Assembly (NCBI GenBank): GCA_003224085.1
Contig: QHYK01000064.1
Span: 1-64,000, forward strand
Source of the DNA: Acidobacteriota bacterium
GTDB lineage: Bacteria; Acidobacteriota; Terriglobia; Acidiferrales; UBA7541
Length of the DNA stretch: 64,000 nucleotides
Direction of reading: 5' to 3'
Below, piece by piece: positions 1 to 64,000 of the stretch; the first letter of the stretch is position 1, and each line of letters opens with the position of its first letter. The notes beneath the pieces were generated by a model. The model was given only the letters and a program-made list of their open reading frames with translations. It ran no database searches and was not told where the DNA came from. The position numbers were made by a program, and so were the translations under genes.

Positions 1-186
1 GGTGTGACGCAGGATGTAGCGGTCGCCGTCGCTTGTGAGTACGCGGAAATAGGTTTGGCCGGGAGAATACCAGCGGTCTTCGACTTCTACGATCGCCAGC
101 GTGCGCTCGCCGAGGTGCAGTCGCAGGGGACGCTCATCCGCTTTGAAGCCGGAATAACACTCGACACGCACGAACAGGTCAATCAC
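1..186 (-). CDS. Small conserved-type protein, 3' end beyond window
   Basis: A reading frame on the minus strand starts with GTG at 186 and stays open for 62 codons to the left edge, so the C-terminus is missing. It begins VIDLFVRVECYSGFKADE and continues with a compact basic/acidic beta-rich sequence including EVEDRWYSPGQTYFRVL. An AGGA lies 5 nt upstream of the GTG. The even amino-acid composition and the WY/YFRV pattern look like a genuine small cytoplasmic protein rather than a shadow frame. I recall similar short proteins in acidobacterial genomes but cannot name a function. Confidence 0.55.
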   Translation of the reverse strand, partial: MIDLFVRVECYSGFKADERPLRLHLGERTLAIVEVEDRWYSPGQTYFRVLTSDGDRYILRHT

Positions 187-298
187 CGTCCTGGCCAATG
201 GAACTTCCGTTCATTTCAAATACGGGGTCAAATATAGCGCAAGGCATGGCCGAAGAAAAGCGGCAGCAGGGCTGCCGCCCTCCGTATGTCTTCATTCG

Positions 299-1129
299 CT
301 AGGATGGTTTGCGGCTCGCGGCGAGCTCGGCGTTCCAGGCGGCGCCGAGAAAAATAATCACGGCGGAAATCTCCATCCAGATAATCAGGCCGATGACCGC
401 AGCCAAGCCGCCATACACAATGCTGTAGGGAACGCGGCGGACGTAAGCTCCAAAGACAGCGTCGGAGATCCACCAAAGGAGCGTGGCCACTGCCGCCCCC
501 GGCAGAACGTTGCGCAAGCTGTCTTCTTTGGCACGCGCCACGCGGTAAATTACCGTCAGCGCCAGCATCGCCAGAACCATAGCCGCTACGGGAAAAAAGA
601 TGTTCCAGCGGCCTTGCAGAATCGAATGCTTGCCGACTTCGTGGGCTATCCAATGGCGCAGCGGCTTGCCCAGAATTCCGAGAATGGCGGCGCCAAGCAA
701 CGGAGCAATCGTGATCAGCAAAAGCAGCAGGCCACGAAGTTGGCGGTGCAGAAATCCCGGCTTTTCTTCGTCTCCGTAAATGATATGAATTCCTTCCATC
801 ACGAGCTTCATGACTTGGGAACCTGCAAGGAGCGTCCCAGACCATCCCAATAAGGCAATCTTCCATGCTTCGGGGCTCCGCTTCACGAGAAACTCGGAGA
901 CGATTCCCTGGCTGCCGGGGGGAAGAAACTCCGTGAAGTCCTTAACCAGCTCGAGCAGGCTGGTCTTGCCGCCGATGCGCGTGGTGGCCAGCGCAACGGC
1001 GATCAGCAAGGTGGGGAAAAACGCGAGGAAGAGATTGAAGGCAATGGCCTGCGAAATCATGCTGCAGCCCGGGAAAACGCGAGAGAACATGCGGTAGCCG
1101 CGCTCCGCGATTCTTCCCACTGAAATCAT
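299..1129 (-). CDS. YihY/virulence factor BrkB family membrane protein
   Basis: A 276-residue integral membrane protein of the YihY/BrkB family (once mis-called RNase BN). The N-terminal segment MISQAIAFNLFLAFFPTLLI and later hydrophobic stretches give about six membrane helices. Typical family features include the GMDxF-type region after the second helix and a C-terminal IIWMEISAVIIFLGAAWNAE helix. I chose the ATG at 1129 because the longer frame to 1261 runs through a tandem heptamer repeat (1156-1183) and codes an atypical tail. The family is thought to act in the inner membrane, but its substrate is not established. The gene stands alone, divergent from nothing obvious on its right, where only repeats and a decayed regulator follow. 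Confidence 0.85.
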   Translation of the reverse strand: MISVGRIAERGYRMFSRVFPGCSMISQAIAFNLFLAFFPTLLIAVALATTRIGGKTSLLELVKDFTEFLPPGSQGIVSEFLVKRSPEAWKIALLGWSGTLLAGSQVMKLVMEGIHIIYGDEEKPGFLHRQLRGLLLLLITIAPLLGAAILGILGKPLRHWIAHEVGKHSILQGRWNIFFPVAAMVLAMLALTVIYRVARAKEDSLRNVLPGAAVATLLWWISDAVFGAYVRRVPYSIVYGGLAAVIGLIIWMEISAVIIFLGAAWNAELAASRKPS

Positions 1130-1155
1130 GGGGGCGATTATACCTGCCAAATAAG

Positions 1156-1183
1156 TGGCGAGCGACGAGTGGCGAGTCACCAG
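1156..1183. repeat. Tandem heptamer repeat, TGGCGAG type
   Basis: Four consecutive 7-base units (TGGCGAG, CGACGAG, TGGCGAG, TCACCAG) sit just upstream of the YihY start. The same heptamer recurs in and beside the murU-like gene near 44.2-44.9 kb. Confidence 0.75.
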
Positions 1184-1983
1184 CAAGAGATTCGGCCCCG
1201 CGATCAGTCGCGAGTTACGCACAGCGGATCCCAAACAGGAAAAGGGCACCGCCGTGGCCATTCCTTGCAGGCGGCCTTACGTCGACACCCGCGGAGCGCG
1301 AGAATCAGTTTGCGGTTTTCCCGGCAGCGAAGGCTTCCTGGATGAACTCCCACACCTTCTTGTTGCTGAACGGCTGCATGCGCTGCTGCATGTTGGCCGG
1401 CCAGTTGGGGCGGTCCTGATACATTTTGCTGAGGCCCGCGGTGATTTGCTGGTCGCCGCCGGTGAAACCTTCCACAAGTTTCTTCCAGCGCGCGGCCAGA
1501 GCCTGCGCTTTTGCATTCGCGGGATTTTCGCCGAGCGCCGCTTCGACGTCGCCGAACAGGTCCGACCATTCCTTGGACCAAAATTCCTGATTCTCCGCCG
1601 ACCAGAGCTTCTTGCGCTCCTCGGTTTTGGCTTGCGCCTCTTCGCTGTAATATTTCTTCGACCAGTCCATGTTGTCTTGCATTTCGATCACCTCGATGAT
1701 TTTCTTCAAGATGGGCCGATTCCCCGGCGCGGTGGCTTTCTCGGCCTCTTCGATGCGCGAATGGCGCTGTCCAAGAGCCGCCGCTTCTCCTCGAGCACTC
1801 GCCGCTGCATGCGCAGAGACTCGGACATTCCGTTCGTGCCGTGTTGGAACATCTGCCGGATCTGCTTGAGAGGAATTCCCAGGAACTTGAGGGCTACAAT
1901 CTGCTCGAGCCGCTCGAGGTCGCGGAGGCAATACAGGCGATAACCGGCCTCGGTGCGGTTGGCTTGACCAACCCCCAGCGATC

Positions 1984-2150
1984 TTGACGACTCCCACGCC
2001 AAAGGCGGGGGAGTCCTCGGAGTTACTATGCGGCATGGCCACATACCTCCGACGATGTTTCCTGCTTCACGGGCACACGCCTAAACTCGCGTTTAGGTCT
2101 TACTGTGCCTCCACAGGCTAATACCGAGCGTCCCTCGGCTAAGATTCTCA
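1984..2150 (-). ncRNA. Candidate right-end guide RNA (omegaRNA/reRNA) for TnpB
   Basis: In this family the guide RNA scaffold overlaps the 3' end of tnpB and runs through the right end. The perfect hairpin at 2015-1989 would be the last scaffold stem. The guide is the host sequence immediately outside, here GATCGCTGGGGGTTGG from the regulator gene. The 5' boundary given is only approximate; I infer the RNA from position and family knowledge. Confidence 0.5.
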
Positions 2151-3252
2151 AACCTTCGACGAAAATGTTTACGACGGCATTCTCGTCCCGCTGATGTTCC
2201 GTATGGCAACCCGAACACCTCCAACGGTCTTGGAGTTTGAGGTCTACATTCTTTTGGTGACAAATGCAGCACAACTTTGATGACGGGAAGAACCTATCTA
2301 CTTTGACGAGCGTTCTTCCATGCCACTTGCACTTGTATTCCAACATGCCAACGAACTCACCGAAGCCCGCATCCGAGATGGCTCTGGCTAAGCGGCGATT
2401 CTTAAGTATGTTCTTGGTGCCGAGCGTCTCAACCATAATCACTTGGTTTTTGTGAATTAGTTGAGTGCTCAATTTCTGAAGAAAATCCGTGCGCAGATCG
2501 GTTACTCGCTGACAAATATGAGCCACCCTGCTACGCGCCTTCTCGCGGTTCTTAGAACCCTGCTCACAACGGCTCAAACGCTTTTGGGCGGTGCGGAGCT
2601 TTGACAGTGCCGCCAACAAAGGACGAGGCAACGACACCTGAGACCACCTTCTTCCATTGAAGAAGTTGAACGTCTTGGTGTTCATGTCCACAGCTAGGCG
2701 ATGGCTCGCGGGGCCTACAACAGGCAACGGCTGCTCTACTTGGAACGAAACATAATATCGACCTGCAGGCGTCATGCTAAGCACAACCGAGGATGGCTCG
2801 CCGCTTACACGACGGTGCCAAACAATCGGGATCGCACCGATCTTGGAAAGGCTTAGGACGCCATTTTTGAAACGGAAAGAGTTTCTGGCGAAACGAGCAG
2901 ACTGACGGTTTGATTTCTTCTTAAACCTCGGTGGTTTTACTTTATCCGGACGCTTACCCATCAAGGAGTCGAACCAATTCTTGTACGCGGTATCTAAAGC
3001 ACGCCCGGTCTGTTGTAACGATTGGGCGCTGACTTCGCGGAGCCAAGGCAACTCGGTCTTCATTCTGGTTAGTTCCAGACTGCGTTGTGCTGGAGAAGTC
3101 TTGGTTTTGTTGTGGGAGTATCTGGTTTGCGAAAAGTTCAAAAGATGATTGTACACAAATCGGGCGCAACCAAACTGACGCGCAGCCAAGAGAACTTGCT
3201 CTGGGGTGAGATATACCCGACCCTTGACGCCGTGTTTGGTGGAGTTAGACAT
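2026..3252 (-). CDS. tnpB: TnpB RNA-guided nuclease of the IS605 element
   Basis: A 408-residue TnpB, the transposon-encoded ancestor of Cas12 nucleases, which uses an RNA from the element's right end to cut a target next to the element's insertion tetranucleotide. The RuvC-like residues appear intact: Asp189 in LAVDMNTKTF, Glu275 in VMVETLGTKNI and Asp356 in RDENAVVNI. The zinc finger has two CxxC pairs (residues 328/331 and 346/349). The N-terminal helical part YLTPEQVLLAARQFGCARFVYN is typical. The first RuvC motif has M-N where most family members have L-G, a mild oddity. I start at the ATG at 3252 because it overlaps the tnpA stop, the normal arrangement; an upstream ATG at 3300 lies inside tnpA. 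The gene is longer-lived than its partner tnpA, which is broken. Confidence 0.92.
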   Translation of the reverse strand: MSNSTKHGVKGRVYLTPEQVLLAARQFGCARFVYNHLLNFSQTRYSHNKTKTSPAQRSLELTRMKTELPWLREVSAQSLQQTGRALDTAYKNWFDSLMGKRPDKVKPPRFKKKSNRQSARFARNSFRFKNGVLSLSKIGAIPIVWHRRVSGEPSSVVLSMTPAGRYYVSFQVEQPLPVVGPASHRLAVDMNTKTFNFFNGRRWSQVSLPRPLLAALSKLRTAQKRLSRCEQGSKNREKARSRVAHICQRVTDLRTDFLQKLSTQLIHKNQVIMVETLGTKNILKNRRLARAISDAGFGEFVGMLEYKCKWHGRTLVKVDRFFPSSKLCCICHQKNVDLKLQDRWRCSGCHTEHQRDENAVVNIFVEGLRILAEGRSVLACGGTVRPKREFRRVPVKQETSSEVCGHAA

Positions 3253-3453
3253 TCTTCTGGTTGTCCACGTACTGCTTGATGTCTTCCAGTGGTGCACCAC
3301 CTACGTGGTCGGGCATGATTTCCAGAGCCATGACCTCGGCTCGATATCTCAAAGCCGCCTTAGGTATCAAATGGAAGAGACGCTCGGCAACCTTATCCAC
3401 AAGCACTTTACGACAGTACACCTAAGGGCGTTATAGCCCTTCGCTTTTCTTTC
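3245..3453 (-). pseudogene. TnpA (Y1 transposase) remnant
   Basis: Two frames hold pieces of an IS200-type transposase. One reads KGYNALR (3441-3421), the usual N-terminus. The other reads YCRKVLVDKVAERL, then ALEIMPDHV, then directly LEDIKQYVDNQKNV before a stop at 3245. A normal TnpA is about 130-150 residues. Here the segment between the first conserved block and YCRK is missing, and about 60-70 residues after PDHV are gone. The metal-binding His-x-His (PDHVH in the family) has become PDHVG. The tyrosine of the C-terminal helix is still visible. The protein cannot be active. Confidence 0.85.
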
Positions 3454-3613
3454 GTCAACAGTTTTCTAGAAGCCCTTATCCCCATGCCTAAAGACGGGGG
3501 GCTTTACGGCTCCCCTCGGTAATGGTGCAAAGCCCGTAGGGTCACTCCAGCGAGTTTGGGGAAATCCTGGACGTGAAACAGCTTGGAGACGCGAAATCCC
3601 TCGTCGAGGAGTA

Positions 3614-3644
3614 GGTTCAACCCTGACCTAACGTCAGAGTCAAA
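3614..3644 (-). promoter_or_regulatory. MerR-type promoter/operator of the disrupted regulator
   Basis: On the minus strand a -35 TTGACT (3644-3639) is followed by a 19-bp spacer containing the dyad CTGAC-GTTAG-GTCAG (3637-3623) and a -10-like GAACCT (3619-3614). An over-long spacer with a central inverted repeat is the hallmark of MerR-activated promoters, and it sits directly upstream of the regulator remnant, implying former self-activation. Confidence 0.6.
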
Positions 3645-3940
3645 CTGGATTTTAAGCCCGCGGGGAGAGTCAGGCAGGTTTGTCGACCGCCTGTGTTTAA
3701 CTCCATTAGTTTTCAATGAATTAAGGAAATGCGGCCGCTGATCGCTGCCCGCAAGAATGGGGTTGAAAGTGGGCCAAGATCAAAAGGAAAGATCGCGCCA
3801 GATTCCCGAAGCCGTGATTATCGGCATCCGCTTCGTGGAGGCCAAGCGCCCTGCGCGATTGGCTCTTGTGTATCAGCCAAGGAACACAAGGCCAAGGACA
3901 GTCACCACAGGGCTTAGTGACGAACATCCCAGGAGCGGAC

Positions 3941-4543
3941 TCAATCGTGCTTCTCCATGTGCATCACGGGGAGCGTTTCACCGTTGTTCAAAGGAATAGA
4001 GATGGGCTTGACGGCGACATAGCCCTTTGCGCCGAAGAGTTTGGCCCCGGTGAGGGTGGCGCCCATCTCGAAGCGTGTAAAGCCCGCGGCACGGGCGGCA
4101 TCTTCACAAGCTTGAAGGAGCTTGCTGCCCACGCCTTGCCGCGCCCAGTCCGGGTGGACGAAGAAGGCGCGAATCTTGGCGGCATCGCGTTGCGGGTCAA
4201 GCAGAGTATCTTGGCGTCCGGTCCAATGGTCGCTGCCGTAGAGCGTTTTGCGTTTGCTCCAGCCGCCGCAGCCGACTATGCTCCACGCAGCGCTCGGGTT
4301 TAGGTTTGTGCGCTGCACGCTTTTCGCCGACTTGGAGGGCGCTTCCACGACGATGTACGTGCCGTCAGCGATGAGCTGGCTGTCCACACCAAAGACGGTT
4401 TGTAGCGCACCTTCGATCTGGGCCGGAGTGTAATCTTCGGTCTGCAAGCCGCGGGCGGAAGCTTCGATCAGTTTGCACAGAACCGGGACGTCTTCCGGCA
4501 CAGCGAGACGCAGGCGAATTTTCTCGGTGTCTGTCACTCGCAC
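3941..4543 (-). CDS. GNAT family N-acetyltransferase
   Basis: A 200-residue acyl-CoA-dependent acetyltransferase. The acetyl-CoA binding motif A is clear around residues 121-152: IRAFFVHPDWARQGVGSKLL, where RQGVG is the R/Q-x-x-G-x-G/A pyrophosphate loop. It is followed by the helix ending DAARAAGF and by the C-terminal strand and lid LFGAKGYVAVKPI. The translation starts with GTG at 4543 (a second GTG lies two codons further in); neither has a convincing ribosome-binding site. The substrate cannot be told from the sequence. It stands between the decayed TipAS regulator and a PilZ gene, and no operon is evident. Confidence 0.85.
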   Translation of the reverse strand: MRVTDTEKIRLRLAVPEDVPVLCKLIEASARGLQTEDYTPAQIEGALQTVFGVDSQLIADGTYIVVEAPSKSAKSVQRTNLNPSAAWSIVGCGGWSKRKTLYGSDHWTGRQDTLLDPQRDAAKIRAFFVHPDWARQGVGSKLLQACEDAARAAGFTRFEMGATLTGAKLFGAKGYVAVKPISIPLNNGETLPVMHMEKHD

Positions 4544-4744
4544 CCCCGCACATACTCAGGAATTCTATCGCCCCTGCGGTTTTTCCCGTGCGGTCGAAAT
4601 CGTATCAACTCATCTCATCTCATGTAAGGATGTGCGGCCTATGGATAAGCGGGCGACTCCCTGGAAGGGCATAGTGGAATTCGAGTACGTCGCGGCGCGG
4701 CAGTCCAAGGAAGAGGCGGGATTTCTCGCGCCGCAGCTAACGAA

Positions 4745-5095
4745 TCAGGCGCTTCCCATGAAGTGATGTATTCTGCGAAGCCGGCCGATCAGGGCCGCGA
4801 GTTTGGGGCGGTCCTGCTTGCTCAGCGCTGTAAACTTTAGTCCCAAGCCCCCGCCTGCATTGGCATGGCGCACAACCGCGTCCGCGCGGATCTGCCCTTC
4901 AGCCGCGAGAAAATCAAGCCGAGTCGGCGTGCCGGAAGGCGCTAGCTGCGCGGTTTCGATGAATAATCCCCCCAGGCTCATGTCGCGAACGAGCGAAACG
5001 TCGTAGCGTCCCTGGCATTTCCAATACACCCATACGTCTCCCGGCGCCGGGACTCGCGACGTAAGCCTCCGGGAAGGAACGCTTGCGGGCCGCAT
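4745..5095 (-). CDS. PilZ domain protein
   Basis: A single-domain protein of 116 residues. The cyclic-di-GMP-binding signature is present in two parts: an RxxxR near residues 10-14 (RLTSR) and D-x-S-x-x-G near 39-44 (RDMSLGGLFIE). The rest is a short beta barrel with a C-terminal helix. Such stand-alone PilZ proteins are common in Acidobacteriota and act as c-di-GMP effectors, but the partner is unknown. A GGGG lies about 7 nt upstream of the ATG. A second PilZ protein occurs at 18826-19164. Confidence 0.8.
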   Translation of the reverse strand: MRPASVPSRRLTSRVPAPGDVWVYWKCQGRYDVSLVRDMSLGGLFIETAQLAPSGTPTRLDFLAAEGQIRADAVVRHANAGGGLGLKFTALSKQDRPKLAALIGRLRRIHHFMGSA

Positions 5096-5256
5096 GCTGT
5101 TCCCCGATCTTTTGGAGTCAACGTGGCTTATCTAGTAGGGGTAAGTGTACACCCGCTGCGTGACGGTAGTGTCAAAATTTGTTGAATCGTTTCACTTCGC
5201 ACTAGCAGGGCTATAATCATCGTAGGCAACCCCCGCGCCGTTCACAAATCAAAAGA

Positions 5257-5593
5257 ATGCACGCCTGCCTTCTACAAAATCGATAAGGAGCGCCGCCTGG
5301 TACTAACTTCGGTGTACGGAGTGTTTTGCCGGGCCGATGCTGCAGGGCATATGGAAAAACTTCTCAAAGATTCCGAGTTTGACCCTATCTACTCGCAGAT
5401 CGCGAACCGGCGCAGAGATCCGTCTTTTCGCCGCAATCACGCCGCGCTTTCATTGTCCCCAAACGATGTGGTGTATGGACTCGGACGCATGTTTGGGATG
5501 CTTCGAGAAAACCAGGGCGAAAAGGGGATTCGCGTCTTTCGCGGCCTCGATGAGGCTTTGGATTGGGTATTCTTTAAAAACACGAGTGCCTGA
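5257..5593 (+). pseudogene. Damaged small STAS-like/acidobacterial domain gene
   Basis: A coherent sequence PAFYKIDKERRLVLTSVYGVF is followed by GHMEKLLKDSEFDPIYSQIA and then NDVVYGLGRMFGMLRENQGE and GIRVFRGLDEALDWVF. It matches a small acidobacterial domain of about 120-130 residues that I know only by its pattern. Two defects show. No start codon exists in frame, and the only good ATG (5257, behind AAAAG) is one base out of register with PAFYK. In the middle about 20 residues seem to be missing between YSQIAN and the NHAALSLSPND block. A TATAAT at 5212-5217 could be its -10 box. If the missing start were GTG at 5312, a 93-residue product would still be possible. Confidence 0.5.
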
Positions 5594-5664
5594 CACGCAA
5601 GGCATGCTTCTCGACACCGCCGTTTCGTTTGATGTAAGAATTTAAGGCCCTGAGAAAGGCAGAT

Positions 5665-6258
5665 ATGAGCTGCTACCTGAATCCTCTTGGCGCTGCCGCA
5701 GTATTGCTAATCTTCTGCGCTAGCGCTGTGACAACGCAGGAAACCCAAGAGAAGGCACAAGAAAAACAGGTGAAACCACAGGATACCCAGGAGAAATCAC
5801 AGGGTTCCCAGGAAAAATCCGGCGGCAATTTCACTCCTTGGTACAATCCTGCCAGATACAACCCGGTGAAGCTGTTCAAGCACTACAAGTCGGCGAACGA
5901 TCAGCTCGCATCCGACGGACACCTGGAAGACAAGCTAACCAAACAGCTGCGAATTCAGGGAATCCTGGCGGGCGAACGAGAGTTGCAGGACGTTTGCTCG
6001 GAGTTCAGGAACCTGCGCACTTGTATTGCTGCGCTTCGCCTGAGCGTCAGCTTGGTGGTTGATTTCACCTGCCTAAAATGGAATGTGACGGGCGTGAAGC
6101 CCAAGGGTGTTGCCGATTCTTGCGCGGGTCCGGCCGGCGGAAAACCCATGCCACTGGACCGCGCCCTCGGCTTGCTGAAGCCGAAGCTGGATGTCAAAAC
6201 AGAAGCGAGCAACGCTCTTAAGAAAGCTCACGACGACATTAAAGACGCAAGTTTCTAA
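5665..6258 (+). CDS. Hypothetical secreted protein with Gln/Lys-rich repeat
   Basis: A 197-residue protein that I do not recognise. It has a short N-terminus, a hydrophobic stretch (residues 9-22, LGAAAVLLIFCASAV) and then a low-complexity segment at about residues 24-53 built from repeats of QETQEK, QEKQVK, QDTQEK and SQGSQEKS, so it is probably exported. The C-terminal two thirds is soluble, with four cysteines (DVCSEF, RTCIAA, FTCLKW, DSCAG) that could form disulfides outside the cytoplasm. A GAAAGGCAG precedes the ATG. No neighbour suggests a role. Confidence 0.6.
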   Translation: MSCYLNPLGAAAVLLIFCASAVTTQETQEKAQEKQVKPQDTQEKSQGSQEKSGGNFTPWYNPARYNPVKLFKHYKSANDQLASDGHLEDKLTKQLRIQGILAGERELQDVCSEFRNLRTCIAALRLSVSLVVDFTCLKWNVTGVKPKGVADSCAGPAGGKPMPLDRALGLLKPKLDVKTEASNALKKAHDDIKDASF

Positions 6259-6311
6259 CTTGCATTTTGATAAGGCCGCGATTAATGGCGGCCGTAGCGA
6301 GCCAGCATTTT

Positions 6312-6932
6312 TCAGCTGCGCACGGGAGCCTGAAGCCAGCGCACGACTTTCCGCAAAGGGGACGGGCCCTTTTTCTTGGGGGCCATCGGAGTTTGCAGCC
6401 ACTGAACGACGCCCCGTCCAGCGGCGGCGATCGGGCTGCCATTGTTTTCTTCTTCGGGCAAGGTGAGCGGAGCAGCGACGTAAGGCGTTGGCTCGTGAGA
6501 CATTGGCTCGTGTTCTGCTTCGACGGCGGTCGCCGTCATTGGTGCGCCGGTTCCCCCGTTCAATTCCTCAGAGAGTGACGGCGCCTCGGTTCGTGCCGGT
6601 TTTTCAAAAGCCGCATAAGATGTGGGCTTGTGCGGTGGCGCCGTAGGCTGCGCGGCTGGCGGCTCCATGGCGGGTGCAAACATGGTGGTCGAGACCGCAC
6701 TCGGGGCTTCCGCAGACGTCAATCTGGGCGCCCTCTCACTCTCGCTCGAGGGCTCTTCAAGGCCGTTCGTCATCGAAAGGCGGAGCAACGCGCCGAATTG
6801 CTGCTGCATGGCGCGCATGGCTCTCAAAATCTTGCTTGCGAACCACAGAGCGATAAACGCAATCGTTAACTGAGCGAGCAGGCTTCCGAATTCGTACCAA
6901 TTGTTCTGCATCCAGTCGATAATTTGATTCAT
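6312..6932 (-). CDS. Hypothetical single-pass membrane protein, Pro/Ala-rich
   Basis: A 206-residue protein starting MNQIIDWMQNNWYEFGSL. A single membrane helix (about residues 14-31, LLAQLTIAFIALWFASKI) is followed by a basic stretch LRAMRAMQQQFGALLRL. A long low-complexity tail rich in Ala, Pro, Glu and Thr ends in two similar basic pieces, VVQWLQTPMAPKKK and VVRWLQAPVR. I chose the ATG at 6932 because the extension to 7166 has no family-like or membrane character. I do not recognise the family. A small-membrane-anchor or scaffolding role is only a guess. Confidence 0.55.
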   Translation of the reverse strand: MNQIIDWMQNNWYEFGSLLAQLTIAFIALWFASKILRAMRAMQQQFGALLRLSMTNGLEEPSSESERAPRLTSAEAPSAVSTTMFAPAMEPPAAQPTAPPHKPTSYAAFEKPARTEAPSLSEELNGGTGAPMTATAVEAEHEPMSHEPTPYVAAPLTLPEEENNGSPIAAAGRGVVQWLQTPMAPKKKGPSPLRKVVRWLQAPVRS

Positions 6933-7180
6933 GGTCTGCACCTTGGCTTGGGATAGTGTCAACATAGCGCCGTGTCGTGCGCGGGAAAACTGGCACAAAG
7001 TCCAAGAAAGGGCCAGCTGCTGCCCTGCTCCCGCGCTCCATGAAAATTTTTCACAGAAGAAGCTCTTGACACCGGCAATGCAGCGTCTTAAGAAAGGCTC
7101 TCCGGCTGGAGCGATGTTCCTAACTGCTCCCAGCTCCAGATAGCCTCGCTGCCCCGCCCATCTCACCCCAGGAGGCCGTT

Positions 7181-7669
7181 ATGAGGAGTCTCATTCCACG
7201 CGACACTTTCTTCCAGGATCTGTTCGACTTCCGCAGGGATTTCGATCAGATTTTTAACCGCTTCTTGAGCTGGCCCTCAGGTCAGGAAGAATCAACGATG
7301 ACGGTCGGATTCAGCCCGGCTGTGGAGTCTTTCATCGACAAAGAAGGCAAGAAGTTTCACTGCCAGGTGATGTTGCCGGGAGTGGATCCAAAAGATGTCA
7401 ACCTCCAAGTGCAAGGGAACACCTTGACCATCAGCGGCCAGCGTTCCACTTCGCGTGAAACGAAAGAGGCTGATTATCTCCATCGCGAGATTACTTACGG
7501 CTCGTTCCAGCGGAGCATTTTGCTTCCCGAAGGGGTGGATAAAGACAAATTAAACGCGGAGTATCGCAACGGGATACTCGACATTGCCGCGCCGATCGCT
7601 GCGGCGGCGCTGCCGCGTAAAGTGGAGATCAAGGCGCTTCCGCCAGCGGCCAAACAAGCCTCCGCTTAG
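7181..7669 (+). CDS. Hsp20/alpha-crystallin small heat-shock protein
   Basis: A 162-residue ATP-independent holdase chaperone. The alpha-crystallin domain spans about residues 44-145, from AVESFIDKEGKKFHCQVMLP through GVDPKDVNLQVQGNTLTISG and SFQRSILLPEGVDKDKL to the conserved AEYRNGILDI. The N-terminal arm carries FFQDLFDFRRDFDQIFNRF, as is usual for oligomer assembly. An AGGAGG 5-6 nt upstream fixes the ATG at 7181. It is transcribed alone. No CIRCE or ROSE-like element was recognised in the short leader. Confidence 0.93.
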   Translation: MRSLIPRDTFFQDLFDFRRDFDQIFNRFLSWPSGQEESTMTVGFSPAVESFIDKEGKKFHCQVMLPGVDPKDVNLQVQGNTLTISGQRSTSRETKEADYLHREITYGSFQRSILLPEGVDKDKLNAEYRNGILDIAAPIAAAALPRKVEIKALPPAAKQASA

Positions 7670-7749
7670 ACAAGAGAAACTACCCTGCGCGTGGTCACTT
7701 GGCGCTAGCTATAGGCCCAGCCCTTGCCCTTTTTTATTCTCTGACGCCT

Positions 7750-7777
7750 TTGCCAGTTCCGCTTTGGTTCCTATAAT
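7750..7777 (+). promoter_or_regulatory. Strong sigma70-type promoter for candidate small RNA
   Basis: TTGCCA (7750-7755), a 16-bp spacer and a perfect TATAAT (7772-7777). No reading frame with a ribosome-binding site follows, and a strong terminator lies 143 bp downstream. Confidence 0.6.
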
Positions 7778-7783
7778 AATTTT

Positions 7784-7957
7784 CCAAAATTGATATCGCT
7801 CGCACTTTGTCGCAAAGGCGAGGACAGACGGTCAACGCCGGCTTCGGCGTGGCCAACGTTTAGGAATCCTCGCAACCTTACACACATACCACGGACGGTC
7901 TTAATTGTTCCACGCAACGGCCGGGCCGCTTCGCGCGGCCCGGCTTCTTAATTTTTG
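7784..7957 (+). ncRNA. Candidate structured small RNA, about 170 nt
   Basis: This interval lies between a near-consensus promoter and an intrinsic terminator and codes for nothing plausible. The transcript would fold. GCGAGGA (about 7819-7825) pairs with TCCTCGC (about 7866-7872), enclosing a second stem ACGCCG-GCTT-CGGCGT, and the terminator stem forms the 3' end. The heptamer GACGGTC appears twice (near 7829 and 7895). It does not fold as one long rod, which argues against 6S RNA. I could not match it to tmRNA, RNase P, SRP RNA or a riboswitch. The rest of the 7670-8296 gap holds nothing I recognise except the oxidoreductase ribosome-binding site. Confidence 0.5.
7920..7956 (+). terminator. 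Rho-independent terminator
   Basis: A perfect 10-bp stem GCCGGGCCGC / GCGGCCCGGC with a TTCGC loop (7920-7944) is followed by TTCTTAATTTTT. It most likely ends the small RNA, and any read-through from hsp20. Confidence 0.85.
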
Positions 7958-8296
7958 ACGATTGCCACAAAATTTCTAGCGCTTCCCAACGCCGCTTCTA
8001 GCTGGGCCCTCTGCTGGATTCGGCTCAATTTGATGCCCTCCTTTCGAGCGCTTCGAGCCACACCCAGCCCGCGGTCTCCTTCCGCTTTCCTGCCATCCGT
8101 TTCTGGCGAAAGGGGAGTTGTTTTACGGCGCGGCTATCTCCTGAATAAATACCCAAACGGCATTGCGTCTGGTGGCTGTTCGACGTATAGTTCTGCGTTC
8201 GCCGGTGCCGCGAGAACGAATCATGATGAATTTCAGCTCGTCCTCGAAAGTTCCCATCGAAGCATTCTGGAGTCTCAAAAGGAGGTCTGTCCTGTT

Positions 8297-9700
8297 ATGA
8301 AAAATCCTTTCTCCCTGACGCGACGAGATTTTGTTCGGCTAGGCGCGGGAACTATGGCCGCAGGTCTTGCGGGCAAGAAGGTCACGATCCTAGACCCGAG
8401 CCTTCTCCGAGCTTCGCCCTGGCCTGCGCCTACGCAGGTCGTGCGCTTCGGCATCATCGGCACGGGCACGGAAGGTTGCGACTTGCTGCGGGCGAGCCGT
8501 CGCGTGCCGGGTATTGAGTGCGTGGCCGCCGCAGATCTGTACGACACGCGGCACCAGTCCGCCAAGGAAGTGCTGAAGAAGGACATTGACACCACTCGCG
8601 AATATCGCCGCCTCCTCGACCGCAAGGACATTGACGCCGTGATTGTCGCGACGCCCGACCATTGGCACCGCCGTTTGGTGGTCGAAGCGGCGCAGGCTGG
8701 CAAAGATGCCTACTGCGAAAAACCCATGTCGCACACGCTCGAAGACGGCTTTGCCATGGTCGAGGCGGTTCAGACGAACAAGCGCATCTTGCAGGTCGGC
8801 AGCCAGCGCGTCAGTTCCATTCTTTATGCCAAGGCCAAGGAAATCTGGGACTCCGGCAGGCTGGGTGAGGTGGACACCATCGAAGCCGTCTGGGATCGCA
8901 ACACCGACAGCGGCGCCTGGGTCTATCCCATCCCTCCCGACGCCAACGAACAAACCATTGACTGGAACACTTGGCTGGGCGACGCGTCGAAACGGCCCTT
9001 CGACGGACGCCGCTTCGTTTCCTGGCGTTGCTACAAGGACTACGGCGCGGGCCTCCCCGGGGATCTCTTCGTGCACCTGATCTCCGGTATTCACTACATC
9101 ACCGACACCAATGCGCCGGCCATCCGCGCCTTTTCCACCGGAGGAATCTACTGCTACAAGGATGGACGGGAATTCGGCGATCTTCAGTGGACTATCTACG
9201 ACTACCCGAAATTCCAAGTGGTCCTACGCTGCAACCAGAACAACAAATACGAGGATCAGCTTTTCACCTTCTACGGGAAAAAAGGCACGATGTTCATTCG
9301 CGGCGAAGGCGCCCCCGCAGCCTTGGGTGCCGGCGCATCCCTCGCTTTCCGCGCGGAGCCGGAGTTTCATACGCGCGAGGACTATTCCATTGGCGCCTGG
9401 CCGGAAAAGCAGCGCGAAGAATATATTGCCGAGTGGAATCGAGAGCACCCCAGACCGGGTCCGGGCAGCGACAAAGTAGAATCGGGAGAGGAGATTTACA
9501 CGACGCCCAGCGGTTATAGCGACATGGTGGATCACTTGGCTAATTTCTTCCAGGCCGTGCGTACGCGTAAACCGGTAGTCGAAAACGAAGTCTTTGGCAA
9601 CTACGCCGCCCTTACTGGGTGCCACATGTCGAACTATTCCTATTTCAACAAGACCGTCGCGGTTTGGAACGCGGCTTCTAAGACCATCAAAAGTGCGTAA
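8297..9700 (+). CDS. Gfo/Idh/MocA family oxidoreductase with Tat signal
   Basis: A 467-residue NAD(P)-dependent sugar-type oxidoreductase. The N-terminus carries a twin-arginine motif (TRRDFVRLGAG) and a weak hydrophobic stretch, so export through Tat in folded form is likely. The Rossmann motif is VVRFGIIGTGTEGC (about residues 50-63). DAVIVATPDHWHRRL and the family hallmark CEKPMSHTLEDG follow, and the C-terminal domain includes the GDLFVHLISGIHYI region. The ATG at 8297 lies 11 nt after GGAGG. The longer open frame from 7955 has no such signal and would bury the Tat motif. Many acidobacterial and planctomycete members act on secreted glycans, but the exact substrate cannot be read here. 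Confidence 0.9.
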   Translation: MKNPFSLTRRDFVRLGAGTMAAGLAGKKVTILDPSLLRASPWPAPTQVVRFGIIGTGTEGCDLLRASRRVPGIECVAAADLYDTRHQSAKEVLKKDIDTTREYRRLLDRKDIDAVIVATPDHWHRRLVVEAAQAGKDAYCEKPMSHTLEDGFAMVEAVQTNKRILQVGSQRVSSILYAKAKEIWDSGRLGEVDTIEAVWDRNTDSGAWVYPIPPDANEQTIDWNTWLGDASKRPFDGRRFVSWRCYKDYGAGLPGDLFVHLISGIHYITDTNAPAIRAFSTGGIYCYKDGREFGDLQWTIYDYPKFQVVLRCNQNNKYEDQLFTFYGKKGTMFIRGEGAPAALGAGASLAFRAEPEFHTREDYSIGAWPEKQREEYIAEWNREHPRPGPGSDKVESGEEIYTTPSGYSDMVDHLANFFQAVRTRKPVVENEVFGNYAALTGCHMSNYSYFNKTVAVWNAASKTIKSA

Positions 9701-9812
9701 CTCCTACGCGTGCACCTGTCAACCCAGTGGATCGGGGAGTAGCGTCCGCGGAGCAACCTCGCCCTGCACTTTCTATTGTAATGGCGACTTTCTTGCGCTA
9801 CGGCGGTCACAA

Positions 9813-9971
9813 CTATTTCGGGGTTTGCGGCGCTTCACCGGTCTTCGGCATGCATTTGGATTCATCCATCTCTTTCGCGCCTGCAGGCGTCGTGAACGTG
9901 AACAGATCCGGCGAAACGGGATCATTCACCGTAACGGTTTCCAACTTGCTCGTCTGCTTCAACTGAAAAGG
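9813..9971 (-). pseudogene. C-terminal fragment of a LolA/outer-membrane lipoprotein-sorting-like protein
   Basis: On the minus strand, PFQLKQTSKLETVTVN and DPVSPDLFTFTTPAGAKEMD (before a stop at 9813) resemble the C-terminal strands of LolA-like or DUF4412-like beta proteins. The rest of such a protein is absent. Upstream of about 9971 the sequence belongs to a different gene, in another frame. Confidence 0.35.
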
Positions 9972-10546
9972 TACGTCTGCACCAGCTCGGTTTGCTCGTA
10001 AACAAAATGTTTTCCTTCGGCGTCTTGCCATTCCTTGGCTAGCTGGCCCGCCGCCACGGGCCGCATTTCGGACCTCAAGTTATTTGCATCTTCGTGCTCC
10101 CTCTTCGTCTTTGGAATCACGACCTCCAATCGCAGCGTGGCTCTCCGCCCGGGACTGTTGTCGCAAACCATCCAGGCATCGCAGTAAAAGGCTGCGACGA
10201 TTCCCGCTCCGTTAACGAGCCACCGGAGCCCCTGCCCAGCGGCGGCTTCGTACTTGAGTTGAAGAACATGGTTGCCGCCTTGGGCCATGCGCACGTGCAA
10301 GCCGCTCTCGCTGATCGTGACCTCCCCGCCTGCCATCTTCGCTTCGGTGATCTTCAGACTCTCCTTTTTCTGCCACGCAGTGATTCCTGAGCCCGCGGAG
10401 AACTCCATTCGCTCTTCGCCATGCAGGATGTGACGCTCGAAATCGGGTGTCCATTTCACAGAATAGTGCGTCATTTGCGCGGATGCCAGCAAAGAGGTGA
10501 GCCAGCACAGCGCGCCGCAGAATAGAATCCCTTGGCGTGGAGACAT
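9959..10546 (-). pseudogene. N-terminal fragment of an M1-family aminopeptidase
   Basis: A 195-residue product that starts with a signal peptide (GILFCGALCWLTSLLASAQ) and then resembles the N-terminal beta-saddle domain of M1 metallo-aminopeptidases: MTHYSVKWTPDFERHILHGE, AAFYCDAWMVCDNSPGRRAT and LRLEVVIPK. It ends at LVQTYLFS, where family members continue to the catalytic domain, so the zinc-binding HExxH and everything after it is missing. A LolA-like fragment lies fused at the break. The start at 10546 is preceded by TATACT seven bases upstream, so the remnant may still be transcribed. It is either a pseudogene or a secreted orphan domain. Confidence 0.6.
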
Positions 10547-10654
10547 GCGCGAGAGTATATCGCGCGAAATGAGCCCCAAGCGATCACTTGGTAATGCGAT
10601 GCGGTTATAAACCGGCCAGCGCGTGCGTATGCCTAAAGGGAGGCACCACGGGCA

Positions 10655-11377
10655 ATGTCCCGGACAAGGGCTCAGACAACGACGCCAAGTCGAACCCTGG
10701 CACGACTCCTCTGGGTCGCCGTCATTTTTCTCGCATTTATCGGGCTCGCGGTCGCCACCCGGCGAACTATCGTTCTGCTAAAGCCCGGCTCGCTGAGTTC
10801 ACCGAAGAATCCCGCGGCAGAACTGGACGCTCATTTCGCGGGCGAACGCGGCCTCGTGTTAACGCACATTCTGCCTGCCATGCTTTTCCTGTTTTTAGGG
10901 CCGCTGCAATTCGTGCGCGGACTGCGCTCGCGCTATCCGCAGGTTCACCGCTGGTCGGGGCGCATCTTTCTCGTCGCCAGCGCCGTCGTGGGCGTCAGCG
11001 GCTTGAAGCTCGCCTTCGGAAAGACCATCGGCGGCCTCGACGAGAAAGCCGCCATCACGCTCTTCGGAAGTTTTTTTCTGATTTCGCTGGCGAAAGCGCT
11101 TTGGCACGCGCTGCGGCATGAGTTCGCCCGGCATCGCGAATGGATGATTCGCGGCTACGCCATCGGACTAGCAGTTGCCACCATTCGTCCCATCATGGGC
11201 ACGTTTTTTGCTGCTGCTTTGATGAGCGGCCACGCGCCGGAGCCCAGAGAATTTTTTGGCACCGCGTTCTGGATCGGATTCACTCTTCAAACCATCGCCG
11301 CCGAAATCTGCGTCAACTACACCCGCCCAACTGGTGCCGCTCAGATCAACATGCCCACGGAAGCAACTAGCCCATAG
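10655..11377 (+). CDS. DUF2306 domain membrane protein
   Basis: A 240-residue protein with about six membrane helices, including LARLLWVAVIFLAFIGLAVA near the N-terminus. The DUF2306 pattern is visible: HILPAMLFLFLGPLQFVRGL, RSRYPQVHRWSGRIFLVAS and later RHREWMIRGYAIGLAVAT with conserved His/Arg. The ATG at 10655 has GGGAGG about 10 nt upstream. The function of the family is unknown. The conserved histidines suggest haem or metal binding, which is an inference. It converges tail-to-tail with yceI, leaving only 14 bp. Confidence 0.85.
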   Translation: MSRTRAQTTTPSRTLARLLWVAVIFLAFIGLAVATRRTIVLLKPGSLSSPKNPAAELDAHFAGERGLVLTHILPAMLFLFLGPLQFVRGLRSRYPQVHRWSGRIFLVASAVVGVSGLKLAFGKTIGGLDEKAAITLFGSFFLISLAKALWHALRHEFARHREWMIRGYAIGLAVATIRPIMGTFFAAALMSGHAPEPREFFGTAFWIGFTLQTIAAEICVNYTRPTGAAQINMPTEATSP

Positions 11378-11391
11378 CTCGCACCGCGCCA

Positions 11392-11970
11392 TCACTGCCG
11401 GTGCCAAGTCATTTCCACGTGAATTGGGATTTCATTCTTGACCGGCAGTGTCAACAGGGTCGGAGGTTCAATCTTGAAATCCGCCAGCGTGGCGGGAATG
11501 GTTCCTGTGATTCTGGTTTCGCTTCCCTGGGAAGTCAGTTGGAAAGCGACCTGTTTGTAATGCGCCGTCTGGCCCGCAAACTGAATTTCCAGATCGGCGC
11601 AAATCGTCGCTGCCTTAGAGTCGTTCTCCGGCAATCGCGTGCGCACCGTGACCATGGGGAATTCCGCGCCTTTTGTCACCTGAAGCATGTGCAGGTCACG
11701 GTTGCTGTCGCCTGAATCGAACGACTTGACAGGCACGGCAACCAAGAAATCGCATTGCCGGTCGTGGCAAACACCTTTGCCCCGGGCCGCGTGGCTCACG
11801 CCCTCGGTTTGGCGAAGCGGATGAGAAACGTGGTAAGTGAGCGTCGATTGGTCAAGAATCCATTGCTCATCCGCAGCCGCCAGGCACTGCGGCAACGTCA
11901 AGAGCATTAAAAGGAAACCAGACGCTAATTGTTTCGGACTCCTCTTTGCATTGACAAATTCCCTGTTCAT
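11392..11970 (-). CDS. YceI family periplasmic protein
   Basis: A 192-residue protein with a signal peptide (residues about 12-32, QLASGFLLMLLTLPQCLAAA) and a lipocalin-like YceI barrel: EQWILDQSTLTYHVSHPL, VPVKSFDSGDSNRDLHMLQV, the conserved SGDSNRD/H loop and TVRTRLPEND. YceI proteins bind long amphiphiles such as polyisoprenoids in the periplasm. It lies 9 bp downstream of a gene whose C-terminal half resembles cytochrome b561, the same pairing seen elsewhere for yceI with a b561-type gene, so the two are probably one operon with a shared redox or quinone-related task. Confidence 0.88.
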   Translation of the reverse strand: MNREFVNAKRSPKQLASGFLLMLLTLPQCLAAADEQWILDQSTLTYHVSHPLRQTEGVSHAARGKGVCHDRQCDFLVAVPVKSFDSGDSNRDLHMLQVTKGAEFPMVTVRTRLPENDSKAATICADLEIQFAGQTAHYKQVAFQLTSQGSETRITGTIPATLADFKIEPPTLLTLPVKNEIPIHVEMTWHRQ

Positions 11971-11978
11971 GGAAACAC

Positions 11979-12887
11979 TCAGAACTTCAGCGATACCGAT
12001 AGCAACGCAGCCGCAAACGCCCCCGCCGTCACAATGGCCACCGGCCCATGAGCTTTGGCGATGCCATGAACGTCACCTCCCGTATTTTTCTGCGAATACG
12101 CCAACACTCCCAGAATGGGTGTGAGGATCATGCCTGGCCCGTGAATCCAAGCCATGGCTTTGTGAAAGCGAATCGGCCCGCGGCTTTTTGTTCCCGGCAC
12201 GCGCGGTGCGCGAATCGCAAAATATGCGCTGGTAAAGTACAAATCCGCCGTAGCCGAACCCAGAATCATGTGCACGGTCCGGTTGGTGTTGCTCGAGTTC
12301 GTCTCGCCTACATCACTCGACGTTACCAAGGCGGCTATCATTGGGATCGTGGTGATCAAGCCCAGCCGCTGATGGATTTTCAGCATGCGCGTCCGCTTAT
12401 CCAACAGCGCCTGCTCTTTGGGATTGCTTTTGGTTTCGGTGGGAGAAAAACCCAAATCCTCGAGCGAGGGAGCCTTATTGCTGGGCGGGGCGTTCGGCGC
12501 GTTATTCGTGGGAGCTTGCGGCTGTGCTTGGGGAGCCGAGGGCAGTACCGAAAGCGATGTATTGAAGGTGAGCGAAGCTCCTGCCGCCAGCGTTACCTTC
12601 GCTATTTTAGTCGCGAGCCCTTCGGCCGATACGGTAACTTCATATTCGCCCGAAGGAAGCTTTGCCAACGTGTACGTTCCCGCCAAATCAGTTTGCGCCT
12701 CGGTCGACTGGCCCGTCGCCAGACTCTTACCCGACACCCTGGCGTTGGCCACGGCTGCTCCCGAGGAGTCCGTGACCTTCCCTGACAGCGTCGCCTCCGC
12801 CCCCTGTGCTCGCAAACAGGGAGCGAGCCAAAAAATGATCACTAGAACTGCGGCCCAGACGGTCAGCTTGGCCGTTCTCTCTCTCAT
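11979..12887 (-). CDS. Carboxypeptidase-regulatory-like domain fused to a b561-like membrane domain
   Basis: A 302-residue two-part protein. After a signal peptide (TVWAAVLVIIFWLAPCLRAQ) comes a carboxypeptidase regulatory-like beta-sandwich at about residues 32-110 (LSGKVTDSSGAAVANARVSG, LPSGEYEVTVSAEGLA). A Pro/Ala/Asn linker follows to about residue 150. The C-terminal half has four to five membrane helices with regularly placed histidines (KIHQRLGL, VHMILGS, RFHKAMAWIHGPGM, KAHGPVAIV), the pattern of a cytochrome b561-like di-haem domain. It is directly followed by yceI. The haem assignment is inferred from histidine spacing and context. Confidence 0.65.
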   Translation of the reverse strand: MRERTAKLTVWAAVLVIIFWLAPCLRAQGAEATLSGKVTDSSGAAVANARVSGKSLATGQSTEAQTDLAGTYTLAKLPSGEYEVTVSAEGLATKIAKVTLAAGASLTFNTSLSVLPSAPQAQPQAPTNNAPNAPPSNKAPSLEDLGFSPTETKSNPKEQALLDKRTRMLKIHQRLGLITTIPMIAALVTSSDVGETNSSNTNRTVHMILGSATADLYFTSAYFAIRAPRVPGTKSRGPIRFHKAMAWIHGPGMILTPILGVLAYSQKNTGGDVHGIAKAHGPVAIVTAGAFAAALLSVSLKF

Positions 12888-13065
12888 CAGACTCTCCTCA
12901 TGCCCCCATTCATCAGTACCCTGATGGATCCGCCATTGAGCTGGCCTAGTAGGTTGCCACTCGAATCAACGATCTGCCTTTACGATGCCACGATTTCCGC
13001 CAGGGATGTACGCATGACCTTGCAGGGATGGGAAAAGGCGGCTAGCCTGACAAACAGAGGGGAAG

Positions 13066-13779
13066 ATGATCTCACCATTTCCGGGCTTCTCCGCCGAAGC
13101 TCTTCAATTTTTTCGCGGCCTCGCGCGCAACAACAATCGTAAATGGTTCCTGCCGCGCAAGCAGCTCTTCGAAGAAAGAGTCAAGGAGCCGATGTGCCAG
13201 CTTGTGGATGCGCTGAACGTCGCCCTGCGCAATTTCGCGCCCGAATATGAAACCGATCCGGACAAGGCCGTCTTTCGCATCTATCGCGACATTCGCTTCA
13301 GCATGGACAAAAAGCCGTACAAGGAGCAAATCGCCGCCACGTTTGGTCGGCGTGGCACCCCCCATCACCAAGGTGGCTACTACTTCGCCATCTCACACAA
13401 ATCCGTCGCCGTTGGCGGAGGTGTGTACATGCCCGAGCCGGAACGCTTGCTGGCCATCCGCCAGCGCATCGCCGAGCGCCATGAAGAGTTTCGCGGCATT
13501 CTCACCACCCGTTCCGTGCGCAAGTTGCTTGGCGGTCTGGAGGGCGAGCAACTCTCGCGCGTCCCTCGCGGCTTCCCAGCCGATCATCCCGCCGCCGATC
13601 TGCTGCGCTACAAGTACTACATCCTGTACAAGGAACTTCCAGCGAGCCTCGCCACTTCGCCCGCGCTCTACAAGCAAATCGCCGAGCGCTTCCGCGTCAT
13701 GGTTCCCTTCCTGCGCTTCTTGACTGAGTCTTTTGCCGCGCAGCCGAAAAAATCCAACGCCTTCGCCATGTTCGCGTAG
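13066..13779 (+). CDS. DUF2461 family protein (TIGR02453)
   Basis: A 237-residue cytoplasmic protein. The family signature starts at the N-terminus, FSAEALQFFRGLARNNNRKW, and continues with FRIYRDIRFSMDKKPYKEQ, GGYYFAISHKSVAVGGGVYM and the C-terminal FLRFLTESF. DUF2461 proteins are widespread but uncharacterised. An AGAGGGGAAG precedes the ATG at 13066, which fixes the start. It is a single gene that ends 250 bp before the stop of the convergent serine hydrolase. Confidence 0.88.
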   Translation: MISPFPGFSAEALQFFRGLARNNNRKWFLPRKQLFEERVKEPMCQLVDALNVALRNFAPEYETDPDKAVFRIYRDIRFSMDKKPYKEQIAATFGRRGTPHHQGGYYFAISHKSVAVGGGVYMPEPERLLAIRQRIAERHEEFRGILTTRSVRKLLGGLEGEQLSRVPRGFPADHPAADLLRYKYYILYKELPASLATSPALYKQIAERFRVMVPFLRFLTESFAAQPKKSNAFAMFA

Positions 13780-13884
13780 AAGATTTCGCCCGCTCACGGC
13801 GGCCAGTCAGTTTCTTTAGGGGGGCGGAGCTCTAGCTCCGACATGGATGCGCCCACCCACCGCTTGTCATTCCCAACAGAGCAG

Positions 13885-13928
13885 GCCGACGCCTTTTCTT
13901 CCGCGTTCGCTCCTGCGAACGCGTCGGC
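13885..13928. repeat. Nested hairpin between convergent genes
   Basis: An outer stem GCCGACGC / GCGTCGGC encloses, and partly competes with, a perfect inner stem GCGTTCGC-TCCT-GCGAACGC (13903-13922). It sits between two convergent genes, so it may act as a bidirectional terminator or be a REP-like element. There is no T-run on either side. A short palindrome CGGAGCT-CT-AGCTCCG lies at 13825-13840. Confidence 0.55.
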
Positions 13929-14031
13929 TTGCGGATGTGAGGAATCTCTCTGAAGGTCGTGGCATCCAGCACTTATCAAACAAGAGCCTCCGACGTCCCT
14001 GAGCTGCGAATCTCGCTTGCGCATAACCCTT

Positions 14032-15489
14032 TCAATCCGCAATCGCTTGATAAGCCAGCGCGTTGACCTGCCGGTCCAGGGTCAAGCCTCCTGTCGGATG
14101 CAGTTGCGCCATAAAGATCACGACCATCTGTTCCTTCGGGTCAATGAGAAAAGCGGTATAGAAAAATCCTCCCCAGTAGAATTCTCCCGGCGACCCGAGT
14201 TCCGAGAGCGGTGCTTTCACGCCCTCCACTCCAAACCCCAGTCCAAAGCCCTGCTCGGGACTGACTTTCCCCAATTGATCCTGGCTCATCAGCTCCACGG
14301 ATTTGCGGCTCAACAGCCGCGCGCTCCCTGCCTTGCCTCCATCGAGCATCATTTGGCAGAAGCGTGCATAGTCCATGGCCGTGGAGTTAAGCCCGGCGCC
14401 GCCCGCAAAAAGCTTCTTAGGCCCCTTGTAGGGATAGTCCGCGGAATAAACAAACGAGCCTTCCGTGATCGGCGTGTCCGGAAAGCGATTGAGCCCCTTG
14501 TCGTCGTAGTACGTGTACGCCACGGCCAGCCGCTCGAGCTTGTTTTCCGGCGGATAGAAGTACGTGTCCTTCATTCCCAGCGGCTCGAAGATTCGCGTCC
14601 GGAAAAATTCGTCGAGCGGCTTGCCCGAAACCACTTCCACGAGCCTCCCGAGCACATCCACTCCCAAGCTGTATTCCCACCGCTCCCCAGGATTGAAAAG
14701 CAAAGGCGCTCCCGCCAGGCGCTTCACGTTGTCTGCGATTGTGCCGTCGTAAGGCAGCAGTCCGTGCGACACATTGGCGGCCACGTACAAGGGTCCCAGC
14801 TTATCGTTCCAGTGATAAGTGAGCCCCGAGGTATGTCGCAAGAGGTCGCGAATCGTAATCTCTCTCGTCGCCGGGATGGTGTACGTCGCGCCAGACTCCG
14901 GCTTGACCAACACTTTCGGGTTCTTGAACTCCGGCAGATATTTCGAGATGTTGTCGTCCAGCAGGAAGTGGCCCTCTTCGTACAGCGTCATCACTGCTAC
15001 GCTCGTGATGGGCTTGGTCATCGAGCAAATCCGGAAAATCGTGTCGGGACGCATCCCCTTGTTGGCTTCGCGGTCCATCATGCCCTGTGGCTTGAACCAC
15101 ACCACGCGGCCGCGCCGCGCCACCAGCGTCACCGCCCCGGCAATCCGCTTGTCGTCGATGCTTTTCTGCACCGCCGCGCCGATCCGCTCCAACCGTTCCG
15201 CAGACATGCCCACGGTTTCGGGCTTTGCCGCCGGCAGCTCTTGCGCCACCGCTGCGGCGGCAACGAGGGCAAACATCGCGCTGAACGTACAAAGCAGCGC
15301 CCAAGCGCCTATTTTGTTGCGGACCGAACTTCGTGACTTGTTGGCGACCAAACCGTGCGTTTTGCTCAAGACTGAAAATGTTCTGCAGGGCGACGAAAGG
15401 TGCGTCTCGGCGAACAGCGAGGAGCTTGCTTTGCCGGGCAACGAAGTTTGGGCTCTGCCAAGGGCCGAAAAATATTTCTCCCGTTGCAT
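14032..15489 (-). CDS. Serine hydrolase, class C beta-lactamase / PBP4* family
   Basis: A 485-residue exported hydrolase. The basic N-terminus is followed by a membrane or signal helix (about residues 58-80, GAWALLCTFSAMFALVAAAA). The catalytic domain begins ELPAAKPETVGMSAERLERI. The nucleophile motif SxxK is SMTK in FRICSMTKPITSVAV. The general-base tyrosine motif is in GERWEYSLGVDVLG. Other family landmarks are RDLLRHTSGLTYHW and a C-terminal GEFYWGGFFYT in place of KTG. The ATG at 15489 has GGGGAGG about 12 nt upstream. Members act as esterases, D-aminopeptidases or beta-lactamases; which one applies here cannot be decided. The unusually long pre-signal N-terminus (about 57 residues) is odd. 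Confidence 0.85.
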   Translation of the reverse strand: MQREKYFSALGRAQTSLPGKASSSLFAETHLSSPCRTFSVLSKTHGLVANKSRSSVRNKIGAWALLCTFSAMFALVAAAAVAQELPAAKPETVGMSAERLERIGAAVQKSIDDKRIAGAVTLVARRGRVVWFKPQGMMDREANKGMRPDTIFRICSMTKPITSVAVMTLYEEGHFLLDDNISKYLPEFKNPKVLVKPESGATYTIPATREITIRDLLRHTSGLTYHWNDKLGPLYVAANVSHGLLPYDGTIADNVKRLAGAPLLFNPGERWEYSLGVDVLGRLVEVVSGKPLDEFFRTRIFEPLGMKDTYFYPPENKLERLAVAYTYYDDKGLNRFPDTPITEGSFVYSADYPYKGPKKLFAGGAGLNSTAMDYARFCQMMLDGGKAGSARLLSRKSVELMSQDQLGKVSPEQGFGLGFGVEGVKAPLSELGSPGEFYWGGFFYTAFLIDPKEQMVVIFMAQLHPTGGLTLDRQVNALAYQAIAD

Positions 15490-15825
15490 AATCTCTTCGC
15501 CTCCCCTGTCTGTCTTGCCGTTTGTGGCGTCCGATTGTACACCGCCTAAAGCCTTGGCCCACCCCTTTCCCGTCAACCAAGAACCCGACGCCTCTCACCA
15601 TTGCCAGCTCCCGCCTTCGCTACCTGACTCAACAACAAACTCGACGTCCGCGTCATCTTCGCGAAGTCACACCCACGCGCCAAGCTCAGCCGGTCGCACA
15701 GTTTTGCGTGCGGCTCCTTTACCTCCTTACTTCCTCATCTGTTTATCTCCTCCCTCGCCACTCCCTACTTCCCTGTCGTACACTCGACGTATCAAATTTA
15801 TGCAAGTTTATGCAAGGATTCGTCC
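15490..15825. other. Intergenic region, divergent promoters expected
   Basis: 336 bp between two divergent genes. It holds the serine hydrolase ribosome-binding site (15501-15507), a pyrimidine-rich stretch (15700-15775) and, just before the aminotransferase, an exact 10-bp tandem repeat TTTATGCAAG (15797-15806 and 15807-15816). I see no convincing reading frame and no clear promoter. Confidence 0.6.
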
Positions 15826-17163
15826 ATGACCACTCCCGCTCATTCCGTTCCGTCATCCAAGCTCGCCCGCAGTGCGCGCAGCGACGAAATCGTCGCCAAG
15901 CACAAGAAATACCTCTGGCCCTCGGTCACCAACTACTTCGAGCAGCCGTTGGTCGCCGACCGCGGCGAGATGCAATACCTCTGGGACCTCGACGGCAACA
16001 AGTATCTCGACTTTTTCGGCGGCATCCTCACCGTCTCCGTGGGCCACTGCAATCCCAAAGTCTCGAGCAAGGTGGCCTCGCAGGTGAACAAACTGCAGCA
16101 CACTTCCACGCTCTATCCCAATGCTTACATCGTCGCGCTGGCCGAAAAAGTCGCGCAGATCACACCCGGCAACCTGCAGTCGAGTTTCTTTACCAACTCC
16201 GGCACGGAAGCCAACGAAGCCGCCATTCTTCTCGCGCGGATGTCCACGGGGAGTTTCGATGTTGTCGCGCTACGCCACGCCTACTCGGGTGGCTCGGCGC
16301 TCGCGAAAGGCGTCACCGCGCATGCGAATTATCGCAAAGGCGGCGTCATTGGCGTCGGCATCTCGCACGCCATCAATGCTTACTGCTACCGCTGCCCGCT
16401 GCACTTGAAATATCCCGATTGTGAAGTGGCCTGCGCGGGCGACGTCGAAAATCTCATTCAGACCGGCACGAGCGGCAACATCGCCGCGTTCATTGCGGAG
16501 CCGATTCAGGGCGTGGGCGGCTTCATCACTCCGCCGAAGGAATATTTCAAGATGGTTTTCAAAATCGTGAAGCAGTACGGCGCGCTGTTCATCTCCGACG
16601 AAGTGCAAACCGGCTGGGGTCGCACGGGCAAAAAATGGTTTGGCATCGAGCAGTGGGAAGTTGTGCCGGACATGATCACCAGCGCAAAAGGCATGGCCAA
16701 TGGCGTTCCCGTAGGCCTCACGGTCACGACGCCGGAAATCGCTAACAGTTTTCAGGGCGCGAATATCGCCACGTTCGGCGGTAATCCTGTCACCAGCGTT
16801 GCCGCCAAGGCCACCATTGAATTGATCGAGGAAGAAAATCTGCTCGAAAACGCGCACGTAGTCGGCAGTTATTTCCGCGGCAAACTCGAGGAGCTGCAGC
16901 AAAAGTATGCGCTCATCGGCGACGTGCGAGGCATGGGCTTGATGCAGGCACTGGAACTCGTGAAAGATCGCAAAACCAAACAACCCGCTCCCGATGCCAC
17001 CACGCAAGTGATGGAGCGCGCCCGCCAGAACGGCCTGCTCATCGGAAAAGGCGGCCTCTACGGTAACGTTCTCCGCCTCGCCCCCATGCTCAACACATCC
17101 AAGTCGGAGGTCGACGAAGCCATCCGCCTCCTCGACAAATCCTTCTCCGAGGTAAAGCTGTGA
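15826..17163 (+). CDS. Class III aminotransferase (AGXT2 / 4-aminobutyrate type)
   Basis: A 445-residue pyridoxal-phosphate enzyme of the class III transaminases. Landmarks in order are LWDLDGNKYLDFFGGILTVS (about residues 50-69), the phosphate-binding TNSGTEANEAA, CYRCPLHLKYPDCEVACAGD (a cysteine-rich stretch like that of alanine-glyoxylate aminotransferase 2), AAFIAEPIQGVGGF, the cofactor-binding FISDEVQTGWGRTG, and the Schiff-base lysine in MITSAKGMANGVPVG. The similarity in the cysteine-rich region favours an AGXT2-like or omega-amino-acid substrate, but a 4-aminobutyrate transaminase cannot be excluded. Its stop overlaps the next gene's GTG by GTGA, so translation is probably coupled. 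Confidence 0.9.
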   Translation: MTTPAHSVPSSKLARSARSDEIVAKHKKYLWPSVTNYFEQPLVADRGEMQYLWDLDGNKYLDFFGGILTVSVGHCNPKVSSKVASQVNKLQHTSTLYPNAYIVALAEKVAQITPGNLQSSFFTNSGTEANEAAILLARMSTGSFDVVALRHAYSGGSALAKGVTAHANYRKGGVIGVGISHAINAYCYRCPLHLKYPDCEVACAGDVENLIQTGTSGNIAAFIAEPIQGVGGFITPPKEYFKMVFKIVKQYGALFISDEVQTGWGRTGKKWFGIEQWEVVPDMITSAKGMANGVPVGLTVTTPEIANSFQGANIATFGGNPVTSVAAKATIELIEEENLLENAHVVGSYFRGKLEELQQKYALIGDVRGMGLMQALELVKDRKTKQPAPDATTQVMERARQNGLLIGKGGLYGNVLRLAPMLNTSKSEVDEAIRLLDKSFSEVKL

Positions 17164-17558
17164 GCCCCATCTGGTACATCCTCATGGACCCACAGCCCAT
17201 CTTCGCTTGGAGTTTCCTCCTTGTCGCGCCACCGGTGCTTCTGGTCTGGGCGATCCGGCACTGGCGGCGGACATCCGCAAGAATCGCAGCGCCGGCATGG
17301 AGGAGCCATTTGGCTATCGGTGCTATTGCACTTGTGAGCTTGTCGGAGGTGCTGCGACTTGTCACCGGCATCTGGATAAACACGACCGGAGGAGTGGATA
17401 ATCCACTACTCGTAAGTCTTTCTTTGATTGGATCCCTTGCTGCCCCAACTGCTTTGCTCGTGAGTCTCCTTGGCAAAGGAACACTGAGATGGCCTGCCTG
17501 TGGGCTTTCGGCCTTCATGACATTCCTTTGGATTTTTTCGACACCGTGGGACATGTGA
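17160..17558 (+). CDS. Small membrane protein, four helices, unknown
   Basis: 132 residues, starting with the GTG that overlaps the aminotransferase stop (GTGA) and ending in a TGA that overlaps the next ATG (ATGTGATG context). Four hydrophobic helices are evident: FAWSFLLVAPPVLLVWAI, LAIGAIALVSLSEVLRLVTG, LVSLSLIGSLAAPTALLVSL and FMTFLWIFSTPW. I do not recognise the family. Position between two coupled genes supports real translation. Its base composition is less biased than its neighbours, but nothing points to transfer. Confidence 0.6.
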   Translation: MSPIWYILMDPQPIFAWSFLLVAPPVLLVWAIRHWRRTSARIAAPAWRSHLAIGAIALVSLSEVLRLVTGIWINTTGGVDNPLLVSLSLIGSLAAPTALLVSLLGKGTLRWPACGLSAFMTFLWIFSTPWDM

Positions 17559-17995
17559 TGATCTTGCGCTCCATCAACTTTGCACTGGTCCTGGTCTTTA
17601 GCTGTCTCGCGGTTTTTTCGCAGGCGGTACAGAACAAGAGCGTTTGGAAATCGGTGGAATTTGCGATTGTGAAATTCAATGACGAAGCGCCGAAATCGTG
17701 GAGCATGTATCACATCGAAAAAAAAGGACTGTTGCTGGTGCGCCTCTGGAAGCGCTATTTGCTGGTGAACGTGAAGGACGAACAAACCTACGAAATCGAT
17801 CCGCAAACGGTGAAACTCGCGGGCGAAAACGTCGAATGGGCGCTTGCCGACAAGCCCAGCGAGCCGCTCGAAACTCCGGACTGGAAAACACGCGACGTCG
17901 GCCCCATGGAGCAAGTGTCCTTCCGCCTCGGCAAGGGCGGCTCGATTCTGCAACTGCAAATCCCGCTGAAGATGAACGGCCAGCCAATGTACTGA
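17558..17995 (+). CDS. Hypothetical exported protein
   Basis: 145 residues with a clear signal peptide (MILRSINFALVLVFSCLAVFSQA, shown here as positions 1-23 in shorter form: INFALVLVFSCLAVFSQA) and a mature beta-rich domain with WKSVEFAIVKFNDEAP and LLLVRLWKRYLLVNVKDEQT. The ATG at 17558 overlaps the previous stop codon, which I used to choose it over an in-frame upstream ATG at 17489. I do not recognise the family. Expression is probably coupled to the aminotransferase and the small membrane protein. Confidence 0.6.
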   Translation: MILRSINFALVLVFSCLAVFSQAVQNKSVWKSVEFAIVKFNDEAPKSWSMYHIEKKGLLLVRLWKRYLLVNVKDEQTYEIDPQTVKLAGENVEWALADKPSEPLETPDWKTRDVGPMEQVSFRLGKGGSILQLQIPLKMNGQPMY

Positions 17996-18005
17996 GGAGG
18001 GGTGA

Positions 18006-18051
18006 TCCGAGATCAGAGATCGGAGACCCTTCTCTGATCTCGGATCTCGGA
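18006..18051. repeat. Inverted heptad repeat between convergent genes
   Basis: The two 21-base arms (18006-18026 and 18031-18051) are inverted copies with two mismatches. Each arm is itself three 7-base units of the GAGATCG/GATCTCG kind. The hairpin lies between convergent genes and could terminate both, though no T-run follows. Confidence 0.8.
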
Positions 18052-18060
18052 ATTCTGTTT

Positions 18061-18654
18061 TCACCGGCGGTAGACGCCGTAATACCAAGGAATGCCGAGC
18101 GCGCCAGGCTCGACTCCGACGTTGACCTGGTCGCCGGGTTTGAAGCGGTCGTAGTCGTCGGCATCCACCGCGAGGCGCTCGTATTTTTGCCCTTCGCGCC
18201 AACTGCGCACGATGAGCCGGCGCGTGCCGCGGACAATGCCCGGCATGTTGTACCGTCCGTCGACGACCGCGGTGTGATACGCCACATTCTTTTGCGAATC
18301 GAGCCTGCCATTCACAAAAAGCGTGGCGGCGAGAATCCACGGCAGCAAAATGAAGCCCGAATAGACGTGCTTCAACATTTCGAGTTCCTGATGCTTGCGG
18401 GCGCGGCGATCGAGAATCACCGCCAGCGTGAGCACTACAAAAAAAACCACGCCAAACACCACGAGCATGAGGTCGATGTCGAGCGGCGGATAAACCTGGC
18501 TCACATAAGGAAACACCAGCGACCCGGCGAGAAACACTCCGGTGCGCTTCAGGAAGCGCCGGCGAAACATTACTTCGGCCGCCGCGGAAGTGAGCCCGCA
18601 CACGGGACACTGGTCCGCTGTTCGCGGTGAACCGCAATCAAGACAGCGAGTCAT
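18061..18654 (-). CDS. Zinc-ribbon membrane protein, unknown
   Basis: A 197-residue protein beginning with a zinc-ribbon, CLDCGSPRTADQCPVCG (Cys at about 4, 7, 16 and 19). Three hydrophobic helices follow: FLKRTGVFLAGSLVFPYVS, LMLVVFGVVFFVVLTLAVIL and SGFILLPWILAATLFVNG. A C-terminal soluble beta domain, about residues 120-197, includes RRLIVRSWREGQKYERLAVD and GDQVNVGVEPGALG. I do not know the family. Similar proteins are sometimes labelled zinc ribbon domain-containing. It stands alone. Confidence 0.6.
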   Translation of the reverse strand: MTRCLDCGSPRTADQCPVCGLTSAAAEVMFRRRFLKRTGVFLAGSLVFPYVSQVYPPLDIDLMLVVFGVVFFVVLTLAVILDRRARKHQELEMLKHVYSGFILLPWILAATLFVNGRLDSQKNVAYHTAVVDGRYNMPGIVRGTRRLIVRSWREGQKYERLAVDADDYDRFKPGDQVNVGVEPGALGIPWYYGVYRR

Positions 18655-18825
18655 ATTGATTTATTTCCTAGCGCACAAAACGCTGCGATTCGAACAGCAA
18701 AACTCGCCCGGTGTTGCGAGTCATGCTTCCCCGTGTGACCCGGCCGCAAGCAATCCTTTCGAGATCCTTCAGCGAAAGGCGCGCAGGCTTGGACGTAAAC
18801 AGGATCCACTCTAGTATATGCCGCC

Positions 18826-19164
18826 TCAGCGGCTGGGGGGAGAGAGCGCCGACAAGAGATCGTGATAAAGCTTCTGGCTTTCGGTTTCGGGAAGAGCGAC
18901 GGAGACGCCCATGCCACTGCCGGGCTCGATGCGCTTCACCAGGCAATCGAGTTTGACTGGTTGAGGAAGATGCAAGCGCGCGGTGAAGCCGGCGCCGACC
19001 CACAACGTGTCGGGCACTTCGATGAACATTCCGTTCGAACTGATGTCGCGAGTGTTGCCGCGGAGAACGGCAGAGCCCCATTCGATTTCTAGGCCGGCGC
19101 GGAACGAGAAGCGTGGCGCCCAGCGGCGTTCCAGGCGCCGGGATGCTTGATCCCCGATGGTCAT
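18826..19164 (-). CDS. PilZ domain protein
   Basis: 112 residues with RRWAPR (the RxxxR part) at about residues 13-18 and the D-x-S-x-x-G motif as TRDISSNGMFIEV at about 38-50. It is therefore likely to bind cyclic di-GMP. The barrel ends in LVKRIEPGSGMGVSVAL. It is the second stand-alone PilZ gene of the window and not closely similar to the first. No partner gene adjoins. Confidence 0.8.
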   Translation of the reverse strand: MTIGDQASRRLERRWAPRFSFRAGLEIEWGSAVLRGNTRDISSNGMFIEVPDTLWVGAGFTARLHLPQPVKLDCLVKRIEPGSGMGVSVALPETESQKLYHDLLSALSPPSR

Positions 19165-19549
19165 ATTTTGGGTGCAACCCCCTGCCAGGGTCTAGGTCCC
19201 AAGGCGCCCAAGACGACCCGCCGTGCGAACGTTCCAAGGATACGACAAACGAGTGCATAAGGCATACGACGCCGGAAGGCGATGTTTTGTTCCCGGCAAT
19301 CGTACCGAGAGGGTTAAGTCATTCGAGTCGGTGTCCAACGGGCAATTCCAATCGCCGCACGAAAATCCTCGGAACCGGGCGCGAACGAGTTTTCCGTTCG
19401 CCGTTTTCATTGAAGGACAAGAGTTATTGACAAGCGCCGTTTTTCCACCACGGTTTCCTTTGCGCGAAGGGACTCGGGCCGCAGGAAGCAGCTACCAGTA
19501 AGAGCAGCTACTTGCGTTGGATGAGAAGGGCAGCGATTCCCATTTCCAC
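19165..19549. other. Intergenic region with nothing recognised
   Basis: 385 bp between a PilZ gene and the end of the next minus-strand gene. Short open frames exist on both strands but none has a ribosome-binding site with plausible composition. A TTGACA at about 19425 has no matching -10 box. Confidence 0.5.
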
Positions 19550-20356
19550 TTATTTTTTGTTGGACACAGGGGAACCGTTGGATGCGCCCGCGCCGAGGCG
19601 GCGTTGGACTTCGGCTTGGATGTAGCGGCGCAAAGTTTCCAGAACGATTCCGGGAGCAGCGAGTTCGCGGAGGTCGGAAACAGTAAGTTGTGGCAGGTAG
19701 GAGAGAATGGCGGCCAGAGGCGCGGAAGGCTGGCGGAGAAGAGCGATTCGAATGTTGTATGAAATGGACCATTTGCGGTGGTGAATGATCGCAGGAACCA
19801 CTCCCGCGGGGAGTTTCTCCCGCGAAAGAGTTTTGAGAATTTGCGCTTCGGTCAAATAGGGATTGTCAAGAACCACAGTGAGAACCTGTGGATGGCCTTC
19901 GGTTAGCAATGCACCCGCGACGCGGGCAGGCCCACGGCGCGCGAGCGTGATCTTCTGTCCCAGAGGAATTTGCGGGAGGCGCGCGAGCAATTGCTCCTCG
20001 GCGTTGCGTTTTAGCTCGGCAGGAACGGCAGGCGAAAGCGTGAGTTGTACTAGATCCATTAGATAAAGGTCGCGGATGAGCCGAACAGTGACGAGGCGCG
20101 GCCCGCGTGGATGGATGCAGAGCAGCTTCTTCACGCGGTAGCTTTTGAGGAGCGGCTTGCGCTTGCCCACTTCTTCGAGAACCTCGGCGGGAAGGTCTTT
20201 TCGTTCCAAGAGTAAGCAGACCTGGGGTTCATCGAGCGCAGGATTGTCGAGCAGTGCCAGAAGAACGTCCGCTGAAGGATGGTGCAGGAGCGTGGCCAGC
20301 TCATCGCCGGTGGCGACGCGCGCGCGTTCACGATCTTCTGCGACAGATTCGGGCAT
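19550..20356 (-). CDS. Helical-repeat protein, unknown (LRV/HEAT-like)
   Basis: 268 residues, almost entirely helical, with repeated units such as LATLLHHPSADVLLALLDNP, ALDEPQVCLLLERKDLPAEV, HPQVLTVVLDNPYLTEAQIL and SREKLPAGVVPAII. The spacing of D-N-P and L-P elements resembles leucine-rich-repeat-variant or HEAT-type solenoids that serve as protein-binding scaffolds. I do not recognise a named family. Its start lies 3 bp after the stop of the BadF-type kinase, so the two are probably co-transcribed. The C-terminus is Gly/Ser/Asn-rich. Confidence 0.6.
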   Translation of the reverse strand: MPESVAEDRERARVATGDELATLLHHPSADVLLALLDNPALDEPQVCLLLERKDLPAEVLEEVGKRKPLLKSYRVKKLLCIHPRGPRLVTVRLIRDLYLMDLVQLTLSPAVPAELKRNAEEQLLARLPQIPLGQKITLARRGPARVAGALLTEGHPQVLTVVLDNPYLTEAQILKTLSREKLPAGVVPAIIHHRKWSISYNIRIALLRQPSAPLAAILSYLPQLTVSDLRELAAPGIVLETLRRYIQAEVQRRLGAGASNGSPVSNKK

Positions 20357-20359
20357 GAA

Positions 20360-21289
20360 TTAACTTTCCGGGATTTGCAGCGGGCTCGTCAAGGCGTGGC
20401 GAGCAAGTTCCGCCGCGGATTCGGCAACTGGCCGAGGGAGCGGGCCAGGGCGGGCGTTAGGGACTGTTTTCCTCAGCAGAAGGTCGAATTGCTCATTGAG
20501 AAAGGCACTGCCGTCGAAGACTCCTCCTGTTTTTGCGAGGAAGAATTTCGTGTTGTGCATTTGGAGTTGGTCGACCACTTCACGGACCTGCTCTATCAGA
20601 TTCACTGCGGCCATTGACAGGACAGCTCGGGCCGCCATGTCGCCTGATTCGGCGGCGTTCGCAACCATGGGAAATATTTTGGGAAAGATGACCGTGGGCT
20701 GCGCGCGCACGTGATCGACGAACTGGCTCCAGGTGCAATCAAAGGTGCGGAGGATTTCATCCGCCAGTGGGAACTTCTCATTGTTCAAGAATTTCTGAAA
20801 ACAACGCGCCACGGCTTTTCGGCCGATGTCATTGGCGCTCCCGGGGTCACCGATGATTGGGCCAAATCCGCCAGCGCGAGCCAGCTTGAGCGGCGAAGTT
20901 CTGCCTAAGACGGCTGAGCCGGTACCGGCTATGACGACGACGCTTGGAATCTTACCCGTCGCACCCAAAGTCAGAATCAAATCGCTGGTGACCAGAATCG
21001 TGGCATTAGGAAAACTGGGTTTAAGCTTTTCTTGAACGTCCCATCGGGCACGGGGTTCGCCTGCGCCTGAAAGGCCCACGAGGATACAGGCGACATCGGA
21101 AGGTGGCCTTGCGACGGAACGAAGCGCTTCCAAGCCGGCCTCCGCAAGTGCCGCGGCGGCAGCTTCTGCGCCAACGTTGACAACATTGGAGGCGCCAGAG
21201 CGGGAACGCGCGAGAATCGCTCCGGTTTCGTCCATAAGGACGCACTCGGTTTTTGTGCCGCCGCCGTCAAAGCCAAGGACATAGCGCAT
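20360..21289 (-). CDS. BadF/BadG/BcrA/BcrD-type ATPase, GlcNAc kinase-like
   Basis: A 309-residue member of the actin-like ATPase superfamily, closest in layout to N-acetylglucosamine kinases. The phosphate-1 loop is YVLGFDGGGTKTECVLMD (residues about 3-20). The adenosine side contains VVVIAGTGSAVLG (about 117-129), the sugar-side loop is FGPIIGDPGSANDIG (about 142-156), and the C-terminal half has LAKTGGVFDGSAF. It likely phosphorylates an amino sugar in the cytoplasm, which would feed the amino-sugar recycling genes further right. That link is inferred, since the genes are 17 kb apart. A TATGCT box 6 nt upstream of the ATG suggests a leaderless transcript. Confidence 0.8.
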   Translation of the reverse strand: MRYVLGFDGGGTKTECVLMDETGAILARSRSGASNVVNVGAEAAAAALAEAGLEALRSVARPPSDVACILVGLSGAGEPRARWDVQEKLKPSFPNATILVTSDLILTLGATGKIPSVVVIAGTGSAVLGRTSPLKLARAGGFGPIIGDPGSANDIGRKAVARCFQKFLNNEKFPLADEILRTFDCTWSQFVDHVRAQPTVIFPKIFPMVANAAESGDMAARAVLSMAAVNLIEQVREVVDQLQMHNTKFFLAKTGGVFDGSAFLNEQFDLLLRKTVPNARPGPLPRPVAESAAELARHALTSPLQIPES

Positions 21290-21561
21290 GAGGAAAGCAT
21301 AAAGGAGAACGGCAGGATTTTTCGCTGTTCCTGGGGAGCACGGGCCGCCGCTCCGCAGCGGTTATGTGACCCTGAAACTGTACTAGAGCCGGACCTTCAG
21401 TTCAGACTTTGCCCAATTTAGAATCTCGATTACAACTTGGCTCGGCAGCTAAGGCCGCATTTTCCCTGGAGCGTTCCTGCCCGATGGAGAGCATGGCTCC
21501 GGTAGTGGCGATTATGTAGATGGTGGCGGGCGTTGCCTCGGAACGAGAACACCGATTCTCC

Positions 21562-21612
21562 TTGACAGTCTAGGAGAAGCGGCGTAGATTCCTAGGGCGT
21601 CTAGGAGAGAAC
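21562..21612 (+). promoter_or_regulatory. Promoter and repeated CTAGG boxes before padR
   Basis: TTGACA (21562-21567), 17 bp, TAGATT (21585-21590). CTAGGAGA occurs at about 21570 and 21601, and a palindromic CCTAGG lies at about 21591, inside and just after the promoter. The spacing suggests PadR operators and autoregulation. The remainder of the 21290-21618 gap shows nothing recognisable. Confidence 0.55.
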
Positions 21613-21618
21613 GCTTCC

Positions 21619-21960
21619 ATGGACAAACAGATGGACCTGCTGCAGGGAACGTTGGACATGCTGATTCTGAAAGCCGTCTCGCTCGGCCCGCTGCACGGCT
21701 ACGGCATTTTGCTGCGGATCCAGCAGATTTCGAAAGACCGGCTGGAGATTCAGCAGGGCTCGCTGTATCCGGCGCTGTATCGGCTGGAGCATCAGGGCTG
21801 GATCGCCAGCGAATGGGGCGAATCCGAGAATAAGCGCAAAGCGAAATATTACCGGCTTACGGCAGCGGGTAAGCGCAAATTGCAAACCGAAGCGGAAAAG
21901 TGGAACCGCATGGCGGACGTGATTGCAGGGGTCTTGCGAAGCACGCCAGAGGAAGTGTGA
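21619..21960 (+). CDS. PadR family transcriptional regulator
   Basis: 113 residues with the PadR winged helix: LLQGTLDMLILKAVSLGPLH, GYGILLRIQQISKDRLEI, the recognition helix and wing QQGSLYPALYRLEHQGWIAS and KRKAKYYRLTAAGKRKL. These regulators usually repress the adjacent efflux or permease genes and release DNA on ligand binding. The stop is 2 bp before the first of three tandem ADOP permeases, which are its probable targets. A ribosome-binding site (GGAGAG) precedes the ATG. Confidence 0.93.
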   Translation: MDKQMDLLQGTLDMLILKAVSLGPLHGYGILLRIQQISKDRLEIQQGSLYPALYRLEHQGWIASEWGESENKRKAKYYRLTAAGKRKLQTEAEKWNRMADVIAGVLRSTPEEV

Positions 21961-21962
21961 GG

Positions 21963-24590
21963 ATGTGGAGCAGAATTCGGTCCTGGCTGCGCTCCATGCT
22001 GCGGCGCGCGCGGATGGAACGCGAGATGGATGCAGAGCTGCGCTTCCATATTGAGGCGTTCGCGGAGGATTTGGTGCGCAGGGGCGTGGCGCGCGAAGAG
22101 GCGCTGCGTCGGGCGCGCATCGAGTTTGGGGGCGTTGAGCGGGCCAAGGAAGAATGTCGCGACGCACGGGGCATAAGCTTCCTCGAGAGTCTGCTGCAGG
22201 ATTTGCGCTTTGGCCTGCGGATGCTGCGGAAGAATCCCGGTTTCACCGCTGTTGCGGTCCTTACGCTGGGCCTCGGTATCGGCGCGAACACGGCAGTTTT
22301 CACGGTGGTCAACGGCGTGCTGTTGCGGCCGATGCCTTTTCCGGAAGCGAATCGACTTTTCCTCGTCTCGTTGACGCCGCGAGGCGGCCCTTTTGAATGG
22401 CAACCGGGCGTAGCGGATCATGATTACCTTGCATTTCTCGGCCAGGACCGAGCCTTCGAACAGATCGCCTCTTTTAGCAGAGGAAGCACAGTTAATTTGA
22501 CGGGCGCTGGTGACCCAGCCCAGATCCCGGTGGCGTATGTAACGACGGATTTTTTCTCCACGCTCCGGACAAATCCGGAAATCGGCCGCGGCTTCCTCGC
22601 AGGGGAGGGCGAACCGGGAAACGACAATGTCGCCATACTCGCCAACGAACTCTGGAAAGAGCGGTTCGGCTCAGACTCTGAAATTCTTGGAAAAGCAATC
22701 CGGCTCGACGGCGTCAGCCGCACAGTGGTCGGGATCATGCCCCCCGGATTTGCGTTTCCCGGCGTGAGCGTATGGATGCCGTTGTCTGTCCGCATCAACG
22801 AACACAATTCCTTTACTCGACCTGTTGTAGGGCGGCTGAAGCCGAGGGTCACACCACAACAAGCGCAAGCGGAACTGGAAACCTTTGCCGAACGTCTGCC
22901 TCTAGGTCCGGGCGAAAGCAAGCGAGACCGGTTGCCGCAGATTCTTCCGCTAAAGGATTTATTGGTCGCAAACATTCGTCCGTCCCTGTTGCTATTCGCC
23001 GGGGCCGTAGCATTCGTGCTCCTCATCGCCTGTGCGAACGTAGCCAACCTGTTCCTAGCTCGAGCAACGGGCCGCGTCCAGGAAATGGCGGTGCGCAGCA
23101 CGCTGGGGGCAGACCGCTGTCGCCTCGTGCGCCAATTGCTGGCGGAGAGCACCCTGATTTCGCTGATAGGTGGCGGGGCTGGAATCTTGCTTGCTTTCTG
23201 GAGTCTTCAGGCTCTGACAGCGCTGGCGCCTGCGGGAAAAGTTCCCCGCATGGAGATGATTCGAATCGATCCGTGGGTCCTTGCGTTTACGTTCGGCCTC
23301 TCGGTTATTACGGGAGTGGTGTTCGGCTTGGCGCCAGCCTTCCACGCGACGGGTGACGGCGCGCGCGAATCGTTGGGTCAAGCCGCGCGTAACGTGATTG
23401 GCGGGCACGAGGGAATCCGAAGCGCGCTGACGATTTCCGAGATGGCGCTTGCGCTCATCTTGCTGACGGGCGCGGGTTTAATGCTGAAGAGTTTTCTACG
23501 GCTGCAGGCTGTGAATCCTGGCTTTTCGCCTCACAGCGTAATGACCCTGACCGTGGACCTGCCCGATTCTAGGTATCGCACCGCGAACCAGTTGCAAGGG
23601 TTTGATAGGCAAACGCTTGCTGAGCTTTCCCGTCTGCCAGGAGTGCTCGCAGCCGGCGCAGTGAATTGGATTCCGCTTGGCCAAGGGTTGGCCATGGGGA
23701 CTTTCCAAGTAGAAGGAGGGTTGCGGCCACCAGGGTTCATGGTGGACAAACCGTGTGTTAGCCCGGGTTATTTCAGGGCTATGGGTATGCCGCTGGTGCG
23801 CGGAAGAGAGTTCGCCGGAAGCGACAACGCGACCGCTCCTGGCGTCGCGATCGTGAGCCAATCCGTCGCCCGAACTCTCTGGCCGGGCCAGGACCCCATT
23901 GGGAAGCGCATTTCGATGGAAGATAATCCCAAGCCTGAAGACTGGCTCACTGTGGTCGGAGCCGTCGATGACGTCAAGCAACAAGGCTTGGCAAAAAACT
24001 CGGAACCGGCCATCTACCAATCCTATCTTCAGGTCGCAAGCCCAGGCTTCCTAAGCCACATGACTTTCGTGGTGAGAACTGCCTTGTCTCCGGAGAGCGT
24101 CACTGCCGGCATGCGCGCCGTTCTGCGAAATGTGGATAACAACCAGCCAGTCTCGATCGCCTCCATGGACAGCCTGATGGCCACAACCACAGCAGAGCCG
24201 CGATTCCAGGCGAGACTGCTGGCTACGTTTGCGCTGGTTGCCCTGGCTCTCACCATCGTGGGCATCTATGGAGTGCTGGCCTACTCTGTGGCGCAACGCA
24301 CGCGGGAGATCGGCGTGCGCATGGCGCTGGGCGCCCAGAGCGTGGACGTATTGCTGATGCTCCTGAAACAAGCGCTCCTCTTCATAGCAGCGGGGATCGT
24401 TTTAGGAGGGGCGGGTGCGCTCGCTTTGACTCGCGTCCTTACGAGATTCTTGTTTCAAGTCAAACCAGGTGATCTTCCAACTTTTGCCGCGGTCGCTTTG
24501 GTACTGACATTTTCAGCCTTGGGGGCATGTTATTTGCCTGCGAGACGGGCGATGCGCGTGGATCCGATGGTGGCGCTGAGGTATGAGTGA
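21963..24590 (+). CDS. ADOP family ABC permease, copy 1
   Basis: An 875-residue MacB/FtsX-type permease of the acidobacterial duplicated orphan permease type. The N-terminal permease-prefix domain (residues 1-80) includes [20 protein letters not shown] and [16 protein letters not shown]. The first membrane helix is at about 95-115 (FTAVAVLTLGLGIGANTAVF). MacB periplasmic core 1, the first FtsX helices (LLIACANVANLFLARATGR), a second periplasmic core and the last FtsX set ending [17 protein letters not shown] follow. The two FtsX halves are internal duplicates. No ATPase gene adjoins, as is usual for ADOPs. The ATG at 21963 follows GTGTGAGG and lies 2 bp from the padR stop. Confidence 0.9.
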   Translation: MWSRIRSWLRSMLRRARMEREMDAELRFHIEAFAEDLVRRGVAREEALRRARIEFGGVERAKEECRDARGISFLESLLQDLRFGLRMLRKNPGFTAVAVLTLGLGIGANTAVFTVVNGVLLRPMPFPEANRLFLVSLTPRGGPFEWQPGVADHDYLAFLGQDRAFEQIASFSRGSTVNLTGAGDPAQIPVAYVTTDFFSTLRTNPEIGRGFLAGEGEPGNDNVAILANELWKERFGSDSEILGKAIRLDGVSRTVVGIMPPGFAFPGVSVWMPLSVRINEHNSFTRPVVGRLKPRVTPQQAQAELETFAERLPLGPGESKRDRLPQILPLKDLLVANIRPSLLLFAGAVAFVLLIACANVANLFLARATGRVQEMAVRSTLGADRCRLVRQLLAESTLISLIGGGAGILLAFWSLQALTALAPAGKVPRMEMIRIDPWVLAFTFGLSVITGVVFGLAPAFHATGDGARESLGQAARNVIGGHEGIRSALTISEMALALILLTGAGLMLKSFLRLQAVNPGFSPHSVMTLTVDLPDSRYRTANQLQGFDRQTLAELSRLPGVLAAGAVNWIPLGQGLAMGTFQVEGGLRPPGFMVDKPCVSPGYFRAMGMPLVRGREFAGSDNATAPGVAIVSQSVARTLWPGQDPIGKRISMEDNPKPEDWLTVVGAVDDVKQQGLAKNSEPAIYQSYLQVASPGFLSHMTFVVRTALSPESVTAGMRAVLRNVDNNQPVSIASMDSLMATTTAEPRFQARLLATFALVALALTIVGIYGVLAYSVAQRTREIGVRMALGAQSVDVLLMLLKQALLFIAAGIVLGGAGALALTRVLTRFLFQVKPGDLPTFAAVALVLTFSALGACYLPARRAMRVDPMVALRYE

Positions 24591-24652
24591 GAAAGTTCGT
24601 GAACGACGTTTGCTGATTCTTGAAGATGGGTGTTTGTCGAGGTGAAGGAAGG

Positions 24653-27457
24653 ATGACGATGTGGAGCCGAATTCGGTCGTGGATGCGCGCAGTGATGCGG
24701 CGGTCGCGAATGGAACGCGAGATGGATGCGGAACTGCGATTCCATATAGAGGCGTTCGCGGAGGACTTAGTGCGCAGCGGCGTGCCGCACGAAGAGGCAA
24801 TGCGGCGGGCGCGCATCGAGTTTGGCGGCATCGAGCAAGCAAAGGAAGAGTGCCGCGAAGCGCGGGGGGTGAATTTCCTCCACAGCCTCATCCAGGATTG
24901 GCGTTTCGGTTTGCGTATGCTGAAGAAGAATCCCGGGTTTACGGCAACGGCCATCCTCGCTTTGGCTCTGGGAATTGGTGTGAATACGACGGTATTCACC
25001 GCATTTGACGCCCTCGCGTTGCGTCCACGGCCGGTGGAAGATCCTGACCGCTTGATGGGCGTTTACCGCACGAAGGAAGGAGAAAATCGCGGCGCGCTTT
25101 CTTATCCTGACTACGTTTACTATCGCGACCATACCAAGACCCTTTCCGACTTAGCGATGTTTGGCGGCGGCATGGCACTCACGACGACGGATCTTCCTCC
25201 GGCCGGCCCGGAACAGGTACCGCGCGTAGTGAGCACATTTGGTTTTCATCTGCCGCAACTGCTCCAGGGAAGCGCGCACCCGCTCATGTGCTTCTTCGTA
25301 TCGGGCAATTACTTTCCGTTGCTGGGAGCGCAACCGGCGGCTGGCCGGTTGTTCTTGCCTGAAGATGATCAACCGGGAGCGCAGCCCGTAGTGGTTCTGA
25401 GCGGTAATTTCTGGCAGAGCCAGTTTCACTCGAACCCAGGCGTGGTAGGTTCCACGATGCACCTCAATCGCGTGGCTTTCACCATTATCGGCGTGACGCC
25501 AGCGGACTACCTGGGCACGCTTTCGTCTGCGCCCGTTCTCTGGGCGCCGATTGCGGCGGGGCCACTCGTAGGCAACGGTACGCGCGAGAGCCTGGAGAAC
25601 CGGAATGTCGGCGCGGGGATTGTGTATGGACACCTGAAGGCTGGGGTTTCTCTGCCTGATGCAGCTGCGGAAATGAATGTTCTGGCAGGGCAGTTGCGGG
25701 CCGCTTATCCAGAGATTGAGCGCAACGCCGGCGTGAGGGTTGCCAGCGAGCGAGAGTTTGGGCACATCGATGCGGACACATGGCCCATCGTGGCCGCCAC
25801 CATGGGAGCCGTGGCGCTGCTCTTGCTGATTGCGTGCGCCAATGTGGCGAGCCTGCTGCTTGCGCGAGCGGCCGCGCGCCGACGGGAAATCGGCGTGCGT
25901 CTTTCCTTGGGAGCCGGCCGGCGCAGGCTGTTGCAACAGTTGTTGATCGAGAGCACGTTGATCGCTCTTCTTGCCGGGGCCGTGGGCCTTCCCATCGCGT
26001 CTTGGACGCTGCACCTGCTGGTGGCGGAAATCGCTTTGGCGATTCCTTCGTCCTGGGGTGCTATCGCGTTGCAGGTCACACCCGATGTCCGCATCTTCGG
26101 GTATACCGTGCTCATCTCCCTGCTGACGGGAGTAGCGTTTGGTTTAACTCCGGCGTTGCACGCGCTGCGGGTCGACGTTAACTCGGCGCTCAAAGATAAC
26201 GGCAGCATGCTGGGAGAGCGACTGAGCAAGTCGCGGCTTCGCGACCTGCTCCTAGTGGCCCAGGTTGCGGCATGCCTGGTGTTGCTGATCAACTCGGCGC
26301 TGCTGCTCCGAGGCTCGCAGCGGGCACTCCGTATCGATCCGGGATTCGACAGCAAGCATATCGTGTACCTGGAAATGTATAAAGCGACGTTGTCGGGTTA
26401 CAGCCAGGAGCAATTGCTTCAGCTCAATGAGCAACTACTAGAGCAGATCGCAACCCTTCCTGGAGTCGATTCGGTAACGCAAGCCTCTCGTGGCCCGATC
26501 TCGGGTGGCAACCGGTTTGTACCAGTCGGGACCGCCGACGCAGAGCCCAAGGCCAATCGCGAGGTCAATGACGAACGCCCCGCGATTGGCTATAGCTATG
26601 TCCTTGCGAATTATTTCGAGACGCTTGGCGTACCTATGATTAGAGGACGCAGCTTTACTGCTGAAGAGGCCGACACCCGGGCTCCAGTTGTTGTCATCAG
26701 CGAAGCTACGGCGCGGCGTTTCTGGCCCAGGCAAGATCCAATTGGCAAGCGCCTGGCAATCGGCTCAGCGCATGGTCAACCTCCTTACCCCGGTGAGACG
26801 GCTCCGTTTTCTCCGGAAAGCGAGGTGATTGGCGTAGCACGAAATGTGCGGAACCTGGCTTTGAGCAACCCGGACGAGTCCTACCTTTATTTGCCGCTTT
26901 CGCGGAGCCGCCAGTGGATCAGCACGTTGCTGGTGCGTACAAGCGGCAACCCGACTAGCCTTCTGCCGGTTCTCGGCAGCGCGGTGCGGCGCGTAGATGC
27001 CCATGTGCCTGCGGTCGCCGCGCCTCTCGACTGGATGGTTTCGTTTGACCCTTACTTCGTGATCTCGCGCATCGGTGGTGTGCTTTGCAGCGTGGTTGGC
27101 GCGCTCGGCTTGTTTTTGGCGTGCCTTGGTGTTTATGGAATGGTCGGTTACGGCGTCGTTGAGCGAACGCGCGAAATCGGTATCCGCATGGCGATGGGTG
27201 CGCAACGGGAACAGGTGCTCGGGCTCGCACTTCGGGAAAGCGCAAGGCCGATGCTGCTTGGAACCGCGATTGGAATCGCTGCATCGGCGGCAATTTCGCG
27301 GTTGCTTTCCTCCATGCTTTTCGGACTAAACCCGATGGATGCAATCTCGTTTGCGGGAGTCTCGGTGCTGCTGATTGCCGTTGCGTTGTTTGCGGGCTGG
27401 CTTCCTGCGCGGAGGGCGACGCGCGTGGATCCCATCGTGGCGCTGCGATATGAATGA
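24653..27457 (+). CDS. ADOP family ABC permease, copy 2
   Basis: 934 residues, same architecture as its neighbours: a prefix domain ([20 protein letters not shown]) nearly identical to copy 1, a first helix near FTATAILALALGIGVNTTVF, MacB core 1, FtsX helices with LLLIACANVASLLLARAAAR, MacB core 2, and an FtsX terminus with [17 protein letters not shown]. It is about 60 residues longer than copy 1, mainly in the first periplasmic core (an extra LLQGSAHPLMCFFVSGNYFP region). GAAGG precedes the ATG at 24653; ATG 24659 is an alternative. Divergence in the periplasmic parts against a conserved N-terminus suggests different substrates after tandem duplication. Confidence 0.88.
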   Translation: MTMWSRIRSWMRAVMRRSRMEREMDAELRFHIEAFAEDLVRSGVPHEEAMRRARIEFGGIEQAKEECREARGVNFLHSLIQDWRFGLRMLKKNPGFTATAILALALGIGVNTTVFTAFDALALRPRPVEDPDRLMGVYRTKEGENRGALSYPDYVYYRDHTKTLSDLAMFGGGMALTTTDLPPAGPEQVPRVVSTFGFHLPQLLQGSAHPLMCFFVSGNYFPLLGAQPAAGRLFLPEDDQPGAQPVVVLSGNFWQSQFHSNPGVVGSTMHLNRVAFTIIGVTPADYLGTLSSAPVLWAPIAAGPLVGNGTRESLENRNVGAGIVYGHLKAGVSLPDAAAEMNVLAGQLRAAYPEIERNAGVRVASEREFGHIDADTWPIVAATMGAVALLLLIACANVASLLLARAAARRREIGVRLSLGAGRRRLLQQLLIESTLIALLAGAVGLPIASWTLHLLVAEIALAIPSSWGAIALQVTPDVRIFGYTVLISLLTGVAFGLTPALHALRVDVNSALKDNGSMLGERLSKSRLRDLLLVAQVAACLVLLINSALLLRGSQRALRIDPGFDSKHIVYLEMYKATLSGYSQEQLLQLNEQLLEQIATLPGVDSVTQASRGPISGGNRFVPVGTADAEPKANREVNDERPAIGYSYVLANYFETLGVPMIRGRSFTAEEADTRAPVVVISEATARRFWPRQDPIGKRLAIGSAHGQPPYPGETAPFSPESEVIGVARNVRNLALSNPDESYLYLPLSRSRQWISTLLVRTSGNPTSLLPVLGSAVRRVDAHVPAVAAPLDWMVSFDPYFVISRIGGVLCSVVGALGLFLACLGVYGMVGYGVVERTREIGIRMAMGAQREQVLGLALRESARPMLLGTAIGIAASAAISRLLSSMLFGLNPMDAISFAGVSVLLIAVALFAGWLPARRATRVDPIVALRYE

Positions 27458-27497
27458 AGTCTTTCGCGCGGATTTTGCAGGGCACTTGTGAGGAACT

Positions 27498-30155
27498 ATG
27501 ACTCTTTGGAGCCGAATTCGTTTGTGGTTGCGGGCGCTTCTGAAGCGGTCGCGAATGGAAAGCGATATGGACGCGGAGCTGCGCTTCCACATCGAGGCGT
27601 TCGCGGAGGATTTGGCGCGCAAGGGCGTGCCGCGCGAAGAGGCGATGCGGCGGGCGCGGATCGAGTTTGGCGGCCTCGAGCGCGCCAAGGAAGAATGCCG
27701 CGACGCCCGCGGCTTGAATTTCCTAGACAGCCTCGTCCAGGACTTGCGCTTCGGTCTGCGCATGCTGGGCAAGTCGCCGCGCTTTACCGCCATCGTCGTT
27801 TTCACTCTAGCTCTCGGAACCGGCGCGACCACGGCCGTCTTCAGCATTGTGGATGCCGTATTGTTGCGCCCGCTTCCCTACAAAGGCGGTGAGCGCCTGG
27901 TAGCGGTGTGGTGCACCGAACTCGGCCAATCCGGCTCGAAGATCTTTGCGCCGTATCGTGATTTTGAAGAATTCAAAGCCGAGAGTCACGGTTTTGAAGA
28001 GTTGGCGGCGGCGACTTGGGCCAGGGCCGGCGAGATTCTTTCCTGGCGCGGTTCGCCACATGAGGTTCTAAGCATTCCCGCAAGCGGCGAATTCTTTTCC
28101 TTGCTGGGAATTCCTGCCGCGCAAGGCCGCACCTTCGGTCCTGAAGACGCACGCAATGGATGCACCGTTGTCTTAGCGGATTTGTTTTGGAGGAACGAAC
28201 TGGGCGCAGCGCCCGACATCGTCGGCGGCCCGCTAACATTGAACGGGCAGCCCTGCACCGTCGTCGGAGTGATGCCCCGCGAATTCCAGTTTTATCCGAA
28301 GCAAACTTCCCTGTGGACACTGATCACCCGTAACAGCCAGTTAACGGACAAGCCGTTCGATTCGGCCGTGGGGATTTTTGGCCGGCTCAAACCCGGCGTC
28401 ACTACCGCCAGGGCGGAAAAAGAACTCCTAGAGCTTCACAAGCGGGTGGTCAAGGATTCGCCCGCCGGAAGTTGGGTAGAAGGAATTGCGCCCATCGTGC
28501 GCGATTTGCGCGAGGAGTTTACGTGGCTGGCCGGCCGCAACCTGCACACGGCGCTGCTCGTTCTCTTGACGGCAGTCGGCCTGGTCCTGCTGATTGCCTG
28601 CCTCAACGTCGCCAACCTGTTATTAAGCCGCTCCGTGGAAAGAGAAAGGGAGTTGGCAGTGCGCGCCGCACTTGGCTCAGGTCGTTTGCGCTTGCTAAGG
28701 CAATTGCTCGTGGAGAGCATCCTGCTCGCTTCTCTGGGGACGATGGCTGGAGTTGTAATCGCGGTTGGAGCGGTGCGTTACCTCAGTTCCACAAAGCTTG
28801 TAGAGCTTCCACCGGGTAATCCGGTCACAGTAAATCTCCACGTGCTGGGCTTCACAATCTTTCTCGCGACGCTGACGGGGCTGCTCTTCGGGTTGGCACC
28901 AGGTTGGCAAGCCTTGCAAATCGACTTGAACGAAGTCCTGAAACGCTCAGGACGAACTAGCACTTGGAAAGGCCATCGAGCGAGCAAATTCTTGGTAATA
29001 AGTCAGGTAGCGCTCTCGATGGTTCTGCTCGCAGGGGCTGGACTGCTGATTGAAAGCGTCTATCGAATGGGGGCGGTGCCGCTCGGCTTTCAACCCAGCC
29101 ATGTCTTGACCGCTCAACTAGCTCTCGCTCCCAGCGCTTATACCGATCTGAGCCGGCGCTCCAGTTTTTACGAGCGGCTCGTCGCCAGGTTGGACGCTCT
29201 CCCCGGGATTGAACGAGCGGCGCTGTCCTCCGGGCTGCTGGGATTTGAAGGCGGCGGTTCCAGTAGGCTCTCGCTTGCGGGAAGAGCCGCCATAGAAAAC
29301 CTGGAAGCCGTCAGGACACAGCAGATTAGCAGCGGCTATTATCGCGTGCTGAGCATCCCTTTGTTGCAAGGCCGCCAGTTCGATTCGCGGGACCGCGAAG
29401 ACAGCCAGCCCGTGGCCATCGTGAACCAGCAGCTGGTTCATAGATATTTTCCGAAGGAAAATCCCATCGGGCGGCAGATCAAGCTTGGCAAGCCTGAGGA
29501 CAAGGCTCCTTGGCTGACCATTGTCGGCGTTGTCGGCAATGAAAAGCGCGCTACGGTCTACAAGGAGATGGATTATGAAGAACCGGCGATTGTTTATTTG
29601 CCGCTCCAGCAATCCTCTCCCCTGTCGATGCTGCTGGTGATGCGGGCAACAGGCAATCCTCTCGGGCTGAGTCCTTTACTCCAGGGGGAGGTATCACAAA
29701 TTGATCGCAACGTCCCCGTGTATGGCATCGAAACCATGATTCAGCGCGACTCCGAATTGCTGGCGCACCCGCGCTTCCGGGCAATAATGATGGGAGTTTT
29801 CGCCGCACTGACCTTGCTTCTAGCCGAAATCGGCGTCTACAGCGTTCTTGCGCAGTCCGTGGCACACCGCACGCAGGAGATTGGCGTGCGTTTGGCGCTC
29901 GGTGCACAATCGGCAGATGTTTCCAGGTTGGTCCTGCGCCAAGGCATGGGCATGGTCGCCATCGGTCTTATCGCGGGTTTGTTGGCGGCGTTGGGGCTGA
30001 CTCGATTCCTCTCGGCAATGCTTTACGGCGTTAGAGCAACCGATCCCCTCTCTTTTTCTGCGGTCGTCCTCGTTTTGATGTCGGTGGCTTTCCTAGCTTG
30101 CTATATTCCCGCACGGCGGGCGATGCGGGTCGATCCCATCGTGGCGCTGCGGTAG
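27498..30155 (+). CDS. ADOP family ABC permease, copy 3
   Basis: 885 residues. The prefix domain ([36 protein letters not shown]) again resembles copies 1 and 2, and the first helix region reads [20 protein letters not shown]. FtsX repeats include [20 protein letters not shown] and the end [15 protein letters not shown]. It follows copy 2 by 40 bp with GAGGAACT before the ATG. The three copies probably form one transcript with padR. What they move, or whether they act as mechanotransmission modules with a distant ATPase, is not shown by the sequence. Confidence 0.88.
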
Positions 30156-30260
30156 GAGTGACCGCGGGTGTAGTTACATTTCAGACCGGGCAGGCCTCCA
30201 AGCAGAGAAAAACAAAGGTGGAGTAAGGTGAGGCCGTCCGTATAATCTCTCACGGACAGC

Positions 30261-32390
30261 ATGGCCGCCGAGACCTCAGCCCCAGATTCCACAATCGAGC
30301 CATCCTTTAGGTCGAACTTGTGGCTCCTGAACGCCCTGACAATCTTCCTAAGCGCGTTTCTTTTGTTTCAGGTCGAGCCGCTTGTCGCAAAAATCATTCT
30401 TCCCTGGTTTGGTGGAGTCGCGGCGGTCTGGACAGTTTGCCTGCTGTTTTTTCAAGTCGTCTTGCTGCTCGGCTATTTGTATGCACAGCAGCTGACACGG
30501 CACCTCGCGCCAGGTGCGCAAGGCTGGCTTCATGCAGCGCTCCTTGCCGCCAGCTTGCTCACTCTGCCGATCCTCCCGAAAGATTCCTGGAAGCCAACCG
30601 GACCGGAGCATCCCGCGCCGCACATTCTGTTGGTGCTCGCGGTCACGGTGGGAATGCCGTTTTTTCTGCTTTCCGCAACCAGCCCTCTGTTGCAAGCCTG
30701 GCTGGCCACCGCAAGAAAAGACAGCCGCGTCTACCGTTTCTATGCGCTTTCGAACGCCGGCTCGTTGCTGGGCTTGCTGAGCTTCCCCATACTGGTCGAA
30801 CCGCGCCTGTCCACGGTGCAGCAAGCTCGAACCTGGTCTGCTGCCTACGCCGCGTTCGCTGTGGCATGCGGAGCGATTGCCATCTCACGCAGGCGCCGCA
30901 ATACCGAGCCTGGTCACGAAGAAACAGAAGCCGCACGTACCAATTGGAGCACGCGAGCCCTTTGGCTTGTACTTTCTGCGTGCAGTTCCACGCTGCTTCT
31001 GGCCATTACAAATCACATTACCCAAAACATCGCGGCAGTTCCCTTTCTCTGGATTGTTCCGCTCAGCCTTTACCTGCTGAGCTTCGTTTTGTGCTTTGGC
31101 AGCAGCCGCTGGTATCACCGGATGATTTTTCTGCGGCTCCTGGGCGTAGCGCTAGGGTGCATGGCCTACGCGTTGTCCCCGTCGCTTATAGCCATCCCCC
31201 TCTGGATTTTGATTTCGCTGTTCTGCACGGGCCTGTTCATCTGCTGCATGTTTTGTCACGGAGAATTGGCTCGCCTTAAGCCCGATCCCTTGCAACTCAC
31301 GTCATTTTATTCTTGGAGTTCGCTTGGCACCGTAGCCGGGGCGGCTTTTGTGGCCATCCTGGCGCCGCACATTTTCTCCGGATTTTACGAGCTGCACGTG
31401 GGCCTGGCGGTCTGCGCTCTACTCGCAGTGCTGGTCCATCGCATGGATCCCGCAAGCCCAATTCAACAACCCTCTTGGCGGCCCGCGCTGTGGGCTTTAT
31501 ATTTCTTGGCGGCTACCGTTATCGTGGGCCTGTTTTTTCTCGCGCGCGCCGATTCACTTTACGCGAGCCGCATGGTTCGCAATTTCTATGGCGTTCTTCG
31601 TGTGAGCGACGAGGTCGCACCAAACGTCGTGCTGCTGAAAGACGACGTGACAGCTAAACCCGACGACCTGCGCTTTCGCAGGCTGATGAACGGCACCATC
31701 ACGCATGGGCTGCAGTTTTTGGCGCCCGTGCGGCGCAATAAGCCAGTCTCATACTACGGCCCGAATTCCGGAATTGGCGTGGCGTTTGAGGCCTTGGTTC
31801 CCCGCGGTCCGCTGCGTGTCGGAGCAATTGGCCTGGGGACCGGCACGATTGCAGCATATGGCCACGCCGGCGACGAATTCACGTTCTACGAAATCAATCC
31901 CCTGGTCGCGCAAGTCGCGCAGCAGAACTTCAGCTTCTTGCAAGATTCAAAGGCACGCATCGAATTCGAATTAGGAGACGCGCGGCTCACGCTGGAGCGC
32001 CAGCCGCCGCAGCAGTTTGATCTCCTCGCGGTCGACGCCTTCTCGAGCGACTCCATTCCTGTTCATCTGCTCACGGTCGAGGCTTTTCGGCTATATTTCC
32101 GTCATTTGAGGCCGGACGGGATCCTCGCAGTTCACATTTCGAATCGCCATTTGTATCTGGAACCGGTGGTAGCTGCGGCCGCACGGGAGCTTGGCAAAGA
32201 CGGCGTTCTTATAACCAATCCAGACGATTACACCAACGAAATCTTCCTGGCGCGGTGGATTTTGCTTTCCAACCCGGGCGTTTTCAAGGAACTTGCCAGC
32301 ATCGGGAAAGCAGGAAAGCCGCTCACCACCAGCCTCCGCGTAAGACTGTGGACGGATTCCTACAGCAGCCTTTTCCCTGTCCTAAAGTAG
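30261..32390 (+). CDS. Membrane-fused spermidine synthase-like protein
   Basis: 709 residues. The first two thirds hold about ten to twelve membrane helices (LTIFLSAFLLFQVEPLVAKI, LLFFQVVLLLGYLYAQQLTR, LYLLSFVLCFGSSRWYHR and others). The C-terminal third (from about residue 510) is a Rossmann methyltransferase/aminopropyltransferase-like domain with GAIGLGTGTIAAYGHAGD, FTFYEINPLV and FDLLAVDAFSSDSIPVHLLT, where the acidic D-x-F-S-S-D loop corresponds to the catalytic loop of spermidine synthases. Fused proteins of this type are common in Acidobacteriota, but their product is uncertain and polyamine synthesis is unproven. A TATAAT at 30241-30246 lies inside a small inverted repeat (GTCCGT...ACGGAC) just before the start. 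Confidence 0.85.
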   Translation: MAAETSAPDSTIEPSFRSNLWLLNALTIFLSAFLLFQVEPLVAKIILPWFGGVAAVWTVCLLFFQVVLLLGYLYAQQLTRHLAPGAQGWLHAALLAASLLTLPILPKDSWKPTGPEHPAPHILLVLAVTVGMPFFLLSATSPLLQAWLATARKDSRVYRFYALSNAGSLLGLLSFPILVEPRLSTVQQARTWSAAYAAFAVACGAIAISRRRRNTEPGHEETEAARTNWSTRALWLVLSACSSTLLLAITNHITQNIAAVPFLWIVPLSLYLLSFVLCFGSSRWYHRMIFLRLLGVALGCMAYALSPSLIAIPLWILISLFCTGLFICCMFCHGELARLKPDPLQLTSFYSWSSLGTVAGAAFVAILAPHIFSGFYELHVGLAVCALLAVLVHRMDPASPIQQPSWRPALWALYFLAATVIVGLFFLARADSLYASRMVRNFYGVLRVSDEVAPNVVLLKDDVTAKPDDLRFRRLMNGTITHGLQFLAPVRRNKPVSYYGPNSGIGVAFEALVPRGPLRVGAIGLGTGTIAAYGHAGDEFTFYEINPLVAQVAQQNFSFLQDSKARIEFELGDARLTLERQPPQQFDLLAVDAFSSDSIPVHLLTVEAFRLYFRHLRPDGILAVHISNRHLYLEPVVAAAARELGKDGVLITNPDDYTNEIFLARWILLSNPGVFKELASIGKAGKPLTTSLRVRLWTDSYSSLFPVLK

Positions 32391-32493
32391 CGCCCGCGCC
32401 CTATTTCCAACGTGCGTGAACAATGGGTTCATCGCAACTCTCCTGAGAAAAAAGCGCCAATAAATCGCTGGAGATACCTATAATTTCTGCGCC

Positions 32494-33957
32494 ATGCGCG
32501 TTCATCCGCTGGACCTGACGATTGTCGTCGCCTACTTGCTCGGCGTGACTGCACTTGGCATGCGCTTCCGACGCATGCAGCAGGCTGGCGCGGCGGCAGA
32601 TTCGCAAGCCGCTGGCCGCGAATATTTCCTTGGAGGGCGTACCGCACCGTGGTGGGCGCTGGCATTTTCGATCGTTGCCACGGAAACATCGACTCTCACG
32701 ATCATCGGCGCACCCGCGATTTCTTACGCGGATAATCTGACGTTCATTCAATTGGTCTTCGGCTATCTTCTCGGGCGCGTGTTGATCGTGTTGTTCTTAC
32801 TGCCCGGCTACTTTCGCGGAGAATTTCTTACCGCATACGCGCTCATCGAAAAACGCTTTGGCGAGAAAATGCGCGCCGTAGCAGCTACTACGTTTCTCAT
32901 CACGCGTGCCATCGCCGAAGGCGTGCGCGTTTCCGCCATCGCTCTAGTCGTGAGCGTCGTGCTTGGCACATCGGAACGCCTCGCGGTCATGATGGTCATT
33001 TCGCTGACCATACTCTACACATTCGAAGGCGGCATGAAAGCGGTGATCTGGACCGACGTGGCTCAGCTTCTTGTCTACATGACCGGCAGCGCGATTACGC
33101 TCCTCGTGCTGTTCCATCGCATTCCCGGCGGCTGGAGCGAAGTCACACAAGTCGCGGCCGCAGCCGGCCATAAACTTCAGTTCCTCAATTTTTCCTGGAA
33201 CCTCGGGACGAAATACACGTTTTGGTCCGGCGTGATCGGCGGCTCGTTCCTCACCATGGCGACTCACGGCACGGACCAGACCATCGTGCAGCGTTTGCTC
33301 GCCGCGAAAAGTGAACGCGACAGCAGCCGCGCTCTGCTCACCAGTGGCGGAATCGTTCTCGTTCAGTTCACCGTTTTCTTGTTGATTGGCGTGCTGCTCT
33401 TCGTGTTTGCGCAACATTCGCCACTACTTGCCCCTGGCGATAGAGCTGATCGCATCCTCCCGCTCTTTCTAGTGCGCGAGATGCCCGTCGGCCTCGCAGG
33501 TTTGCTTCTCGCTTCCATCATGGCCGTGGCCATGTCCAACGCCAGCGGCTCGCTCAACTCGCTGGCCGCTTCGAGCGTGTTGGATTTTGCAAAGCTTCGC
33601 GGACGCAGCACGGACGCGCGCCAATTCCTGCGCGTGTCTCGCGGCATGACGTTGGCGTGGGGCCTCGTGTTGATGGGTTTCGGATTCGTCAAATGGGGGC
33701 CGCTGCTCGAGACAGGACTAACCGTGGCCTCGCTTCCCTTTGGCAGCTTGCTGGGATTGTTTCTTCTCGGCACGTTCGATCGCGCCGCCAACGCGCGCGG
33801 CGCATTCGTCGGAATGTTCGCTGGACTTGTCGTCGTCTTGAGCGTATTTCAGTTCACCAAAGCGGCGTATACGTGGTATTTCCTTATCGGCGCGTGCGTG
33901 ACTTTCTTCGTGGGATCGCTCGTGAGCCGCATGGCGCGCAAGGAGAGTCCGCTTTGA
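32494..33957 (+). CDS. Sodium:solute symporter (SSS family)
   Basis: 487 residues with about 13 membrane helices. SSS landmarks are FLGGRTAPWWALAFSIVATE (helix 1 and the conserved loop, residues about 48-67), ETSTLTIIGAPAISY, GRVLIVLFLLPGYFRGEFLT, GGMKAVIWTDVAQLLVYMTG (the SSS signature area) and GTDQTIVQRLLAA. It imports a small organic solute with Na+; the solute is unknown. A perfect TATAAT ends 9 nt before the ATG and no ribosome-binding site is visible, so the mRNA is probably leaderless. The next gene is another permease 128 bp downstream. Confidence 0.92.
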   Translation: MRVHPLDLTIVVAYLLGVTALGMRFRRMQQAGAAADSQAAGREYFLGGRTAPWWALAFSIVATETSTLTIIGAPAISYADNLTFIQLVFGYLLGRVLIVLFLLPGYFRGEFLTAYALIEKRFGEKMRAVAATTFLITRAIAEGVRVSAIALVVSVVLGTSERLAVMMVISLTILYTFEGGMKAVIWTDVAQLLVYMTGSAITLLVLFHRIPGGWSEVTQVAAAAGHKLQFLNFSWNLGTKYTFWSGVIGGSFLTMATHGTDQTIVQRLLAAKSERDSSRALLTSGGIVLVQFTVFLLIGVLLFVFAQHSPLLAPGDRADRILPLFLVREMPVGLAGLLLASIMAVAMSNASGSLNSLAASSVLDFAKLRGRSTDARQFLRVSRGMTLAWGLVLMGFGFVKWGPLLETGLTVASLPFGSLLGLFLLGTFDRAANARGAFVGMFAGLVVVLSVFQFTKAAYTWYFLIGACVTFFVGSLVSRMARKESPL

Positions 33958-34085
33958 ACTACTCGGCGCTTTCTCCGCGCTCGGCGTTTAGCTCGAGATT
34001 ATCGGGGCGCCACGGCGTTGTCTTTGGCCGCCTTCCGGGAAAATGAAGGACAACTAAACAGGGACGGCTCACTAAGCGGGGGAAC

Positions 34086-35513
34086 ATGACCGAAAAACGA
34101 CTGGAGCTGGTGCGCGGTTTAGGCGCCTGGGCCTCGGGAGCTATCGTTGTCGGAACGATGATCGGCACCGGCATTTTTCTCAAGCCCGCAGAAATGGCGC
34201 AGGAAGGGCGCAGCGTTTCCATCGTCTTCGCCGCGTGGATTGTGGGCGCCATGCTTTCAATTTTTGGCGCGTTCTCGTTCGCGGAATTAGGTTCCATGAT
34301 TCCGGAAGCCGGCGCCGAATATGCCTATCTGCGGCGCGGCTTCGGACCGGTGTACGGATTTCTGTTCGGATGGATGCACTCGATTGTAGGCCGCCCGAGT
34401 TCGCTGGCCTCAATCGCCGCGGGGATGATGCGTTTCCTGAGCTTCTTGGTGCCGGCCGTGGCCGCTCCGCTGTTCACCGTGCACATTGCGATTCCTGGAT
34501 GGACCGGCTGGATCAAGCCGTACGATTTCATCTTCACCTGGGCGCAGCCACTGGCCGTGGTATGGCTCCTTATCATGACCGGCGTGAATTATCTTGGCGT
34601 GCGGCTGGGCGGCGCAGTGCAAGTTTTTTTGACAGCCATCAAGATCACCTCGGTCGCAATCGTCATTGCCGTTGCATTCTTCGCGCCAGCCCGCGTCCAA
34701 GAGGGCGGACTCGCACCGTTCTGGCCCGCAGCGGGAACTACCGCCGCGGCAACTTTCAGTGCGTTCCTCGCGGCGCTGGCCGCTGCCCTCTGGGCCTACG
34801 ACGGATGGGAAGATTTGAACCTCGTTGGCTCGGAAGTGGAGAATCCGGAAAAGAATTTTCCGCGCGCTCTCGTGGGCGGAGTGGGCCTTGTCGCCGTGGT
34901 CTATCTCGTGTTCAGTGCCGCATGCTTGAAAGTCCTGCCCTTTGAAACCGTGGCGGCTTCGCCCCATATTGCCTCCGATGTCGTCACGCACATCAAGGGC
35001 AGCACCGCGGCGAACTGGATCACGCTGGCCATGGTGATTTCCGCCCTTGGCTCCATGAATTCCTCCGTGTTGAGCGGCGCTCGCGTCGGCTACGCCATGG
35101 CGCGCGACAAGATTTTTTTCAAGATTGTGGACGGCATTCACCCCCAATTCCGCACGCCTGGGCCATCGCTGATTTTTCAAGGAATTCTGGCCAGCCTGAT
35201 GGCGCTCACGGGAACGTTCGAGGAGCTGACCAATCTCTTCATTTTTGCTGCGTGGATCTTCTATGGATTTGCCGTCGTGGCCCTGTTTCGTATGCGCAAG
35301 ACGGAGCCGTACCTGCCGCGGCCGTATCGTTGCTGGGGATATCCCTGGGTTCCGGGAATTTTCGTCGCTGGCGCGCTCGCTCTCACTTTTAACGTGTGGC
35401 TGGAGCGTCCCGGACGCTCGACCATCGGGCTGCTGCTGATTCTCGCCGGCCTTCCCTTCTATCGCCGCTGGTCCCGCGCAACCTCAGCCGCTCGCGACGC
35501 TTCGAGCAGCTAG
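34086..35513 (+). CDS. APC-family amino acid permease
   Basis: 475 residues, twelve membrane helices. The first helix contains the amino-acid backbone-binding loop SGAIVVGTMIGTGIFLKPAE. Others are FSFAELGSMIPEAGAEYAYL, WAYDGWEDLNLVGSEVENPE (a helix-6 type loop with ENPE) and PSLIFQGILASLMALTGTFE. The last helix precedes a short basic tail. The layout matches LAT-like/serine-threonine exchangers. GGGGGA lies just upstream of the ATG. Its last 30 bp overlap the tail of the convergent minus-strand gene. Confidence 0.9.
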   Translation: MTEKRLELVRGLGAWASGAIVVGTMIGTGIFLKPAEMAQEGRSVSIVFAAWIVGAMLSIFGAFSFAELGSMIPEAGAEYAYLRRGFGPVYGFLFGWMHSIVGRPSSLASIAAGMMRFLSFLVPAVAAPLFTVHIAIPGWTGWIKPYDFIFTWAQPLAVVWLLIMTGVNYLGVRLGGAVQVFLTAIKITSVAIVIAVAFFAPARVQEGGLAPFWPAAGTTAAATFSAFLAALAAALWAYDGWEDLNLVGSEVENPEKNFPRALVGGVGLVAVVYLVFSAACLKVLPFETVAASPHIASDVVTHIKGSTAANWITLAMVISALGSMNSSVLSGARVGYAMARDKIFFKIVDGIHPQFRTPGPSLIFQGILASLMALTGTFEELTNLFIFAAWIFYGFAVVALFRMRKTEPYLPRPYRCWGYPWVPGIFVAGALALTFNVWLERPGRSTIGLLLILAGLPFYRRWSRATSAARDASSS

Positions 35514-36206
35514 TTGCCGATGAATGAGAAGGTATGCCGCTGCGCCAATAAACAGGCACGCGCCTGGCGCTAGAACCCAGCCAGCCACCAACCCGAGCCG
35601 CCCAAAGGGTTCGCTCGCCCATGAATGAAACAAGGAACGTGCATTCACCTCGAGTCCGTGCTCGAGGAATCCCATGAACGGTAGAACGAGAAGCAAAACG
35701 ACAAAGATCGCCAAAGCCGGAAAGATTCCGGAAACGACAATCGCCGGGCGCGACCCGCCTGCGCGGCTGGAGAGGTGGGCACCCAGGGCGCCCACAAACG
35801 GCAGCAGCAGCAGCCAAACCGTGTAAACCGTGAACACGTATGTCTGTCCGTGAGGGCCCCGCAAAAACAGAAATTGAGGATTAAACCCCAGCCGCTCCAG
35901 AGCCGGCAGCATAATCATCGATACCAGCAATGTCGCCAAGCTCGGAAGCCACAACTGGCTAGTGCGTGGGGTCATGGTGTTCTCCTTTTCTCGAGCCATC
36001 TGAATTTGTCGCTGCAATTTGTCCCAGTTCCCAATCCGCACCCGGGTCTCGCTCAATGCTGCTTGGTCAGGCAGGCCTTGCGCGCGCAAAGATTCATAGA
36101 ATTCCTGTAAATGCCCCGCGAGCTCCGCATGCACTTCGTCATTCTCCGTGGCACCAAGATCAAGGCCGCTGAGCCGCTGGCGAACAAGTTTTAGCCAATC
36201 AGCCAT
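35484..36206 (-). CDS. Permease-prefix domain membrane protein, paralogue A
   Basis: 240 residues. Residues 1-70 (MADWLKLVRQRLSGLDLGAT, ENDEVHAELAGHLQEFYESL) are an ADOP-type permease-prefix domain. It is followed not by an FtsX permease but by four to five helices, e.g. LWLPSLATLLVSMIMLPALE, TVWLLLLPFVGALGAHLSSR and FPALAIFVVLLLVLPFMGFL. It is clearly paralogous to the upstream gene, 11 bp away, and shares its layout. The ATG at 36206 has AGAGGA before it. Role unknown; the context (padR first in the operon) suggests a PadR-controlled membrane-stress or efflux-linked function. Confidence 0.7.
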   Translation of the reverse strand: MADWLKLVRQRLSGLDLGATENDEVHAELAGHLQEFYESLRAQGLPDQAALSETRVRIGNWDKLQRQIQMAREKENTMTPRTSQLWLPSLATLLVSMIMLPALERLGFNPQFLFLRGPHGQTYVFTVYTVWLLLLPFVGALGAHLSSRAGGSRPAIVVSGIFPALAIFVVLLLVLPFMGFLEHGLEVNARSLFHSWASEPFGRLGLVAGWVLAPGACLFIGAAAYLLIHRQLAARSVASG

Positions 36207-36217
36207 GGGTCCTCTCC

Positions 36218-36913
36218 CTAACCAATCGCCGCGTCCTGTGACCAAGGACGCCGGCCAAACAAAATGTCCGCGAGTACCCCGCCCACAAAAAGGGCCGCTC
36301 CCGGGACCAGGAGGCAGCTAATCCCATCCTTCAGAAGAACGGTTGCCACAAAACTGAAATCGACGTGGTTTCCGGTAACCCGTTCGATGATCATGCCGAT
36401 CGGAAACATCAAGAGAAACGCCGCGGTAAGCGCCGGCACCGGGAAGATGCTCGCTAGAAGTGCGCTTGCTCGTGAGGCGCCGGCTCGGGCTGAGAAATAG
36501 GCTCCCATAGCTCCGAAGAAAGGAAGCGACGCCAGCCACAGCACATAGAAAAAAATCGGGCTCGTGCCGCTCCATACGATGCGAGGCCGGAATCCAAGTT
36601 CCTGGAGCATCGCTAGGAAAGTCATCGAAAGGACCAGCGTGAGGAAGCCCGGAATCCAAAGCTGTTGCACGCGTTTCTTCACGGGCAATTCCCTCCTCTT
36701 TGCGGCGGAAATCTTGCGCCGCAAATCCTCCCAACCGCCAACTTGCTCAAAGGTCCGATGAACCGCTTCCCTTTCCGGCAATCCTTCTTTGCAGAATCCC
36801 TCGTACGATTCCTCCAGGTGGGCCGCTAGCTCCGCGTGGACCTCGTCCCTTTCGGCCGCATCCAGGCCCGGGCCTGACAGGCGCTGGCGAACAAGTCCCC
36901 GCCAATCAGGCAT
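36218..36913 (-). CDS. Permease-prefix domain membrane protein, paralogue B
   Basis: 231 residues with the same two-part layout as the next gene: a prefix domain (DWRGLVRQRLSGPGLDAAER, DEVHAELAAHLEESYEGFCK) and four to five helices (LWIPGFLTLVLSMTFLAMLQ, FYVLWLASLPFFGAMGAYFS, ALTAAFLLMFPIGMIIERVT). The ATG at 36913 overlaps the end of padR by 8 bp, which indicates coupling. The FtsX/MacB part of ADOPs is absent. Either it is an ancestral building block or a truncated relative that gained independence. Confidence 0.7.
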   Translation of the reverse strand: MPDWRGLVRQRLSGPGLDAAERDEVHAELAAHLEESYEGFCKEGLPEREAVHRTFEQVGGWEDLRRKISAAKRRELPVKKRVQQLWIPGFLTLVLSMTFLAMLQELGFRPRIVWSGTSPIFFYVLWLASLPFFGAMGAYFSARAGASRASALLASIFPVPALTAAFLLMFPIGMIIERVTGNHVDFSFVATVLLKDGISCLLVPGAALFVGGVLADILFGRRPWSQDAAIG

Positions 36914-37238
36914 GGGCAACCTTCGTAAGCTGTTGAAGCGCGCGAAACAGTTCCGCCCATTCGCGCTGGAGCGGGGCCAGCTTCTTCTTCCCTGCCGGCG
37001 TCAGCCTGTAGCAGCGGCGTCGCCGCCCGTTCGCGCTGGTTTCCCAGGTGCCGCGAATCCAGCGTTGCTGCTCCATCCGATAGAGCATGGGATAGAGCGC
37101 CGCGAGCGTGAAACGCAACGCCCCATTGGTCTGCTGCTCGATGCGCCGCGCCAATTCGTAGCCGTGCAGCGGTCCGTCCTGGAGAACGCTCAGCACGGCC
37201 AGTTCGGCGGTGCCCCTCTTGATTCCCGAACCAATCAT
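36906..37238 (-). CDS. PadR family transcriptional regulator, second copy
   Basis: 110 residues: IKRGTAELAVLSVLQDGPLH, GYELARRIEQQTNGALRF, TLAALYPMLYRMEQQRWIRG and a basic wing, RRRRCYRLTPAGKKKLAPLQ. It is the first gene of a three-gene operon with the two permease-prefix proteins. I start at the ATG at 37238, preceded by AAGGGGGAAC; the upstream frame runs through the promoter. Autoregulation is likely because the promoter overlaps an AT-rich partial dyad (TATATAAGATTCCTATATGTA region). Confidence 0.9.
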   Translation of the reverse strand: MIGSGIKRGTAELAVLSVLQDGPLHGYELARRIEQQTNGALRFTLAALYPMLYRMEQQRWIRGTWETSANGRRRRCYRLTPAGKKKLAPLQREWAELFRALQQLTKVAHA

Positions 37239-37261
37239 AGCGTTCCCCCTTACATATAGGA

Positions 37262-37289
37262 ATCTTATATACAAAATGGGAATTGTCAA
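37262..37289 (-). promoter_or_regulatory. Promoter of the second padR operon
   Basis: On the minus strand TTGACA (37289-37284), 16 bp, TAAGAT (37267-37262). An imperfect dyad, ATATAAGATTCCTATAT, covers the -10 box and is the best operator candidate. Confidence 0.6.
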
Positions 37290-37343
37290 CTGTTCTGAGG
37301 GTCAGGTGTGACGGATTCTGCGGTGTTCGGAGATTCCCGAGTT

Positions 37344-37406
37344 TGTCATCCTAACGGCCGCCCATTTTGTGGCCCGAAGCCTGCCGGCCGCAGGCAGGGA
37401 TCTCAG
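37344..37406. repeat. REP-like intergenic sequence with hairpin
   Basis: Begins GTCATCCT and ends GGATCTC, like a common bacterial intergenic repeat. Here the middle is expanded and contains the hairpin GCCTGC-CGGCC-GCAGGC (37379-37395). Related shorter copies occur inside the murU-like gene at 44.2-44.3 kb. Confidence 0.4.
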
Positions 37407-37448
37407 CTCAGAAGGACCCCTTTTTGAGAATCGCTCCAGAGCAGGCAA

Positions 37449-38393
37449 CTAAACCGACGCTGCGCGCCTCGCGGCTCTCTCGGAAGGAATCCGAAGAATC
37501 GCGGATTCAGCCTCTCGGGACACGCTGACGGACGGCTGGAGGATCTTTGCCAGAATCTCCATGCCGGTGACGAGCCTCGGCCCAGGACGCGAAAAATAAC
37601 TGCTGGCCTCCAACGCATAAACGCGGCTGTTTTGCACGGCAGGAATCGAATTCCACTGGCCGGGCAGGTCGAGCGCTTCGTATTCTTCCCTTGCCTGCTT
37701 GGCCGTATAACCGCAGGGAGCGATCAGCAAGACGTCGGGCCTGGCCTCAACGACATCCTGCAGGTGCACTCGGAAAGACGGCGTGCGCACGCGGCCGAGC
37801 GCGTCTTCCCCGCCAGCGCAGCGAATCATCTCGGGAACCCAATGGCCGCTGACGTAAATCGGATTGAGCCATTCAAGAAACGCAACGCGCTTGGGGCGCG
37901 CGGAGGAATCCAGTTGCCGCTCCAACGCTCCCTGACGCTGGCCGATCTCCGCCACAAGGTCTTCCGCCTGCGCGCCTCGGCAGATCGCTTCACCCACTAG
38001 AAGAATGTCGCGCCACACATCGCCCAAATCTTGCGGATTGAGGCAAAGCACTTCCGGACGCCGATCCAAGCGCGTCAATGCCGTGGCCAGATCGTCCGGC
38101 GAAGCCGCGCAAACGTGGCACAGGTCCTGCGTAATGATCAGGTCGGGATGGAGTTCTTCGAGCTTCTCGGCATCCACGGCGTATAAACTTTCGCCGCGGG
38201 CAACGTACTCGCGCACCAATCGGTCGATCTCCGCAGGGGGAGCATCCTGCGGCAACCGCGAATGAATGACGACGGGCTTCGTGCGCGCCTGTGGAGGGAA
38301 ATCGCACTCGTGACTGACGCCTACGATCTCGCGGTCCAAGCCCAGCGCAAAGAGAATCTCCGTCGCCGACGGAAGAAAGGAAGCTACGCGCAT
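37449..38393 (-). CDS. BtuF-like cobalamin-binding periplasmic-binding-fold protein
   Basis: 314 residues of the helical-backbone metal/cobalamin receptor fold (TroA/BtuF superfamily). Landmarks are MRVASFLPSATEILFALGL, IVGVSHECDFPPQ, EKLEELHPDLIITQDLCHVC (domain 1), ARPKRVAFLEWLNPIYVSGH (linker helix region) and ARPDVLLIAPCGYTAKQ. There is no signal peptide, so if the start at 38393 is right the protein stays in the cytoplasm, unlike true BtuF. A cobalamin-sensing or salvage role is inferred from family resemblance. The longer frame to 38441 does not add a convincing signal either. TAAAGT lies 10 nt before the ATG. Confidence 0.75.
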   Translation of the reverse strand: MRVASFLPSATEILFALGLDREIVGVSHECDFPPQARTKPVVIHSRLPQDAPPAEIDRLVREYVARGESLYAVDAEKLEELHPDLIITQDLCHVCAASPDDLATALTRLDRRPEVLCLNPQDLGDVWRDILLVGEAICRGAQAEDLVAEIGQRQGALERQLDSSARPKRVAFLEWLNPIYVSGHWVPEMIRCAGGEDALGRVRTPSFRVHLQDVVEARPDVLLIAPCGYTAKQAREEYEALDLPGQWNSIPAVQNSRVYALEASSYFSRPGPRLVTGMEILAKILQPSVSVSREAESAILRIPSERAARRAASV

Positions 38394-38485
38394 AACACAA
38401 AAGACTTTAGCACAGATGAATGGAGGTGAGCAGGTGTTCACCTAGTCTAGGTCTTGTCTAGGGCCTGACTTCTGACCGACTGGAA

Positions 38486-39730
38486 CTACTTGTAGAGAAA
38501 ATACTTGCGGCGCACTTGATCGAAGACCTTAAGCGCGTCCGACCAGCCGGCAACGATTTGCTCCGGCGGAACGCCATTTTGGATTTGCTGGACGGTATCC
38601 CAATTTCCGACAAGAACGACAAGTTTGCCGGTGTCAAAATCCTGGGGATAGAGCTTTTGAAGAATCTCCGCGATTTCCAGGCCCATTCGCATGGAACGCA
38701 CCACGAAACGATCCGTAATCCGGATCGCCACGCCATTACAACGCTGGCCGCTGCGGGGCCCGCCGATGGGAATAAAGGATTTCGATTCAAAACGCAGGCC
38801 CGGAAGATGGCGCTCATTCAGTGCGGCGGCAACTTCGTCGCCCTTCATCCAAGGCGCGCCAAACACTTCGAACGGGGCCTCGGTGCCACGCCCGACGGAG
38901 ACTCCGGAATCCTGCAGAATCTCAATGCCCGGATAGAGAATCGAGCCTTTCGTGGTGCGCAACGCCGGCGAGGGAGGAATCCACTTGATGCCCGTGCTTT
39001 CAAAGAAATAATTGCGATGCCAGTTCTTCATAGCGATGACGTGCAGGTCGGCCCCGATGTGATTTTCCGCATTGAAAAACTGAGCAAGCTCACCAATGGT
39101 CAGCCCATACCGCACGGGCACCGGATAATAGGCGACGAAACTGGTCTTATCCGGATCAAGCATGGGGCCTTCGATGATTTCTCCACCCAGGGGATTCGGG
39201 CGATCCAACACGAAAAACGAAATTTTGCGTTTCGCTGCTACTTCCATGCAATACGCCATGGTCACCGTGTAGGTGTAGAAGCGCACACCCGCATCCTGAA
39301 TGTCGAAGACCAGCGCGTCGATGCCTTGGAGCATTGCGTCGGTGGGGCGGCGCGTGTCGCCGTACAAGCTGTAGAGAGGCAGTCCGGTCGAAGGATCTTT
39401 GGACGAGGCCACGTTGTCGTTGTTGCGTCCGGCGAGGCCATGCTCGGGACTGAAGAGCGCCACCAACTGCAAGCCCAACGCGTGCGAGAGAAGGTCGATG
39501 TTGCTGCGGCCTTGCGCGTCCAGCCCCGTGTGATTCGTAATTAGTCCAATATGCTTGCCGCGTAGCAGCGTGAACTTCTCCGCTTCGAGAACATCGAGAC
39601 CCGTCTGCACGCGAGCAGCGTGTCCGGAATGCTTCTGCGGCAAACGCGCGTGCAGCGCAACGGGAGCAAAAATTGCAACGAACAACGTCAATGGAGCAAG
39701 TGTGGCAAGCACGCGCTTCGTATCGGTCAA
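38486..39730 (-). CDS. namZ: Exo-beta-N-acetylmuramidase NamZ (DUF1343)
   Basis: 414 residues. DUF1343 enzymes (NamZ in Bacillus subtilis, formerly YbbC) release MurNAc from the non-reducing end of peptidoglycan fragments outside the cytoplasm. Family landmarks are KHIGLITNHTGLDAQGRSNI, VALFSPEHGLAGRNNDNVAS, the core ALVFDIQDAGVRFYTYTVTM, FFVLDRPNPLGGEIIEGPML and PNPLGG. A signal peptide (TKRVLATLAPLTLFVAIFAP, residues about 4-23) fits export. I start at TTG 39730 because a perfect AGGAGG lies 6 nt upstream; the ATG at 39802 has none and would precede the signal with a foreign tail. It is divergent from the NagZ-AmiE-like fusion, sharing a 130-bp control region. Confidence 0.9.
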   Translation of the reverse strand: MTDTKRVLATLAPLTLFVAIFAPVALHARLPQKHSGHAARVQTGLDVLEAEKFTLLRGKHIGLITNHTGLDAQGRSNIDLLSHALGLQLVALFSPEHGLAGRNNDNVASSKDPSTGLPLYSLYGDTRRPTDAMLQGIDALVFDIQDAGVRFYTYTVTMAYCMEVAAKRKISFFVLDRPNPLGGEIIEGPMLDPDKTSFVAYYPVPVRYGLTIGELAQFFNAENHIGADLHVIAMKNWHRNYFFESTGIKWIPPSPALRTTKGSILYPGIEILQDSGVSVGRGTEAPFEVFGAPWMKGDEVAAALNERHLPGLRFESKSFIPIGGPRSGQRCNGVAIRITDRFVVRSMRMGLEIAEILQKLYPQDFDTGKLVVLVGNWDTVQQIQNGVPPEQIVAGWSDALKVFDQVRRKYFLYK

Positions 39731-39860
39731 ATCGTTCCTCCTGCGCAAAAACAATACAATGATATTCTGGAACGCGCTGGCCCCGGCTGCATTGGAGAGC
39801 ACGGTGTGCTTGTGCTATGAATAAATGCAGACTGCGGGCTGCGCCGGGGGATTGTAACTG

Positions 39861-42827
39861 ATGGAAGGACGCCGCGTCCGCTTTCTGCTCGTGATTCCCT
39901 TCTTATTTCTCATCCTTATGGCCCAAAAAGCACGCAGCCAAAACGACAATCCATCCGAGAAAAAATCCGTTGCGCAAAACAGCGGAGCCACGGCCAAGGG
40001 CAGCGCGAAGAATCTTTCGCCGGCGGCGAGCGCGTGGGTGGAATCCGCGCTGCGCAAAATGACCGTGGACGAAAAGATTGGCCAGCTCCTTTTCACCACG
40101 TATCACGGAAGTTTCACGTCCACCGATTCAGACGCCTATCAACAGCTTTTGCATGATGTGCAGGCTTTGCATGTCGGCGGATTTATCGTCATCACGCACG
40201 GTTCGCCGCTGGGAATCGTGAAGAGTCAGGCGTATCCGACGGCTCTGCTGGCCAATCAGTTACAGTCGAAATCCAAATTGCCGCTGCTCATTGGCGCGGA
40301 TTTCGAACGCGGAACCGCCATGCGCTACGACGAAGGAACGTCGTTTCCGACCGCCATGGCGGTCGCGGCCGGCGGCAATCCCAAAGACGCGTACACGATG
40401 GGAAAAATCACCGCTTTGGAGGCGCGCGCCACGGGCGTGCAATGGGTTTACGCGCCGGATTCGGACGTGAACAACAATCCCGGAAATCCCATCATAAACA
40501 CGCGCTCCTTCGGCGAGAATCCCTATCGCGTGGCGGAATTTGTTTCCGCGTTCGTAAAAGGCGTCGAGGACAACGGCGCGCTCGCGACGGCCAAGCATTT
40601 TCCCGGACATGGCGATACGGCCGCGGATTCACATATTGATTTGCCGGTGATCCCCGCAAATCGCGAGAGGTTGGAACATTTGGAACTGGTTCCCTTTCGC
40701 GCAGCGATCTCTGTGGGCGTGGACAGCATCATGACCGGGCATCTTTCCGTTCCGGCAATCGAACCCGACCCCAACACGCCTGCAACTTTGTCGCATAACA
40801 TTCTCACCGGTTTGTTGCGAAATGAACTCGGATATCGTGGGCTGATCGTCACGGATGCAATGGAGATGGGCGGCATTACCGTGCGTTACGCGCCCGGAGA
40901 AGCGGCCGTGCGTGCGGTGGCCGCCGGCGCGGATTGCGTGTTGATGCCGCCGGTGCCGGATGCGGCGTTCGAAGCTTTGCAAGCCGCGGTAAAGTCCGGG
41001 CGAATTTCGAAGGAGCGGCTGGATGAATCGGTGCGGCGCATTCTGGAGGTCAAAGCGCGGCTGGGGCTGAACAAAAATCGGCTGGTGGACGCGAACGCGC
41101 TGAATCACAAGTTCGGCAGCGCGGCCTGGCAAAAAGAAGCGCAGGAAATCTCCGATCGCGGCGTGACCCTGCTGCGCGACACGCCTCATCGTTTGCCGCT
41201 CGACGGAACGAAGCCATCGCGAGCGCTGCTGCTCTCATTCTATGCAGACCCCGAGCCGTATCCTGGAGAGGACCTTGAACGCGAATTGCGCGCGCGATTC
41301 GATTCGGTGACCACTCTTCGCGCGGACACAAGATTCGTGAATGCTAGCATCCTGAAGCTGCCGCCGCCCGATTCCTACGACCTCGCGATTCTCGCGCTGT
41401 TTGTGCGCGTGAGCGACCGTAAAGGAAACGTGGACCTACCGGCGGAACAAGCGGCGCTGGCGGAACAACTTTACAAAACGGGCAAGCCGGTGATTACGGT
41501 GGGATTGGGGAGTCCGTACCTGATTGAGAGATTTCCGCAGGCAGAGACGTGGCTCGCGGCGTTTGGCATCAGCGACGTCGCGCAAATTTCCGTGGGGCGA
41601 GCGCTTTTTGGGGAAATTCCCGTGCGCGGACACTTGCCGGTGACGGTGCCGGGCGCCAACTTGAAAGCAGGATTTGGCATCGAAGTGCCAGCCAATCCGA
41701 TGACGGTGCAGCCGATGGACGCGCGCGAAGATTCGCAATTGCGGCCAGCGTATGAAGTCATCGAGAAAGCCGTAAAGGACAAGGCGTTTCCCGGAGCGAC
41801 ACTCGCCGTAGGATTCCGAGGAAAAGTTGCGATTCACGCGTTCGGGAAACTGAGCTACGACGCGAAATCGCCGGCAGTCAAGCCGACTACGATGTACGAC
41901 ATCGCATCGCTAACGAAAGTCGTGGCGACGACACCGCTGGTGGCGAAATTGGTCGAAGGCGACTTCGCCGTGCCGCTGGATTTGGATGCGAAGATCGAGC
42001 GCTACTTACCGGAGTGGGCTAGGGGACCACAACCGGAATGGCGGCATCGCGTGACGGTGCGGCATTTGCTGACGCACACCTCGGGTTTGCCTCCGTTCAA
42101 GGAATACTGGCGCACCTCGAAGAGCAAGCAAGACACATTGAAACAAATTTTCGCGGAGCCGCTCGAATACGAACCGGGAATGAAGGAAGTGTATTCGGAC
42201 CTGGGAATTATTTTGATGGCGGAAATTATCGGGCGATTGACGGGAAAAAAGCTGGATGACTTAGCGAAGAGTTTTATTTTTTCGACGCTGGGAATGAAAG
42301 ACTCGATGTACCGGCCGCCGAAGAAACTTTGGCCGACGATCGCGCCGACAGAAATCGACAACCATTACCGGCACCGGCTGATCCAGGGCGAGGTGCACGA
42401 CGAAAATGCGTTTGCGATTGGCGGCGTGTCAGGACACGCGGGAGTGTTCAGTACCGCCCCCGACTTGGCCGCGTTTTGTCAGATGCTGTTGAACGGCGGC
42501 GTGTACGCGCATCAGCGAATTTTGCGGCGTGCGACGGTGGCGCAGTTCACTACGCCGCAGCAGCTTTCCGGGGGAACGCGCACGCTAGGCTGGGCCCTGG
42601 CGACACCGGGCGGATTGAGCGGACATTATTTTTCAGAGCATAGTTTCGGGCACACCGGGTTCACGGGGACTTCCATCTGGATCGATCCGGAGCGGCAACT
42701 GTTTGTCGTGTTCCTGACGAACCGCGTTCATCCGACGCGGGAGAATCAGAAGATTCAACAAGTGCGAAGGGACCTGCATGACGCGGTGATGCAGGCCCTC
42801 GGATTCGCGACTACCGCAGTGCACTGA
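39861..42827 (+). CDS. NagZ-type GH3 N-acetylglucosaminidase fused to AmiE-like serine hydrolase
   Basis: 988 residues, secreted (signal LLVIPFLFLILMAQKARS, about 9-26). The GH3 domain (about 50-620) has ADFERGTAMRYDEGTSFPTA, the His/Asp general acid-base dyad of NagZ in KHFPGHGDTAADSH (Lys244 onward) and the nucleophile Asp332 in VTDAMEMGGIT. The C-terminal domain (about 640-988) is a beta-lactamase-fold hydrolase with SxxK at Ser683-Lys686 (IASLTKVVAT), LTHTSGLPPF and YSDLGIILMAEIIG. In B. subtilis separate proteins NagZ and AmiE (an amidase of this fold) work beside NamZ. Here both are fused and namZ is the divergent neighbour. Cleavage of the MurNAc-peptide bond by the second domain is inferred from that parallel. 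Confidence 0.88.
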   Translation: MEGRRVRFLLVIPFLFLILMAQKARSQNDNPSEKKSVAQNSGATAKGSAKNLSPAASAWVESALRKMTVDEKIGQLLFTTYHGSFTSTDSDAYQQLLHDVQALHVGGFIVITHGSPLGIVKSQAYPTALLANQLQSKSKLPLLIGADFERGTAMRYDEGTSFPTAMAVAAGGNPKDAYTMGKITALEARATGVQWVYAPDSDVNNNPGNPIINTRSFGENPYRVAEFVSAFVKGVEDNGALATAKHFPGHGDTAADSHIDLPVIPANRERLEHLELVPFRAAISVGVDSIMTGHLSVPAIEPDPNTPATLSHNILTGLLRNELGYRGLIVTDAMEMGGITVRYAPGEAAVRAVAAGADCVLMPPVPDAAFEALQAAVKSGRISKERLDESVRRILEVKARLGLNKNRLVDANALNHKFGSAAWQKEAQEISDRGVTLLRDTPHRLPLDGTKPSRALLLSFYADPEPYPGEDLERELRARFDSVTTLRADTRFVNASILKLPPPDSYDLAILALFVRVSDRKGNVDLPAEQAALAEQLYKTGKPVITVGLGSPYLIERFPQAETWLAAFGISDVAQISVGRALFGEIPVRGHLPVTVPGANLKAGFGIEVPANPMTVQPMDAREDSQLRPAYEVIEKAVKDKAFPGATLAVGFRGKVAIHAFGKLSYDAKSPAVKPTTMYDIASLTKVVATTPLVAKLVEGDFAVPLDLDAKIERYLPEWARGPQPEWRHRVTVRHLLTHTSGLPPFKEYWRTSKSKQDTLKQIFAEPLEYEPGMKEVYSDLGIILMAEIIGRLTGKKLDDLAKSFIFSTLGMKDSMYRPPKKLWPTIAPTEIDNHYRHRLIQGEVHDENAFAIGGVSGHAGVFSTAPDLAAFCQMLLNGGVYAHQRILRRATVAQFTTPQQLSGGTRTLGWALATPGGLSGHYFSEHSFGHTGFTGTSIWIDPERQLFVVFLTNRVHPTRENQKIQQVRRDLHDAVMQALGFATTAVH

Positions 42828-42889
42828 ACCGGTTGCAGGTTATAGGTTCCGCGTCTGCCCGAGCAAAGCCGGGGCGTAAAAGGCTTCCT

Positions 42890-43417
42890 TCAGCGAGCCG
42901 CATTGTTCGCGGGCTCCTTGAGCAAGTTTTGGATTTCGCGCTCGAAGGCTGCTTTGTCGACCATGCCAACGTGCAAGTCGGCGATTTTGCCGGTGCGATC
43001 GATGAGCAGGGTTACCGGCATTCCTTTGTCTACCCCTAATGGCTTTGCCGATTCAAACGTTCCCATCACGATGCGGTAGTTGATCTTGTGCTCGCGCAGG
43101 TAGGGCGTGACGGATTTCCAGCCGTCATCGTCCAGGGAAGCGCCAACAACGGTCAGGCCCGTCTTGTTGTATTTGTCCTGAAATTCCATAAACCAAGGGA
43201 TTTCTTGCTTACAGCCCTCGCACCAAGTGGCCCAGAAATCGAGCAGTACAACGCGGCCTTTGTAGGCGGAGAGCTTAACCGCTGTGCCTTCCGAGTCAGT
43301 GAGAGCGACTTCTGGAAGGGGCTTTCGGGAGCCGGCGGGCGTGAGATCTGGCACGGTTGCGCGTAGTGCCAAGCATGAGATTGTCAGGACTACGAAAGCG
43401 ATGATGGAGTGTTTCAT
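42890..43417 (-). CDS. TlpA-like periplasmic thioredoxin
   Basis: 175 residues: a signal peptide (MKHSIIAFVVLTISCLALRA), then a redoxin domain with KLSAYKGRVVLLDFWATWCE, the active site WCEGCK, GLTVVGASLDDDGW and the cis-proline region KGMPVTLLIDRTGKI. It likely reduces disulfides outside the cytoplasm, for example in cytochrome c maturation or other secreted proteins. AGGAGG stands 8 nt before the ATG at 43417 and only 2 nt before an ATG at 43423, so I use 43417. Confidence 0.9.
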   Translation of the reverse strand: MKHSIIAFVVLTISCLALRATVPDLTPAGSRKPLPEVALTDSEGTAVKLSAYKGRVVLLDFWATWCEGCKQEIPWFMEFQDKYNKTGLTVVGASLDDDGWKSVTPYLREHKINYRIVMGTFESAKPLGVDKGMPVTLLIDRTGKIADLHVGMVDKAAFEREIQNLLKEPANNAAR

Positions 43418-43434
43418 GAGCATGACCTCCTGAA

Positions 43435-43579
43435 TTAGGGCGTGGGGTGCTGACGTAAGGAAACGGAACGAATGGTTCGGATGAGAATGCCGCCCACGAG
43501 AATCGCCATCCAATTCTCAAGAGCTGCACTGACCAAATCGACTAGCCAAGCCGCGAGGTGGGCGAGGATGTGGCGTCAT
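43435..43579 (-). pseudogene. Remnant of a PadR-associated small membrane protein
   Basis: An ATG overlapping the padR stop (ATGA) opens MTPHPRPPRGLA and stops after 20 codons. The neighbouring frame continues with AAWLVDLVSAALENWMAILV, GGILIRTIRSVSLRQHP, stop. Together they resemble a PadR-linked membrane protein start (MxxHPRPPR...LLERF) followed by a single helix, joined by a frameshift and a large loss. The assignment rests on pattern memory and is weak. Confidence 0.3.
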
Positions 43580-43908
43580 GAGTGGCTCCTGAGAAGATCG
43601 AGACCTTCGGTCAGGCTCCGGAGGGCGCCATGCGTGCGATGGACTGCCGAAACTCCTTGCGTCGTAACGCGGAAGAAGCGCTTCGATCGACCACCTCGTT
43701 CCGGCGTCGGGTCCCCGGAGCGGGATTGCAGGTAACCTTTTGCTTCCAGACGATCAAGAGTGGTGTACATGGCACCGATCGAAACCTCTCGCTTGGTGCG
43801 GGCTTCCATCTCGCGCCGGACGGTAACGCCATAGGCTTCATCGCCCAGACGCAGAACCGCGAGAAGCACCATGTGCTCGAATTCGCCGAGGTAGCCGCGA
43901 TCCGCCAT
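43576..43908 (-). CDS. PadR family transcriptional regulator, third copy
   Basis: 110 residues: GYLGEFEHMVLLAVLRLGDE, AYGVTVRREMEARTKREVS, IGAMYTTLDRLEAKGYLQSR and a basic wing, ERGGRSKRFFRVTTQGVSAV. This is the subgroup of PadR that often precedes a small permease-prefix or ADOP gene; here the partner seems decayed. The longer frame to 44052 runs into the murU-like gene in another frame and is rejected. TATATT ends 9 nt before the ATG at 43908 and no Shine-Dalgarno is seen, so the mRNA may be leaderless. Confidence 0.88.
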   Translation of the reverse strand: MADRGYLGEFEHMVLLAVLRLGDEAYGVTVRREMEARTKREVSIGAMYTTLDRLEAKGYLQSRSGDPTPERGGRSKRFFRVTTQGVSAVHRTHGALRSLTEGLDLLRSHS

Positions 43909-43917
43909 TAGTCCTAC

Positions 43918-43944
43918 AATATAGAGGAAATTAGCCTGGGTCAA
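43918..43944 (-). promoter_or_regulatory. Promoter of the third padR gene
   Basis: Minus strand: TTGACC (43944-43939), 15 bp, TATATT (43923-43918). The -35 box overlaps the last codons of the murU-like gene. Confidence 0.45.
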
Positions 43945-44905
43945 GACAAAAGGCGCCTTGATGGAGGTCGCGGGAGGCTTGGGAGAGGTCGGAGGGGCGG
44001 CCGAGGTCGCGCCAGTAGTATTCGTCGGCGCGGAAGGCGAGGATTTTTTCACCCCGGGCGGCGAGCCGAAGACAAGCGTCGACGATGGAGAAGACGCCGG
44101 TCTCAGTGAGCATGGGAAGGAGGCGAGGGGAGATGATGTGGATGCCGGAGAAGGCGAGAGGAAGTGGCGAGTGGCGAGTAGCGAGCGGCGAGTGGGAAGA
44201 AGAAGATTCGGAATGTGAAGTGAGATTTCTCGCTTCGTTCGATATGACGGTGTTGCCTTTTGTTTCGAGAGGGGGTGAGACCGGGCCAGGATCTCTCACT
44301 TCGTTCGGGATGACAAAAGAGGGGATTTCCGCGGGCTCCGAGGCAGTGGGTGATGGATTGGGCGCCGCCGAAGTCGCAGGAGCATAGGCAGGCGTGCCTG
44401 TGCCACTGGCGCGGCCGACGAGTTGGAGTTGGTCGTTGAAGAGGAGCAGGCGGGAGGAGGCGCGGGATTGGACGGCAAGGGTGGCGAGGGCGTCGCGTTC
44501 GTTGTGGAATTGGAGCATGCGGTGAAAGTCGATGTTGCTGAGGACGTCGACGTTGTGGAGGAGGAAGGGCTCCGAGTGGCGAGTGGCGAGTGGCGAGTGG
44601 CGAGCATTTTCCAGGAAAAACCAGGAGGCTTTTTTCAGGCCGCCGCCGGTGTCGAGCAGAAGATCCTCTTCGCGGGAAATTTCGATGTGCATGCCGAAAT
44701 TGTTGCTGGATTTCAGGTAGTCGACGACCGCGTCCGCGAAGTGATGGACGTTGATGATGACTTCGTTGATACCAAAAGAGCGAAGGCGTGCGAGCGTGAT
44801 TTCGAGCAGCGTGCGGCCATTGATTTCGACGAGGGCTTTGGGACGTGTGTCGGTGAGCGGGCGCAGGCGCGTGCCGAGGCCGGCGGCGAGGATCATTGCC
44901 TTCAT
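43931..44905 (-). CDS. MurU-like sugar-1-phosphate nucleotidyltransferase, with repeat inserts
   Basis: 324 residues. The nucleotidyltransferase signature is MILAAGLGTRLRPLTDTRPK (residues 4-23), followed by ALVEINGRTLLEITLARLRS, INEVIINVHHFADAVVDYL, the lost-and-found PFLLHNVDVLSNIDFHRML and the C-terminal EYYWRDLGRPSDL, as in MurU (MurNAc-1-P uridylyltransferase). Paired with an AmgK-like kinase 40 bp upstream, it would make UDP-MurNAc from MurNAc. Two in-frame inserts are foreign: ARHSPLATRHSE at about residues 100-111, and roughly 80 residues in the middle (GTGTPAYAPATSAAP ... SFVIPNEVRDPGP ... NTVISNEARNL ... SHSPLATRHSPL) encoded by heptamer and REP-like repeats. Core strands appear intact, so activity is plausible but untested. 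Confidence 0.8.
   Translation of the reverse strand: MKAMILAAGLGTRLRPLTDTRPKALVEINGRTLLEITLARLRSFGINEVIINVHHFADAVVDYLKSSNNFGMHIEISREEDLLLDTGGGLKKASWFFLENARHSPLATRHSEPFLLHNVDVLSNIDFHRMLQFHNERDALATLAVQSRASSRLLLFNDQLQLVGRASGTGTPAYAPATSAAPNPSPTASEPAEIPSFVIPNEVRDPGPVSPPLETKGNTVISNEARNLTSHSESSSSHSPLATRHSPLPLAFSGIHIISPRLLPMLTETGVFSIVDACLRLAARGEKILAFRADEYYWRDLGRPSDLSQASRDLHQGAFCLDPG
44165..44199. repeat. TGGCGAG-type heptamer array inside the murU-like gene
   Basis: Five tandem units: TGGCGAG, TGGCGAG, TAGCGAG, CGGCGAG, TGGGAAG. Read on the coding (minus) strand they give the heptapeptide-like SPLATRHSPL. Confidence 0.85.
44221..44312. repeat. Two REP-like units inside the murU-like gene
   Basis: Coding-strand sequences GTCATATCGAACGAAGCGAG (about 44249-44230) and GTCATCCCGAACGAAGTGAG (about 44312-44293) are two copies of a widespread bacterial repeat. 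They encode VISNEARNL and VIPNEVRDP. Confidence 0.75.
44577..44604. repeat. Perfect TGGCGAG x4 inside the murU-like gene
   Basis: Four exact TGGCGAG units, coding for RHSPLATRHS on the minus strand, placed just before the PFLLHNVD strand. Confidence 0.9.
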
Positions 44906-44916
44906 ACGAGAGCCAG

Positions 44917-44937
44917 CGGCGAGTGGCGGGTGGCGAG
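44917..44937. repeat. TGGCGAG-type heptamers in the amgK-murU gap
   Basis: CGGCGAG, TGGCGGG, TGGCGAG in the 40-bp gap between the kinase stop and the murU-like start. Confidence 0.8.
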
Positions 44938-44945
44938 TGATCCGG

Positions 44946-46409
44946 TCATTTGGCGAGATTACCCACCACGGCGTGCAACATGCCCAGCTTTTCGAGTTCG
45001 AGGTGGCGGATGCCGACTTCAACGCCGCTGCGGCCGCGCAAATGTTTTGCGAGTTGTTCGGCGAGATAGACGGAGCGGTGCTGGCCGCCGGTGCAGCCGA
45101 AGCTCACCATTAGATTCTTGAAACCGCGGTGTTGAAAATTGTCGACGGTCGCGTCGATGAGAGTAAACACGCTGGCCAGATACTGGTGGACGCGCTCCTG
45201 CTGATTGAGGTAGTCGATGACCGGCGGGTCCTGGCCAGTAAGCGATTTGAAGCGCTCTTCCCTGCCGGGATTCGGGAGGCCGCGGCCGTCGAAGACAAAC
45301 CCGCCGCCGTTGCCGGCCTCGTCCTTGGGCAACTCGTGATGAAACGAAAAGCTGAAAATGCGGACAACGAGATTGTCGGCTTCGAAAGCGATGCTTTGGA
45401 GTTTTTCCGAAGCGAGCATGCTTTGAAACGCGCCGAGAAGCGTGGGCAGTGCGATGGGCAATTGCACGTTGTGGAGCAGCCAGCGGATGTTTTTCAGGGC
45501 GTAGGGGACGCTTTGCAGGAAATGCACTTTGCGTTCGAAAAAGCCGCGATAGCCGTAGGCGCCAAGTGCCTGCATGATGCGGACGTAAACGAAGCCGTAG
45601 TAGTAGCGCAGGAAGGCTTCGCGGTCGAGGTCGATGAAGGTCGAGAGCGCATTGAGATAGTGATCGAGAAGCCGCTGGCGAAGATCGGGCGGGAGGTCGG
45701 CCTTGGCGTCGAAGAGAAGCGAGGCGATGTCGTACTGCAAGGCGCCTTTGCGGCCGCCTTGATAGTCAACGAAATAGGGCAGGCCGCCGCGCAGCATGAT
45801 GTTGCGCGACTGAAAATCGCGATAGAGGAAATAATCGGGCGGGGCCCCAAGGAGGAAATCGGTGAGGCGGTCGAAATCGGTTTCCAGGGCGCGTTCGTTA
45901 AAGGGAATGCCGGCGAGCCTCAGAAAATAGTATTTGCAGTAGTTCAAGTCCCAGGTGATGGACTGCCGATCGAAGCTGGCAATGGGATAACAGAAGCTGT
46001 AGTCGAAGTCGCGCGCGGCTTCGACTTGGAAGCGCGGGAGGACGCCGACGGATTTGCGGTAGGCATCGACAACGGCGGGAGCGATATCGTCGCCGGAGCG
46101 ATTCCTGGAGAGAAATTCGAACAGCGAGGTGTCGCCGAGATCTTCCTCTAGATAGGCGCCATGGTCGAGGTCCTGGGCATAGATTTCCGGCACGGGCAGG
46201 AGGTGCCGGCGAAAATGTTTGGAGAACTCGAGGAAGGCGACGTTTTCTTCACGGCCGTTGTAGAGAACGCCGACCGCGCTCACGCGATCGTTGGCGAGGC
46301 GGATGATTTTTCGGCCGGAGCCGCCCAGTTCCCCTTGCAATGGCTGAATGTGCGTAGGAGCAGCGTGGAAGTGCTGTTGGAAAAGTTCTTTGAGAACGTC
46401 TAGGGACAT
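44946..46409 (-). CDS. AmgK-like sugar kinase fused to RapZ C-terminal domain
   Basis: 487 residues in two domains. The N-terminal part (1-300) is an aminoglycoside-phosphotransferase-fold kinase like AmgK (anomeric MurNAc/GlcNAc kinase), with the catalytic loop YFLYRDFQSRNIMLRGG and the metal-binding VDYQGGRKGALQYDIASLL. The C-terminal part (about 325-487) is the RapZ C-domain: IFSFSFHHELPKD, FVFDGRGLPNPG, LTGQDPPVIDYL and the hallmark VSFGCTGGQHRSVYLAEQLA. In E. coli this domain binds glucosamine-6-phosphate. The RapZ kinase domain with its P-loop is replaced. The start at 46409 follows GAAGGGAATCT. The next gene is the MurU-like partner, supporting a MurNAc-to-UDP-MurNAc route; regulation of the kinase by GlcN6P is an inference. 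Confidence 0.85.
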   Translation of the reverse strand: MSLDVLKELFQQHFHAAPTHIQPLQGELGGSGRKIIRLANDRVSAVGVLYNGREENVAFLEFSKHFRRHLLPVPEIYAQDLDHGAYLEEDLGDTSLFEFLSRNRSGDDIAPAVVDAYRKSVGVLPRFQVEAARDFDYSFCYPIASFDRQSITWDLNYCKYYFLRLAGIPFNERALETDFDRLTDFLLGAPPDYFLYRDFQSRNIMLRGGLPYFVDYQGGRKGALQYDIASLLFDAKADLPPDLRQRLLDHYLNALSTFIDLDREAFLRYYYGFVYVRIMQALGAYGYRGFFERKVHFLQSVPYALKNIRWLLHNVQLPIALPTLLGAFQSMLASEKLQSIAFEADNLVVRIFSFSFHHELPKDEAGNGGGFVFDGRGLPNPGREERFKSLTGQDPPVIDYLNQQERVHQYLASVFTLIDATVDNFQHRGFKNLMVSFGCTGGQHRSVYLAEQLAKHLRGRSGVEVGIRHLELEKLGMLHAVVGNLAK

Positions 46410-46557
46410 AGATTCCCTTCCACCTGTCCTGAGAGATGGATCCGGCCGGGTGGTCTTAGCATAGCCCATTCTGGAACAGGACGCCCGGCAAGCGGGAACG
46501 GTTGTGCCCAGAATTACAGATTCAGGGTTCAAGGCCAAGTATTTTGAGGCGCCTCGC

Positions 46558-46563
46558 TATAAT
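46558..46563 (+). promoter_or_regulatory. -10 box placed for a leaderless murQ transcript
   Basis: A perfect TATAAT ends 6 nt before the murQ ATG, so transcription should begin at or next to the start codon. No ribosome-binding site is present. Confidence 0.65.
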
Positions 46564-46569
46564 GTGAGC

Positions 46570-47487
46570 ATGCCCAAGTCCTTCAGAAGTTCTATTCCGA
46601 AAGAATCTCGACTGACCGAACAAAGGAACAAAGCTTCACGGAATCTCGACCGCATGACGGCGCGCGAGATTGTGGAGTTGATGAACCGCGAAGACCGCAA
46701 AGTGGCGGTTGCGGTGGGAAGGGAAATTCCAGCAATTGCTCGGGCGGTGGACGCGATTGTCGCGGGGATTCGCAAAGGCGGCCGGCTAATTTACGCGGGA
46801 GCTGGTTCGAGCGGACGCATGGCGGTGTTAGACGCGGCAGAGTGCCAGCCGACGTTTGGGACTCCGGCGAAGCTGGTTCAGGCGGTAATCGCGGGAGGAG
46901 AGCGCGCCATCACGCAGGCGGTGGAAGGCGCGGAAGACGACGTTCGCCATGCGGCGCGCGAATTGCGCAAGAGGAGGCTGACGCGGCACGACGTGGTGGT
47001 TGGAGTGACGGCGAGTGGGACGACGCCGTACGTGCTGGCGGCGCTGCGATACGCACGAGGGCGAGGGGCGACGACGGTAGCGATTACGTCAAACCGGAAA
47101 ATGCCGGTGGCGCGGGTGGCAAAAATTGTGATTGCGGTGGAAGTGGGGCCGGAGGTGTTGACAGGTTCGACGCGGATGAAAGCAGGGACGGCGCAAAAGA
47201 TGGTGCTGAACATGCTCAGTACAGCGTCGATGGCGCGGCTTGGACATGTGTATGAAAACCTGATGATTGATGTCGTGCAGACCAATGAAAAGGTTGCGAA
47301 ACGAGTTTTGCGGATTCTGGCGGAAGCGAGCGGGAAGAGTGTGTCTGCGGCGGAACACGCACTGCGGGCGGCGGGACACAATATGAGGGTGGCGCTGGTG
47401 ATGCTGAAGCTGGGAGTGGGGGCGCGGGAGGCGAAGAACAGACTGAAGGGGGCGGGAGGAGAATTGAGGCGCGCATTAAATGAGTAA
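46570..47487 (+). CDS. murQ: N-acetylmuramic acid 6-phosphate etherase MurQ
   Basis: 305 residues, close to the usual 300. MurQ cleaves the lactyl ether of MurNAc-6-P to give GlcNAc-6-P and D-lactate. It has the SIS-fold sugar-phosphate loops IYAGAGSSGRMAVLDAAECQ (about 76-95) and VGVTASGTTPYVLAALRYAR (about 140-159), TSNRKMPVARVAKIVIAVEV, STRMKAGTAQKMVLNMLSTA and the C-terminal helical AAGHNMRVALVMLKLGV. I start at the ATG at 46570, 6 nt after a TATAAT; an upstream in-frame GTG/ATG at 46504 would lie before the promoter. It is divergent from amgK-rapZ and followed by murA. Confidence 0.95.
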   Translation: MPKSFRSSIPKESRLTEQRNKASRNLDRMTAREIVELMNREDRKVAVAVGREIPAIARAVDAIVAGIRKGGRLIYAGAGSSGRMAVLDAAECQPTFGTPAKLVQAVIAGGERAITQAVEGAEDDVRHAARELRKRRLTRHDVVVGVTASGTTPYVLAALRYARGRGATTVAITSNRKMPVARVAKIVIAVEVGPEVLTGSTRMKAGTAQKMVLNMLSTASMARLGHVYENLMIDVVQTNEKVAKRVLRILAEASGKSVSAAEHALRAAGHNMRVALVMLKLGVGAREAKNRLKGAGGELRRALNE

Positions 47488-47600
47488 GAAAAAGAGTTAG
47501 CACGAGGACACTCCAGAAAACAGCGGGCACAGAGAAGAAAGGGCGCAAAAAGAAAAGACGGAAATAGACAGAAGCAGAGAGCGCGGAGAAAGAAAAAGAA

Positions 47601-47616
47601 CGGGTCTAAAGACCCG
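47601..47616. repeat. Short palindrome upstream of murA
   Basis: CGGGTCT-AA-AGACCCG, a 7-bp stem that could be a REP-type remnant. The purine-rich stretch before it (47490-47600) contains GGCACAGAG-like units, also found after the CADD-type gene. Confidence 0.5.
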
Positions 47617-47636
47617 CCACTACGAAGAGCACGACG

Positions 47637-48932
47637 ATGGATAAGTTTTTAATAAAAGGCGGGAAGGCGCTGCGGGGGAGCGTCCCTGTAAGCGGGGCCA
47701 AGAATTCGGCCCTGCCGGTGATGGCGGCGGCCTTGTTGACTGCTGACAAGGTGGTCGTTCGAAACGTTCCCAAGGTGCGCGATCTGGTTACGATGAGCAA
47801 GCTACTGGCGTTCATGGACGCGAAGGTTTCGGCGGGGACAGTGCCGGCGAGCGACTATGAGATTCAAGCGCCGAGGTTGAATCATGCGGAAGCGCCTTAC
47901 GAGCTGGTGAAGACGATGCGCGCGTCGATCCTGACACTCGGGCCGCTGATGGCGCGTGTAGGTGTGGCGCGAGTTTCGTTGCCGGGAGGTTGCGCGATCG
48001 GGGCGCGGCCGGTGGATCTGCATTTGAAGGCGCTGGAGCAGATGGGCGCGGAGATTGCGACGTCACACGGGTACATCGACGCGAAAGTGCATCGCAACGG
48101 TTCGCGGGGGCGGCGGCTAAAGGGCGCGCACATCGTGTTTGAGAAAATCACCGTGACGGGGACGGAAAATATTTTGATGGCGGCGGCGCTGGCGGAAGGG
48201 GAGACGGTGCTGGAAAACGCGGCGCGCGAGCCGGAAGTGACCGACCTGATCTTGATGCTTCGGAAAATGGGGGCGGAAATTTGCGGAGACGGCACTTCGA
48301 CGCTTCGGATTCGCGGCGTGAAAGAGCTGCACGGCACGGAACATACCGTAATTCCGGACCGGATCGAAGCGGGAACGTTTCTCGTGGCGGGAGCAATGAC
48401 TGACGGCGATTTGACGATTACGAATTGCCAACCGAAGCATCTGGGGGCGGTGATTGCGAAGTTACAACAGGCTGGGGTGCAGATCGAGATATCGGATGCG
48501 ACGACGGTTCGCGCGCGGGGCGCGAAAAAGTTAGCGGCAGCGGACGTGACCACGGAGGAGTATCCGGGATTCGCGACGGACATGCAAGCGCAATACATGG
48601 CGCTGGCTACCCAAGCGGAAGGTACGTCGGTGATTACGGAAACGATTTTTGAGAACCGCTACCTGCATGCAAGCGAGATGGTGCGCATGGGGGCGAATAT
48701 TTCGGTGAACGGACGGGAAGCGATTGTGCGCGGTCCCGCGCAGTTATCAGGGACGACTGTGCAAGCATCGGACTTGCGCGCGAGTGCGGGCCTGGTTCTG
48801 GCGGGTTTAGTGGCAACCGGTGAGACGCTCATCGATCGCGTGTATCACATTGATCGCGGGTACGAAGGGATCGTCGAGAAGCTGCGCGGCGTTGGAGCAC
48901 AGATCGAGCGCGTGCACAGTCCCGGCTCGTAA
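47637..48932 (+). CDS. murA: UDP-N-acetylglucosamine 1-carboxyvinyltransferase MurA
   Basis: 431 residues; the first committed step of peptidoglycan synthesis, transferring enolpyruvate from PEP to UDP-GlcNAc. The N-terminal KGGKALRGSVPVSGAKNSAL contains the catalytic-site Lys/Asn. The fosfomycin-target cysteine is present in LPGGCAIGARPVDLHLKAL (about residue 120). RIEAGTFLVAGAMTDGDLTI and the C-terminal DLRASAGLVLAGLVATGETL follow. It lies 150 bp after murQ on the same strand, joining a recycling gene to a de novo gene that uses the same sugar pool. Confidence 0.96.
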   Translation: MDKFLIKGGKALRGSVPVSGAKNSALPVMAAALLTADKVVVRNVPKVRDLVTMSKLLAFMDAKVSAGTVPASDYEIQAPRLNHAEAPYELVKTMRASILTLGPLMARVGVARVSLPGGCAIGARPVDLHLKALEQMGAEIATSHGYIDAKVHRNGSRGRRLKGAHIVFEKITVTGTENILMAAALAEGETVLENAAREPEVTDLILMLRKMGAEICGDGTSTLRIRGVKELHGTEHTVIPDRIEAGTFLVAGAMTDGDLTITNCQPKHLGAVIAKLQQAGVQIEISDATTVRARGAKKLAAADVTTEEYPGFATDMQAQYMALATQAEGTSVITETIFENRYLHASEMVRMGANISVNGREAIVRGPAQLSGTTVQASDLRASAGLVLAGLVATGETLIDRVYHIDRGYEGIVEKLRGVGAQIERVHSPGS

Positions 48933-49017
48933 CTTTCTTCTAGCAGCAAATGCTCCTTAGTTTTGATACAATCTGCCGCACATTTTTGACATGCGCCTCC
49001 GGAATGAGGAGAGGGTC

Positions 49018-49692
49018 ATGGCTAAGACGGAATTGGTGAGAAAGCTGGACGCGGCAATTGCCGGCAAGAATTTGCTGAAGCATCCGTTCTATCAGGATTG
49101 GCAGGCAGGGAAGCTGAGCCGTGAGGCGCTGCAACTGTACGCGACACAGTATTACAAACATGTGTCAGCGTTTCCCGGGCACCTGCGCGTGCTGGCAGCG
49201 CGGACCGAAGGGCCGCTGCAGAAATTGATCCAGGAAAACCTGGGGGAGGAAGAGAATCCGGCGGCGCCGCATCCAAAATTGTGGCGCGATTTTGCGGCCG
49301 CTGTTGGCGTCAGCGAAGATGACGTTACCTGCTGCCCCGCCCTGCCGGGAACGAAGAATGTGGTGCAAACTTTCCGGGAAATCTGCGGGGATCGAACGGT
49401 GGCAGAGGCCGTAGCGACGCTGTACGCCTACGAATCGCAAGTGCCCGAGATTGCGGCGATAAAGATGGAGGGACTGGCCAAGTTTTATGGCGTGAACACG
49501 CCGAAAGGATTGGCGTACTTCGCGGTGCACGAGGAGACGGACAAGCTACACCGGGCGGCATGGCGTGATTGGCTTGAAAAGCACGCCGAGGGGGACGAGG
49601 AGGAGATCGTCAGAACAACGAACGCGGCACTCGACGCGCTGTGGGGGGCTCTGGATGCGGTACATTGTGAAAATGCCGGGGTAAGGAAGTAA
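49018..49692 (+). CDS. CADD family (TenA/PqqC-like) putative folate-metabolism protein
   Basis: 224 residues, helical oxygenase-like fold related to PqqC and TenA. The metal-binding residues expected for CADD are in place: Glu and His in ENLGEEENPAAPHPKLW (about 70-86), Glu in AYESQVPEIAAIKM (about 143) and the H-x3-D-x2-H set in VHEETDKLHRAAW (about 173-185). CADD of Chlamydia makes p-aminobenzoate from its own tyrosine by a self-sacrificing reaction. The conserved tyrosines near LQLYATQYYKHV are the corresponding region. GAGGAGAGGG before the ATG at 49018 sets the start. folE and PTPS genes lie 5 kb away. Confidence 0.85.
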   Translation: MAKTELVRKLDAAIAGKNLLKHPFYQDWQAGKLSREALQLYATQYYKHVSAFPGHLRVLAARTEGPLQKLIQENLGEEENPAAPHPKLWRDFAAAVGVSEDDVTCCPALPGTKNVVQTFREICGDRTVAEAVATLYAYESQVPEIAAIKMEGLAKFYGVNTPKGLAYFAVHEETDKLHRAAWRDWLEKHAEGDEEEIVRTTNAALDALWGALDAVHCENAGVRK

Positions 49693-49769
49693 GGGCGTTA
49701 AAGATGTGAGGACAAAGATTCAACGCAAAGGGCACAGAGGCTGAGCACAGAGTTCACCGAGAAGAGATG

Positions 49770-49808
49770 GAAACAGGCCAGGAGAGATTCCTGGCCTGTT
49801 TCATTTTT
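49770..49808 (+). terminator. Rho-independent terminator after the CADD-type gene
   Basis: Perfect 13-bp stem GAAACAGGCCAGG / CCTGGCCTGTTTC with loop AGAGATT, followed by ATTTTT. Reading the other way it could also stop the convergent pnp. Confidence 0.9.
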
Positions 49809-49880
49809 CAGCGACAAAGCCTAAGCAGAAACAAATTGGGCGCAGCGATGCTGCCACCCCACGAGGGAGGTATCAAAGGC

Positions 49881-52091
49881 TTACTCGCGGGAGCCGGAGT
49901 TGCCGGAGCCGCCTTCGCTCCCGGCAAACCCCGGATTGTGACTGCCACCTGCCGCGGCCTTTTGCTGTTTTTCACGCGCTTCCTTGAGCAGCGCTTTGCG
50001 CGAGAGGCGAATCTTGTTCCCTTCGATCGAGAGCACCTTCACCAGAACCTGGTCGCCGAGCTTCAATTCGTCGCGAACGTCGCGAATCCGATGCTCGGAG
50101 ATTTCGCTGATGTGCAGCAGGCCGTCGGTCCCCGGAAATAACTCGACGAAAGCGCCAAACTCCGCGAGGCGCACGACTTTGCCGAGATAGGTCTTGCCGA
50201 CTTCCGCGCTGGCGGTGACTTCGCGGACCATCGCGAGGGCGGCGTCGCCCGAAGCTCCGCTAGTCGAGAAGATGTGTACGGTGCCGTCTTCGAGGACGTC
50301 GATCTTGACGCCGGTCTGTTCGGTGATGGACTTGATTTTCTTTCCGCCCGGGCCAATGAGGTCGCGGATCTTGTCGGTCGGGATGTTGAGCTTGTAGAGG
50401 CGCGGCGCGTAAGCCGAAATCTGGGTGCGCGCGGCGTCAAGCGTCGCTTCCATGGTATCCAGAATCTCGAGGCGCGCTTTCTTCGCCTGTGCGAGCGCCT
50501 CGCGCATCATGGCAATACTGATGCCAAGGACCTTGATGTCCATTTGCAGCGCGGTGATGCCGTTGCGCGTGCCGGCGACTTTGAAGTCCATATCGCCGTA
50601 ATGATCTTCGGCGCCGGCAATGTCGGTGAGGATGGAATATTTGCCTTTGCCGCCAACGACGAGCCCCATGGCGATGCCCGCGCAAGAGGACTTGATGGGA
50701 ACGCCGGCATCCATCAGCGCGAGCGAGCCGCCGCAAACCGTGGCCATCGACGACGAGCCGTTGGATTCCATAATGTCGGAGACCAGGCGCATGGCGTAGG
50801 GGAAGTCCGATTCGGGAGGAAGCAGGTTCACGAGCGCGCGTTCGGCAAGAGCGCCGTGGCCGATTTCGCGGCGTCCGGGCCCGCGGAGGAATTTCACTTC
50901 ACCGACGCTGAATGGCGGGAAGTTGTAGTGCAGCATGAAGCGCTTGAACTGGTATTGCTCGAAGAGCAGGTCGAGGCGCTGCATGTCTTCCTTGGTGCCG
51001 AGAGTGAGCGTGGCGAGCGCTTGCGTTTCGCCGCGGGTGAAGAGCGCCGAGCCGTGAACGCGCGGGAGCAGGCCGACCTCGCAAGTAATTTTGCGAATCC
51101 GGTCGAAGGCTCGGCCATCGGGTCGGCGCCGGGCATTCAGGACGTCGTCGCGAAAAATATTTTCGCGCAGCCGTTCAAAAGCGCGCTTCGTGAGCGTGCG
51201 CTTCTCGTCCATTTCTTTCTGAGGTTCTTCGGGAATGGTGGCGAGGATTTCTTCCTTCAGGGCATCCACCAGGTGATAGCTTTCCTTTTTCGGGTGCTTT
51301 TCCGTGTTGAGCGCATCGTGCAACCGCTCGCCATACTTCTTTTGCAGATCTTTGTAGATACCTTCGTCGAATGGCAGCGGCTCGACCGCGACTTTCTTGG
51401 GATTAAGCTGGCCATGAAGCTGCCGAATGGCGGCCACAATTTTCTTGATTTGCGCGTGGCCAAATTCAAGAGCGTCGGCAACAGTCTCTTCAGAGACTTC
51501 CAGCGCGCCGGCTTCGACCATGACGATGGCTTCTTCCGTTCCGGCGATGACGATGTTCAGCAAGCTCTTCTTTTGCTGCGCAACGGTGGGATTGGCGATG
51601 AGCTGGCCATCCAGCAGACCTACGCGAACGCAGGCAATGGGCTTCTCAAACGGCAGGTCCGACACATAGCAGGCCGCCGACGCCCCGGTGACGGCGATGA
51701 CGTCCGGATCATTGTCGCTGTCGGCGGAGAGCACCATGCTGACAATCTGCGTTTCGTTGCGCCAGGCTTCGGGGAAGAGCGGACGAAGCGGGCGATCAAT
51801 CAACCGGGAAGTGAGAATCTCTTTTTCCGAAGGGCGCCCCTCGCGCTTGAAAAAGCCCCCGGGAATTTTTCCTGCGGAATAGGTATTTTCGCGATAGTCT
51901 ACGGTAAGAGGAAGAAAGTCTCGGTCATTGGCTTCGGTAGCCATGCAGGCCGTAGTGAGCACGACCGTGTCGCCATAGCGCGCCACAATCGCGCCATCGG
52001 CCTGTTTTGCGATTTTCCCCGTTTCCAGAGTCAGCGGACGGCCGCCGACCTCCACGGTAACCTGATGAGGTGCGTGTGCATTTTCAGACAT
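49881..52091 (-). CDS. pnp: Polyribonucleotide nucleotidyltransferase (PNPase)
   Basis: 736 residues, a 3'-5' phosphorolytic exoribonuclease of the RNA degradosome. It has two RNase PH-like domains (GRPLTLETGKIAKQADGAIV at the N-terminus; RPDGRAFDRIRKITCEVGLL starting the second) and the catalytic-core SDIMESNGSSSMATVCGGSL and EDHYGDMDFKVAGTRNGITA. The KH domain is IPTDKIRDLIGPGGKKIKSI (about 575-594), and the S1 domain is GKTYLGKVVRLAEFGAFVEL (about 640-659). The Gly/Ser-rich tail ends GGSGNSGSRE. The start at 52091 has AAAGGA upstream; the frame to 52163 has none. It follows rpsO, the classical order. Confidence 0.96.
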   Translation of the reverse strand: MSENAHAPHQVTVEVGGRPLTLETGKIAKQADGAIVARYGDTVVLTTACMATEANDRDFLPLTVDYRENTYSAGKIPGGFFKREGRPSEKEILTSRLIDRPLRPLFPEAWRNETQIVSMVLSADSDNDPDVIAVTGASAACYVSDLPFEKPIACVRVGLLDGQLIANPTVAQQKKSLLNIVIAGTEEAIVMVEAGALEVSEETVADALEFGHAQIKKIVAAIRQLHGQLNPKKVAVEPLPFDEGIYKDLQKKYGERLHDALNTEKHPKKESYHLVDALKEEILATIPEEPQKEMDEKRTLTKRAFERLRENIFRDDVLNARRRPDGRAFDRIRKITCEVGLLPRVHGSALFTRGETQALATLTLGTKEDMQRLDLLFEQYQFKRFMLHYNFPPFSVGEVKFLRGPGRREIGHGALAERALVNLLPPESDFPYAMRLVSDIMESNGSSSMATVCGGSLALMDAGVPIKSSCAGIAMGLVVGGKGKYSILTDIAGAEDHYGDMDFKVAGTRNGITALQMDIKVLGISIAMMREALAQAKKARLEILDTMEATLDAARTQISAYAPRLYKLNIPTDKIRDLIGPGGKKIKSITEQTGVKIDVLEDGTVHIFSTSGASGDAALAMVREVTASAEVGKTYLGKVVRLAEFGAFVELFPGTDGLLHISEISEHRIRDVRDELKLGDQVLVKVLSIEGNKIRLSRKALLKEAREKQQKAAAGGSHNPGFAGSEGGSGNSGSRE

Positions 52092-52359
52092 AAACAATTT
52101 TCCTTTGGCCCCGGCCCCCCGGGGGAGTTGAGGGCCCTTCGCATGGCGAAGGACCTCATACAAGGCTGCCCGTTTTTGCGGACAACTTCGAGGAAGAAAG
52201 AAGGAGGAGCTTGCGGGGAACGGACCCGGGACAGACTACACCACGAGAAATTCCAGCCCTATCGCTGCCGGAGGCCTGAGGGACAGACTCCGCGTGGAAT
52301 TTGTCACTTCGTGAGAACGCAAGGTGTATCGCTCAGAATTCCGACTCAAAGTGGAGCGA

Positions 52360-52620
52360 TTACTTGCGCAGGCTAAGACGGTCAACAATCTCGCGGTACC
52401 GATCCGGATCACGGCGGTTGAGATAGTCCAGCAGCCGGCGGCGCTTATTGACCATCATGATCAATCCGCGGCGGGATGCGTGGTCTTTCACGTGGGACTT
52501 GAGATGCGTGGTCAGGTAGTTGATCCTCTCGCTCAAAAGGGCGATCTGCACTTCGGGCGAGCCAGTATCTTTCACATGGGTCCGGAATTGTTCGATCAAC
52601 ACCGTCTTTGTCGCGCTCAA
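52360..52620 (-). CDS. rpsO: Ribosomal protein S15
   Basis: 86 residues, normal length for S15, a primary binder of 16S rRNA in the 30S platform. Clear family sequence: [40 protein letters not shown] and [17 protein letters not shown]. Translation begins with TTG at 52620, behind GGAGAGGGGCAC. The gene lies 270 bp before pnp on the same strand. In other bacteria S15 regulates its own mRNA and pnp is autoregulated in the gap; I could not define such an element here. Confidence 0.97.
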
Positions 52621-52931
52621 GTGCCCCTCTCCGTTATCCCCTGAAATGTTCCTCTTCTCTTCGACAGATTCAGGCTAACACAACTCGGTCTGTAAAGCGA
52701 AGTCAATAATAAACCGTAGCGAAACTCTTGGGAGTTACCGACCTGGCTTGCGCTGCGGATACAGACGAGAACAAAGGGGATGTTCGATTAGCCTGTTTCC
52801 AATACCTAATCTGTTTGCGAAACAAAATCGCCTCGGATGCGTCAGTATCTGTAAGAGACGGCGGCAGTCGCAGTTGCGCTTGACGGGCAAATCCGCTTCA
52901 ATATTTGCTGGAACGTTCCTGAGGAGGAAGC
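52621..52931. other. Divergent control region between rpsO and DUF2911 gene
   Basis: 311 bp without a gene. A possible promoter for the plus-strand gene lies at 52880-52907. On the minus side a TTGACT is present near 52708, but no matching -10 box at normal spacing was found. Confidence 0.5.
52880..52907 (+). promoter_or_regulatory. Possible promoter of the DUF2911 gene
   Basis: TTGACG (52880-52885), 16 bp, TATTTG (52902-52907), leaving a 20-nt leader with GAGGAGGAAG before the ATG. Confidence 0.4.
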
Positions 52932-53468
52932 ATGAAGAGAACCGTTGCATTTCTGGCAGTCGGTTGTATGACCGTGGGGATAATGGCTTTGCTGGGGTCG
53001 GCGCAGATGGGCGGAAAAGCCAGTCCCGCCGCAAAGGCCACGTGTGATTTAGGGGGCGGCAAGTCGATCACCGTGGATTATTCCAGTCCACGCGCAAAGG
53101 GGCGGAAGATTTTTGGCGGCTTGGTGCCCTATGGTGAGGTGTGGCGCACGGGCGCCGATGAGGCAACCACCTTTGTAACCACGGCAGACCTGATGGTCGG
53201 CGGCACCCATGTGCCGGCGGGCAACTATACCATTTTCACGGTCCCCAACCAGAACAAGTGGACGCTTATCATCAACAAGAAGACCGGCGAATGGGGTATC
53301 CCTTACAAATATGAGAGTGACGAGCTGGCCCGTGTGGACATGAAGGTTTCCGCCGCGCCGGCAACAGTCGAGAACTTCATCATTGCCTTCGATAAAGCGG
53401 CATCGGGATGCACGCTGCGCATGGAATGGGAAAACACTCGAGCGACGGTGGACATTTCGAAGATGTGA
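52932..53468 (+). CDS. DUF2911 family exported protein
   Basis: 178 residues. A signal peptide (MKRTVAFLAVGCMTVGIMAL) is followed by the DUF2911 beta domain: KSITVDYSSPRAKGRKIFGG, LVPYGEVWRTGADEATTFVT, VPAGNYTIFTVPNQNKWTLI and EWGIPYKYESDELAR. The family is abundant in Acidobacteriota and Bacteroidetes and its function is unknown. A strong ribosome-binding site (GAGGAGGAAGC) precedes the ATG, and an intrinsic terminator follows, so this is a single-gene unit that is probably well expressed. Confidence 0.92.
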   Translation: MKRTVAFLAVGCMTVGIMALLGSAQMGGKASPAAKATCDLGGGKSITVDYSSPRAKGRKIFGGLVPYGEVWRTGADEATTFVTTADLMVGGTHVPAGNYTIFTVPNQNKWTLIINKKTGEWGIPYKYESDELARVDMKVSAAPATVENFIIAFDKAASGCTLRMEWENTRATVDISKM

Positions 53469-53491
53469 GCTTTCGCTGTTTTTGAATGTGG

Positions 53492-53533
53492 AGGGTGCGA
53501 TGTGTCATGAATATGCCGCACCCTTTTTGTTTT
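53492..53533 (+). terminator. Rho-independent terminator after the DUF2911 gene
   Basis: Stem AGGGTGCG / CGCACCCT (53492-53499 and 53517-53524) followed by TTTTGTTTTG. Confidence 0.85.
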
Positions 53534-53572
53534 GTAGCGGCCCAGGAAGAGAAAATCAGGAAGAATCTAAAT

Positions 53573-54535
53573 TCACTGCGGCAGACGGGCCATGCCGCGG
53601 TCCACCAGCATCACCGCACTGACCACCATAGCTGCCGAGAGCAGCACGTTGAGTGTGACGGCTTCGCCGGCCAGTAGCCAGCCCAGCAAGACAGCCACGA
53701 TCGGGTTGATGTAGGTATGGGTGGCAACCAGCGTTGGAGAGTAATGTTCCATCAGCCAATTGTAGGCAGTGAAGGCGACCACCGAGCCGAAAACAATGAG
53801 GTAGCCGAGCGAAAGCCAGGAACGCAGCGTCACCGAAGCGAGAGAAAATCCGCGATATTCTCCTGCGAGCGTCCCTACCAACAGCAATTGGCCGGACCCC
53901 GCCAGAAGCGACAGCGCGGACAAAAGAAGCGGATTCCCCGATAAGTGCGACCGCCGCGAATAAACCACACCAACGGACCATGCCAGCGCGCTGATCAGCA
54001 CAGCGGCTGAACCGACAAACATGCCCGGAGCCGACGCGAGCACGCTTCTTCCCATTAATAGACCTACTCCGCCAAGACCCAAAAGGATGCCGGCCAGAAG
54101 GGTCCCGTTCCAGTGCCACTCCCTGGCAGCGGCTGCAGAGAAAAGGAAAACCCCAATTGGTTCGCTGGCAATCAGGAGAGAAGCCAGGCCAGAGGGGACC
54201 CTTTGCTCCGCCCAATGAAGCAAGCCGTGGCTGAGGAGAAAGAAAAAAACACCGATGATGATGCTAGCGCGGATTTGCGCCCAGCTTGGACGCAGGCGCT
54301 TAGCGAGGCACCACGCGAGGAGAATCAGGCCGGCGCTGAGATGCCGCAGGCCAGCGGTGTAGAGCGGAGGAATCGTTTCCACCGCATAGCGAATGGCCAG
54401 ATAAGTCGAGCCCCAAATCAGATAGATGGAGAGAAAGCATAGGAAAACGGTTAGGCGGTGAGAGCGCGCGAGAGAAGGCGAGTGAACCGCGGAAGAGGCC
54501 TCTCCAATGATGAGGGGAGCTTGATCGGTCGCCAT
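53573..54535 (-). CDS. EamA/DMT-family transporter
   Basis: 320 residues with ten membrane helices in two EamA halves. The first half starts LTVFLCFLSIYLIWGSTYLA and IRYAVETIPPLYTAGLRHLS. The second has VLISALAWSVGVVYSRRSHL and ends NPIVAVLLGWLLAGEAVTLN. This is the RhaT/YedA-type layout of metabolite exporters. Its ATG is 6 nt after TAAAGT with no ribosome-binding site, suggesting a separate leaderless transcript even though it lies 54 bp after folE on the same strand. The exported compound is unknown. Confidence 0.9.
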   Translation of the reverse strand: MATDQAPLIIGEASSAVHSPSLARSHRLTVFLCFLSIYLIWGSTYLAIRYAVETIPPLYTAGLRHLSAGLILLAWCLAKRLRPSWAQIRASIIIGVFFFLLSHGLLHWAEQRVPSGLASLLIASEPIGVFLFSAAAAREWHWNGTLLAGILLGLGGVGLLMGRSVLASAPGMFVGSAAVLISALAWSVGVVYSRRSHLSGNPLLLSALSLLAGSGQLLLVGTLAGEYRGFSLASVTLRSWLSLGYLIVFGSVVAFTAYNWLMEHYSPTLVATHTYINPIVAVLLGWLLAGEAVTLNVLLSAAMVVSAVMLVDRGMARLPQ

Positions 54536-54589
54536 TGGTGCACTTTAGGTGAGGTGGGCACGCGATTCCAGCGCCAAAATGGCGTCCAG

Positions 54590-55210
54590 CTAGGCCTTGT
54601 TCTGGCTGACGAGGGACAGGAATTCGTCACGCGTCTGCTTGTTGTGGCGGAAGGCGCCGAGCATCGAACTGGTCACCGCCTGGCCGCACTGTTTCTCGAC
54701 CCCCCGCATCTGCATGCACAGGTGGCGCGCCTCGACAATGACGCCTACACCTTGCGGGGCAATCTTTTCCTGAATCGCTTCCGCGATTTGGCTCGTCAAG
54801 CGCTCCTGAATCTGCAGGCGCCGGGCGTACATGTTCACCAGGCGCGCGATTTTGCTGAGGCCGAGGACGCGCTTGTCCGGCAGGTAAGCGACGTGCGCTT
54901 TGCCGAAGAACGGAAGGAGGTGATGCTCGCAGAGGCTGAAAAACTCGATGTCCTTGACGATGACCATCTCGTCGTAGGCCACGCTGAACGTCGCGCCGTT
55001 CAAGACATGATCGATGTTCTGATGATAGCCGCTGGTGAGGAACTTGAAAGCCTTTTCAAAACGTTCCGGCGTTTTGCGCAGGCCTTCGCGATTGGGATCT
55101 TCACCGATGATCTTGATCATCTCGCGAACGTGACAGGCGATAGTCTTCGCATCGACCTCTTCGCGGTCATTTCTGTCATGGAGCAGGATTTCTTCGGTTG
55201 GCTTAGTCAC
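54590..55210 (-). CDS. folE: GTP cyclohydrolase I
   Basis: 206 residues. It converts GTP to 7,8-dihydroneopterin triphosphate, the first step to folate and to pterins/queuosine. The family core is present: [20 protein letters not shown], the zinc-binding [20 protein letters not shown] (Cys and two His) and [12 protein letters not shown] (the third ligand, Cys). The GTG start overlaps the stop of the upstream PTPS gene by GTGA, so translation is coupled. In this operon its product would feed the two PTPS/QueD-type enzymes. Confidence 0.96.
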
Positions 55211-55647
55211 AAGTGGTTTCCCTCCGTGCTTCCTGCATATTCAAAGCTATTGTTGCCCGTTTCTTGGATGCGCACGCGTTCGAGTTTGGCATGGGGAAAT
55301 TTTTGCAAGCGGCGAAAGATCTCGATGCACAGATTCTCGGTCGTGGGGACCGCGTCGTGAAACGCGGTTACATCGTCGTTGAGCGAGTGATGGTCAAATT
55401 CTTCGAGCACGTGGCGTTCGACGAAGGCGTCCAAGTCCGCAAGGTTGGCAATCATGCCGGTGGCTGGATCAATCTTTCCAGAAACGCTGATTTCCAGAAC
55501 GTAGTTATGACCGTGACCGTGAGGATTGTTGCATTTTCCGAAGACCCGATAATTCTCTTCCTCGCTCAAACGCGGAGTGTGCAAACGATGGGATGCTGCA
55601 AACTTGTACCGCCGGCCAAGTTCGACATGGAGCAAATCATTCTTCAT
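55207..55647 (-). CDS. 6-pyruvoyltetrahydropterin synthase / QueD family, copy 2
   Basis: 146 residues. Zinc ligands are the His in [11 protein letters not shown] and the two in [11 protein letters not shown]. The CxxxHGH motif holds the catalytic Cys (KCNNPHGH). DHHSLND gives the catalytic His/Asp, and [14 protein letters not shown] the substrate-binding Glu. It fits either PTPS (pterin synthesis) or QueD (queuosine precursor). I start at the ATG at 55647; a GTG at 55662 is an alternative. Its stop overlaps folE, and it lies 25 bp after copy 1, to which it is clearly related. Confidence 0.88.
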
Positions 55648-55671
55648 GGTCTTCACGCCCACGACCTGTTC

Positions 55672-56100
55672 TCAATTCGCCGCTGCGCTTGCGCCATTGC
55701 CATAACAATCAGCGAAAAGGTCCGGCGATTCATAGAGCCGGACGCGGTGCAATTTTCCCTGCGTAATCCGCGGCTCGAGCAGCTGCCAAATCAGGCGCGC
55801 GATGTTCTCGCAAGTGGGTATCTGGCCGGCGAGTTCCGGCACTTCGTAATTCAAATGGCGGTGATCCATGCGCTGCATCACTTCGCGCTCGAGAATCTCT
55901 TTCAATTCTTTCAGGTCCAAAACCATGCCGGTGACAGGGTCTGGCTCCCCCGCCACGGTGACTTCCAGCGTGTAGTTGTGCCCATGGCCATGGGGATTAT
56001 TGCACTTCCCAAAAAGGCGACGGTTCTCCTCCGCCGAAAGATTCGGGTTGTGATAGAGATGCGAGGCCGAAAACTCGATTTTTCGCGTGAGAAGAACCAT
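55672..56100 (-). CDS. 6-pyruvoyltetrahydropterin synthase / QueD family, copy 1
   Basis: 142 residues with the same motifs as its neighbour: [38 protein letters not shown] (CxxxHGH), DHRHLNYEV, PTCENIARLIW and HRVRLYESPDL. The two paralogues differ in the mid-region that contacts the side chain of the pterin, so they may have split PTPS and QueD roles. Upstream, 16 bp away, a glycosyltransferase gene runs in the same direction. Confidence 0.88.
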   Translation of the reverse strand: MVLLTRKIEFSASHLYHNPNLSAEENRRLFGKCNNPHGHGHNYTLEVTVAGEPDPVTGMVLDLKELKEILEREVMQRMDHRHLNYEVPELAGQIPTCENIARLIWQLLEPRITQGKLHRVRLYESPDLFADCYGNGASAAAN

Positions 56101-56116
56101 TTTCGTTGGCCAATAG

Positions 56117-57196
56117 CTATTTTACCGATTCCGGAGCCCCGATGGAGTATTCCCTGCCCTTCCAGGCGATTCTTCCTTTGGCGTGGCTCCGGTAGGAGGC
56201 CCAAAGCACACCCGCATAGAGAAAGGCCGCCGGCACGTAATAAAAGATGAACGAAAACGGGTAATGGTTGCGGCCAAGATCGAGACCATAGATGGTCTGG
56301 CGAGCGATCAGGAACACTATTCCGAGGAACAACAAGAAGGGAAACTTCAGGCCCAGGAGCATCAAAAGAAACGGAATCCAGGGCAAAGTGGCTTCGACTT
56401 CGCGAAAGACCGCCCAAGGGGTTCCACCCACCAAGCGATAGAGATTCTTTTTCCAGCCCTCCCACATCGTTCGGAACGAAGAGTACATCCGAGTCCGCAC
56501 GAGGCCCTTGCCGGAGCCGAACCAAATCCGATGGCCCGCCCGTTTGACCCGCATGGCCATTACGAGGTCTTCCAGAACTTCGCCGGCAACGCCACGATGC
56601 CCGCCAATGGCATCGTAGACCTCCCTGCGAATCAGCAAAAACTGGCCGTTCGCGGCGGCGATCGGCAAAGCAGGGTTGTTCACCTGGTCATAAGAAAATT
56701 TCTTTGCCAGCCGCAAATAGACAAAAGGAATCAGCGCTTTCTCATACCAGCTGCGCGTGATTTGCTCGGGCGAAAAAGAAACCAACGCCGCCTGCCGCTC
56801 GCGGGCAATTTGCAGCCCACGCGCCACCGAGTTAGGGGCGTGCAGAGCGTCCGCGTCGGTGAACAGAAGCCAGGGGCTTGTGGCCTGCTGAACGCCGACC
56901 CAAAGCGCGTAATTCTTGCCCACCCAGCCGTCTGGCAATCCGCCGGTTTCGAGAAGGCGCAGGTCGGGGATTTCCTTCACCAAGTTGCGCACCACTTCTG
57001 CCGTTGCGTCCGAAGATTGGTCGTTGACCACGAGGATTTGCGCAATCTCGGGTTGGCGAGATAGCGTTTCGATGGACGCCGCGATAACCGCTTCCTCGTT
57101 TCGCGCGGGAACGATGGCCGTGACGACAACGGGTGTAGGAACAGCGCCGCGTGGCTGCATGGCATATGGGTTGGGATTATCGCTCGGCATGTTCAT
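56117..57196 (-). CDS. Family 2 glycosyltransferase, HpnB/CrtQ-like
   Basis: About 359 residues. The GT-A domain has VVVTAIVPARNEEAVIAASI (about 20-39), the nucleotide-binding LVVNDQSSDATAEVV, the metal-binding DAD in WLLFTDADALHAPNS, and GGHRGVAGEVLEDLVMAMRV. At least two to three C-terminal membrane helices follow (WIPFLLMLLGLKFPFLLFLG, YPFSFIFYYVPAAFLYAGVL). The arrangement resembles membrane-bound glycosyltransferases of hopanoid or carotenoid modification, but the acceptor is unknown. The start is uncertain: ATGs at 57196 and 57190 are likely, and the longer frame to 57292 overlaps the divergent thioredoxin-like gene. Confidence 0.75.
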   Translation of the reverse strand: MNMPSDNPNPYAMQPRGAVPTPVVVTAIVPARNEEAVIAASIETLSRQPEIAQILVVNDQSSDATAEVVRNLVKEIPDLRLLETGGLPDGWVGKNYALWVGVQQATSPWLLFTDADALHAPNSVARGLQIARERQAALVSFSPEQITRSWYEKALIPFVYLRLAKKFSYDQVNNPALPIAAANGQFLLIRREVYDAIGGHRGVAGEVLEDLVMAMRVKRAGHRIWFGSGKGLVRTRMYSSFRTMWEGWKKNLYRLVGGTPWAVFREVEATLPWIPFLLMLLGLKFPFLLFLGIVFLIARQTIYGLDLGRNHYPFSFIFYYVPAAFLYAGVLWASYRSHAKGRIAWKGREYSIGAPESVK

Positions 57197-57249
57197 TGGA
57201 TGCGAGAATCGGTTCCGAACGCTAACGGAATGCGCTACCATAATACGCG

Positions 57250-57777
57250 ATGACCATGATAAGGAAAATCGCGGCTTGGGGCGTGATGGCATTCATCGCG
57301 CTTGTTTTCGTTATTTTCGCGCGGCCGATGTATCGGCAGGGCGAGCCTTCGGTGGCTGGAAAGCGCGCGCAGGACTTCCCCACGGAAATCTGGGGTAAGG
57401 CCGGCCATCTTAGCGACCTCCGCGGCAAGGTCGTGGTGCTGAATTTCTGGGCCAGTTGGTGCCCGCCCTGCGTTGAAGAGACACCGGCCCTGAATGACTT
57501 ACAGAAACACATCGAATCGCGCAATGCGCTTGTTCTCGGTGTGAGCTGGGATGAAGACCCTGACGCGTATGAGAAATTCTTGAAGGACCAGGGCATCAAT
57601 TTTCCGACTTTTCGTGAGCCGACGCGCAAGGTAGCGCTGGAGTACGGCACACCGGTGATTCCGGACACCTATATCATCGACCGTCACGGAAAAATTGCGC
57701 GAAAATTCTACGGCGCCCAGCAATGGGATTCGCCGGAAATGCTTGCCTATATGGATTCCATCCTCAGCCAGAACTAA
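57250..57777 (+). CDS. TlpA/ResA-like membrane-anchored thioredoxin
   Basis: 175 residues: an N-terminal membrane anchor or signal (KIAAWGVMAFIALVFVIFAR), then a redoxin fold with SDLRGKVVVLNFWASWCPPC (active site WCPPC), NALVLGVSWDEDPDAYEKFL and the cis-proline GTPVIPDTYIIDRHGKIARK. It probably acts as a thiol-disulfide reductase facing the periplasm. CATAAT ends 5 nt before the ATG at 57250 and no ribosome-binding site is present, so the transcript may be leaderless. It is divergent from the glycosyltransferase. A second TlpA-like gene is at 42890-43417. Confidence 0.9.
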   Translation: MTMIRKIAAWGVMAFIALVFVIFARPMYRQGEPSVAGKRAQDFPTEIWGKAGHLSDLRGKVVVLNFWASWCPPCVEETPALNDLQKHIESRNALVLGVSWDEDPDAYEKFLKDQGINFPTFREPTRKVALEYGTPVIPDTYIIDRHGKIARKFYGAQQWDSPEMLAYMDSILSQN

Positions 57778-57790
57778 GAATTCAGCTCAT

Positions 57791-57844
57791 TCCTCAGAAA
57801 ATCGCTTCTAGGCGACTTCCTCAGAAAATCGCTTCTAGGCGACT
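57791..57844. repeat. Exact 27-bp tandem duplication
   Basis: Two identical 27-bp copies (57791-57817 and 57818-57844). The right copy contains the stop codon and final codons of the permease gene that ends at 57835; the left copy supplies a second, identical stop outside the gene. Confidence 0.95.
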
Positions 57845-58950
57845 TGCGCTAAAGGCTCCAAGGTCACTTTGAAGCCCAGACCTTCAAGGCGTTTGGTTAA
57901 GCGCCGGCGCAGCCCCTCGGGGTTCAGGCGATCGAAGTAGTCGGGTCCAAGGTCTCGGTAGCAGACCTTGTCTCGCAGGATGTACTTCCTTGCGCCAAGC
58001 GCGCGCCGCAGGCCGATTTCACGGACGCGCTCTTCGACGGAAACCAGCATGATATTCATCACGCCCACGCCGCCGATTCCCAGCGTCATCGCACCAATGA
58101 AAAACAAAAGCGCTTCAATGCCAATGGTGATTCCTTCCATGATGGGCTTGAACTCTTCTCTTCCAAACATGGTGATGGCGCGCTTGTCATTCGGCGAAAA
58201 GTGCTGGCGATTGGCAATGGCGGCGCGGAACTGCTGCATGGCCTGCGCTTCAAACACAGGAGCGACCGGCTCGAAGACCATCACGCTGGCGTACTTCGTG
58301 TCCCAAAGATCGTTGGCGGCCGTGTAAGGAACGAAGGCGGACTCGTCATCGCAGTTGAAATAGCAACTGTCGGAGAACTTCATGTCCATGGAGCCAATGA
58401 CCGTGAACGGCACGCCTTTAATGCGAACGATCTCACCCACGGCGGGCTCGCCGCTGAATAGTTTTTTGCGAAGACGCGCGCCGAGAAAAACAACGCGTCG
58501 CCTTTCGGCGATGTCTTCCGGCGTAATCCACCGGCCATCGGTCGGCACTTCGTTGCGCATATCGCCGTATTCCGCGAACACGCCGCGGACGGCAGAGTCT
58601 GAGAGGCGCTCGCCGTAAGAAACGCCCTGGAAGCGAACCGTTTCTCGCGTAACGCGTTTGACCAGCGGCGACTGTGCCTTCACCCATTCGGCGTCTTCCT
58701 CTTCGAAGCGTACCGGTTTGCCAGCGCGTTCGCCTCCCGCTTGTTCGCTGGTGGTGCCGGGCCAGGCTATGACCGCGCCTTTCCCGAAAACTTCGAACGT
58801 GTACATCAACACGCCGCGAAAGCCAGAGCCGTAACTGAGGAGCAGCGTAACGGCCACGATGCCCCAGGAAATGCCCGACATGGTCAGGAAGCTACGGATG
58901 GGGTTGCGCCCGAGCGCCGTCCACGCCTGTTTGAAGATTTCTTTCAGCAT
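57835..58950 (-). CDS. MacB/FtsX-type ABC permease, second in operon
   Basis: 371 residues: a first helix near the N-terminus ([20 protein letters not shown]), a MacB periplasmic core (about 60-230, with [20 protein letters not shown] and [20 protein letters not shown]) and FtsX-like helices ([40 protein letters not shown]) before an atypical C-terminus. FtsX-type permeases normally have three more helices after GLRRALGA. Here the sequence after [11 protein letters not shown] ([20 protein letters not shown]...) is soluble, so the last helices seem to be replaced or lost. The gene may therefore be non-functional or a truncated variant. Confidence 0.7.
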
Positions 58951-58973
58951 GGCGACCCACCAGAAGCCTTCGC

Positions 58974-59107
58974 CGTTTGCCGTTTACCGTTTGCCGTCAG
59001 AGCGGCTCGGCACCGCGAGTTGGACAGGCGAATTGCAGGCTTGTTAGCACAAAGCATGTAGCTCAGTACTTGCTTCGGTAAGCACTCGGAACGGCAAACG
59101 GCAAACA
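58974..59107. repeat. CGTTTGC-type heptamers as an inverted pair
   Basis: Three units (CGTTTGC, CGTTTAC, CGTTTGC) at 58974-58994 and their inverted counterpart (CGGAACG, GCAAACG, GCAAACA) at 59087-59107 flank about 90 bp between the two permease genes. A large stem-loop could form. Confidence 0.75.
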
Positions 59108-59111
59108 ACAT

Positions 59112-60368
59112 CTATCCTCCTGCCTCAAATCGCAATGCTTCAATCGGGTCAACCGAAGCCGCGCGGTTCGCGGGATAGAGCGCCGAAAGGATAGAAATGA
59201 CGCCGAGCAACGCAATCGACATCACGGCAATCTTCCAGCTCGTGAGCATGCCACTGAAAAATGGCGGCATCGGCGCCAGATTGACGAGCCCGCAGAAACC
59301 GTAAGAAATGATCAGGCCCATCCCTCCGCTGATGGCCACAACAAAAATCGTTTCCAGGAAAAATTGACGCAAAATGGAACGTCGAGTTGCTCCGAGGGCC
59401 ATGCGTACGCCAATCTCGCGCGTGCGTTCGCGAACGCTGACGAGCATCACGTTCATCACGCCAAGGCCACCCAGGAAGAGCGTGGCGACTCCCACCGCAC
59501 CCATAAAAATTTCCATGCCCACAATGATCATGCGGTTGGCTTGTGCGTTCTTTACTGTGTCCCAAATACCTGCGGCCTCTTCATCGCGTGGATCAAAATT
59601 GTGCAAACGGCCAAGAGTGCGGCGAATCTGGTGGACGCAGTCCATGTGCGTTTCGAGTGACCAGGGAGCCACAAGCAACCTGTCAACACTGTGTTCCACT
59701 GCGGGCGGCTTATTGGGAAAATCGCGGCGCATGGAATTGAACGGGATGAAAATCTTGCGTGTGTCGAATCCATCGTAGCTCGAGTTTTGTTCCTTGGACT
59801 TCATGACGCCGATGACCACGTAAGGAATGCCGTTCATCCAGATCGTCTGACCCATCGCATCGCGCTCGGCGAAGAGCTGCTTCTTCGCATCGCTGCCGAG
59901 GAAAGCCACGTTGCGGGCCTCCGCGTTGTCTTCGTCGTTGTAGAAGCGGCCTTGCGCCGGGACAACGCTGCGAATTTCAGAGAACGGCGGAAGCGCTCCC
60001 ACCACTTGAATCGTGCCGCTGTTAAACAGGCTGCGAACTTGCACGTCCGTGCCGAGCTCGGGCATAACGTACTTGCATGCCCGAGCCTCCTTCGCCACTT
60101 GGATGTAATCGTTCTCCAGCCAGCGAATGAGGCGCCCCGAACGCATTCCGCCGGCCTGCAGGCTGGTGCGGCCGGCAAAAACAATCATCACGTCCTTGCC
60201 GAAAGTCTCCTGATTTTTCTGGATACCGTCACCAAGTCCTTCGCCCGCCGCCACCATGATGGTGATGGAAATGATGCCCCAAGCAATGCCGAACATCGTC
60301 AGCAGCGTGCGCCGCTTGTGCGCCCACAGCGTCGCCACCGTATCCCGCAATAGGTCCGTCAAGTTCAT
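59112..60368 (-). CDS. MacB/FtsX-type ABC permease, first in operon
   Basis: 418 residues, complete four-helix MacB permease. Helix 1 is RTLLTMFGIAWGIISITIMV, the periplasmic core runs from about residue 50 to 290 (GKDVMIVFAGRTSLQAGGMR, GIPYVVIGVMKSKEQNSSYD), then come GAVGVATLFLGGLGVMNVML, the coupling motif VRERTREIGVRMALGATRRS and the last two helices, ending ALYPANRAASVDPIEALRFE. It follows the adaptor by 23 bp. No ATPase is encoded in the operon, so an ATPase elsewhere must drive it. Confidence 0.9.
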   Translation of the reverse strand: MNLTDLLRDTVATLWAHKRRTLLTMFGIAWGIISITIMVAAGEGLGDGIQKNQETFGKDVMIVFAGRTSLQAGGMRSGRLIRWLENDYIQVAKEARACKYVMPELGTDVQVRSLFNSGTIQVVGALPPFSEIRSVVPAQGRFYNDEDNAEARNVAFLGSDAKKQLFAERDAMGQTIWMNGIPYVVIGVMKSKEQNSSYDGFDTRKIFIPFNSMRRDFPNKPPAVEHSVDRLLVAPWSLETHMDCVHQIRRTLGRLHNFDPRDEEAAGIWDTVKNAQANRMIIVGMEIFMGAVGVATLFLGGLGVMNVMLVSVRERTREIGVRMALGATRRSILRQFFLETIFVVAISGGMGLIISYGFCGLVNLAPMPPFFSGMLTSWKIAVMSIALLGVISILSALYPANRAASVDPIEALRFEAGG

Positions 60369-60391
60369 GGCGCTCCGCCCGGGTCGGCAGG

Positions 60392-61624
60392 CTATTGCAA
60401 AATGACTTGCTGCTTTTCGTTGAGGCCTTCGAGGATTTCCGTCTTCACCCCGTTCGAAATGCCCAGCCTGACGCTGAGTTTTTTCTTGCCGTTTTCGCCT
60501 TTGGCATCGGGGATTTCGACCGCAGCTTTGCGGTCTTTGTCGTAGATCAACGCCGCTTCCGGAATCATGAGCACGTTCTTCTTTTCTTCGAGCAGAATTT
60601 CAGCGTTGGCGCTCATGTTGGCTTTCAGTTCCCCGCCAGGATTCGAAATCGAGACGCGCACTTCGAACGTAGTCACATTGTCTTTTTCTTTGCCAAGCGG
60701 CGAAATCTTCGTGACCTTGCCTGTAAATTTCTTGTCCTTGAACGATTCGACGACGATGCGCGCCGGCTGGTCCAGATACACTTTGCCAATGTCCGACTCG
60801 TCGACTTTGCCGTGCACGTAAACTTCACTGACGTCGCCGAGCGTCATGATCAAGGTAGCCTGCGACCCGAGAACGAGGATCGAGCTGACCGCGTCTCCAA
60901 CATTCACGTCGCGCGAAAGCACCAGCCCGTCAATCGGGCTGACGATCGTGGAGTTGCGCAAGTCTTCCTGCGCGTTTTCCAGCGAGGCCCTCGCTTGCGC
61001 GACTTGCGCTTCGCACTTGGCGATCTCCGCTTGCGAAACCGCCAGATTCCGCTGCGCGCTGACCTGTTTGTTCAGCGCCAGCTGATAATTCTTCTCCGCG
61101 TCTTCCACCAGGCTCTTGGACGTGACGCCGTCTTTGTACATTACTTCCGCGCGTTCCATGTTCAGCTTGAGGAAGGGTACGTCGGGACCTTCGGCATCGA
61201 CTTTGTTGCGCTCAAGCGTCGCTTTCGCGGATTGCAGAGCCGCTTCAGCAGCTTGTAAATTCGCGCTGTAGGCACGCACGGCTGCTTTGAGCTGCACTTT
61301 GTCGAGGTCCGCAAGGACCTGCCCCCGCGTCACGCGGTCACCGTAATCCACATAGAGCTTTTCCACGATGCCGCTGGCTTTGGACTTCACTTCGACTTTG
61401 GAAAGCGGCTGAATCTTTCCCGTTGCCACAACCACGCGCGCCAAATCGCCACGCTCGACAGCAGCCAGTTTGGAAGGGTCAATCGTGTGATTGGGGCTGA
61501 GGGCTGCCTTCACTCCGTAGGCGCCGCCACCTAGGATTAGGACCGCCACGGTCACCCAGATGATCCGCCGACGGCGTTTCTTGCCGTTCTTTCCATTCCC
61601 TAAGCCATTGCCATTGCTCGACAT
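60392..61624 (-). CDS. HlyD/MacA-type efflux periplasmic adaptor
   Basis: 410 residues. A basic N-terminus precedes one membrane helix (RIIWVTVAVLILGGGAYGVK), then the beta-barrel and lipoyl halves: RVVVATGKIQPLSKVEVKSK and ASGIVEKLYVDYGDRVTRGQ. A coiled-coil hairpin lies at about 110-200 (LQAAEAALQSAKATLERNKV, SLVEDAEKNYQLALNKQVSA), then the second lipoyl half IVSPIDGLVLSRDVNVGDAV and a C-terminal barrel domain. It would link the inner-membrane permease to an outer-membrane channel. I prefer the ATG at 61624 after GGGGGGTCTGGC over one at 61663. First gene of a three-gene efflux operon. Confidence 0.9.
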   Translation of the reverse strand: MSSNGNGLGNGKNGKKRRRRIIWVTVAVLILGGGAYGVKAALSPNHTIDPSKLAAVERGDLARVVVATGKIQPLSKVEVKSKASGIVEKLYVDYGDRVTRGQVLADLDKVQLKAAVRAYSANLQAAEAALQSAKATLERNKVDAEGPDVPFLKLNMERAEVMYKDGVTSKSLVEDAEKNYQLALNKQVSAQRNLAVSQAEIAKCEAQVAQARASLENAQEDLRNSTIVSPIDGLVLSRDVNVGDAVSSILVLGSQATLIMTLGDVSEVYVHGKVDESDIGKVYLDQPARIVVESFKDKKFTGKVTKISPLGKEKDNVTTFEVRVSISNPGGELKANMSANAEILLEEKKNVLMIPEAALIYDKDRKAAVEIPDAKGENGKKKLSVRLGISNGVKTEILEGLNEKQQVILQ

Positions 61625-61801
61625 GCCAGACCCCCCGCCGCCATCGCCCGCTATGATTTGCATTCTGAAACAGGGCTTTTGTCTCTCGTATGGAGGTACG
61701 AAAGACTTCGGGAAAAGTTCCCTCGGTCTATAGACGATAAAAGTCGGCTTTGGTCAGGCCGCGGGAGGCTGATTTGGTTAGGGAAGAAACCGGAGACCGC
61801 T

Positions 61802-64000
61802 TCAAAACGAGACTTTGCGGAGCCGGAGCGCGTTGGCAATCACGAAAACCGAACTCAAGCTCATGGCCGCGCTCGCCAGCATGGGACTGAGCAGCCAGCC
61901 AAGAAGGGGGTAAAATGCACCAGCCGCAACGGGAATACCGATCAGGTTATAAAGAAACGCCCAGGCTAGATTCTGCTTGATGTTGCGAATGGTGGCGCGG
62001 CTCAGCTTGCGCGCACGCACGATTCCGCGCAGATCCCCTTTGAGCAGGGTGATGCCCGCGTTTTCGATGGCCACATCGGTACCCGTTCCCATGGCAATGC
62101 CAACATCCGCCGCGGCAAGCGCGGGAGCGTCGTTGATGCCATCGCCGGCCATGGCCACCACGCGCCCTTTACTCTTCAACTGTTTGACCACTTCACTTTT
62201 CCCCGCAGGCAAGACTTCTGCGTGCACTTCTGCAATCCCAAGTTTGTCGGCAACCATCTTCGCCGAGTCTTTTCGGTCGCCGGTAACCAGGACAATGCGC
62301 AATCCTTCGTCTTGCAGTGCTTTCATCGCTTGCTCGGTCGACTCCTTCATCAAGTCTGCCAAAGCGATGGCCCCAGCGAGCTTCTCATTCACTGCTACGA
62401 GAACAAAAGTCGGCGCGAATGTCCGGTCAAAACCGAATTCCATGCTGGATGGTTTTTCTCCGGTGGCCCCAACGACGCCTTTTTCCTTCAAGAACTTCCC
62501 GGTTCCTACCAAGACTCTGTCCCCAAGCACCTTGCCTTCGACGCCGCCGCCCGGAATTGCGCGAAACTCAGCGACTTCGGCAAGTTCGACACCCTTTTGT
62601 TTGGCCGCATTCACGATGGCACGAGCCAAAGGATGCTCGCTGGCCTTTTCCACACTTGCTGCAAGCCACAGCAACCCATCTTTCGTAAAACCGCCGCCTT
62701 CAAAAACGCTCAAAGCGCTTAGGAGAGGCTTCCCTTCCGTAAGGGTGCCGGTTTTGTCGACGACGAGCGTGTCCACTTTTGCCAGAGTCTCCAGCGCCTC
62801 CGCGTTGCGGACCAGGACGCCCGCGTGAGCGCCGCGGCCAACCGCCACCATGATGGACATCGGCGTGGCCAGACCGAGAGCGCAAGGGCACGCAATGATC
62901 AGAACGGAGACAGCCGCGACGAGCGCATGGGCAAAGCGCGGCTCGGGACCAAAGAACAGCCAGCCAAAGAAAGCCAAGGCCGCCGCCACCACCACGGCTG
63001 GAACAAAGTACGAAGCGGCGCGATCCGCGAGCCTCTGCATTGGCGCGCGGCTGCGCTGCGCTTCGCTCACGAGCTTCACGATTTGCGCAAGCGTGGTTTC
63101 GCTGCCCACGCGTTGCGCTTCCATGACGAAGCTGCCGCTGGTATTCAACGTGCCGCCAGTGACCGTGTCACCGGGGCGCTTTTCGACGGGCATCGGTTCG
63201 CCCGTGACCATCGATTCATCCACCGCGCTCGCGCCTTCGCGAATCACGCCGTCCACGGGAACGCGTTCGCCCGGGCGGACGCGCAGCCGGTCGCCGCGAT
63301 TCACTTGATCGAGCGCCACGTCTTTTTCTCCGCCATCTGCCGCGACGAGATGCGCCTGCTGCGGCGCGAGATTCAGCAGCGCGCGGATCGCTCCGCCAGT
63401 TCGCTGCCGCGCGCGCAATTCCAATACCTGACCAAGCAACACGAGTGTCGTGATCACTGCGGCGGCTTCGAAATAAACAGGCACGGCGCCATTCATGCCG
63501 TGAAATGAGGCGGGAAAGATTTGTGGGAAGAAAGTTGCAACAGCGCTGTCAAGAAACGCCACGCCCGTTCCCATACCGATCAGCGTGAACATGTTCGGGC
63601 TGTGATTGACAAGCGAAGCCCAAAAACGCTCGAAAAACGGCCAGCCGCCCCACAGCACGACCGGGGTGGCGAGAAGGAATTCAACCAAGTTTCGAACGGC
63701 GTCGGAGAGAGGCAAGCCCAGCTTCTCCCCGAACATGGAAAGCAGCAAAATCGGCAGCGACAAGGCCGCGCTCACCCAGAACCGCCGCCGCATCGAATCG
63801 TACTCGGGATCGGCTTCCACTTCTGCCAACACATCCATCGGCTCGAGCGCCATACCGCATTTCGGACAAACACCCGGGCCAATCTGTACAATCTCGGGAT
63901 CCATGGGGCAGGTGTAACGAACGCCTTCTGCCTTTGACGACCCGGACGCCGCAGCTGATGCCTGTGGGGCTCCCGCGTGATGCGTTGCTTCACGTTCGGG
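61802..64000 (-). CDS. Copper-type heavy-metal P1B ATPase, 5' end beyond window
   Basis: At least 732 residues; the frame stays open to the right edge. A His-rich piece ([15 protein letters not shown]) and a heavy-metal-binding domain ([27 protein letters not shown]) precede eight membrane helices. Key motifs are CPC in [20 protein letters not shown], the phosphorylated Asp in [16 protein letters not shown] in [17 protein letters not shown] in [13 protein letters not shown] (nucleotide-binding) and the hinge [22 protein letters not shown] with this HMBD indicates Cu+/Ag+ export, and the CopB-like subgroup is possible. It ends 180 bp before the efflux operon. The window lacks its N-terminus. 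Confidence 0.93.

Follow-up and report, generated by a model that had tools for sequence, protein, structure and literature searches.

Introduction

In Bacillus subtilis, salvage proceeds through NamZ, NagZ, AmiE and MurQ, with NamZ and NagZ acting as secreted enzymes. The MurQ-dependent recycling of this organism has been described previously (PMC5061867). Beta- and gammaproteobacteria are reported to possess either MurQ or the AmgK-MurU pair, and the AnmK-MupP-AmgK-MurU pathway of Pseudomonas, which is without MurQ, uses a kinase and a uridylyltransferase to bypass MurA (PMC5371407). Both branches are also known from a single organism, Tannerella forsythia, which has neither MurA nor MurB and is reported to send MurNAc down an AmgK/MurU and a MurK/MurQ branch (PMC7670621, PMC5790795). 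In this organism, MurQ, MurK and MurT belong to a cluster that is transcribed on its own (PMC7670621); its AmgK and MurU have served in E. coli as the positive control for labelling with MurNAc probes (PMC13041923).

Here, we consider a locus at positions 38486-48932 of one contig from a 6.8 Mb draft genome of a soil acidobacterium; by the window we mean the whole 64,000-nucleotide stretch that was analysed. As in B. subtilis, secreted NamZ and NagZ occur with MurQ, but the locus adds MurA and an anabolic pair, and neither the PTS transporter MurP nor MurR was seen in it. As in Pseudomonas, there is a kinase and uridylyltransferase pair that would bypass MurA, but here MurQ adjoins the pair and the kinase carries a RapZ domain. 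T. forsythia likewise holds both branches, and its AmgK homologue is the same fusion of a kinase to the RapZ C-terminal domain, the differences being its lack of MurA and MurB and the separation of its pair from the MurQ/MurK/MurT cluster. An initial annotation of this DNA had put forward two MurNAc routes in one locus as a combination of which it knew no earlier description; its account of the gene content is correct, but given the T. forsythia work (PMC7670621) the locus is a genus-level version of a known theme. The less expected part is the kinase-RapZ fusion itself, its spread over two phyla and the change in its pocket.

Gene content of the locus

All six genes named in the initial annotation were confirmed, in the place given for them, by Pfam and NCBIfam profiles. 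The gene list and the joint presence of both MurNAc routes stand, while the span, taken as a gene set, also encloses two unrelated genes. These features, together with two others from the window, are as follows.

20360..21289, minus strand: BadF/BadG kinase, candidate MurK (PF01869, 87 bits)
32494..33957, plus strand: sodium:solute symporter (PF00474, 137 bits; TIGR00813 over cut-off)
38486..39802, minus strand: NamZ, exo-beta-N-acetylmuramidase, probable signal peptide (PF07075, 275 bits; PF20732, 136 bits)
39861..42827, plus strand: secreted GH3 beta-N-acetylglucosaminidase (NagZ-like) fused to a serine beta-lactamase-fold domain (PF00933, 286 bits; PF00144, 213 bits)
42890-43513: TlpA-like gene, unrelated, inside the span
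43576-44052: PadR regulator gene, unrelated, inside the span
43931..44905, minus strand: MurU-like MurNAc-1-phosphate uridylyltransferase with repeat-derived loop insertions (PF00483, 87 bits; best PDB match 4y7t); likely start codon ATG 44905
44946..46409, minus strand: 487-aa fusion of an APH-fold sugar kinase (divergent AmgK) with a RapZ C-terminal domain (PF01636, 40 bits; PF22740, 116 bits); likely start codon ATG 46409
46570..47487, plus strand: MurQ, MurNAc-6-phosphate etherase, open frame from 46504 (TIGR00274, 363 bits)
47637..48932, plus strand: MurA, UDP-GlcNAc enolpyruvyl transferase (TIGR01072, 559 bits; GGC active-site cysteine motif)

NamZ is present as a single copy in the genome, with both domains over the gathering score, solved relatives in 4k05 and 4jja and a hydrophobic stretch at its N-terminus. 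The neighbouring fusion protein has KHFPGHG at residue 245 and a Ser-x-x-Lys motif (SLTK) at 683, and its best matches in the PDB are the GH3 beta-N-acetylglucosaminidase 6k5j together with YbbD/NagZ 3bmx and 4gyj; it falls under the NagZ cut-off of NF003740 (143 bits against 207), the GH3 domain and KHFPGHG being present all the same. MurQ passes the curated cut-off of TIGR00274 (363 bits against 302), and MurA passes that of TIGR01072. Since the kinase, the MurU-like protein and the GH3 part miss the cut-offs for AmgK, MurU and NagZ respectively, these three assignments require other evidence.

The degradative half of the pathway extends beyond the locus. Of 81 genomes, 69 have a MurQ over the cut-off and many of the others are incomplete; AnmK was found in 74. 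In the genome studied here AnmK and NagA both lie outside the window, NagA on contig C135, and the BadF/BadG kinase some 25 kb from MurQ has a MurNAc/GlcNAc kinase as its closest solved structure. This kinase falls under the NCBIfam NagK_SO3507 cut-off (79 bits against 370) and is a candidate MurK, possibly supplying MurNAc-6-P to MurQ. The initial annotation had overlooked this MurK-like kinase as well as AnmK and NagA, and it did not recognise the kinase-RapZ fusion as a two-phylum family with an altered pocket. Regarding uptake, the genome gave no match to the known MurNAc importers AmpG (TIGR00901) and MurT/DUF5009. The sodium:solute symporter is a candidate importer of the released sugars; such a gene occurs near NamZ in several genera, lying upstream of it in L045, L053, L066-L069, L071, L075, L077 and L079. 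The window also carries, at 21900-30155, a tandem array of three MacB/FtsX-type permeases, of which two belong to the ADOP family.

We read the locus, with a probability of about 0.7, as a MurNAc salvage hub at which the sugar meets two fates and the fused RapZ domain sets the activity of the kinase. Judging by their families, the secreted NamZ and NagZ/beta-lactamase proteins would free MurNAc and GlcNAc from peptidoglycan, and the MurNAc would then be taken up. For degradation it would be converted to MurNAc-6-P by AnmK or by the MurK-like kinase and passed to MurQ and NagA, whilst for reuse the kinase-RapZ fusion would phosphorylate it at C1 and MurU would produce UDP-MurNAc, bypassing MurA. 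Binding of a phosphorylated amino sugar by the RapZ domain would tune the kinase, so that whether MurNAc is degraded or reused would track the supply of precursor.

The fused RapZ domain

In E. coli, the C-terminal domain of RapZ binds GlcN6P with a KD of 10 nM (PMC7073468), and malonate or sulfate is bound in its pocket, which is made up of H190, T248, G249, H252 and R253 (PMC5737377). The fused domain shares 39% identity with this domain and its predicted structure superposes with an rmsd of 1.3 A (Z 19.8), retaining the fold and the GCTGG.HRS motif. The fusion differs from E. coli RapZ in that the APH kinase replaces the N-terminal P-loop domain and in having an extra GNGGG loop; consistent with the presence of the C-terminal domain only, it falls under the full-length RapZ cut-off of NF003828 (107 bits against 244). 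The pocket residues T248, G249 and R253 are kept in all 123 fusions compared and H252 in 122 of them. Position 190, on the other hand, is glycine in 123/123 fusions and histidine in 10/10 true RapZ proteins of the same bacterial family, and position 191 is always arginine or lysine in the fusions where the same ten RapZ proteins have phenylalanine. Loss of the RNA-binding tail was also considered as a hallmark of the fusion and was rejected, as true acidobacterial RapZ proteins also fail to retain the residues K270, R282 and K283 of the E. coli tail.

Given that His190 is replaced by glycine and its aromatic neighbour by a basic residue in every fusion, binding of GlcN6P should not be assumed. 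The substitutions suggest that the fused domain keeps the phosphate site but probably recognises a different ligand, or has some other role. A more specific proposal, which we make tentatively and at a little under even odds, is that Acidobacteriota and Bacteroidota possess a MurNAc-1-kinase gated by a fused, remodelled RapZ sensor whose ligand is a phosphorylated amino sugar distinct from GlcN6P, the exchange of His190 for glycine opening the pocket for, as an example, an N-acetyl or lactyl group. If this is the case, then direct allosteric regulation would govern reuse of the wall sugar, and would be the counterpart, at the level of protein, to the RapZ/GlmS RNA circuit of E. coli.

The same features could also be accommodated by a domain that is part of the enzyme rather than a sensor, delivering or shaping the substrate (muramyl or 6-phosphorylated sugars, for instance) or holding an oligomer together, with no regulation involved. 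The presence of the fusion in all complete loci of both phyla, the conservation of the phosphate-site motif and the altered position 190 are each compatible with such a role, and the C-terminal domain of E. coli RapZ does dimerise (PMC5737377). However, single-domain AmgK-like kinases occur in other Acidobacteriota, and in Legionella adjoining MurU, so a RapZ domain is not needed for catalysis in general, and we regard a purely structural or catalytic role as unlikely, though worth taking seriously. We favour a domain that sets kinase activity, and read the fusion as a putative MurNAc-1-kinase with a remodelled sugar-phosphate regulatory domain. Such a protein would offer a direct biochemical handle on how bacteria choose between burning and reusing their wall sugar.

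In the literature searched, RapZ and AmgK are not mentioned together and the kinase-RapZ fusion is not named, an absence which is not proof of novelty; the same search for RapZ with Bacteroides gave only a phage-resistance screen in E. coli.

Identity of the kinase and its partner

The labels "MurU-like" and "AmgK-like kinase fused to RapZ-C" given in the initial annotation hold at the level of domains, but neither protein reaches its curated cut-off. The kinase fusion scores 47 and 41 bits against the AmgK models NF045698/NF045759 (cut-offs 500/550), and its partner scores 116 bits against the 250 of the MurU model NF045761, which is nevertheless its best NCBIfam model and whose match spans the N-terminal half of the protein, ahead of a large loop insert. 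The case for these assignments comes from elsewhere. The predicted structure of the fusion (mean pLDDT 89) has its closest fold in 3csv, matched at Z 29.2 over 310 residues. The catalytic D198, N203 and D215 (the APH-fold Asp/Asn and the metal Asp) are invariant in 33 sequences, and the kinase motif YRDxQSRN...D is likewise invariant. In trees, a branch separates the fused kinases, which are cleanly split by phylum, from the single-domain AmgK-like kinases of other Acidobacteriota, and the MurU tree agrees with the same splits; these trees are quick searches with long outgroup branches and are relied upon only for the separation of fused from single-domain kinases and for the two-phylum split.

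T. forsythia provides an indirect link to published function. A search of its whole genome with the AmgK model returned a single match (20 bits), and this is a kinase-RapZ fusion, 44% identical to that of the window and adjoined by MurU. As the fusion is the only AmgK homologue found in the genome, the AmgK used in the published labelling is presumably, by elimination, the kinase-RapZ fusion. Taken together, the tree, fold, catalytic residues and T. forsythia support placing the pair as a divergent AmgK/MurU system, in line with the assignments of the initial annotation.

The pairing is equally consistent across the two phyla. Kinase and MurU share a strand in 122/122 loci from Acidobacteriota and Bacteroidota and are directly adjacent in 120 of these, with murU immediately downstream of the fusion. 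The fusion is widespread in Bacteroidota, including gut and mouth members, and is nearly always followed by murU, which was seen in 78 of the 80 loci fetched from this phylum. In the Parabacteroides and Bacteroides records the kinase is labelled 'RNase adapter RapZ' and its partner 'nucleotidyltransferase family protein'; the protein so labelled in the Bacteroidota records examined would be the entry enzyme for MurNAc reuse in a major gut phylum. The substitution at position 190 provides a simple rule for telling a fused from a true RapZ domain when such annotations are corrected, as well as a residue for testing.

It might be argued that the product of the pair is some other nucleotide sugar, with the kinase phosphorylating C1 of another sugar such as GlcNAc or a hexose and its partner forming a UDP or GDP sugar. 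The missed AmgK and MurU cut-offs would fit this, as would the resemblance of the nucleotidyltransferase to mannose-1-P guanylyltransferases as well. We consider it improbable, as the best matches of the nucleotidyltransferase are to MurU models and MurU structures, and both the elimination in T. forsythia and the genomic contexts point to MurNAc. These contexts include NamZ, NagZ and MurQ in the present locus and an AmpG-family muropeptide permease, which lies ahead of the pair in three genomes from a different acidobacterial genus. Two of the three permeases were scored and reach 455-464 bits against a cut-off of 350, and the remaining one is 75% identical.

Two further observations concern these proteins. 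The loops of MurU carry translated interspersed repeats (VIPNEVRDP, VISNEARNL, SPLATRHSPLPLA), and one loop is 95 aa long against about 30 in other genera. With L032-L050 as comparison, the inserts at this loop position differ between members of the genus, and genome-wide the repeat pattern has four matches, two of them inside the MurU gene. These repeats are reminiscent of the in-frame palindromic elements of Rickettsia. On pSymB of Sinorhizobium meliloti (L192:2347-3861), an AmgK-like kinase lies in one frame with TsaE, labelled only as TsaE and adjoined by a nucleotidyltransferase, representing a second and different AmgK-like fusion.

Conservation of the gene order

We compared 48 stretches from 43 related genomes, each spanning at most 20 kb around either the kinase or MurQ, onto which the window proteins were mapped. 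NagZ/beta-lactamase, MurQ and MurA follow one another in each of the 14 stretches centred on MurQ, which cover eight genera, with NamZ mostly ahead of them; this is so in genomes with the kinase as well as in those without it. NamZ-NagZ/beta-lactamase-MurQ-MurA is thus an older cluster of the same bacterial family that also exists without amgK and murU. Only the genus of the window has the murU-kinase pair placed between NagZ and MurQ, in 20 of its 22 loci; the exceptions are a contig that stops at the kinase (G077) and a locus in which MurQ is not seen (G067). Where the pair is missing within the genus (G005 and G018) NagZ directly adjoins MurQ, and in other genera the pair is located elsewhere, away from the cluster. 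Conservation among related Acidobacteriota, which the initial annotation had named as a check of its grouping, holds for the genus, and a six-gene locus common to the family is ruled out.

Since the cluster is the same with or without the pair, the locus appears to be a degradation cluster that either gained a reuse pair by insertion or had one that some members then lost; both gain and loss are compatible with the tree. The adjacency of the pair to MurQ may descend from one insertion and, being confined to one genus, is weak evidence for a functional switch. That an unrelated pair merely landed beside the degradation cluster, as its restriction to one genus, its position elsewhere in other genera and the TlpA and PadR genes sharing the gap might suggest, seems improbable given that 20 of 22 loci retain the order, with MurQ 61-85% identical and the intervening genes varying, and that the enzymes have a metabolite in common. 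Directly 3' of MurA in the window, at 48991-49692, lies a gene for a CADD-family protein, which many members of the genus keep close to MurA, at a distance of no more than a few kb.

Follow-up and report, generated by a model that had tools for sequence, protein, structure and literature searches.

The window (by which we mean the whole 64,000-nucleotide stretch of the acidobacterial contig analyzed here) contains a gene in which an AmgK-like kinase domain is joined to the C-terminal domain of RapZ (RapZ-C). Its ATG at 46409 and the TGA ending at 44946 delimit exactly one gene, for which the initial annotation gave no strand; the coding strand is the minus strand, and on the plus strand the frame of the same interval is interrupted by stops. 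The fusion proposed in that annotation is borne out by a single frame of 487 aa, which carries Pfam matches to both APH and PF22740 and whose structural model matches both 3csv and RapZ. The gene, its domains and motifs, and the salvage genes around it are collected in Table 1.

Table 1. Genes, domains and motifs of the fused locus, with positions in the window
Feature	Positions	Strand	Basis or state
GH3 (NagZ-type) and beta-lactamase-fold fused protein	39861..42827	+	Glyco_hydro_3 286.5 bits, Beta-lactamase 213.3 bits
MurU-like sugar-1-phosphate nucleotidyltransferase, next gene, same direction as the fusion	43931..44905	-	NTP_transferase; best NCBIfam family MurU
Fused gene, AmgK-like kinase and RapZ C-terminal domain, 487 aa	44946..46409	-	Open frame, translation, Pfam APH and PF22740
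RapZ C-terminal domain, residues 347-474	44988..45371	-	PF22740, pLDDT 90.0, match to 5o5s
Phosphate loop CTGGQHRS (CX5R-S), residues 439-446	45072..45095	-	Position 443 alone varies
N380-P381-G382-R383, Gly in place of E. coli His190	45261..45272	-	Gly in 85/85 Terriglobia and 4/4 Bacteroidota fusions
Insertion G366-N367-G368, fusion-specific	45306..45314	-	85/85 Terriglobia and 4/4 Bacteroidota fusions
Kinase domain, APH fold, residues 1-335	45405..46409	-	Pfam APH, phmmer match to 3csv, structure match
Motif DYQGG, residues 215-219	45753..45767	-	Unchanged in 85/85 Terriglobia fusions
Catalytic loop RDFQSRN, residues 197-203	45801..45821	-	Unchanged in 85/85 Terriglobia fusions
MurQ, MurNAc-6-phosphate etherase, divergent neighbor	46504..47487	+	TIGR00274 362.9 bits, cut-off 302
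MurA	47637..48932	+	TIGR01072 559 bits, cut-off 392.7

The architecture is readable from Pfam, which places APH at residues 55-259 (40.5 bits, cut-off 23.2) and PF22740, the RapZ C-terminal domain, at residues 348-472 (116.1 bits, cut-off 27). In phmmer comparisons with the PDB, residues 19-327 matched the APH-fold protein 3csv (E 9e-16), and the C-terminal part matched E. coli RapZ (best E 8.7e-20). The N-terminal P-loop domain of RapZ is absent from the Pfam matches and the APH kinase occupies its place, in agreement with the replacement described in the initial annotation. The two motifs named there, RDFxSRN and GCTGGQHRS, are likewise present, the latter as GCTGGQHRSV at residues 438-447, of which 438 and 443 vary among 85 Terriglobia fusions. 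Stand-alone kinase relatives have DFQDA- or DFQGG-type motifs at the position of DYQGG, whose Asp presumably binds metal, by analogy with APH kinases. Structure prediction of both domains, which the initial annotation had suggested as a check, gave a confident APH fold and a confident RapZ-C fold: AlphaFold models built from alignments of 77 and 75 rows, the window's protein included, reached a mean pLDDT of 85.8 for the full-length protein and 90.0 for RapZ-C. Residues 1-342 of the former superimpose on 3csv with Z 28.5 (rmsd 2.9, 309 residues) and residues 343-475 on E. coli RapZ with Z about 20 (rmsd 1.4-1.7, 123-127 residues), while the separate RapZ-C model matches E. coli RapZ-CTD 5o5s with Z 19.4 (rmsd 1.5, 123 residues). 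Thus, the APH fold and the kinase catalytic residues are both present by Pfam, motifs and structural match. By curated NCBIfam cut-offs the protein is neither AmgK nor RapZ: AmgK is the sole kinase family named for it, at 47.5 bits against an equivalog cut-off of 500 and 41.1 against 550, and RapZ scores 107.5 bits against 244. We therefore call it an AmgK-like kinase with a RapZ-C domain.

The product of the adjoining MurU-like gene has MurU as its best NCBIfam family with 116.4 bits (cut-off 250), and the corresponding partners of two relatives score 127.1 and 129.2 bits on the same model, again as their best family; by the curated cut-off the window's partner is not MurU proper. In the best 80 of 208 relatives, a MurU-like gene follows the fusion in the same direction in all 80 loci (in one, L101, it is cut by the contig end), at a median distance of -4 nt, a stop/start overlap, and at 50 nt or less in 60 of them. 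This linkage, together with the MurQ, MurA and GH3/beta-lactamase genes of the window, upholds the peptidoglycan-salvage setting that had been assigned to the locus. Among the 79 loci in which the fusion ORF could be read (from the best 80 of 208), where many flanks end at contig ends, MurQ-type genes lie near the fusion in 18, MurA in 17, GH3/beta-lactamase genes in 16 and all three in 13, one member of each of these neighbor clusters having been identified by Pfam. The window holds all three, and the true start of its MurQ probably lies further in. Its genome also encodes AnmK, which makes MurNAc-6-P (344.5 bits), and a separate canonical RapZ with the motifs LPNPH and CTGGKHRSV. The presence of AnmK, MurQ and the kinase and MurU-like genes implies both branches from MurNAc-6-P, one to GlcNAc-6-P by MurQ and the other by the kinase/MurU route, which elsewhere is described as needing MupP first (PMC5371407). 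From context, the fused kinase and its partner may work like the AmgK-MurU pair, and synteny and weak profile matches point to MurNAc or GlcNAc as the likely kinase substrate.

Some further features of the region may be recorded. Compared with relatives such as L015, the window's MurU-like gene has an in-frame insertion with short repeats (44165-44591, minus strand) that includes CACTCGCCA units, one more CACTCGCCA lying between the MurU-like and fused genes (44931); CGAACGAAGYGAGARATC occurs in it twice, at 44224-44241 and 44290-44307, against 0.04 occurrences expected. In a different frame, an ORF for a PadR-type regulator (43576-44052, minus strand) runs into the end of the MurU-like gene; the regulator probably starts at an internal codon beyond the MurU-like stop. 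Beyond murA lie a CADD-family gene (48991-49692, plus strand; TIGR04305 over its cut-off) and a gene that by eye is PNPase-like (49881-52163, minus strand); the corresponding clusters are found near the fusion in 10 and 12 of the 79 loci, respectively.

The full-length fusion was recovered from six of 297 Acidobacteria genomes searched, all six within the window's class, of which 33 members were listed, the window's genome included; in the rest of the phylum the best matches covered just one of the two parts, either kinase or RapZ. RapZ-C was detected in 82 of 99 sampled genomes, three of which, that of the window again among them, carry the fusion as a second copy. Among bacterial genome contigs, 208 relatives were confirmed; the best 80, which were kept, are all titled as Acidobacteria or Terriglobia groups, save L072. 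This contig, titled Betaproteobacteria (BOG genome mining), bears a Terriglobia-type fusion (76% identical) and is probably a mislabeled or mixed bin. A plasmid collection yielded four Bacteroidota records with the fusion, from Phocaeicola, Parabacteroides, Bacteroides and Prevotella (97% of the length, 38-43% identity); Pfam recognizes APH and RapZ-C in the two examined, from Parabacteroides and Prevotella. The fused copy is the one RapZ-C copy in each of the four records, and in three a MurU-like gene lies behind it, Prevotella being the exception. The two annotated fusions among the four (L121 and L124) are both labeled 'RNase adapter RapZ', probably a misannotation carried by the RapZ-C domain. 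Three of the 'plasmids' (L121, L123 and L124) carry such genes as those for glutamate dehydrogenase, for glycolytic enzymes or, judged by eye, for methionine synthase and look like chromosomal pieces.

An assembly artefact or chance juxtaposition is ruled out since the same architecture recurs in 80 contigs of other assemblies and in another phylum, and the full-length Bacteroidota relatives from the plasmid collection equally rule out an invention confined to Acidobacteria. The counts over 85 Terriglobia fusions cover the six from the genome search (the window's included) and 79 from the best 80 of 208 relatives; a motif filter left out L114, whose loop reads CTAGRHRS. Seventeen of the 85 and the four from Bacteroidota entered each of two midpoint-rooted trees. 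The 21 fusions split from 24 stand-alone kinases in the kinase-domain tree (45 rows, support 98/97, some stand-alone rows on long branches) and from 30 canonical RapZ in the RapZ-C tree (51 rows, support 100/100). Both trees fit one old fusion and group the Terriglobia and Bacteroidota fusions together, so the two domains have apparently evolved jointly. The sisters of the fusion clade in the kinase-domain tree are the stand-alone kinases L017 and L018, and no RapZ-C match was obtained in any of the four sampled genomes of their family (G016, G030, G043 and G068). The genes of these two kinases overlap one that by eye resembles a SpoIID/LytB protein.

The loop C-T-G-G-x-H-R-S-V is kept in the 85 Terriglobia and four Bacteroidota fusions and, save for the position of residue 443, is likewise unchanged in 30 canonical acidobacterial RapZ; D374, R376, N380, P381, G392 and H469 are invariant throughout these three sets. 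The pocket of E. coli RapZ is described as H190, T248, G249, H252 and R253, with C247 adjoining (PMC9841335). Four of these five residues are kept in the fusions and H190 is not: its position holds Gly in every fusion counted, and the next residue is Arg or Lys in 88 of the 89, whereas 29 of 30 canonical acidobacterial RapZ have His (16), Tyr (11) or Phe (2). Close by is the fusion-specific Gly-Asn/His-Gly insertion, which aligns with a gap in 30/30 canonical RapZ. Because of the constant glycine in all 89 fusions and the insertion beside it, the ligand of the fused domain probably differs from GlcN6P; with Gly instead of a bulky aromatic residue beside the phosphate site, a larger one may fit.

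Our tentative preference is for an AmgK-type kinase whose RapZ pocket binds some amino-sugar phosphate and sets the activity of the kinase. Judging by sequence and synteny, the kinase would phosphorylate an amino sugar at C1, giving most likely MurNAc-1-P, which the MurU-like product of the next gene would take over and convert to the UDP-sugar. RapZ-C is, by homology and predicted fold, a phosphate-binding pocket carried in cis, whose occupation by an amino-sugar phosphate could set kinase activity and hence the choice between shunt recycling and MurQ breakdown. The constant glycine suggests a ligand bulkier than GlcN6P, such as MurNAc-6-P or GlcNAc-6-P. Against this sensor stand the invariant Cys and the CX5R form of the loop, which fit catalysis at least as well, and the Prevotella copy with no MurU-like gene beside it. 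A role of the fused protein as an RNase adapter is unlikely because it lacks the N-terminal half of RapZ, which in E. coli is reported to be needed for efficient cleavage by RNase E (PMC5737377).

The sensor is ranked slightly ahead of a second possibility, to which we give somewhat less credence, that RapZ-C is a cysteine-dependent phosphatase. It would convert MurNAc-6-P to MurNAc, which the kinase would re-phosphorylate at C1, so that the steps of MupP and AmgK would be joined in one protein between AnmK and MurU. The loop C439-T-G-G-Q-H-R445-S446 has the CX5R-S form in 89/89 fusions counted, and the Cys, Thr, His, Arg and Ser of the loop share their invariance with D374, R376, N380 and H469 across the 85 and 4 fusions and the 30 canonical proteins; with such a loop, RapZ-C may be an enzyme and not a feedback sensor. 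Khan and Gorke liken the E. coli pocket to the loop of cysteine-dependent tyrosine phosphatases and raise the possibility that RapZ hydrolyses GlcN6P (PMC7199280). E. coli RapZ C247S is reported to be inactive, and the GlcN6P density in the crystal is described as 'chemically transformed' (PMC9841335). The RapZ homolog YvcJ is stated to exhibit 'NTPase and phosphatase activities' (PMC7525490), though the activity may sit in its other domain, and HpaP of Xanthomonas, cited beside RapZ homologs, is said to have ATPase and phosphatase activity. AnmK, present in the window's genome, would supply the substrate, and the loss of the bulky H190 could leave room for the larger sugar. On the other side, E. 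coli RapZ functions as a sensor, binding GlcN6P with a KD of 186 nM, and Tannerella forsythia is reported to salvage MurNAc by AmgK/MurU with no AnmK predicted in that account (PMC7670621).

Our own comparisons agree weakly with the phosphatase-loop likeness. A profile of all RapZ-C aligned with dual-specificity phosphatases (DSP) with the loops in register at 30% probability over 51 columns, compared with 0.2% for a kinase control; the probability was 24% for canonical RapZ and 6% for the fusions alone, and the matches were 2-6% with low-molecular-weight (LMW) PTP against 0.05-0.2% with the kinase control. The register of the loops is partly by construction since the phosphatase rows were picked with a pattern for their own motif, which 18/30 LMW and 23/30 DSP loci passed. 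In fold the RapZ-C model resembles DUSP10 (Z 4.2 and 4.1, 87 residues, rmsd 3.5-3.6) and Tk-PTP (Z 4.0, 86 residues, rmsd 3.8) weakly and is closer to phosphofructokinase (Z 6.2); the fold comparison gave no proof of a phosphatase. Five of nine HAD_2 places in the window's genome were scanned, and the four with NCBIfam matches included no clear MupP, the best HAD protein scoring 107.7 of the 359 bits required and being better classed as a phosphoglycolate phosphatase. The MupP cut-off was reached by 0/297 Acidobacteria genomes but also by 0/14 controls, and since the controls fail likewise we dropped the absence of MupP as proof of its replacement. Were the protein both a MurNAc-6-P phosphatase and a MurNAc 1-kinase, it would close the MupP step, and RapZ would then be either the descendant of a sugar phosphatase turned sensor or still such an enzyme, a scenario we regard as less likely than not.

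Less probable again is a different substrate for the kinase and the partner enzyme, e.g. a sugar of a surface glycan in place of MurNAc or GlcNAc. The scores lie far below the AmgK and MurU cut-offs (47.5/500 and 116-129/250 bits), so the sugar could be another, and APH-fold kinases are diverse. However, MurU is the best-scoring family of the partner, AmgK is the sole kinase family reported, and MurQ, MurA and GH3/beta-lactamase genes cluster with the fusion in a subset of loci.

The initial annotation had GlcN6P as the ligand of RapZ-C, tuning the kinase by feedback, and this fares only in part: four of the five named pocket residues are retained, as is the adjoining Cys, while the H190 position and its surroundings have changed. 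E. coli RapZ binds GlcN6P with a reported KD of 186 nM and shows no response with GlcN or Glc6P (PMC7073468). Its function is reported to be abolished by H190A as well as by G249W, R253A, C247A and C247S (PMC9841335), and the residue essential there is Gly in 89/89 fusions counted, with the loop beside it altered by the three-residue insertion. The residue is no absolute marker of GlcN6P because canonical RapZ varies at it (H, Y, F). On balance we consider GlcN6P itself an improbable ligand. That RapZ-C mainly dimerizes or positions the kinase, e.g. for channeling to the MurU-like enzyme, with an inherited and unimportant pocket, is highly improbable because the pocket is invariant in 89 fusions from two phyla, even though E. 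coli RapZ-CTD is reported to dimerize through its YVFD strand (PMC5737377) and the fusions keep the matching (F/Y)(V/I)FD.

Comparison with known systems helps to delimit the family. With AmgK it shares the APH fold, the RDF/Y...N loop, the MurU-like partner gene and the salvage setting, but it adds a RapZ-C domain of about 125 residues and scores low on the AmgK model. The fold of the C-terminal domain and the CTGGxHRSV loop are common to it and RapZ/YvcJ, from which it differs by the missing N-terminal P-loop NTPase domain, the glycine that replaces the aromatic residue corresponding to E. coli position 190 and the GNG insertion. Under the phosphatase alternative it would catalyze the same step as MupP, which is described as a HAD-type enzyme (PMC5371407) and is unrelated to RapZ-C. 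The cysteine-dependent phosphatases (DUSP, low-molecular-weight PTP) likewise have a CX5R-S loop that connects a strand to a helix, but their overall fold similarity to RapZ-C amounts to Z about 4. NahK, the N-acetylhexosamine 1-kinase, has the APH fold too (Z 19.8) and phosphorylates an amino sugar at C1, but it is 12-13% identical and has no RapZ domain. AmgK and MurU of T. forsythia are reported to be a working pair in E. coli (PMC13041923). By analogy with its family member Parabacteroides, T. forsythia AmgK may itself have the fusion architecture, in which case kinase activity of the family has already been shown.

In the open-licence literature we found no paper on the kinase-RapZ-C architecture; a genome paper lists COG1660 and COG3178 apart. 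The fusion combines in a new way a kinase type and a pocket domain that are each known, and it is present in two phyla and partly mislabeled. RapZ has established roles as an RNA adapter and a sensor of GlcN6P; in the fusion its C-terminal domain is attached to a metabolic kinase and the RapZ N-terminal half is missing. The hosts include soil Terriglobia and gut Bacteroidota such as Parabacteroides and Bacteroides, and the architecture suggests that Bacteroidota proteins of this build labeled 'RNase adapter RapZ' are salvage kinases. For the chemistry of the RapZ pocket, where the E. coli authors raised hydrolysis (PMC7199280), the fusion offers a one-protein system in which sensing versus catalysis can be decided. 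The protein that returns the sugar to cell-wall synthesis may also be where the cell detects or processes a sugar phosphate.
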